A stretch of DNA of 26,870 bases from a virus. Under the pieces are notes generated by a model. It was not told where the DNA came from, searched no databases, and worked only from the letters and a program-made list of their open reading frames with translations. Position 1 is the stretch's first letter, and every line of letters starts with the position of its first letter. This document shows, one piece after another, positions 1 through 26,870 of this stretch. The stretch covers positions 1 to 26,870 of the IMG/VR virus record IMGVR_UViG_3300010885_001797. One strand, written 5' to 3'. Made by a program: the position numbers and the translations under genes.

Positions 1-10
1 GAGTCCCAAA

Positions 11-460
11 ATGGCTGAAAACAGAAAACCTCGTGAAATAGAAACTCGTCAACAATCAGTGCGACCAGAAGCATGGAAACCACCAGAGTTGTTGCCAGAA
101 CCAGATAAGCAAGCAGGTTTTGCATATCGTTGGATCAGGGTATCTACTTTAAACAATGCGGATCCCCGCAATCTCTCTGCCAAACTCAGAGAAGGATGGG
201 AACCCGTTAGGGCTGAGGAACAGCCTAAGTTTCAGTTGTTAATCGATCCCAATAGTCGATTTAAAGACAATATTGAGATTGGTGGCTTGTTGTTATGCAA
301 AACGCCAGATGAGTTCGTCCGACAACGTAATGAATATTACAAAATCCAAGGCGATCAACAAATGGATGCCGTAGACAACACGCTTATGCGCCAAAACGAC
401 CCTCGTATGCCTCTCTTTAATGAGAGAAAGACGACCAGTAGCTTTGGAACAGGAAGTTAA
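11..460 (+). CDS. Hypothetical phage protein upstream of the capsid genes
   Basis: A 149-residue soluble, charged protein with no membrane segment. The N-terminal third is rich in proline, glutamate and arginine and looks disordered. The middle holds a short ordered block (REGWEPVR near residue 60, then GGLLLCKTPDEFVRQRNEYY near 90-110) that resembles small proteins found just before the major capsid gene in other uncultured phages. The start ATG at 11 lies at the window edge with only GAG at 1-3 as a possible ribosome site, so an upstream start cannot be excluded. It is followed after 26 bases by the decoration-like gene in the same direction. A capsid-assembly or minor head role is inferred from position only; no enzymatic motif is seen. 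Confidence 0.75.
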   Translation: MAENRKPREIETRQQSVRPEAWKPPELLPEPDKQAGFAYRWIRVSTLNNADPRNLSAKLREGWEPVRAEEQPKFQLLIDPNSRFKDNIEIGGLLLCKTPDEFVRQRNEYYKIQGDQQMDAVDNTLMRQNDPRMPLFNERKTTSSFGTGS

Positions 461-486
461 TTTTTTTAATTTATTAGGAGATTTAA

Positions 487-1110
487 ATGGCTTATCCAAC
501 CGTTAATGCTCCCTACGGCCTACAAGCTGTTAACCGTGTAGATGGTCTACCATATGCAGGTGCAATTCGTCAGATTCCGATTGCATCCACATATAACACA
601 CCAATCTATTATGGTGACGTTGTTCGTATCGCTGCAGGTGGCACGATTCAAAAATCGACTGTAACTACTGATGCAACTACCGCTGCTGCAAATAACACCG
701 TTGGTGTATTTGTTGGCGTTGCTTACACCAATAGTTCTAGTCAACCTGTACAGGGTCAATTTTACCAAAGCAATACAGTGAATCAATCTGCTGTAGCTTA
801 TGTAATTGATGATCCTTTAGCTTTGTATAAAGTAGCCGTAACGCTATCTAATGGCGCAATGAGCTATGTAAACCAAAGCATCGTAGGTACCAATATGGCA
901 GTTGTACAAGGTACTGGTTCTAACACCACTGGCGATTCCGCTGTTTCTGTCTATGCAACTAATGCAGCAGGTAACGCAGCAGCTCTTCCATTCCGTGTTA
1001 TTGCCGTTGTTCCTGACACAGCTATCAACTCTTCAGCTTACACCGAAGTATTGGTAAAACTCAACAACAGTCAGTATAACAACGCAACTGCGTTGGATTA
1101 CACAGCATAA
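487..1110 (+). CDS. Putative capsid decoration / minor capsid protein
   Basis: A 207-residue protein rich in Ala, Thr, Val, Asn and Ser with few charges, typical of beta-rich virion proteins. The N-terminal NAPYGLQAVNRVDG, then YAGAIRQIPIAS and IYYGDVVRIAAGG, match a pattern I recall from structural proteins encoded next to major capsid genes in aquatic phages. YVIDDPLALYKV near residue 110 is another family-like block. A strong ribosome site AGGAG (476-480) sits six bases before the ATG. The gene lies 12 bases ahead of the major capsid gene and both precede a terminator, which suits abundant expression. A surface decoration or cementing role is inferred from composition and location. Confidence 0.7.
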   Translation: MAYPTVNAPYGLQAVNRVDGLPYAGAIRQIPIASTYNTPIYYGDVVRIAAGGTIQKSTVTTDATTAAANNTVGVFVGVAYTNSSSQPVQGQFYQSNTVNQSAVAYVIDDPLALYKVAVTLSNGAMSYVNQSIVGTNMAVVQGTGSNTTGDSAVSVYATNAAGNAAALPFRVIAVVPDTAINSSAYTEVLVKLNNSQYNNATALDYTA

Positions 1111-1122
1111 AGGAGCATTTAA

Positions 1123-2031
1123 ATGGCTATTTCTCGTGCCCAACTACTGAAAGAGCTGCTCCCAGGACTGAACGCATTGTTCGGACTTGAGTATGCTACT
1201 TACGGACAAGAACACAAAGAGATCTACGAAACAGAGACCTCTGAGCGTTCTTTTGAAGAAGAGACCAAATTGTCAGGCTTTAGTGCAGCCCCCGTTAAAA
1301 ACGAGGGTCAAGCTATTCGTTACGACAACGGTCAAGAGGCTTGGACAGCTCGTTACACCCACGTTACTATTGCTCAAGGCTTCTCCCTCACGGAAGAGGC
1401 AATCGAGGATAACTTGTATGACTCATTGTCTGCTCGTTACACCAAAGGTTTAGCACGTTCCATGGCGTATACCAAGCAAGTTCGTGCTGCTGCTACATTG
1501 AACAACGGTTTCTCCGCTTCCTACCCAGGTGGTGACGGTGTTGCTTTGTTCTCTGCATCACACCCATTGGTTTCTGGCGGTACTAACAGCAACATTCCTT
1601 CAACCCCAGCTGACTTGAATGAGACTTCTTTAGAAGCCGCTGTCATTCAAATCTCTCTGTGGACTGATGAGCGTTCACTGTTGATCGCTGCTAAACCTAA
1701 GAAGTTGATCGTTCCACCTGCACTACAATTCGTTGCAACTCGTTTGCTAGAAACTGAATTGCGTGTTGGTACTAACGACAACGACATCAATGCAATCAAG
1801 AACAATGGTTCGATCCCTGGTGGTTATGCAATTAACCACTTCTTGACCGACACCAATGCTTGGTTCTTGACAACTGATGTACCTAACGGCATGAAGCACT
1901 TTGTCCGTGTTCCTTTGAGCACTGGCATGGATGGCGACTTTGATACTGGTAACGTCCGTTACAAGTCTCGTGAGCGTTATAGCTTCGGCTGGTCTGATCC
2001 ACTCGGAATGTACGGTTCCGCTGGAGCCTAA
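1123..2031 (+). CDS. Major capsid protein (HK97 fold, Mu gpT-like)
   Basis: This 302-residue protein forms the icosahedral head shell. The N-terminal ELLPGLNALFGLEY followed by an acidic stretch, the central block around FSLTEEAIEDNLYD, the GDGVALFSASHPLVSGG segment near residue 140-155, and the C-terminal RYSFGWSDPLGMYGS are the order and motifs expected of Mu gpT-type major head subunits; the length is typical. No long N-terminal delta domain is visible, so scaffolding is probably a separate upstream gene. AAGGAG (1110-1115) lies seven bases before the ATG and overlaps the previous stop. An intrinsic terminator begins 11 bases after the stop. Capsid identity is the most secure call in the first third of the window. 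Confidence 0.9.
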   Translation: MAISRAQLLKELLPGLNALFGLEYATYGQEHKEIYETETSERSFEEETKLSGFSAAPVKNEGQAIRYDNGQEAWTARYTHVTIAQGFSLTEEAIEDNLYDSLSARYTKGLARSMAYTKQVRAAATLNNGFSASYPGGDGVALFSASHPLVSGGTNSNIPSTPADLNETSLEAAVIQISLWTDERSLLIAAKPKKLIVPPALQFVATRLLETELRVGTNDNDINAIKNNGSIPGGYAINHFLTDTNAWFLTTDVPNGMKHFVRVPLSTGMDGDFDTGNVRYKSRERYSFGWSDPLGMYGSAGA

Positions 2032-2041
2032 TTAGGCTAAT

Positions 2042-2073
2042 AAAAAGGGGAGCTAAAAACTCCCCTTTTTTAT
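2042..2073 (+). terminator. Rho-independent terminator after the major capsid gene
   Basis: A perfect 11-base-pair inverted repeat (2042-2052 with 2060-2070, GC core GGGGAG/CTCCCC) encloses a 7-base loop, and the 3' arm runs into a T-rich tract. Because both arms end in A5/T5 the hairpin could also act on the opposite strand. It would limit read-through from the capsid genes into the downstream genes. Confidence 0.92.
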
Positions 2074-2091
2074 TTATTTGTAGTAAGATTA

Positions 2092-2154
2092 ATGAAACTG
2101 GGTGAACCGCCTATCAAACTGCCCCAGCAGACGCATACACGATTGATAGGTTGA
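2092..2154 (+). other. Short upstream frame in phase with the next gene
   Basis: ATG at 2092 opens 20 codons (beginning MKLGEPPIKLPQQT) that end at a TGA at 2152-2154. The frame is the same as that of the 2179 gene, and no other stop lies between the TGA and that gene's ATG. No convincing ribosome site precedes it. It may be a leader peptide, the remnant of a longer N-terminus, or chance. Confidence 0.3.
2110..2150 (+). repeat. 8-bp inverted repeat in the post-capsid intergenic region
   Basis: CCTATCAA (2110-2117) is exactly complementary to TTGATAGG (2143-2150), with a 25-base loop containing a small CTG...CAG sub-hairpin. It lies in the 147-base stretch between the major capsid gene and the next gene, downstream of the terminator. 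It could be an operator, an RNA processing site or part of a 5' leader. I see no convincing -35/-10 promoter here. Confidence 0.45.
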
Positions 2155-2178
2155 ACTTTGTATGAAGGACAATTTGTC

Positions 2179-2670
2179 ATGACAAACGCAACAACCTCAG
2201 CCGTATGGCGCTCAACAGGTGGAGATCAAACTCGTACAGCTTCTGCTGGTTCGATGGTGATGTCAGTACCATTTTATATCGCTAACATTGCTGCAACTAG
2301 CAACGTAGTAGCATCTTCTTCTGATTCTTCTACAGTTATTCTTCCAGCAAATGCAGTGGTAACTTCAGTTGCTGTAACGACTGCAGCTACAGGATCTATT
2401 GACTTAGGGTTTACACCATTAATTGGTGTTGGTCCTGGTCAAACAACTACTTTAGGTACTAAAGTTCCACAAGGTTTCTTAGCTAACGCAACTACTACTA
2501 GCCGTGTAACTATTGCTACTGGCGGTACAGGTGGTGGTGCTTCTTTAGGTAACGTAGCTAATGCAACTAACTTAACTTTGGTTGTGTCTACTGCTAATAC
2601 TGGTACTACTGGTGCTTTAAGTGGAATTTTGACTTATTTCGTTAGCACTAACGAAACCCAAGACGTCTAA
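2179..2670 (+). CDS. Putative beta-rich virion protein
   Basis: A 163-residue protein dominated by Thr, Ala, Ser, Val and Gly with very few charges, a composition seen in phage head-surface and tail proteins. The start is chosen at ATG 2179 because GAAGGA (2164-2169) is placed nine bases upstream; a TTG seven codons earlier in the same frame lacks such a site. The first residues are MTNATTSAVWRSTGGDQ. No catalytic motif is seen and I do not recognise the family. Its position just after the major capsid gene suggests a head decoration or capsid-associated role. The upstream region is unusual, with an in-frame TGA separating it from a short frame and an inverted repeat. Confidence 0.7.
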   Translation: MTNATTSAVWRSTGGDQTRTASAGSMVMSVPFYIANIAATSNVVASSSDSSTVILPANAVVTSVAVTTAATGSIDLGFTPLIGVGPGQTTTLGTKVPQGFLANATTTSRVTIATGGTGGGASLGNVANATNLTLVVSTANTGTTGALSGILTYFVSTNETQDV

Positions 2671-2680
2671 TTAATCCCAT

Positions 2681-2707
2681 GGGGCTTAGGCCCCTATTAA
2701 CTTTTTT
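2681..2707 (+). terminator. Weak hairpin with downstream T-run
   Basis: GGGGC (2681-2685) pairs with GCCCC (2690-2694) over a TTAG loop, followed seven bases later by six T (2702-2707). The spacing from stem to T-run is longer than in a standard terminator, so it may attenuate transcription or protect an mRNA end rather than terminate fully. Confidence 0.4.
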
Positions 2708-2718
2708 GGAGATTAATT

Positions 2719-3228
2719 ATGATGCAAACCGATGTAAAACAAGCGCACTTAAATAACAGTGGTATTTTAGTGCCGTTTACTACTCGTATTAAAGGAATAT
2801 CCTTTACTGGAAGCGCCTCTGCTGGATCGCTTACTTTGTTTGATACTGTAACTGCTCCTGTAACTACGGCTACTTATGCTCGTGCAGGAACTTTAGTAAC
2901 TGTTACACAAGCATCGCACGGTTTAACAACTGGGCAAGTTATTGGTATTGATTTTGGTGTTGGTACGGGCGGAGCTGCGACTAATGGAAACTATGCTGTT
3001 ACGGTTCTCACGTCAGGATCTTTTACTGTTACCGATATTAACTCTGGGTCAATTACTGCTGGCGCAACAATGATTTATTCCACAGGAAAATGGTTAGCTA
3101 CATACGATGTAACTGCAGCGGACTCATATAACAATGCACCTTTTATTCCAGGAGAAGGCGTAAAAGCTGATACTGGTGTATATGCGTACATGGTTAACCT
3201 AGGTGCAGTAAATATTTATTATGGCTAA
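2719..3228 (+). CDS. Virion protein with an FCCH-like beta module
   Basis: A 169-residue protein. Residues about 50-125 contain VTVTQASHGLTTGQVIGIDF, then NGNYAVTVLTSGSFTV; this is the pattern of a small beta module (often scored as E1-FCCH-like) that recurs in many phage structural proteins. The flanking N-terminus (GILVPFTTRIKGISFTGSA) and C-terminus (YMVNLGAVNIYYG) look like one beta-rich core interrupted by the module. GGAG (2708-2711) supports the ATG at 2719; a second ATG follows directly. It overlaps the next gene by eight bases. A head or neck structural role is likely but not proven. Confidence 0.7.
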   Translation: MMQTDVKQAHLNNSGILVPFTTRIKGISFTGSASAGSLTLFDTVTAPVTTATYARAGTLVTVTQASHGLTTGQVIGIDFGVGTGGAATNGNYAVTVLTSGSFTVTDINSGSITAGATMIYSTGKWLATYDVTAADSYNNAPFIPGEGVKADTGVYAYMVNLGAVNIYYG

Positions 3229-3478
3229 GAAAAAAGGTCCCTCTCTTGCGGTTGGCCGTGGTGAAAAGTTGCCTGTATCTAAGGGCGCTGGGCTTACCGC
3301 CAAAGGTCGTGCTAAATATAATGCGGCTACTGGCTCGAATCTAAAGGCTCCGCAGCCAGAAGGTGGACCACGCAAGAAGTCTTTTTGTGCTCGTATGTCT
3401 GGCATGCCAGGCCCAATGAAAGATGAAAATGGTAAGCCTACTAGGAAGGCAGCCTCGTTAAAGAGGTGGAAATGCTAA
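3221..3478 (+). CDS. Small basic phage protein (GLTAKGRAKYN family)
   Basis: An 85-residue, strongly basic protein. The central block GLTAKGRAKYNAATGSNLKAP, then RKKSFCARMSGMPGPMKDE and GKPTRKAASLKRWKC, is a pattern I recall from small proteins of unknown function in aquatic phages and cyanophages, related to larger bacterial proteins with a GLT.KGR.KYN.ATGSNLK motif. The high Lys/Arg content suggests nucleic-acid contact, perhaps inside the head. It begins within the end of the preceding gene and its end overlaps the start of the following gene. The last residue is a cysteine, as in the 3712 gene. No function has been shown to my knowledge. Confidence 0.8.
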   Translation: MAKKKGPSLAVGRGEKLPVSKGAGLTAKGRAKYNAATGSNLKAPQPEGGPRKKSFCARMSGMPGPMKDENGKPTRKAASLKRWKC

Positions 3479-3708
3479 ACATGATGGAACTATGGACTGG
3501 CGGTCTAACCATCTTTATGGCGGTAATTGGCTATATCATGCACGAAAAGTTTGCAGAATTAGCTCGTATTAGTATTTTATTAAACAAAACTCGTGAGGAG
3601 GTGGCTCGTGATAACGTCACTAAAGCAGAAGTTGATCGCATTATGGAACACATTGATTCAAGGTTTAACAAACTTGAAAACAAAATTGACCAGCTTATTC
3701 AAAAGTAA
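3472..3708 (+). CDS. Small membrane protein with coiled coil
   Basis: A 78-residue protein with one predicted membrane helix near the N-terminus (GGLTIFMAVIGYIM, about residues 10-23) followed by a charged helix ending in a heptad-like coiled coil (RIMEHIDSRFNKLENKIDQLI). ATG 3472 is chosen because AGAGG (3462-3466) lies five bases upstream; a GTG two codons earlier would sit on the ribosome site itself. The architecture fits a small holin-like, spanin-like or injection-related membrane protein. It is far from the main lysis cassette (16313-18394), so a lysis role is uncertain. Confidence 0.7.
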   Translation: MLNMMELWTGGLTIFMAVIGYIMHEKFAELARISILLNKTREEVARDNVTKAEVDRIMEHIDSRFNKLENKIDQLIQK

Positions 3709-3711
3709 ATA

Positions 3712-4164
3712 ATGCCAAGCAAATCTAAAAAACAGCACAACTTTATGGAAGCTATCGCTCACAGCGAAAAGTTTGCCAAAAAGGTTGGTGTTCCTATGTC
3801 TGTAGGAAAAGAATTTGTAGAAGCAGACAAAGGTAAAAAATTCCGTATGGGTGGAACCACAAATCCAACCAGACTTGGAATAAACAAGCAGAAAACCCAT
3901 CATGGCTCTATGCAAATGCCTAATGCCATGCTTAACAAATATATTGGACACAAGGAAGGTGGACTTATGAAACATGAAGATATGGCTCAAGATATGCCAA
4001 TGATGAAAAAAGTTGCAAAACAAGAAGTAAAATCGCATGAAAAGCGTATGCACAAAATGGCTTCTGGCGGTAAAGCAGGTCAGCTATCTAAAGCTGATGG
4101 TTGCGCTACTAAAGGAAAATCTAAAGGCACAATGATTAAGATGAGTATGGGCGGAAAGTGCTAA
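3712..4164 (+). CDS. Small Lys/Met-rich phage protein with C-terminal SGGK...ADGC tail
   Basis: A 150-residue basic protein. Residues 1-43 (PSKSKKQHNFMEAIAHSEKF, then KKVGVPMSVGKEFVEADKGKKF) match a short conserved domain I recall from many phage proteins of unknown function. Residues 80-85 are HKEGGL. The C-terminus carries SGGK at 118-121 and ADGCATKGKSKG at 128-139, a tail shared with the next two gene products, and ends MSMGGKC with a terminal cysteine. It is rich in methionine, lysine and histidine with no membrane segment. The stop is followed by one base before the next ATG. A virion-internal role is inferred from location and charge. Confidence 0.8.
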   Translation: MPSKSKKQHNFMEAIAHSEKFAKKVGVPMSVGKEFVEADKGKKFRMGGTTNPTRLGINKQKTHHGSMQMPNAMLNKYIGHKEGGLMKHEDMAQDMPMMKKVAKQEVKSHEKRMHKMASGGKAGQLSKADGCATKGKSKGTMIKMSMGGKC

Positions 4165-4165
4165 G

Positions 4166-4657
4166 ATGAAAAAAGTGCGTAAATTTGCCGAAGGTGGATT
4201 TAGCAAAGCCCAAGAAGAATGGTTGGGCGATGCAGATCGTACCGATCCATTTATTTTAGCTCGTATGAGGGATGCTGTTCCTGATAAAGCTAAAGATACA
4301 TATGAAAATAATAAGCCTTATAAAAATGAAGACCAAGGACTTAGTAAACCATACGTTAAACCAGAAGATAAAACTACATCTGTAGAAAAAACTACTGTTA
4401 AAAAAACACCTAAATCTTTAGAAATTAAAAAAGCAGTTACTGACATTAATGAAATGCCAGAAAACCTTCGTGCCCCAAATTACAAAGTTTCTGATAGTGT
4501 TCGACTTCCAAACAAAGTAGACATTAAGCCTAAGTTATCTCAAAAGGTAGCATCTAATAGCAGTTTTCCAAGCACTACATTTAAATCTGGTGGAAAAGTT
4601 AAGTCTGCTTCTTCTCGTGCTGATGGTTGCGCTATCCGTGGAAAGACAAGAGCATAA
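4166..4657 (+). CDS. Hypothetical phage protein with FAEGG start and ADGC tail
   Basis: A 163-residue, highly charged and probably largely disordered protein. It opens MKKVRKFAEGGFSKAQEEWL and ends with FKSGGK (139-144) and RADGCAIRGKTRA (151-163), the same tail as in the products on each side. The middle (residues 45-110) is Lys/Thr/Pro-rich low-complexity sequence (for example EDKTTSVEKTTVKKTPK). Tandem position and shared tails suggest that the 3712, 4166 and 4657 genes diverged around a common C-terminal tag while their bodies are unrelated. The stop codon overlaps the next start (TAATG). No enzymatic motif is present. Confidence 0.75.
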   Translation: MKKVRKFAEGGFSKAQEEWLGDADRTDPFILARMRDAVPDKAKDTYENNKPYKNEDQGLSKPYVKPEDKTTSVEKTTVKKTPKSLEIKKAVTDINEMPENLRAPNYKVSDSVRLPNKVDIKPKLSQKVASNSSFPSTTFKSGGKVKSASSRADGCAIRGKTRA

Positions 4658-5058
4658 TGCCTATTGAGCCTGTAGATCCTTCTAAAAAAACTGGCGGGGA
4701 TGGGAGTGAGAAATACACCCCTCCCAAGGAAAAGTTTGGCCTTAGCGAATACGATAAGGCAGCGGAAAGAGTCAAACAGGAGAATGAAAAGGCTAAAGCT
4801 GATGCACATAAAATGGCAGAAGAGTTTAGAGCCAAAACTGAAGCTGAACGACCACGCACCTATACCGAAAGACTACAAGATATGGGTAGATTGCCTAAGC
4901 CTACTGGTAGCGGTGGTGGTGGCAGTGGTGGTATGGGTACAGGTAAAATGAACCGAGACATATCTAAACTGTATAAATCTGGCGGTAAAGTATCATCAGC
5001 TTCTAAAAGAGCTGATGGTTGTGCCATTAAAGGTAAAACTAAAGGACGCATGGTATGA
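4657..5058 (+). CDS. Coiled-coil phage protein with glycine linker and ADGC tail
   Basis: A 133-residue protein. Residues about 28-70 are a charged alpha-helical, coiled-coil-like segment (EYDKAAERVKQENEKAKADA), followed by a Gly/Ser linker near 84-95 (GSGGGGSGGMGTGK) and the tail YKSGGK (106-111) plus RADGCAIKGKTKGRMV (118-133). The start ATG at 4657 overlaps the previous stop as TAATG; an in-frame start ten codons upstream would lie inside the previous gene and is less likely. It overlaps the next gene by ATGA. The helix-linker-tag layout suggests an adaptor or scaffold-like role, but the family is not recognised. Confidence 0.75.
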   Translation: MPIEPVDPSKKTGGDGSEKYTPPKEKFGLSEYDKAAERVKQENEKAKADAHKMAEEFRAKTEAERPRTYTERLQDMGRLPKPTGSGGGGSGGMGTGKMNRDISKLYKSGGKVSSASKRADGCAIKGKTKGRMV

Positions 5059-5312
5059 GATCTTCTCGTGGTATGGGTGCAATTAGACCTTCCAAAATGC
5101 CTAAAGGTAAAACTATTTACCGAAAAGACAACCCAGATGCGGTAGAAATGTACGCAGAAGGTGGGCAAGTTTGGGATAAACCACGTCCAAAAGGTCTTGG
5201 AAAACCTAAAAAACTATCATCTGCCAAGAAAGCATCGGCAAAAGCTATGGCTAAAGCAGCTGGTAGACCATATCCAAACTTAGTAGACAACATGAGAGCT
5301 GCTAAAAAATGA
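5055..5312 (+). CDS. Small basic conserved phage protein (GRPYPNLVDN motif)
   Basis: An 85-residue, strongly basic protein (many Lys). The N-terminus MRSSRGMGAIRPSKMPK, the segment IYRKDNPDAVEMYAEGGQVW (21-40, containing YAEGGQ at 33-38) and the C-terminal AKAAGRPYPNLVDNMRAAKK form a set I recall from small proteins in cyanophage and marine phage structural regions. The Lys/Ala-rich stretch at residues 50-68 looks like a DNA-binding tail. It begins in an ATGA overlap with the preceding gene and ends in another with the adaptor gene, implying translational coupling. Function unknown; a head-internal, DNA-associated role is an inference. Confidence 0.78.
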   Translation: MRSSRGMGAIRPSKMPKGKTIYRKDNPDAVEMYAEGGQVWDKPRPKGLGKPKKLSSAKKASAKAMAKAAGRPYPNLVDNMRAAKK

Positions 5313-6250
5313 CAACTACAGGAACCTCGGTCTTTAATCTAGACATGAACGACCTCATTGAAGAGGCGTTTGAAAGATGTGGGACTCAACTTCGTTCTGG
5401 TTATGACTTTAAAACCGCTAGGCGGTCTTTAAACCTGTTAACTATTGAATGGGCTAACCGAGGTATCAACCTATGGACAGTAGAGCAAGGGCAGATCCCT
5501 ATGGTCACTGGACAGGCTATGTATCCTATTCCAGTAGATACCATTGACTTGATGGATATGGTAATTCGTCAGTACAATGGCAACTTTGCCAACCAAATTG
5601 ATATTAATATCAGCCGTATTGCAGAACCTACCTATATGTCTTTGCCTAATAAATTGGCACAAGGACGCCCTGTTCAAGTCTGGATTAACCGCCAGTCAGG
5701 TCAAACAAACAGTATTGCTTCAACCGTTTTGGCTAACAATCCAAGCAACGTTATTAGTGCTACAACCACTTCTATTAATGTTGCTTCTGTAGCAAACCTG
5801 CCAACTTCTGGATTTCTTAAAATTGGCGCAGAAACCATTAGTTATCCCAATATTGTAGGTAATACTCTTACAAATTGTGCTCGTGGACAGAATGGAACTA
5901 CAGCTACAACCCATGCAGATGGTGCAGACTTAACTCTTACTTATTTGCCATGTATTAACGTATGGCCTACCCCTAATTCTCCTGGCAACCAATACACTTT
6001 TGTGTACTACCGTATGCGCAGGATTCAGGACTCTGGCACTGGTGTAAGAGAGCAAGACATCCCTTTCCGTTTTATTCCTTGTATGGTTGCTGGCTTGGCT
6101 TATCAGTTAAGCACAAAGCTGCCAGACATTGATCCAATGAGAATACCAATGTTAAAGGCTGATTATGAGCAGCAATTCCAATTGGCAGCTGATGAGGATA
6201 GAGAAAAGGCTTCTGTAAGATTCGTACCAAGGAATTTGTTCTATGCCTAA
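5309..6250 (+). CDS. Head-to-tail adaptor-like protein with inserted RGxxGT module
   Basis: A 313-residue protein. The N-terminal helical region (NDLIEEAFERCGTQLRSGYD and SLNLLTIEWANRGINLW, residues 11-55) resembles podovirus head-completion and adaptor proteins of the P22 gp4 / T7 gp11 kind. The C-terminal region (QDIPFRFIPCMVAGLAYQLS, PMLKADYEQQFQLAADED) is helical, as expected for packing against the portal. Between them, residues about 147-213 (TSINVASVANLPTSGFLKIG, then CARGQNGTTATTHADGA) look like an inserted beta module that I recall from many phage tail proteins. It overlaps the small gene before it (ATGA) and the zinc-ribbon gene after it by eight bases. Confidence 0.75.
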   Translation: MTTTGTSVFNLDMNDLIEEAFERCGTQLRSGYDFKTARRSLNLLTIEWANRGINLWTVEQGQIPMVTGQAMYPIPVDTIDLMDMVIRQYNGNFANQIDINISRIAEPTYMSLPNKLAQGRPVQVWINRQSGQTNSIASTVLANNPSNVISATTTSINVASVANLPTSGFLKIGAETISYPNIVGNTLTNCARGQNGTTATTHADGADLTLTYLPCINVWPTPNSPGNQYTFVYYRMRRIQDSGTGVREQDIPFRFIPCMVAGLAYQLSTKLPDIDPMRIPMLKADYEQQFQLAADEDREKASVRFVPRNLFYA

Positions 6251-6671
6251 TCAATGGGCTTCTGGCAAACATTCGATTGCCCAATGTGATCGGTGTAATT
6301 TTAGATATAAGCTAAAGGAACTAAAAACACAAACGGTAAAAACAAAACCTTACAAAGTCAAGGTTTGCCCTACCTGCTGGGATCCAGATCAGCCTCAGTT
6401 ACAACTGGGTATGTATCCAGTAAATGATCCACAGGCGGTAGAAGAGCCAAGACCTGATACAAGTTATTTGCAGTCTGGTAACAGTGGTTTACAAATTGTA
6501 AATACAGAAGGCACTTCTGTAGACCAATTTGGATACCCAGAAATGGGTAGTAGGCAGATACAATGGGGCTGGAATCCTGTTGGCGGTGCAAGAGGTTTTG
6601 ATACTTCTTTAACCCCAAATTACTTGATTGCAGTAGGACAAACGGGTACAGTAACAATTACAGTTAATTAA
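6243..6671 (+). CDS. Zinc-ribbon phage protein
   Basis: A 142-residue protein. CDRC (Cys15, Cys18) and CPTC (Cys42, Cys45) form a four-cysteine zinc ribbon, and the surrounding sequence (HSIAQCDRCNFRYKLKEL; VCPTCWDPDQPQ) is a pattern I recall as conserved among phage proteins near head-tail genes. The remainder is Pro/Gln/Thr-rich and ends with a beta-like segment (YLIAVGQTGTVTITVN). It begins within the end of the adaptor gene. The ribbon probably stabilises a small structural fold rather than acting as a transcription factor. The exact role is unknown. Confidence 0.75.
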   Translation: MPNQWASGKHSIAQCDRCNFRYKLKELKTQTVKTKPYKVKVCPTCWDPDQPQLQLGMYPVNDPQAVEEPRPDTSYLQSGNSGLQIVNTEGTSVDQFGYPEMGSRQIQWGWNPVGGARGFDTSLTPNYLIAVGQTGTVTITVN

Positions 6672-6681
6672 GGAGTTTATT

Positions 6682-6876
6682 ATGGGATTCAGAAAAAGCG
6701 CAGACGGAATTGAAAAAAAGGGTAAGACCGATACTAAGGTTTACCCAGATGATGGTCCAAAAATTATTCAAACTGGTCCAAAACACGGTGCTAACAAAAT
6801 GGGTAAATCCATGAAAGCCATGGGTCGTAATATGGCTCGTGCTATGAACCAAAAATCTTCTGGCAGAGGTCGATAA
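6682..6876 (+). CDS. Small basic phage protein with N-terminal ADGIEKKGKT motif
   Basis: A 64-residue basic protein. Residues 7-16 are ADGIEKKGKT, which aligns with the ADGCAIKGKT tail of the 4166 and 4657 gene products, but here at the N-terminus. The C-terminus MGRNMARAMNQKSSGRGR is Arg/Gly-rich and nucleic-acid-binding in character. AAGGAG (6670-6675) supports the ATG, one of the better ribosome sites in the cluster. The stop overlaps the next start (TAATG). Function unknown; placement between the two adaptor-like genes suggests a virion protein. Confidence 0.75.
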   Translation: MGFRKSADGIEKKGKTDTKVYPDDGPKIIQTGPKHGANKMGKSMKAMGRNMARAMNQKSSGRGR

Positions 6877-7145
6877 TGGCTACATATTCCAATAAAAAAG
6901 GCGGCAAAGAAGTTGGTTCAGCCAAAGTCTATGCTAAACCACACAATATGGCTGGTAAAACCATGGGTGTTGAAGGCATGAAAAAGGCAGTTACTAAGTC
7001 AGGCAACGGCATGGATGAAGTTAATATCTCCGTAGCTGGCGTTAGCAAAGGTAACTATCCTCCAGATAACAAACATGGTGAAATCACTATGCGTGGAGGT
7101 GGCGCTGCTACTAAAGGCATCAAATGCAGAGGACCAATGGCATGA
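6876..7145 (+). CDS. Small phage protein with C-terminal GGGAATKG motif
   Basis: An 89-residue basic protein rich in Lys and Gly. The C-terminus (EITMRGGGAATKGIKCRGPM) matches a conserved ending, R-G-x-G-A-A-T-K-G...RGPMA, that I recall from many small proteins in phage structural clusters. The N-terminal part (KVYAKPHNMAGKTMGVEGMK) is low in hydrophobics. It is coupled to both neighbours by stop/start overlaps. No known enzymatic motif is present; function unknown. Confidence 0.75.
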   Translation: MATYSNKKGGKEVGSAKVYAKPHNMAGKTMGVEGMKKAVTKSGNGMDEVNISVAGVSKGNYPPDNKHGEITMRGGGAATKGIKCRGPMA

Positions 7146-7327
7146 TGGATTTACAAACGTTAATTAAATTAGAGTTAACACTTGAAGAAGTAAATGGCAT
7201 TATGGTTTCGCTTGGTGATTTACCGACTAAAACCAATGCGTTTATGTTAATAGCTAAGATTAATGGTCAAGTACAGCCGCAACTTCCAAAAGAAGAAGCT
7301 CCAGCAGAAGAACCAAAAACTGAATAA
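7142..7327 (+). CDS. Small hypothetical phage protein (LTLEEVN type)
   Basis: A 61-residue protein. LIKLELTLEEVNGIMVSLGD, then LPTKTNAFMLIAKINGQVQPQ, form two short amphipathic helices, a pattern I recall from very small cyanophage and marine phage proteins; the C-terminus is an acidic Glu/Pro/Lys tail. ATG 7142 is chosen because it makes an ATGA overlap with the preceding stop and has AGAGGA (7127-7132) upstream; an ATG six codons earlier lies inside the preceding gene. Function unknown. Confidence 0.7.
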   Translation: MMDLQTLIKLELTLEEVNGIMVSLGDLPTKTNAFMLIAKINGQVQPQLPKEEAPAEEPKTE

Positions 7328-7329
7328 AT

Positions 7330-8262
7330 ATGAATTACGAACAGCTATATAACAACATTCAGAGCTATACAGAGAATACTGAGGCGCTATTCGTAGCGTC
7401 TATTCCTGTTTTTGTGCAAGAAGCTGAAGAACGTATATATAACTCGGTTCAATTGCCTTCGTTGCGCAAGAATGTAACTGGTACGCTGTCTTCTAATAAT
7501 CCATATTTGTCATTACCAGATGACTATTTAGCTACGTTTTCTTTAGCAGTGGTACAAAACTATGGCTCAAATACAGCAAATTACACATATCTTTTAAATA
7601 AAGATGTGAACTATATCCGTGAGGCATATCCAAACCCTACAGATACTGGCTTGCCAAAACATTACGCTTTGTTTGGCTCTCAATACAGCAACATTAATGA
7701 GCTGTCTTACATCATAGGACCAACGCCAGATGCTAATTACACAGTAGAAATGCACTATTTCTACTATCCACCAACCATTGTTCAAGGTCAGATTACTACC
7801 CTTGGAACAGTGACTGCTGGTTCGCTATATACCAATGGTCTATATCAAAATATTCCATTAACTGGCGGTTCTGGATCAGGTGCTACAGCTGACATTTTGA
7901 TTACCAGCGGTGCTGTAACAACTGTTACGCTTACTTTTGGTGGGCAATTTTATAAATCTGGTGATGTGTTAAGTGCTGCATCTGCTTATATTGGCGGTTC
8001 TGGATCAGGGTTTTCTATACCAGTATCAGCTATTTCAAATGCTACAGGCACTTCATGGCTTGGTGATAACTACGATCCAGTGCTGTTTTATGGTGCTATG
8101 CGTGAAGCCATGCTGTTTATGAAGGGTGAGCAAGATTTAATTGGCTATTACGAAACTAAATATCAAGAAGCGCTTGCCCAGCTTAATCGCCTTGGCTCTG
8201 GCCTTGAACGTGGCGATGCTTACAGAGATGGTCAATATAGGATTGCACACGTTAAACCATGA
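7330..8262 (+). CDS. Second tail adaptor-like protein with inserted GGSGSG module
   Basis: A 310-residue protein. The N-terminus (LYNNIQSYTENTEALFVASI, PVFVQEAEERIYNSVQLPSL) and the C-terminus (TSWLGDNYDPVLFYGAMREA, FMKGEQDLIGYYETKYQEAL) match what I recall as phage adaptor proteins of podoviruses (DUF6682-like). Residues about 155-236 (LGTVTAGSLYTNGLYQNIPL, GGSGSGATADILI, GGSGSGFSIPV) look like an inserted beta module present in many unrelated phage proteins. The module contains an 18-base exact direct repeat. The adaptor core would read continuously from YYPPTIV to TSWLGDNYD without it. It ends in an ATGA overlap with the next gene. Confidence 0.78.
   Translation: MNYEQLYNNIQSYTENTEALFVASIPVFVQEAEERIYNSVQLPSLRKNVTGTLSSNNPYLSLPDDYLATFSLAVVQNYGSNTANYTYLLNKDVNYIREAYPNPTDTGLPKHYALFGSQYSNINELSYIIGPTPDANYTVEMHYFYYPPTIVQGQITTLGTVTAGSLYTNGLYQNIPLTGGSGSGATADILITSGAVTTVTLTFGGQFYKSGDVLSAASAYIGGSGSGFSIPVSAISNATGTSWLGDNYDPVLFYGAMREAMLFMKGEQDLIGYYETKYQEALAQLNRLGSGLERGDAYRDGQYRIAHVKP
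7863..8009 (+). repeat. 18-base direct repeat inside the inserted module
   Basis: The sequence TGGCGGTTCTGGATCAGG occurs at 7863-7880 and again at 7992-8009, each coding for GGSGSG. The two copies sit near opposite ends of the beta module of the second adaptor gene. Confidence 0.9.
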
Positions 8263-8681
8263 TTCAACAAGGTCAAACCACCATATTTCAAAAGAACTGT
8301 TTAAGTGCTTTGGAAAACTTTGCCGTTGGCACTCCGTATACATACAAGATTGCTTTGTATACAGCCAATGCTAATTTAAGCCCAGATACACTTATTTACA
8401 CTACCGATGGTGAAGTAATTGGAACTGGCTATACAGCTGGTGGAAATATATTGACTGTTATACCTCCAGCTACTAGCAATAACGTAGCTTATGTTTCATT
8501 TGCTGATGTAACTTGGAACCCAGCTTCTTTTACAGCGTCTGGTGCTTTAATTTACAATAGCAATACAAGTGCAGCTGTTGCGGTATTGAGTTTTGGATCA
8601 GATAAAACTGCTACAACCTCATTTACTATAACTTTTCCAACGGATAATTCTTCGGACGCTATTATTCGGTTTTCAAATTAA
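8259..8681 (+). CDS. Putative tail/virion protein (QTTIFQKN type)
   Basis: A 140-residue beta-rich protein. The opening MIQQGQTTIFQKNCLSALEN, then YKIALYTANANLSPDTLIYT and EVIGTGYTAGGNILTV, is a combination I recall from small structural proteins of uncultured tailed phages, placed between adaptor and fibre genes. It is coupled to the adaptor gene by ATGA and followed after ten bases by the next gene. It could be a fibre-attachment or tail-knob component. No catalytic residues are evident. Confidence 0.72.
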   Translation: MIQQGQTTIFQKNCLSALENFAVGTPYTYKIALYTANANLSPDTLIYTTDGEVIGTGYTAGGNILTVIPPATSNNVAYVSFADVTWNPASFTASGALIYNSNTSAAVAVLSFGSDKTATTSFTITFPTDNSSDAIIRFSN

Positions 8682-8691
8682 GGAGCATTTT

Positions 8692-9300
8692 ATGCAAAAA
8701 GAAATAGCAAGCTGTGGCGATCACGCTGTAGCAACATTACAGGCAAACGCAAGTATCCCTGAAGGTATGATTCAAGAAGGTTTTTACCATGTTGAGTGCC
8801 GTGATGCACAGGGTAATTTAAAGTGGACTGAAGAGTTTCCTAACTTAGTTGTTGCTGTTGGTAAGCAATTAATGCTAGATACCTTGTTAAAAGGCTCTGC
8901 ATATACTGTTGTTGGTCCTTACCTTGGTTTAACAAAGGTTTCGTTGACCCCAGCAGCTACCGACACTATGACTACTTTGGTTACTACTAATGCTGCTGAG
9001 TTTACTAACTACACAGTTGGTGGTTCCGCAGTTCGTGGTACAGCCGTATTTGGTTCTGCTACATCAAGTGGCTCTACCCCATCTAACGTAACTACCTCAA
9101 CAGCAGCGTCTATTACCTACACTATTACTGGTGCTGGTGGTACCGTTTATGGTTGTTTCTTGGTTACAGGCTCTGGCGCAAGTTCAACCCAAAGTAATAC
9201 TAGTGGTACGTTATATTCTGAAGGAAACTTCTCAACCGCTAAAATTACTACTGCTGGAGATACAGTATCGGTAACATATAGCACCACCGCAACTTCTTAA
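8692..9300 (+). CDS. Putative fibre-associated virion protein
   Basis: A 202-residue protein. The N-terminal third is a globular, mixed-composition segment (EGFYHVECRDAQGNLKWTEE, NLVVAVGKQLMLDTLL) recalling phage proteins with a short domain before a Thr/Ser/Gly-rich beta region. The rest is low in charge and rich in Thr, Ser, Ala and Gly, typical of fibre shafts or tips. AGGAGCATTT (8681-8690) directly precedes the ATG, the same leader seen before the major capsid and holin genes. It precedes the large fibre gene by 13 bases. A tail-fibre network role is likely. Confidence 0.7.
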   Translation: MQKEIASCGDHAVATLQANASIPEGMIQEGFYHVECRDAQGNLKWTEEFPNLVVAVGKQLMLDTLLKGSAYTVVGPYLGLTKVSLTPAATDTMTTLVTTNAAEFTNYTVGGSAVRGTAVFGSATSSGSTPSNVTTSTAASITYTITGAGGTVYGCFLVTGSGASSTQSNTSGTLYSEGNFSTAKITTAGDTVSVTYSTTATS

Positions 9301-9313
9301 GTAGGAGCCTTGT

Positions 9314-12211
9314 ATGGCTTTGGTAGTTTACGATAGAGTACAAGAAACTACAGCCACCACAGGAACAGGGACAATAACCCTAGGTGGTGCTGTAGCTGGT
9401 TATCAATCATTTGCTGTTGTTGGTAACGGAAATACTACTTTTTATTGCATTGTTAATGGCACTGCATGGGAAGTAGGTATTGGCACGTATACATCCTCTG
9501 GTACAACTCTTGCCCGTACAACCGTTTTATCTAACTCTAATGGTAATACATCGCCAATTACGCTATCTGGTGCATCTAGTGTATTTATTACTTACCCATC
9601 CGAGCGTTCAGTAAACCTTGATGCGTCAGGTAATGTCAGTGCTTTAGGTACTATTACTTCAGGCGTTTGGAATGGAACAACTATTCCTGTTGCTTATGGT
9701 GGTACAGGCGTAACTACTTCTAGTGGCGCTAATTCGGTAATGATTCGGGATGCTAATCAGAACGTATCTATTAACAGATTAAATCAACAAACTACTACAG
9801 TTACAGCAGCTGGTGGTACAACAACATTAACTGCGGCTTCTACATTTAGCTGGGTTTTAAATGGTACAGGCGGACAAACTTTTAAGTTACCTGACGCTAC
9901 TACACTAACAGATACAACTACTTTTGAATTTAACAACAACGCTACTGGCACGTTAACTATTGTTGATAATGCTACTGGCGCTGTAGGTACTATTGCTGCT
10001 GGTGGCGCTGCCGCTATTGCACTTTTATCTAATGCCACTGTGGCTGGTACATGGGACGTTCATGCTTATATTCCTGAAAATGTGCAATGGGGTACAAACT
10101 CTTTAGCGCTTGGGTCTACTGTTATTTCTGGTGGTACTTGGCAAGGCGGCACAATTCAACCAGCCTATGGCGGTACAGGTTTAACCACTTTTACTGCGTC
10201 TAACAATGCTCTTTACTCAACTGGTACTACTACATTAACTGCTGGTACTTTACCTGTCGCTGCTGGTGGTACAGGGATGACAACAGCTACAGCCAATGGT
10301 GTTTTTTATGGTAATGGTACTAGCGCACATGGAGTAACGGCTGCTGGTGTTACAGGGCAAGTATTGATTGGAAATACTGGCGCAGCCCCTTCTTGGGGAA
10401 CAGTATCTAGTTCTTTAGTAAGTTCATTTAGTGCTGGCACAACAGGATTTACCCCTTCTTCAGCTACAACTGGGGCGGTAACTCTAGCTGGTACTTTAAA
10501 CGTAGCTAATGGTGGTACTGGTGTAACAACTTCTACTGGTTCTGGTAATGTTGTATTAAGTACTTCTCCTACTTTAGTTACTCCAGTATTGGGTACGCCA
10601 TCTAGTGGTACTTTGACTAGCTGTACTGGATTACCTATTTCAACTGGTGTAAGTGGTCTTGGAACTAGCGTTGCAACTGCATTAGGAACTGCCGTAGGTT
10701 CAGCAGGTGCTTTTGTAGTAAACGGTGGTGCTTTAGGTACTCCGTCTAGCGGTGTAGCAACAAATTTAACTGGTACTGCCGCAGGACTATCTATTGGTGG
10801 AAATGCGGCAACTGCTACAACAGCTACAACTGCTACTACAGCAAATGCGTTAAATACAGCTAATGGTTATACAGGAACTTCTTTTACAGTATCTACTGGA
10901 AATGCTTATTTATACTTAAATAGGACTACAAGTTCTAGCGGTCAGGTTGGTCTTCAATTTCAAAGTGCTGGAACAACAACTTGGTATAACTATTTAGATA
11001 CAAGCGCTACTACTTTAGCTTGGTATGCTAATGGTGCAAACCAAATGACCCTTAATACGGCTGGCGCTTTAACAGCTACATCATTTAGTGGTTCAGGTTC
11101 TTCATTAACAAACATCCCAACATCTATCGTTGCTGGTAGCGGTATTTCTGTAAGTGGTGCAACAGGCGCTGTAACTGTAACAAACACTGCTGCAGGAACT
11201 GCGTGGCAAGGCGTACAAACATCTTCTTTTGCTGCAACTGCGGGCTACGGATACCCTGTAAATACAACTTCTAGTTCAGTAACTGCAACGCTGCCAGCCT
11301 CTCCAACGGCAGGTCAGACTGTGTTCTTTGTTGACTATGCAGGAACTTGGGGTACTAATAACTTCATTATTGCCCCTAACGGTAAAAACTTTAGTGGAAG
11401 TACCACCAACGCAACTTGTGCTACAAACAAAGAAGGTATTGGTATTGTTTACGCTGATGCTACTAAAGGCTGGATTCCGTTTGCTGGCTTTAACGATTCT
11501 ACCCCAGCTCAAGTCTATACAGTAAGTTACCTTAACGTGTCTGCTGGTGGCGGTGGTGGTACAGGTGCGACAGGTGTTGGTGCGCAGCCAAACGGTGGTG
11601 CTGGAGGCGGTGGTGGTGTTTTATCTAGTACTGCATCAGTAAGTACTGGAACCGCTTATACAATTACTGTTGGTGGTGGAGGTGGCGTAAGCGGAACGGG
11701 TAACCCAACTAGCGGTCTTGGATCATCAACAAGCGGTGGTAATCCACAGTCAGGTAGAACAGGTGGTTCTTCAGGCTCTCCTACATCTTTCCCTGGCGGG
11801 GGCGGTGCAAACTATGCTGGTGGTGGCGGTGGTGGAGCTGGTGGTAATGGTGGCGGTGCTCCAGGCACAATTACTGGTGGTAATGGTGGTGTTGGTCTTT
11901 ATTACGCAACCTATGCTGCATATGGCGATACAAATAACCCAGGCTACTTTGGCGGTGGCGGGGGTGGTGGTCAGGGAAGTACTGGCGGTGCTGGTGGCGG
12001 TGGTAATGGTGGCGGTGCAAACTACGGGCAAGCTAATACTGGAGGCGGTGGTGGCGGTGGTTATGGCGCTCCAGGAACAGGTGGTGGTGGTGGCTCAGGG
12101 GTATTTATTATTACGTATTCTGGTACTCAAAGAGGTAGTGGCGGAACGTACAACTATACTGGTGGAAACTCCTTCCATTTATTCACAACTAGCTCAACAT
12201 ACACAGCATGA
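9314..12211 (+). CDS. Large tail fibre with glycine-rich receptor-binding tip
   Basis: A 965-residue fibre protein. The N-terminus (MALVVYDRVQETTATTGTGT) is a probable virion-attachment domain. The shaft carries four spaced GGTG blocks (VAYGGTGVTT, PAYGGTGLTT, VAAGGTGMTT, VANGGTGVTT, about residues 126-405), typical of repetitive trimeric fibres. From about residue 743 to 930 the chain is glycine-rich with runs of four to six Gly, as in polyglycine-helix adhesin tips and the glycine-rich domains ending phage fibres; the C-terminal GVFIITYSGTQRG and FHLFTTSSTYTA fit the latter. AGGAG (9303-9307) supports the start. Its end overlaps the oxygenase gene by ATGA. Host receptor binding is a confident inference from architecture. 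Confidence 0.85.
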   Translation: MALVVYDRVQETTATTGTGTITLGGAVAGYQSFAVVGNGNTTFYCIVNGTAWEVGIGTYTSSGTTLARTTVLSNSNGNTSPITLSGASSVFITYPSERSVNLDASGNVSALGTITSGVWNGTTIPVAYGGTGVTTSSGANSVMIRDANQNVSINRLNQQTTTVTAAGGTTTLTAASTFSWVLNGTGGQTFKLPDATTLTDTTTFEFNNNATGTLTIVDNATGAVGTIAAGGAAAIALLSNATVAGTWDVHAYIPENVQWGTNSLALGSTVISGGTWQGGTIQPAYGGTGLTTFTASNNALYSTGTTTLTAGTLPVAAGGTGMTTATANGVFYGNGTSAHGVTAAGVTGQVLIGNTGAAPSWGTVSSSLVSSFSAGTTGFTPSSATTGAVTLAGTLNVANGGTGVTTSTGSGNVVLSTSPTLVTPVLGTPSSGTLTSCTGLPISTGVSGLGTSVATALGTAVGSAGAFVVNGGALGTPSSGVATNLTGTAAGLSIGGNAATATTATTATTANALNTANGYTGTSFTVSTGNAYLYLNRTTSSSGQVGLQFQSAGTTTWYNYLDTSATTLAWYANGANQMTLNTAGALTATSFSGSGSSLTNIPTSIVAGSGISVSGATGAVTVTNTAAGTAWQGVQTSSFAATAGYGYPVNTTSSSVTATLPASPTAGQTVFFVDYAGTWGTNNFIIAPNGKNFSGSTTNATCATNKEGIGIVYADATKGWIPFAGFNDSTPAQVYTVSYLNVSAGGGGGTGATGVGAQPNGGAGGGGGVLSSTASVSTGTAYTITVGGGGGVSGTGNPTSGLGSSTSGGNPQSGRTGGSSGSPTSFPGGGGANYAGGGGGGAGGNGGGAPGTITGGNGGVGLYYATYAAYGDTNNPGYFGGGGGGGQGSTGGAGGGGNGGGANYGQANTGGGGGGGYGAPGTGGGGGSGVFIITYSGTQRGSGGTYNYTGGNSFHLFTTSSTYTA
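11543..12100 (+). repeat. Glycine-codon-rich low-complexity tract
   Basis: Repeated GGT/GGC/GGA codons encode the glycine-rich tip of the large fibre. The tract is GC-richer than its surroundings and generates long spurious reading frames on both strands. Such tracts are prone to slippage and recombination. Confidence 0.85.
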
Positions 12212-12816
12212 CAATTACTTACGAACCTCTTTTTCCAACTGCAGTAGGTACTACGATGTTAGATCGGGACTTTACGCAAGCTGAACTTGATTTTTTTAGC
12301 AGCCAAAAAGGTAATGCTCGGTTTAACAAACAAAATAGAACAAGCGAAAATGATTACATTTTCCAAGAAGAAGTTTTAAAAGACCTAAAAACCTTTTGTG
12401 AAGCGGAAGTAAATAGATATTTCCAAGAAATTTATCAACCCTGTACTGATGTAAGCCTCTACATTACACAGGCATGGCTAAATTTTAACAATTCCCATGA
12501 ATCACATCATCAGCATACACATGCAAATAGCTTTCTATCAGGCGTTTTATATGTAGATGTAGATAAAGAAACTGACAAAATTACTTTTTTTAAAACAAGT
12601 GGTCAGTTAACTGTAGATACGAATAACTACAACTCTTTTAACTCACATTCTTGGTGGTTTGCTGTGGAAAATAAAAAATTGCTTTTGTTTCCATCAACTT
12701 TAGCCCATGCTGTAGAACCGTCAGAACGTGAAAAAACAAGGGTTAGCATTTCATTTAATACCTTTTTAAAAGGAACTATTGGTAATCAAAAAGGGTTAAC
12801 GGAGTTAAAACTATGA
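12208..12816 (+). CDS. 2-oxoglutarate/Fe(II)-dependent oxygenase
   Basis: A 202-residue protein with the layout of small phage 2OG-Fe(II) oxygenases of the TIGR02466 type. HTHANSFLSGVLYVDV (103-118) supplies the first metal ligands (His105-x-Asn107, with His103 nearby), LAHAVEP gives the distal His167, and Arg178 in REKTRVSISFNTF would bind the 2OG carboxylate. The family usually has HPNSxLSG at the first site; here Ala replaces Pro. The substrate is unknown; such genes sit among fibre genes in many aquatic phages and may hydroxylate a fibre, host protein or nucleic acid. ATGA overlaps couple it to the large fibre and to the next gene. Confidence 0.85.
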   Translation: MTITYEPLFPTAVGTTMLDRDFTQAELDFFSSQKGNARFNKQNRTSENDYIFQEEVLKDLKTFCEAEVNRYFQEIYQPCTDVSLYITQAWLNFNNSHESHHQHTHANSFLSGVLYVDVDKETDKITFFKTSGQLTVDTNNYNSFNSHSWWFAVENKKLLLFPSTLAHAVEPSEREKTRVSISFNTFLKGTIGNQKGLTELKL

Positions 12817-13217
12817 GTCATTTTGCAAAAGTTGAAAATGGAACAGTTACTCAGGTAATTGTTGCAGAGCAAGATTTTATTGATTCTGGAGCTGTTGGAG
12901 ACCCAGCAATGTGGGTTAGAACATCCTATAACACCCGTGGTGGGGTTCATTACGGTCCTGATGGGCAACCTGATGGTGGCGTTGCTTTACGGGCAAACTA
13001 CGCTAATAGAGGTGATACATACGATGCAGTAAACGATGTATTTCATGGACCAAGACCTGTAGATTTTAAAAACATACTTTGCAGAAGTTTTACTCTTGAC
13101 CAGACTACTTGGCTTTGGACACCACCTACCCCCTACCCAACAGATGGTAAACCATATAACTGGGATGAAGCGGCACAGGTTTGGGTAGAGCTTACCCCTG
13201 CACCACCTATTGAATAA
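12813..13217 (+). CDS. Phage protein of the tail-fibre region (FAKVENGTVTQVIVAEQ type)
   Basis: A 134-residue protein. FAKVENGTVTQVIVAEQDFI, VRTSYNTRGGVHYGPDGQP and ANYANRGDTYDAVNDVFHGP are hallmarks I recall from a small family widespread in cyanophages and marine phages, often next to fibre genes and of unknown function. The C-terminal LDQTTWLWTPPTPYP and NWDEAAQVWVEL are typical of it. It is coupled to the oxygenase by ATGA and to the repeat protein by TAATG. A fibre-associated or fibre-assembly role is likely from context only. Confidence 0.8.
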   Translation: MSHFAKVENGTVTQVIVAEQDFIDSGAVGDPAMWVRTSYNTRGGVHYGPDGQPDGGVALRANYANRGDTYDAVNDVFHGPRPVDFKNILCRSFTLDQTTWLWTPPTPYPTDGKPYNWDEAAQVWVELTPAPPIE

Positions 13218-14128
13218 TGTTTGGCTTATCTACCTTTGCTCAAGTACCTTTTGCTGCTCTGGGGGGTGGAAACCAATACGTCTTTAGTATTATTGAAAAT
13301 TTAGATTCTGCCGATTCTAACTCGCAAACTTGGACATTTTTACAGTCTATAGCTGAACCCATTACTATGGGTGACGTAATAAATGATGCTGGAATTAACT
13401 ATTTTGGCAGTGCAACAGAAACTTTAACTTCAGGTGATTCAAGCGCTCAACTTTTTACCTTCTTGCAAAGCCTGTCAGAAAACTTTAACCCAGCAGATAC
13501 ATTTACAATAGCAGCCCAATTTGCTGCAGCGCAAACAGAAAACTTTAATTCTGACGATTCTAGTGTTCAATATTTTGCTGCTTTAGAAACACGTTCTGAG
13601 CCTATAGATAATGTAGCGGACTCTAGCACTCAGCAATTTGCGTTTTTACAAACTATTGCCGAAAATGCTACGCTTGCTGATACCCAAACCATTACAGCGC
13701 AGTTTGCTTCTAGTATTACTGAAAATGTTACTAGTGCAGACGTTATTGCCATAGCTGCTCAGTTTGCCTCAAATATATCTGAAAACTCTACAATGGCAGA
13801 TATATCTACTATTATTTTTCAGTTTTTCTTATTTATTACTGAGAATTTAACTTCCGCAGAAACCGAAGCAATTACTGCGCAGTTTGCTTCTAGTATTACT
13901 GAAAACCTAAATTCTGGGGATTCAAGCTCTACCCAATTTGCTTTCCTACAGGCGATTACGGAAAATGTTTCCCTGATAGACTCGCTTATTGCTCGTGGTT
14001 GGATTAAAATTAATGACAGTCAAACAGTAACTTGGAACGCTATTAGTAACACCCAGACAGCAAATTGGACTACTATTGGGAACACCCAAAATCCTGGCTG
14101 GACAAATATTGATGATACTCAAGGATAA
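13217..14128 (+). CDS. Tandem-repeat virion protein
   Basis: A 303-residue protein. After a short N-terminus (MFGLSTFAQVPFAALGGG) residues 25-261 consist of about twelve consecutive 20-residue repeats (two are 21, the last is shortened) with consensus [IAQ][STA]EN-x-[TN]-x-x-D[ST]-x-x-x-x-x-QFA-x-x. Residues 262-303 are a second repeat family of 11 residues beginning with Trp (WIKINDSQTVT, WNAISNTQTAN, WTTIGNTQNPG, WTNIDDTQG). The regular spacing suggests a beta-solenoid or fibrous rod. Composition is acidic and low in Lys. It lies between the fibre-region genes and the first collar fibre, so a fibre or spike role is likely. Confidence 0.78.
   Translation: MFGLSTFAQVPFAALGGGNQYVFSIIENLDSADSNSQTWTFLQSIAEPITMGDVINDAGINYFGSATETLTSGDSSAQLFTFLQSLSENFNPADTFTIAAQFAAAQTENFNSDDSSVQYFAALETRSEPIDNVADSSTQQFAFLQTIAENATLADTQTITAQFASSITENVTSADVIAIAAQFASNISENSTMADISTIIFQFFLFITENLTSAETEAITAQFASSITENLNSGDSSSTQFAFLQAITENVSLIDSLIARGWIKINDSQTVTWNAISNTQTANWTTIGNTQNPGWTNIDDTQG
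13289..13999 (+). repeat. Tandem 60-base coding repeats
   Basis: About twelve head-to-tail units of 60 bases (two of 63) encode the ENxTxxD...QFA repeats. Some units remain nearly identical at the DNA level: positions about 13691-13725 and 13871-13905 match at all but one base and lie exactly three units apart, while others have diverged. Confidence 0.85.
14000..14125 (+). repeat. Tandem 33-base coding repeats
   Basis: Four consecutive units of 33 bases (the last shortened) encode an 11-residue repeat starting with Trp and containing (N/D)(S/T)Q. They directly follow the 60-base repeats. Confidence 0.8.
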
Positions 14129-14131
14129 ATT

Positions 14132-15199
14132 ATGGCATCTACCTTCTCAACATCGCTCAAACTAGAGCTTATTGGTAACGGAGACCAATCAGGCACATGG
14201 GGTACTACAACCAATAATAACCTTGGCACCCTTTTAGAACAAGCAATTACTGGCGTTCAGACAATTACTATGTCTAACGCTAATTACACTTTAAGCAACT
14301 ATAACGGCATATCAGACGAAGCTCGTAATGCGGTTTTAGTAGTAAACGGTACAAACTCTGCAATACGACAGATAGTAATTCCTACCAATCAGCAAAAGCT
14401 ATATGTAATTTCAAACCAAACTACTGGTGGTTACGCTATTACTATAGGTGCTTCTACAGGCACAACAGTTACCATACCTAATGGAATTACAGCCCAAGTC
14501 TACTATGATGGGTCTAACTGTTATTCTTCTCAAACTGGATCTGCTGGCGACTTTACAGTAAATGGCATTTTATCTGCTACTGGCAATATGTCTGTTGGTG
14601 GTACTTTAGGCGTTACTGGAGCCACAACATTTACTGGCATACCGTCAGGACCAACAGCTTCTACAGGAACTAATACAACCCAGTTAGCTACAACGGCTTT
14701 TGTAAATACAAGTATTGCTGCAGTTCCAGCTGTTATTACTGGTTCTATACAAATGTGGCCTACCGCAACTGCCCCTACTGGCTATTTGTTATGTGATGGT
14801 TCTTCTGTCTCAACATCCACTTATGCTTCGTTATTTGCTGTTATTGGGTATACCTTTGGTGGTAGTGGTGCATCTTTTCTTTTACCAAACTACACAAACC
14901 GCATGCCTTACGGTACGACTATTGGAGCATTAGGCGGTAGCGCAAATGCTGTAGTTGTAAGCCATACACATAGCATTACAGACCCTGGGCATTTACATAC
15001 ACGTAACCCTTCTACTGCTTTAGTTATTAATGGTGTTGCTGGTTCGGGGGCTTCTTATTTTGGTAGCGGAAATCAAGATGTAACCTCTTTAGGTGTAAAT
15101 ACGGCAACAACAGGTATTACCGTTGATACAGCTGGTGTTAGTGGTACAAATGCTAATTTGCCGCCTTACATTGGTATCAACTTTATTATTAAGACTTAA
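14132..15199 (+). CDS. Tail-collar domain fibre protein 1
   Basis: A 355-residue fibre. The N-terminus (STSLKLELIGNGDQSGTWGT, then NNNLGTLLEQAI) is a virion-binding domain found in many phage fibres. Residues about 204-261 (GSIQMWPTATAPTGYLLCDG, LPNYTNRMPYG) are a Phage_Tail_Collar domain as in T4 gp12. Residues 277-290 (SHTHSITDPGHLHT) form a His box likely to bind metal in the trimer, and the C-terminus returns to a conserved IPPY/LPPY...GINFIIKT end. The region between the His box and the end differs from the second collar fibre. AAGGA (14121-14125) supports the ATG. A host-receptor role is likely. Confidence 0.87.
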   Translation: MASTFSTSLKLELIGNGDQSGTWGTTTNNNLGTLLEQAITGVQTITMSNANYTLSNYNGISDEARNAVLVVNGTNSAIRQIVIPTNQQKLYVISNQTTGGYAITIGASTGTTVTIPNGITAQVYYDGSNCYSSQTGSAGDFTVNGILSATGNMSVGGTLGVTGATTFTGIPSGPTASTGTNTTQLATTAFVNTSIAAVPAVITGSIQMWPTATAPTGYLLCDGSSVSTSTYASLFAVIGYTFGGSGASFLLPNYTNRMPYGTTIGALGGSANAVVVSHTHSITDPGHLHTRNPSTALVINGVAGSGASYFGSGNQDVTSLGVNTATTGITVDTAGVSGTNANLPPYIGINFIIKT

Positions 15200-15208
15200 G
15201 GATAAATC

Positions 15209-15427
15209 ATGGGTCAACTTACAATTACTGGCGATACAAGCGGGACATTAACCCTAGCTGCCCCTGCAATAGCAGGTACGCCTACTATTACTTTTCCAAC
15301 GGTTACTGGTAATGCTTTAGCTTCTACTGGGGTTACTGCATCAACTACAAACACAGTAACCAATAAAGTTGCTATTAATATTGGTGGCACTGTTTATTAT
15401 CTTTTAGCTTCTACATCGGGAACCTAA
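15209..15427 (+). CDS. Small fibre-associated protein
   Basis: A 72-residue Thr/Ala/Gly-rich protein (LTITGDTSGTLTLAAPAIAG, TVTNKVAINIGGTVYYLLAS). I recall similar very small beta proteins as separate genes among phage fibre genes. The leader AAGGATAAATCATG is almost the same as that before the first collar fibre. It ends two bases before the second collar fibre, in a different frame; it could be a detached N-terminal module of that fibre, but both have plausible starts, so I keep them separate. Confidence 0.65.
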   Translation: MGQLTITGDTSGTLTLAAPAIAGTPTITFPTVTGNALASTGVTASTTNTVTNKVAINIGGTVYYLLASTSGT

Positions 15428-15428
15428 T

Positions 15429-16292
15429 ATGGCAACTACACTAAATGCTGGAACTACAACGGCAACTGGACTTAATGTAACTACAGATACCACTGGAGCA
15501 ATGGTAATCCAAACTAGTGGCGTAAATGCTATATCTATTAGTACTTCACAAATAGTTACATTGGCAAATGCTTTACCTGCGGGTTCTGGAGGTACTGGAT
15601 TAACTAGCTTAGGTACAGGTGTTGCTACATTTTTAGGCACCCCTTCTTCGGCAAACTTAGCTGCTGCAGTAACAGGTGAAACTGGTACTGGGGCTTTAGT
15701 TTTTGGAACTTCTCCTACATTAAATACTGCTACATTAGATTCCCCTACATTAACTGGAACTCCTGTAGCGCCAACCGCAACTGCTGGAACAAACACAACT
15801 CAAATAGCAACTACAGCTTTTGTATTGGCTAATGGCGCCCCAACAGGTGGATTAATAATGTGGTCTACTGGCACAGCACCATCTGGCTGGTTACTTTGTA
15901 ATGGCACTGCGGTATCTCGTAGTACTTATGCTGCGTTGTTTGCAGTTATTGGTACTACATTTGGTGCAGGTGATACAACAACTACATTTAACTTACCAAA
16001 CTACACAAATCGTTTTCCTTATGGAACATCTATAGGTACTACGGGTGGTAGTGCAAACGCAGTTGTTGTAAGTCATACCCATAGTATTACAGATCCAGGT
16101 CACTTACATACATACGATCCAAGAGGCACTATTGCGGTTGGCCCTGGTTCTTATGCACCAGTTGCCTATAGTACTTCATCAGCAAATACTTCTACAGCAA
16201 CAACTGGAATTACAGTAGATACTGCTGGTGTTAGTGGAACTAATGCAAACATACCTCCATACCTTGGTATTAACTTTATTATCAAAACTTAA
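15429..16292 (+). CDS. Tail-collar domain fibre protein 2 (paralogue of the 14132 gene)
   Basis: A 287-residue fibre with a different N-terminus from the first collar fibre (LNAGTTTATGLNVTTDTTGA), a GGTG block near residue 54 and a Phage_Tail_Collar domain at about 140-199 (GGLIMWSTGTAPSGWLLCNG, LPNYTNRFPYG). Residues 205-228 (GGSANAVVV plus SHTHSITDPGHLHT) and the last 30 residues are almost identical to the first fibre, whereas the stretch between is unrelated. Synonymous differences in the shared blocks indicate an old duplication or recurrent recombination. The ribosome site is weak. It probably forms an alternative or co-assembled receptor-binding fibre. Confidence 0.87.
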   Translation: MATTLNAGTTTATGLNVTTDTTGAMVIQTSGVNAISISTSQIVTLANALPAGSGGTGLTSLGTGVATFLGTPSSANLAAAVTGETGTGALVFGTSPTLNTATLDSPTLTGTPVAPTATAGTNTTQIATTAFVLANGAPTGGLIMWSTGTAPSGWLLCNGTAVSRSTYAALFAVIGTTFGAGDTTTTFNLPNYTNRFPYGTSIGTTGGSANAVVVSHTHSITDPGHLHTYDPRGTIAVGPGSYAPVAYSTSSANTSTATTGITVDTAGVSGTNANIPPYLGINFIIKT

Positions 16293-16312
16293 TAAGGTGC
16301 AAACAGTGAGAT

Positions 16313-16768
16313 ATGTCCGATCCATTGGGGTTGTCCGAGGGGGTAAAAGGGCTTAGTGCTGGCTTAGATGGCAGCAGAGAGGCAGCTAAAGGTTTATCCA
16401 AAAGCATTGAAGGAATACAAAAAGACGGATTAGATGTAGCCCAGAAGCAATCCCAAGAACGGATAAGGGCTAGACGAGAAGCAGAATTAAAGAAGGAAAG
16501 AGCGTTGATTAAAGCGCTTGAATCATGGAAACACAAGAAACAAATCTCCGATGAGGAGGCTAATTTAAAGATTAAGTTTGTAAAACAGTATGGCGCTAAA
16601 GAATGGGATGCAGTACTAAAAATCAAACTTGATATTGAAAATATGGAACGTAAAGATAATGAAGAGTTCCAGCATGATTTAAAAGCTGTGAGGCGGGTAC
16701 AGTTTTATTGTTTTGTAGCTGCGTTGATTGTGACTCTGTGGCTTAAATTTATTTTAGGAGCATTTTAA
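16313..16768 (+). CDS. Coiled-coil protein with C-terminal membrane anchor, lysis cassette
   Basis: A 151-residue protein. Residues 1-45 are Gly/Ser/Leu-rich; residues about 45-125 are a long charged helix with coiled-coil character; residues 130-149 (FYCFVAALIVTLWLKFILGA) are a C-terminal membrane helix. I recall homologues directly before holins in uncultured phages. It may be a spanin-like, antiholin-like or membrane-remodelling component; the topology, with the bulk on one side and a C-terminal anchor, does not match a classic i-spanin. Its stop overlaps the holin start (TAATG), and its last codons double as the holin ribosome site (AGGAGCATTT). Confidence 0.75.
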   Translation: MSDPLGLSEGVKGLSAGLDGSREAAKGLSKSIEGIQKDGLDVAQKQSQERIRARREAELKKERALIKALESWKHKKQISDEEANLKIKFVKQYGAKEWDAVLKIKLDIENMERKDNEEFQHDLKAVRRVQFYCFVAALIVTLWLKFILGAF

Positions 16769-17175
16769 TGTTTGGAGTAGATGACATCATTAGTGTAGGA
16801 ATGAAAATCCTTGATAAGGTTATTCCTGATCCTGCAGCCAAAGCAGAAGCCCAGGCAAAATTGCTAGAAATACAACAACAAGGTAGGCTGGCAGAGTTAC
16901 AGGCTGATACAGCGGAACAACAAGAATTGTCAAAGCGACAAGTAGCAGACATGGCATCAGATAGTTGGCTTTCTAAAAATATTAGACCAATGACTCTTAT
17001 TGCTATTCTAGCTGGCTATTTTATATTTGCCATGATGTCCGCATTTAATATGGAAACTAACTCCAAATATGTTGAGCTGCTTGGGCAGTGGGGTATGTTA
17101 ATCATGTCCTTCTATTTTGGTGGTCGTACCCTTGAGAAAATCATTGATATGAAAAGCAAGACGAATGATAAATAA
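16768..17175 (+). CDS. Holin (GTA_holin_3TM-like)
   Basis: A 135-residue protein. The N-terminal helix (IPDPAAKAEAQAKLLEIQQQ) is followed by SWLSKNIRPMTLIAI, membrane segments near 75-93 and 103-121, and the terminal motif YVELLGQWGMLIMSFYFGGR. These are the signature features of the 3TM holin family known from gene transfer agents and many proteobacterial phages. It would permeabilise the inner membrane at lysis. The strong leader AGGAGCATTT is at 16756-16765. It overlaps the next gene by 11 bases. Confidence 0.85.
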   Translation: MFGVDDIISVGMKILDKVIPDPAAKAEAQAKLLEIQQQGRLAELQADTAEQQELSKRQVADMASDSWLSKNIRPMTLIAILAGYFIFAMMSAFNMETNSKYVELLGQWGMLIMSFYFGGRTLEKIIDMKSKTNDK

Positions 17176-17395
17176 AGATAATGTTCCAGGGTTTGTTACA
17201 GCCTGTGTAACCATTACCCTATGCGTAGTGGTTTTGGGTATGGTTGGAACAATGATGGCTGGTATGTTTGATTCTGATGTCAGCAACGACAAGATTTTTG
17301 AGGCGATTACCCCAGCGTTCCAGACCATTATTGGTGGATTTATAGGGCTTATTACAGGTATTAAAATAGGACAGGACAGCAACGATGCAGAATAA
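17165..17395 (+). CDS. Small two-helix membrane protein, putative second holin/antiholin
   Basis: A 76-residue protein with two hydrophobic segments (about residues 9-33, FVTACVTITLCVVVLGMVGT; and 50-67, PAFQTIIGGFIGLITGI) separated by an acidic loop and followed by an acidic tail. Size, position and topology fit a class II holin or a regulator of the neighbouring holin. The start lies inside the end of the holin gene and has a weak ribosome site, suggesting translation coupled to the holin. Confidence 0.72.
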   Translation: MINKDNVPGFVTACVTITLCVVVLGMVGTMMAGMFDSDVSNDKIFEAITPAFQTIIGGFIGLITGIKIGQDSNDAE

Positions 17396-17963
17396 TCTTG
17401 CGGATAGTATTGTTGTAGTAGAAGACTTTGTAAGCAAAGAATTTCAGTTGCAGCTACAGCGTTATATAGAGCACGGTGAAGTCCCCCTTTTTTATAACTT
17501 TGATACTATTGGCACTGAGTATCTAGCGCCATTTCCAAAGGATAACCTAGTTGAATACCCACAGTTTACGCATAGATTTGTAAAAGATTTTGACAAAAAA
17601 TCCCCTTGGTCTAGTCATTTTGAGCCTCTTGGTTTTTTCTTTAATGCAAAAACAGGTGCTCTTAAAGACGAAAAATTATTTAGCTTTAAGTTAAATGTAA
17701 ACCCTAGAGTAAACAGCCGTGAGACAGATCAACATTACACAATACACGTAGATACAGGGTTTCCAACAGGCATCACCGCTATATATTACGTAAATGATTC
17801 AGATGGTGATACTTTGTTTTTTAATGAAACAGGCACTGAGGTCATTAAGCGGGTAACACCAAAGCAAGGATTAATGGTTTACTTTAACAACCAAATTCCT
17901 CATGCTGGGCAGCCTCCAGTAATCAATAATTACCGTGCAGTACTTAACTTTAACTGGGTTTAA
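17385..17963 (+). CDS. 2OG-Fe(II) oxygenase, prolyl-hydroxylase-like
   Basis: A 192-residue protein with the complete double-stranded beta-helix signature: His121-x-Asp123 (YTIHVDTGF), distal His173 (QIPHAGQPP) and Arg184 (NNYRAVLNFNW) for 2-oxoglutarate. This is the prolyl 4-hydroxylase-type arrangement, distinct from the 12208 oxygenase. The substrate is unknown; such phage enzymes have been proposed to hydroxylate virion or host proteins. Its position between the holins and the endolysin is unusual and may mean it is co-expressed late. The ATG lies in the end of the preceding gene with AGGAC (17373-17377) upstream. Confidence 0.85.
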   Translation: MQNNLADSIVVVEDFVSKEFQLQLQRYIEHGEVPLFYNFDTIGTEYLAPFPKDNLVEYPQFTHRFVKDFDKKSPWSSHFEPLGFFFNAKTGALKDEKLFSFKLNVNPRVNSRETDQHYTIHVDTGFPTGITAIYYVNDSDGDTLFFNETGTEVIKRVTPKQGLMVYFNNQIPHAGQPPVINNYRAVLNFNWV

Positions 17964-17965
17964 AA

Positions 17966-18394
17966 ATGAAATTAACTGAACATTTCACTCTTGAAGAACT
18001 AACCCATACAGACCATCGTGAGTTTGATAACACCCCTAATGAAGCCGAGACTGCTAACCTTGAACGTTTAGCCTTGTTTCTTGAACAAGTAAAAGAAGTG
18101 CTGGGTGGAAAGCCAATCATGGTGAACTCAGCTTTTCGTTGTAAACAAGTAAATGATGCCGTTGGAAGCAAAGACTCCAGCCAACACCGTATAGCTTGCG
18201 CTGCAGACATTCGTGTTCCAGGCATGACACCAGATGAAGTTGTTAAGGCTGTGATTGCTTCTGGTATTGGTTATGACCAAGTGATTCGTGAGTTTGACCG
18301 TTGGACACATATCTCAGTTCCTAACACAAAAGACATGACACCAAGACGACAAGCCCTTATCATTGATAAAACTGGAACAAGAACGTATTCCTAG
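17966..18394 (+). CDS. Endolysin, M15-family peptidoglycan peptidase
   Basis: A 142-residue peptidase of the Peptidase_M15_3 type that would cut peptidoglycan cross-links at lysis. FTLEELTHTDHREFDNTP (7-24) is the family N-terminus; NSAFRCKQVNDAVGS (54-68) gives the substrate-binding segment. Zinc ligands His74, Asp81 (SQHRIACAADI) and His115 (DRWTHISV) are all present. The usual SxHxxGxAxD reads with Ala77 in place of Gly. No signal peptide or membrane helix is seen, consistent with release by the holins upstream. It follows the oxygenase gene by two bases and closes the lysis cassette. Confidence 0.9.
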   Translation: MKLTEHFTLEELTHTDHREFDNTPNEAETANLERLALFLEQVKEVLGGKPIMVNSAFRCKQVNDAVGSKDSSQHRIACAADIRVPGMTPDEVVKAVIASGIGYDQVIREFDRWTHISVPNTKDMTPRRQALIIDKTGTRTYS

Positions 18395-18405
18395 GGTAAA
18401 CCCGT

Positions 18406-21042
18406 ATGCCATTACAGAAATTACAATTTAGACCAGGACTTAACCGTGAAGGTACTGATTACGCCAACGAAGGCGGTTGGTATGACGGGGATAAAATTCG
18501 GTTTCGCTCTGGCTTTCCAGAAAAAATTGGTGGTTGGGTCAGATTTGCTAGTAGCACCTTTATTGGGGTTTGCCGTTCTTTATGGAATTGGGTTGACTTA
18601 AATAGTAATAACTATATTGGTATTGGCACTAGTAAAAAATACTACATAGAAAAAGGTAGTGTTTTTTATGATGTAACACCATTGCTTCTTAATAGCAGCA
18701 ACGTTACTACAACAACTTTGACATCTAATCCATTTTCAGCAACTAGCGGATCAGCCATAGTAACTATAACGGATACAGTCAGCGGAATTGTTGCTAATGT
18801 TAATGATTACGTTATTTTGACTAGCACTACAACAGTAGGTGGTTTAACAGTTAGCGGAGAATATGTTGTAACTTCGGTATTAACTTCAACTACATTTCAA
18901 ATAACAGCTAGTTCAAATGCGTCTTCAAGTGGTACAGGCGGTGGCACAGTAACTATCCAGTATGAATATCCAGTAGGCAATGATGTATACACCACCAGTA
19001 ATGGATGGGGTGCTGGGCCTTGGTCTCCTACAACTCCTACTGCTTTAGGAATAAACCCATTTCAAGTAACTGCAGGTAGCGCTATTGTTACCGTAACACA
19101 AACTGCACACGGGTATTTAACTTCTGCTGGTGCTTTTACTATTGGCAAACAATATAAAATTGTAGTTGTTGGGTCTACAAACTTTACCGCTATTGGCGCT
19201 TCCGCTAATACTGTTGGGACAATATTTACCGCTACTGGTGCGGGTACTGGATCAGGCACTGCATCTATTGTTTGGGTAGCTTTTTCGGGTGCTACAAATT
19301 TAACTGCTGCCCCTGTAATTTATGGTTTTTCTGGAACTATTGGGTTTGCTACAGGCACTTATGGCATGTATGGACACGGAGTTCAACCAGCTGTCCCTGC
19401 TGCTCTTTTAAATAGTACGTTTGAACTAACTTATGTAGATGCAAATACTTACACAATAACTCTTGTTACTGCGGCTTTATATGGTGGTGTAGGTGGTGGC
19501 TCGTCTGTTATTGCCTATCCAGAATATGGTATTCGTCCTTGGGGTTCTGCCGCTGAAGTAGGTATTGGCTCTCAACTGCGCTTATGGTCTAACGATAATT
19601 ATGGTCAAGACCTTGTTATTGCTCCTCGTGGCGGTGGTATTTACTACTGGGAAGCTGCTTCTGGCGTAACAGTAAGAGCCAAACTATTGGCAACACTTTC
19701 TACTGCAGCTGGATACGCTGGGCAGTTTGTTCCTAATAATACTTTTCAAGTTATTGCATCTTCCATCCAACGGTTTGTAATTGCTTTTGGCGCTAATTCT
19801 TATTTATCAACCAATTCTGAAACCCCATTTGACCCAATGCTTGTACGCTGGTCAGATCAAGAAAACCCTTATGAATGGGTTCCAGAAGTAACCAACCAAT
19901 CTGGTGAATTTAGGCTATCCAATGGATCTTACATTGTTGGCGCTCGTACAACTCGCCAAGAGATTTTAGTTTGGACAGACTCAGCTATTTATTCAATGCA
20001 GTATTTGGGCGCTCCTTATGTGTGGGGCTTCCAAATTTTGATGGATAACATTTCCATTATTTCTCCTAACGCTATGGTTACAGTTAATAACGTAACTTAC
20101 TGGATGGGTATTGAAAAGTTCTATATGTATTCTGGACGGGTAGAAACCCTTCCTTGCTCGTTACGTCAATATATCTTTGCTGATATTAATCAAAATCAAT
20201 CTTTTGAAATCTTTTCTGGTGCTAATGAAGGTTACAACGAGGTATGGTGGTTCTATGTTGGTAGTGATAGCCAAGGGAACCAGATTAACAAATATGTTAT
20301 CTACAACTATTTAGATCGTGTTTGGTATTACGGCAATATGTCTAGAACTGCTTGGCTGCAGACTGGTATTCAACAATACCCTGTAGCTGCAAACTATCTT
20401 AATAGTGCGGTATTTTCTGGTTCTATATCAGGTACAACTTTAACTGTTACCAATGTTTCTTCTGGAGTAATTAACCTTGATACCACGATAACAGGCTCTG
20501 GAGTATCTGCTGGAACGCAAATTATTGGTTATGGTACTGGCACTGGTGGTACTGGAACATATAACTTAAACGTAACTCAAACAGTGTCTCCTACCGTACT
20601 AACTGCAGTAGGTGGCTATGGATACTTGCTTTACCATGAAAATGGTGTAGATGATGTATCAGGGTTAACCCCTAGAGCTATTGACGCTTATGTCCAATCT
20701 TCTGACTTTGATATTGGAGATGGTCATAATTTTGGGTTTGTCTGGCGCATATTGCCTGACGTTAACTTTAACGGCTCAAATGTAAACAATCCACAAGTAA
20801 CTATGACGATTAAACCTCGTCAGAACTCAGGTACACCATACGGCACAGCCGATAACCCAGCGGTAGTTAGCGCAAATAACTATGGGGTTTCACAGGTATA
20901 TAACGTCCAAGAGTTTAGCGGTCAGGTGTATACCCGTTTGCGTGGTAGGCAAATGGCGTTTAGGATTGAATCTGCCGACATAGGAACAGCTTGGCAGCTA
21001 GGTAGCCCTCGTATTGATATTCGTCCAGATGGCAGAAGATGA
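18406..21042 (+). CDS. Tail nozzle / DNA-stabilisation-like protein with inserted modules
   Basis: An 878-residue protein. The start (LQFRPGLNREGTDYANEGGW, YDGDKIRFRSGFPEKIGGW) matches a family I recall from podoviruses and place functionally with P22 gp10 / T7 gp12 tail-nozzle proteins. The core (WSNDNYGQDLVIAPRGGGIY, then the beta-propeller-like middle and C-terminal LRGRQMAFRIESADIGTAW, LGSPRIDIRPDGR) is typical. It is interrupted by beta modules at about 108-190, 217-357 (itself carrying an inner TAIGASANTVGTIFTATGAG module near 242-289) and 670-735 (GSISGTTLTVTNVSSG). Length is correspondingly greater than a bare core would need. It overlaps the next gene by ATGA. Confidence 0.82.
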   Translation: MPLQKLQFRPGLNREGTDYANEGGWYDGDKIRFRSGFPEKIGGWVRFASSTFIGVCRSLWNWVDLNSNNYIGIGTSKKYYIEKGSVFYDVTPLLLNSSNVTTTTLTSNPFSATSGSAIVTITDTVSGIVANVNDYVILTSTTTVGGLTVSGEYVVTSVLTSTTFQITASSNASSSGTGGGTVTIQYEYPVGNDVYTTSNGWGAGPWSPTTPTALGINPFQVTAGSAIVTVTQTAHGYLTSAGAFTIGKQYKIVVVGSTNFTAIGASANTVGTIFTATGAGTGSGTASIVWVAFSGATNLTAAPVIYGFSGTIGFATGTYGMYGHGVQPAVPAALLNSTFELTYVDANTYTITLVTAALYGGVGGGSSVIAYPEYGIRPWGSAAEVGIGSQLRLWSNDNYGQDLVIAPRGGGIYYWEAASGVTVRAKLLATLSTAAGYAGQFVPNNTFQVIASSIQRFVIAFGANSYLSTNSETPFDPMLVRWSDQENPYEWVPEVTNQSGEFRLSNGSYIVGARTTRQEILVWTDSAIYSMQYLGAPYVWGFQILMDNISIISPNAMVTVNNVTYWMGIEKFYMYSGRVETLPCSLRQYIFADINQNQSFEIFSGANEGYNEVWWFYVGSDSQGNQINKYVIYNYLDRVWYYGNMSRTAWLQTGIQQYPVAANYLNSAVFSGSISGTTLTVTNVSSGVINLDTTITGSGVSAGTQIIGYGTGTGGTGTYNLNVTQTVSPTVLTAVGGYGYLLYHENGVDDVSGLTPRAIDAYVQSSDFDIGDGHNFGFVWRILPDVNFNGSNVNNPQVTMTIKPRQNSGTPYGTADNPAVVSANNYGVSQVYNVQEFSGQVYTRLRGRQMAFRIESADIGTAWQLGSPRIDIRPDGRR
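18727..18975 (+). other. FCCH-like module inserted in nozzle gene (first)
   Basis: Codes for residues about 108-190: SGSAIVTITDTVSGIVANVN, then GEYVVTSVLTSTTFQIT. The pattern, a VTVT strand, a loop, then G-x-Y-x-V-T and TFxI, is the recurrent phage beta module. Boundaries are approximate. Confidence 0.6.
19054..19480 (+). other. Nested beta modules in nozzle gene (second)
   Basis: Codes for residues about 217-358. The outer module begins GSAIVTVTQTAHGYLT and resumes at NSTFELTYVDANTYTITLVT; between them lies a TIGKQYKIVVVGSTNFTAIG...TATGAGTGSGTA module (about 19129-19272) that I recall as an independent unit in other phage proteins. Boundaries are approximate. Confidence 0.6.
20413..20607 (+). 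other. FSGSISGTTLTVT module inserted in nozzle gene (third)
   Basis: Codes for residues about 670-734 (FSGSISGTTLTVTNVSSG ... GTGTGGTGTYNLNVTQTVSP). I recognise this Gly/Thr-rich beta unit as recurring in fibre, nozzle and other proteins of tailed phages. The nozzle reading resumes at GGYGYLLYHENGVDDVSG. Confidence 0.7.
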
Positions 21043-21335
21043 GTTATAACGCACCATTACGTCCATCAAAAGCCCCCAATTTACCAATTGGTCCAGTTGA
21101 CTACAATCAACAATATCAAGACCAGTTGTTAAATGTTTTACGTTTGTACTTCAACCAAATTGATAACTTTACCCAAGCTATAGCCATTCCTTTATCTGGA
21201 ACTACAGCAAAAAGACCAGTAGACAGCGTACAAAACCCTTTACCAATAGGTCAGTTTTACTATGACACTACTTTAGATAGGCCAATTTGGTATAACGGTA
21301 CTGTGTGGAAAAAAGCTGATGGGACTACCGTTTAA
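21039..21335 (+). CDS. Small conserved tail-associated protein
   Basis: A 98-residue protein. The N-terminal proline-rich leader (LRPSKAPNLPIGPVDYNQQY) is followed by a helix (YQDQLLNVLRLYFNQIDNFT) and a C-terminal beta segment (IGQFYYDTTLDRPIWYNGTV) of a kind that commonly labels phage fibre or tail proteins. I recall homologues directly after nozzle-like genes. It is translationally coupled to the nozzle gene by ATGA. A tail-tip or fibre-attachment role is likely; its small size argues against a full fibre. Confidence 0.75.
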   Translation: MSYNAPLRPSKAPNLPIGPVDYNQQYQDQLLNVLRLYFNQIDNFTQAIAIPLSGTTAKRPVDSVQNPLPIGQFYYDTTLDRPIWYNGTVWKKADGTTV

Positions 21336-21373
21336 ATGATAAACTTCAATCAATTCAACCTCGTGAGGCATAT

Positions 21374-21928
21374 ATGGGATTCTTTGACAGCTTAGTCCCC
21401 ACAGAACAATATCAAGCCCAAACGCTGGCTAAACAATCTGGCGGTCAGGGTGCGCCTATACCAATGCCTCCAGCACAACCAGCTATGGCTCCTGCAGGAT
21501 TGCCAGGTATGCAGCCTCAACGCTTTGCAAAAGGCGGTTTAGCTGCTGCAAATAGCCAAATTGAACAAACCCAAATCATGAAGGTTTTTGAACATTACTT
21601 TAGAAATCTTGGCGTTGACGTAAAACAAGGCATGGTTAACTTAAAAAAAGAAATTGACCAAGGATTAGAGTTAATTCCATTTGAAAGCTCTGTTATGGGT
21701 TACAAGCCTTTAGGTAATAACGCTGCTCAAATCCATTTCTTTACAGTTGGAACAATGAAAGATTTGGTAGATGATATGCAATATTTCTTTAAATACCTTA
21801 AAGATCAAGGTGTTAGAACCGTTTATGATACTCTTCCAGCCCCTATTACTACGCAAATGTTGGTTAAGATGGGTGCTAAAGTAGAAAAATCAGACAATCC
21901 TAAGTACAAATTAAAAGCAACAATATGA
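21374..21928 (+). CDS. Ejection-region protein with FAKGGL motif, possible GNAT-like domain
   Basis: A 184-residue protein. Residues 20-50 are a Pro/Ala/Gln-rich linker, then FAKGGLAAAN (51-60). The C-terminal half (ESSVMGYKPLGNNAAQIHFF, TVGTMKDLVDDMQYFFKYLK, then TTQMLVKMGAKVEKSD) has an alternating alpha/beta pattern and an ending that resembles the last strand-helix-strand of GNAT acyltransferases, but the acetyl-CoA loop is not obvious. GAGG (21365-21368) supports the ATG. It overlaps the cupin-like gene by ATGA. The fold assignment is tentative. Confidence 0.65.
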   Translation: MGFFDSLVPTEQYQAQTLAKQSGGQGAPIPMPPAQPAMAPAGLPGMQPQRFAKGGLAAANSQIEQTQIMKVFEHYFRNLGVDVKQGMVNLKKEIDQGLELIPFESSVMGYKPLGNNAAQIHFFTVGTMKDLVDDMQYFFKYLKDQGVRTVYDTLPAPITTQMLVKMGAKVEKSDNPKYKLKATI

Positions 21929-22341
21929 CAGACTTAGCTGTTAAACAAGATCTCGATATACCTATATCTGAAAAGGTAGAGAAATTGCTTGCACAAGTCC
22001 AGCAAATGCCACAAGTAGATTGCCAGACTAAACATTACTTTGGGCCAAGCATCTACATTCGTGAAGTAACTATGCCAGCTGGTGCAGTTGTTATTGGCAA
22101 ACCACATAGAAAAGACCATATGTGCGTTATGTTGCAGGGCAGAATGATTATTGTGGACGCAGAAGGCAATCAAAAGGAACTTGTAGCACCAATGACTTTT
22201 GTTGGTAGCGCAGGACGAAAAGTAGCTTATATCCTAGAAACAACGGTATTTCAGAATATCCTAGCTACCGATGAAACAGATATAGAAGTATTGGAAAATA
22301 TGCTAGTTGATAATACCCAGCCGATGCTGGAAGGAGAATAA
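21925..22341 (+). CDS. Cupin-like protein
   Basis: A 138-residue protein. KPHRKDHMCVMLQGRMIIVD (59-78) resembles the first cupin motif (His61 and His65 as possible metal ligands, Gly72), followed by beta strands LVAPMTFVGSAGRKVAYIL. The N-terminal 35 residues are an amphipathic helix (KVEKLLAQVQQMPQVDCQTK). The second cupin motif with its His is not clear, so it may be a structural beta-barrel rather than an enzyme. Its place among ejection genes suggests a virion or assembly role. It ends one base before the next ATG, contributing that gene's AAGGAG site. Confidence 0.65.
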   Translation: MTDLAVKQDLDIPISEKVEKLLAQVQQMPQVDCQTKHYFGPSIYIREVTMPAGAVVIGKPHRKDHMCVMLQGRMIIVDAEGNQKELVAPMTFVGSAGRKVAYILETTVFQNILATDETDIEVLENMLVDNTQPMLEGE

Positions 22342-22342
22342 T

Positions 22343-24112
22343 ATGGCAGTCGTTGCTTCCGCTACAGGCGCAGCAGTATTTGGTTTATCAGGCGTTGCAG
22401 CTGGTTTAGCTGGTGGCGCTCTTCTTGGAGCTGGTATTGGCGGTTTATATAGCGCTGTTACTGGCGATGGCAATATCCTAAACAGCATGTTAACTGGCGG
22501 TCTTATTGGCGGTGCTGCTGGTGGATTGGGCGCTGCTTATGCTGCTCCTGCCGTTGCTCCTGGTGCAACTGGTCTTGGTGCAACTGGCGCAGCGGCATCT
22601 ACAGTTAGCACTACAACTCCAGCTTTAACTGCAGCACAAACAGCAGCAGCAAATGCAGCTTTAGCTGGCGGTGAAACTACAGCTGGAATGATAGAGGCAA
22701 ATGCAGCTAATGAAGCAGCTAAATTAGCAGCACAAGAAGCAGCTAAAAAAGTAGCAACAACAAGCGGAATGAATATGCTTGGTTATGGTTTAGCTGGAAC
22801 GGCTGCAATGCAATTATTAGGTAATAAGAAAACTGGCGCTGGTGGACCAACAGATCCTGGCATGATTCGCCCTTATGAGTTTTCCTCAAATCCAACTGCA
22901 GCAACAGGAAAATATCCATCTCCTTACGCAACAGCGCAATATGATGCGGCTGGTATGCCTATTATGGATACTAGAGAACGCAATTACTTTGACCAAAAAT
23001 ATACAGCTTTAACCCCTTATTCTGCTAAAACAGGCACTGTAAATCCTAATGTACCTGCTCCAATAGGCGCTGCTGGTGGTGGATTAATGGCTGTAGGTGG
23101 ACCAGTAGAACGCATGACTCAAAACGTCATGGGCGGTCAGGGAAATATGTTTCCACAGAGCCAACAAGAGCATACTTACTTTGCTACCCCAACTCAGATG
23201 CCAGCTTCTGCGGAAGTCATTCGTTCTGACTATGACGCCAAGACTAATCCTTACACTGGCGTAATGATGGCTAATGGCGGTATTGCTAAATTTTCCGATA
23301 AAGGCATGGTTGACGAAGAAGCCGAGCTAAGAAAAACGGTAATGAACAATCTTAAAAAGTTAAACCCAGAGCAAATGCAAAATGTAATGGGTAGCTTTCA
23401 AGAAGAAGGCATGCGTGAAAAACAGTTCTTAATGAAGAACATGCCTAACTATGCAGAAGCCATGAGACCATCTATATCTAGCATGGTTGAGGGCGCTCAA
23501 TATGGTGACAGAATGGCACAATCTTATGGTGGACAACCTAGAGATGTTAATGTAATGCCCCGTATTCAAGACGTTAATAACTATGGTGGAATAGCTTCTA
23601 TTGGTCAACAAGTAGATCCAGATACCAGAGTTAACATGATGGCTGATCTTCAACGCACTCCGTATGATCGCAACGCTTTAGAGGCTGTTCGCAGAGTTGG
23701 AGCTGGTATAGACCGCAAGATTGGCAAAGATGCTAACTTATCAGCCTATTATGAGCAAGACCCAATGGGACGCAACAAAGCTGGTGGATTACGTTATACC
23801 CAAAATTTTGCTATGGGTGGCGCAGCTGATCTTGGTGATTACTCTGATGGTGGTCGTTTGCTAAAAGGTCCAGGCGATGGCGTTTCTGATGACATTCCAG
23901 CTACGATTGCAGGAAAACAGCCAGCTAGATTAGCAGATGGTGAGTTTGTTATTCCAGCCAGAATTGTATCTGAAATAGGTAATGGCTCTACTGATGCTGG
24001 AGCTAAACGTCTATATGCCATGATGGATCGTATTCAAGAAGGTCGCAAGAAAACCATTGGTAAAAAGAATGTGGCAAAAGATACAAAGGCTAAAAAACAC
24101 TTATTAGCATAA
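22343..24112 (+). CDS. Internal virion / DNA-ejection protein
   Basis: A 589-residue protein starting at ATG 22343 (AAGGAG at 22331-22336); an in-frame upstream start lies inside the cupin-like gene. The N-terminal 60 residues are hydrophobic and Gly/Ala-rich (GVAAGLAGGALLGAGIGGLY, LTGGLIGGAAGGLGAA), a glycine-zipper type membrane-active segment expected of ejected proteins. An Ala-rich helix follows. MANGGIAKF lies near 309-317. The C-terminus (GPGDGVSDDIPATIAGKQPA, RLADGEFVIPARIVSEIGNG, AGAKRLYAMMDRI) is a conserved domain I recall from phage ejection proteins. Likely released into the cell envelope with DNA. Confidence 0.8.
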   Translation: MAVVASATGAAVFGLSGVAAGLAGGALLGAGIGGLYSAVTGDGNILNSMLTGGLIGGAAGGLGAAYAAPAVAPGATGLGATGAAASTVSTTTPALTAAQTAAANAALAGGETTAGMIEANAANEAAKLAAQEAAKKVATTSGMNMLGYGLAGTAAMQLLGNKKTGAGGPTDPGMIRPYEFSSNPTAATGKYPSPYATAQYDAAGMPIMDTRERNYFDQKYTALTPYSAKTGTVNPNVPAPIGAAGGGLMAVGGPVERMTQNVMGGQGNMFPQSQQEHTYFATPTQMPASAEVIRSDYDAKTNPYTGVMMANGGIAKFSDKGMVDEEAELRKTVMNNLKKLNPEQMQNVMGSFQEEGMREKQFLMKNMPNYAEAMRPSISSMVEGAQYGDRMAQSYGGQPRDVNVMPRIQDVNNYGGIASIGQQVDPDTRVNMMADLQRTPYDRNALEAVRRVGAGIDRKIGKDANLSAYYEQDPMGRNKAGGLRYTQNFAMGGAADLGDYSDGGRLLKGPGDGVSDDIPATIAGKQPARLADGEFVIPARIVSEIGNGSTDAGAKRLYAMMDRIQEGRKKTIGKKNVAKDTKAKKHLLA

Positions 24113-24544
24113 ATGATACAAAGCGCCCAGTCATATGAAGCCAAGCAAATTGCATCAGATATATTGCTTAAAGAAGTTGGCGTTCAGCCCTGTGGCGATT
24201 TGCAAGCATTGTTTTGGGTAGATGAAGAGAATAAAATTGAATGGGTTATAGGTTATACAGCTTTTATAGGAAAGACATGCCAAATGCACATGGTTAATCT
24301 TAAAGGTGGTTATACCCCTAAAGGTTTGCTATTTGGTGCTTTTGATTACCCATTTAATTATTTAGGCGTAGAAAAAGCAATTGGAATATTAAACAGTTTT
24401 AATACTAGGGCTGTTGAATATGACAAGAAATTAGGGTTTACTGAGGTTGTGCGCTTAGAAGGTATGCACGATGACGGTGGAGATTTGATTGTTATGGAAA
24501 TGAATAAAGCTGACTGTCGCTGGATCAAGGAACGCAAAAAATGA
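24113..24544 (+). CDS. GNAT-family acetyltransferase-like protein
   Basis: A 143-residue protein. The C-terminal NSFNTRAVEYDKKLGFTEVV, then DDGGDLIVMEM, is a classic GNAT ending (N-x-x-A-x-x-x-x-KLGF, then an acidic GD and hydrophobic strand). The central GGYTPKGLLFGAFDYPF is where the acetyl-CoA loop would lie. Small GNAT-fold proteins occur among ejection genes of podoviruses (P22 gp14, T7 gp13), so it may be a structural or assembly factor rather than an active enzyme. It starts directly after the preceding stop and overlaps the next gene by ATGA. Confidence 0.8.
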   Translation: MIQSAQSYEAKQIASDILLKEVGVQPCGDLQALFWVDEENKIEWVIGYTAFIGKTCQMHMVNLKGGYTPKGLLFGAFDYPFNYLGVEKAIGILNSFNTRAVEYDKKLGFTEVVRLEGMHDDGGDLIVMEMNKADCRWIKERKK

Positions 24545-26805
24545 GATATACACTAGATTCAATGTTGCCTGAACAGGCTTTTTCCCCACGCTTAGGTCGT
24601 GGTTTTGGTGCTGGCGGTATGACGCTTGAAGGCGGTGGTAAAGGTGGTGGTGGTGGTAGCGCTCCACAACAACAGTCATCTAGCCAAACTACTATTCCAG
24701 AATACGCTCGTCCCTATGTCGAAAACATGCTTGGTAAGACTGAGGCTTTAACTGACATTAATCAGAATCCTTACCAAACTTATTCAGGCCAACGGATTGC
24801 TGGGTTTTCACCCATGCAACAAAAAGCATTTGGTGATGTTGGAAATATGCAACCTGCATCTCAAATTGGGCAAGGAAGTGGTTTAGCTGCTGCTTCTGGA
24901 TTAGGATCAATTGGAACAGCTGGTCAAATGGGTCAAGTTGGTCAGCAATATGCTAATCAAGCCACCAATCCATATGCTCAACAAGCATATATGTCTCCTT
25001 ACATTCAGAACGCATTACAGCCACAGTTAGCTGAAATGAATCGCCAGTATGGTATTACTGGCAATCAAATGAAAGGTCAAGCTGTAGGTCAAGGCGCTTT
25101 TGGTGGCAATCGTCAGGCTTTAATGCAAGCTGAGAATGAGCGCAACAAAAATATGGCTATGAATGCAGCAATTGGTTCTGGCTATCAGAACGCTTTTCAA
25201 GCTGCTCAACAAGCTCAACAGTTTGGTGCTGGTTTAGGATTACAAGGATTACAAGGTCAGTTACAAGGTTTAGGACAAGCTAACCAAGCAGCTAGTACAT
25301 TAGGTCAATTGGGTCAAACTCAGTATGGTCAACAAATGGGAATTAACCAAGCCCAGCAAAATGTTGGAGCAATTCAACAAGCACAAGCTCAACAAGGATT
25401 GGATACTGCTTACCAAGACTTCCTCAAGCAAAAGAACTATCCATACCAACAGCTGGCATTCATGTCAGATATGACCCGTGGCATACCATTGTCACAGCAA
25501 TCTCAATCAATTTACTCTGCCCCTCCTAATGCCGCATCTCAACTTGGCGGTTTAGGTATGTCTGCTTTAGGTATCTATGGTATGTCTGGTGGCTTTAAAG
25601 GCGCTCCAACTGGAAAAGAAGGCGGATTGATGTCTGCCAAAGCGTACAAAGAAGGCGGTCTAACGTATGCGGGTGGTGGTGATATCTCTTTGATGACCGA
25701 TAAAGAATTAACAGAAATGTTAAACAATCCAACTACCGACCCTATTACTGCAGCTGAGATTGAAAAGTTATTGATGTTGCACCGCAGAATGGCTATGAAC
25801 CCAGAATCAGAACAGATTATGGCTCCAGCCCTTGGGCGTTCTGGTGTTGCCTCAATTGGCACTGGTGATATGGTTCCAGAAGGTATGGCAGCTGGCGCTG
25901 GAGGCGGTATTGTTGCTTTTGCTGATAGAGGTGTAGTAAATCTAAAAGACCCAAGGCTATCTGATAGCACTGCAGAACGTAGAAAAATGTTGCAGGAAAG
26001 AGAAAGCGCAATGTTTAAGCGTTTGTTTGAAGACCAAGATCCATTCAAAGAATCTAAGACTTCTGAAGAAACTACTCGTAAACAGTTAGCGGAAAGCCAA
26101 CAAATGGCTCCATGGGAAGCGGTGGCTTATGCAGGTTTAGGTGCAGCGCAAGGACATCCTGATCCAGCATTACGTCAAAACTTTTTATCTAATCTAGCTT
26201 ATGGCGCTGAAAAAGGTCTAGGCGCTTATGGAAAACGCAAATCAGAACAAGCTGATATTAATAAGTTTTTAACTGGTCAAATAGAAAAAAGAGAAGCATC
26301 TAAATTTGGCAGAGATGTTGCACTGCAAAATGCTTTGACTACTTCATTAGGTCAAATGGATGCTCGTGAACTTGGTGTTCTTAATGCTAAAACTAATCAA
26401 GCATTGGCTGCTTCTACGGCAGAATCTAATTTACGACTTAAGTATGCAACCTTGTGGAAAGATACTTTGGACGATACTAAAGACAAGATGCTTAAACAAG
26501 ATCCGTTTAATCAACTATATCGTAAAGACCCAGCTGGATTTAACCGTGCAGCCGAGTTAGAAGCTAAACGTACTATGCCTGAAGAAGCATTGAGGATTTT
26601 GGGTAAAACAGCAGCAATTGAGGAAAAACCAGTTGTGCCAGCTCCTGGTGGTAAACCAGCACCTGCTCCTGTCCCAACAAGTTATCCAGTACCTACCGCA
26701 GCAGCAATTAATGCGTTAAAATCTAGAACAGATAAAGATGTAGCAGTACAACAGTTTGATAAAATATTTGGACCAGGTGCAGCAAGTAAGATATTAGGTA
26801 AGTAA
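24541..26805 (+). CDS. Large internal virion / DNA-ejection protein
   Basis: A 754-residue protein. A Gly-rich N-terminus (residues 20-45) is followed by IPEYARPYVENMLGKTEALT and GQRIAGFSPMQQKAF, then Gln/Ala/Gly-rich helices (about 130-300) including GQGAFGGNRQALMQAENERN, a segment I recall from phage ejection proteins. The motifs GKEGGL (358-363) and YKEGGL (369-374) lie before MTDKELTEMLNN, and GGGIVAFADRG near 458-468. The C-terminal third is charged and helical with a Pro-rich linker and a short terminal domain. ATGA couples it to the GNAT gene. An envelope-spanning ejection role is inferred. Confidence 0.8.
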   Translation: MRYTLDSMLPEQAFSPRLGRGFGAGGMTLEGGGKGGGGGSAPQQQSSSQTTIPEYARPYVENMLGKTEALTDINQNPYQTYSGQRIAGFSPMQQKAFGDVGNMQPASQIGQGSGLAAASGLGSIGTAGQMGQVGQQYANQATNPYAQQAYMSPYIQNALQPQLAEMNRQYGITGNQMKGQAVGQGAFGGNRQALMQAENERNKNMAMNAAIGSGYQNAFQAAQQAQQFGAGLGLQGLQGQLQGLGQANQAASTLGQLGQTQYGQQMGINQAQQNVGAIQQAQAQQGLDTAYQDFLKQKNYPYQQLAFMSDMTRGIPLSQQSQSIYSAPPNAASQLGGLGMSALGIYGMSGGFKGAPTGKEGGLMSAKAYKEGGLTYAGGGDISLMTDKELTEMLNNPTTDPITAAEIEKLLMLHRRMAMNPESEQIMAPALGRSGVASIGTGDMVPEGMAAGAGGGIVAFADRGVVNLKDPRLSDSTAERRKMLQERESAMFKRLFEDQDPFKESKTSEETTRKQLAESQQMAPWEAVAYAGLGAAQGHPDPALRQNFLSNLAYGAEKGLGAYGKRKSEQADINKFLTGQIEKREASKFGRDVALQNALTTSLGQMDARELGVLNAKTNQALAASTAESNLRLKYATLWKDTLDDTKDKMLKQDPFNQLYRKDPAGFNRAAELEAKRTMPEEALRILGKTAAIEEKPVVPAPGGKPAPAPVPTSYPVPTAAAINALKSRTDKDVAVQQFDKIFGPGAASKILGK

Positions 26806-26831
26806 CTGCACACAATTTAAAGGATTGCTTT

Positions 26832-26870
26832 ATGGCAACTAAGCCAGAGGATATAAACCCGTTTGCCCAA
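26832..26870 (+). CDS. Partial gene at window edge, probable further virion protein
   Basis: ATG 26832 with AAAGG (26819-26823) eight bases upstream opens MATKPEDINPFAQ and runs off the window. The position after the ejection proteins suggests a further, possibly very large, internal virion protein, but the visible 13 residues do not allow identification. Confidence 0.6.
   Translation, partial: MATKPEDINPFAQ

Follow-up and report, generated by a model that had tools for sequence, protein, structure and literature searches.

A short C-terminal peptide shared by unrelated small basic phage proteins is a candidate virion-loading tag

We analyzed a 26,870-base phage fragment from IMG/VR, hereafter the window, whose genes follow a phage head-to-tail order (Table 1; genes are named by their position). 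The neck genes are followed by tail and holin/endolysin genes and by an ejection-type protein at 24541, and the portal/protease region lies outside the window. The C-terminal parts of two tail-collar-type proteins (14132-15199 and 15429-16292) are near-identical (TNRMPYGT/TNRFPYGT...GGSANAVVVSHTHSITDPGHLHT), apparently through duplication of a tail-fibre gene, and two 2OG-Fe(II) oxygenase-related proteins are encoded at 12208-12816 (phrog_81) and 17385-17963 (phrog_274/81).

Table 1. Features of the capsid-to-neck region of the window
Feature	Position	Strand	Details
Major capsid protein (MCP)	1123..2031	+	phrog_371, E=4.7e-20; 73% identical to Pag-Yong1 MCP
DUF6321 protein, left border of cassette	3221..3478	+	untagged in window
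Small conserved protein, hydrophobic N-terminus, left border of cassette	3466..3708	+	0/84 relatives tagged
Tagged gene 1: three-helix module at the N-terminus (residues 1-40), then a disordered middle and a long-tailed C-terminal tag (KGTMIKMSMGGKC)	3712..4164	+	ORF, AF2
C-terminal tag of gene 3712, SGGKAGQLSKADGCATKGKSKGTMIKMSMGGKC	4063..4161	+	core ADGCATKGKS at 4093-4122
Tagged gene 2, ends ...ADGCAIRGKTRA	4166..4657	+	
C-terminal tag of gene 4166, SGGKVKSASSRADGCAIRGKTRA	4586..4654	+	core ADGCAIRGKT at 4619-4648
Tagged gene 3, ends ...ADGCAIKGKTKGRMV	4657..5058	+	
C-terminal tag of gene 4657, SGGKVSSASKRADGCAIKGKTKGRMV	4978..5055	+	core ADGCAIKGKT at 5011-5040
Small basic protein, conserved, right border of cassette	5055..5312	+	0/167 relatives tagged
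Portal adaptor, SU10 adaptor family	5309..6250	+	PF24175, E=4.3e-07
Small protein, 64 aa, N-terminal motif form	6682..6876	+	
N-terminal motif ADGIEKKGKT, residues 7-16 of 6682	6700..6729	+	
Second neck protein	7330		

A sequence-only reading of this DNA had pointed to a ten-residue tag carried by four otherwise unrelated small proteins. All four motifs were found where it had placed them, three at the C-termini of genes 3712, 4166, and 4657 and one near the N-terminus of gene 6682. The SGGK that it had described ahead of the first three tags was likewise present, starting at 4063, 4586, and 4978 and separated from the core by spacers of 6, 7, and 7 residues. The bodies of these three proteins fell into three different BLAST clusters, in agreement with the claim that they are unrelated.

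The tag is far more frequent than its background. As a DNA pattern, ADGCAx[KR]GK[TS] matched three times in the window and never in 100 dinucleotide shuffles. A scan of IMG/VR with the same pattern returned at least 120 stretches, compared with none for a control pattern with D and C swapped, and a stop codon lies 2-22 residues past the end of all 150 in-frame matches among those listed; a second scan with the ADGIA version likewise gave a lower bound on matches. Bacterial and archaeal genomes totaling 257 Gb contained a stricter pattern in only three contigs, indicating that the tag is a viral feature. We then searched the 19,413 ORFs of 221 loci with a profile HMM of the tag and recovered about 560 ORFs in 210 loci. 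In 523 of these the tag lies no more than 25 residues from the C-terminus, in 31 it is N-terminal, and in 6 it is internal. Shuffled ORFs gave no matches; in reversed ORFs the long profile found none and the short profile 10. Between one and six tagged ORFs were found per locus, mostly two to four, with many loci being fragments.

In this larger set the conserved unit proved to be longer than ten residues, with an upstream GG, a [KR]ADG, and then [KR]G[KR][MIF][V/I/C] up to the stop, giving the consensus GG(x4-9)[KR]ADG[C/I]Ax[KR]GKT[KR]G[KR][MIF][V/I/C]-COOH. The statement that the genes end with the tag holds literally, as the stop falls exactly five residues past GKT in 296 of the 500 distinct tags. 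A GG lies within 15 residues upstream of 425 of 471 tags, compared with 87 of 471 in a control stretch. Repeated [FYM]xxGG motifs (RFAKGG, FAMGG, AYKEGG) that resemble this upstream GG also occur in the ejection-type proteins at 21374, 22307, and 24541 (window 21374-26805). In the core alignment, the essentially invariant residues are G(-8), G(-3), and T(-1); conservation is 95% at D(-9) and K(-2) and 91% at A(-6).

This conservation bears on the possibility that the tag lacks a specific protein partner and acts as a basic tail, helping to condense or neutralize the packaged DNA or binding RNA. The charge of the proteins would suit such a role, with pI values above 8.5 in all of them (median 10.1) and five to six K/R in the tag itself, and DNA binding by the tagged proteins is possible on these grounds. 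General charge neutralization is nevertheless disfavored because it would not need a D at 95%, two G and a T at essentially 100%, and a K(-2) that is 95% K and not freely K/R. We therefore regard nucleic-acid binding as the function of the tag as improbable.

The core also reads as GxxxxGK[TS], and in nearly all core matches its letters fit the P-loop consensus, as would be expected if the carriers were small NTPases with a Walker A motif. Membership of the P-loop NTPases entails a beta-loop-alpha fold and a downstream Walker B motif. Here the motif sits at the extreme C-terminus, usually five residues before the stop, leaving no space for the fold; AlphaFold2 (AF2) gave the tag peptide of gene 4657 a pLDDT of 56 with no confident structure, predicting it to be disordered, and no NTPase family was matched. 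A P-loop can practically be dismissed. Profile searches of Pfam, PHROGs, NCBIfam, and the PDB matched no model of the tag, neither the tag peptide nor its profile found a match in the PDB, and no text in the open-access literature searched mentions an ADG tag.

The cysteine that had been called invariant is not. In the wider set, the core position is C in 40%, I in 47%, and V in 12%. Where the core cysteine is absent, a cysteine is often the last residue instead. Among tags ending within six residues after GKT, 163 have a cysteine in the core only, 79 in the tail only (usually as the last residue), 2 in both, and 85 in neither (Fisher p = 6e-27), and core and tail cysteines still exclude each other when one tag is taken per locus (median p = 2e-17). 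In 25 of the 102 multi-tag loci, exactly the core-cysteine and tail-cysteine types occur together, indicating that the pattern is more than a lineage difference. These proportions are biased because the search patterns fixed the core residue, but the first pattern left the tail unconstrained. Cysteine use in the tag is thus constrained in an unexpected way, usually to one cysteine per tag.

The fourth copy of the motif, in gene 6682, fared less clearly. It is present and conserved in its family, whose 61 distinct sequences keep the N-terminal ADG...GKT (21 of 61 by the strict expression). Its likeness to the C-terminal tag is weaker, with family iE values of 0.004-0.03 and the window copy below threshold. 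A common origin of the two forms is plausible. The product of gene 6876 has a C-terminus (RGGGAATKGIKCRGPMA, window 7076-7142) that is conserved in relatives (RG[TGY]G[AC]ATKG...) with a spacing like that of the tag core.

The wider set strongly supports the sequence-only reading that conservation lies in the tag and that the bodies have no relation to one another. With the tag cut off, 475 bodies formed 223 clusters, 172 of them singletons (BLAST E<1e-3, 50% coverage). The coverage rule was adopted because single-linkage clustering without it chained 284 proteins via low-complexity K/G stretches. The body of gene 4166 belongs to a cluster of two under this rule and of three without it. When 70 body representatives were scanned with Pfam and PADLOC, nothing convincing was found (Pfam returned DUF6321 once and marginal matches), and none of these bodies resembles a known effector.

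Tagged proteins of the same locus share 75% amino acid identity in the ten-residue core and 8% at positions -70 to -31. We considered whether such copies could reflect a repeat at the level of DNA, either a recombination joint or a recent copy, as the exchange of bodies beside the tags might suggest. Across loci that are very diverged, it is the amino acids that define the motif, and codon identity at identical residues is 0.466 in same-locus copies, against 0.396 expected from the locus's own codon usage. Codons that differ almost as if they were independent largely refute this explanation, which we consider very improbable, and indicate that the copies are not recent DNA duplications but are old and have been maintained by protein-level selection.

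The bodies change quickly. When the adaptors of two phages are 90-100% identical, a homolog exists for 24% of the other tagged bodies, compared with 87-100% for the flanking genes, and at 45-75% adaptor identity the figure for these bodies falls to 1%. In the locus pairs L099/L187 and L009/L025, different tagged genes lie between flanks whose DNA is about 90% identical. Part of this turnover may be divergence and not replacement, as similarity between short disordered proteins can soon fall below detection. Alignable bodies have a pN of 0.13 and a pS of 0.58, a low nonsynonymous divergence that makes junk linkers unlikely; this is weak support, because the 65% identity cut used for choosing pairs biases dN/dS low.

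The position of the tagged genes is nearly constant. In loci with both MCP and adaptor genes, the order is MCP, DUF6321, 3466-like, 3712-like, one to four more tagged genes, 5055-like, and adaptor, followed 3' of the adaptor by 6243-like, 6682-like, and 6876-like genes and the second neck protein. None of the MCP, adaptor, 5055, and 3466 relatives is tagged, and the tag is found on 146 of 176 3712-like proteins. Relatives of DUF6321 exist in both states within one body family, 19 of 151 with the tag and 132 without it. The DUF6321 ends, SFCARM...WKC (window 3221-3478), also terminate long phage proteins (phrog_3477, 10346, and 727), and the ADG tag is added after them in 17-19 loci. A lineage marker is present in 205 of the 210 tagged loci.

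A terminal, predicted-disordered peptide with a position-constrained cysteine could also be read by a partner outside the virion, such as an assembly chaperone, a protease, or a host factor in the infected cell, that controls stability or complex formation. The strict confinement of the tag to the capsid-adaptor interval argues against such a partner, and we judge it quite improbable. The same interval would be a natural place for proteins that the tag anchors at the capsid inner face, the portal, or the adaptor as assembly, head-completion, or cement factors with loosely constrained bodies and no delivery. Long disordered stretches and the location of the N-terminal version after the adaptor are in line with structural docking of this kind, but near-identical phages swap their tagged bodies while the neighboring genes are conserved, and the number of tagged ORFs per locus varies from one to six (many loci being fragments). 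Docking without delivery is therefore rather unlikely in our assessment.

Among named phages, the Planktothrix phage Pag-Yong1 has an MCP 73% identical to that of the window and encodes one tagged protein between MCP and adaptor, UMO75986, which ends YASGGMIGRDGCAKRGRTKGRFI (tagged C-terminus RDGCAKRGRTKGRFI). Records of the same length are also deposited under the names MinM2 and Pra-JY27. In a short tblastn search of phages, with tag peptides as queries, query 1 found only Pag-Yong1/MinM2/Pra-JY27 (all 65,014 bp). Match H4 from query 2, which ends past a CDS near a carboxypeptidase gene, was judged a chance match. The MCP relatives DSL-LC04, HTVC027P, HTVC023P, CRP-902, QDWS535, Caulobacter RW, ct2os315, ct7L0027, and 023Pt_psg01 have no tag in the regions compared. 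Because these relatives belong to the same MCP family, the tag is unnecessary for this head type. The tag carriers form a large group of mostly uncultured phages.

Gene 3712 provides a link to other phages through its other end. AF2 modeled its N-terminal module with a pLDDT of 86-96, and Foldseek searches with this model matched only uncharacterized phage proteins having the same N-terminal module, with no significant match in the PDB. The first 43 residues (window 3712-3840; L225:4001-4177) are 81% identical to phiKZ 165.1, a 58-aa protein with almost nothing beyond this module. The module also starts some annotated jumbo-phage structural proteins and is a second traveling terminal module. 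Its presence in these proteins fits a virion role without proving it.

Known systems offer parallels. The internal proteins of T4 are diverse, small, and basic, have only a capsid targeting sequence (CTS) in common, and vary in repertoire between related phages (PMC3012670, PMC9026906). In SPN3US and phiKZ, long terminal propeptides of inner-head/ejection proteins are thought to target them into the prohead (PMC5694885). As in IPI, IPII, IPIII, and Alt of T4, a short conserved terminal peptide is found here on otherwise diverse basic proteins, and the repertoire varies among close relatives (24% versus 87-100% sharing). In T4 the CTS lies at the N-terminus, has about 10 residues, and is cleaved by gp21, whereas the ADG tag is C-terminal (523 of about 560), about 15-35 residues long, and has no known cleavage; its carriers have SU10-type adaptors and are not T4-like. 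To our knowledge, the sequence of the ADG tag is unlike that of the T4 CTS. We did not assign the tag to the T4 CTS system, as it is not N-terminal; the best reading of these comparisons is that it would work like the CTS but is not homologous to it. The SPN3US and phiKZ propeptides are N-terminal and cut at A-X-E, and the ADG tag was not seen there; the link to such phages is the N-terminal module of 3712, shared with phiKZ 165.1 and jumbo-phage structural proteins. DUF6321 (PF19846) and phrog_16759 are short modules that can likewise terminate longer phage proteins, and members of both are fused to the tag, although their sequences differ from it.

Together, genomic position, architecture, and the T4 parallel make virion targeting or partner docking the best reading of the tag. 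A short, terminal, predicted-disordered peptide that is strictly conserved on many different proteins resembles a docking signal, and for this reason we lean, by a little, toward a C-terminal docking peptide that loads swappable small basic cargo proteins into the virion. The conserved terminal peptide, the several carriers per phage, the fixed place between capsid and adaptor genes, and the fast replacement of bodies speak for cargo. According to this model, while the head or neck is being assembled the tag would bring small basic proteins with unrelated bodies to a single shared site, perhaps on the scaffold, the capsid inner face, the portal, or the adaptor. The tagged proteins would then be in the virion because the tag puts them there, as a swappable cargo set that is probably delivered with the DNA, and their bodies could be host-directed effectors such as counter-defense proteins. 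A bolder and somewhat doubtful extension is an open-ended cargo platform, in which any small gene that gains a C-terminal ADG-GKT tag in the capsid-adaptor interval would be packaged and delivered. The hundreds of orphan bodies would then be unexplored virion-delivered host-takeover or counter-defense proteins, and the single-cysteine switch would be a covalent or metal-dependent hold/release step.

If the tag does load cargo, one short pattern would pick out several hundred fast-changing phage proteins that are likely to act first on the host, and would serve as a simple marker for finding them in a phage group of which almost no member has been cultured. The tag could also serve to direct proteins of choice into particles. 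The T4 strategy of one address label for many swappable internal proteins would, if this is true, have evolved independently in unrelated short-genome phages, with the label at the opposite terminus.
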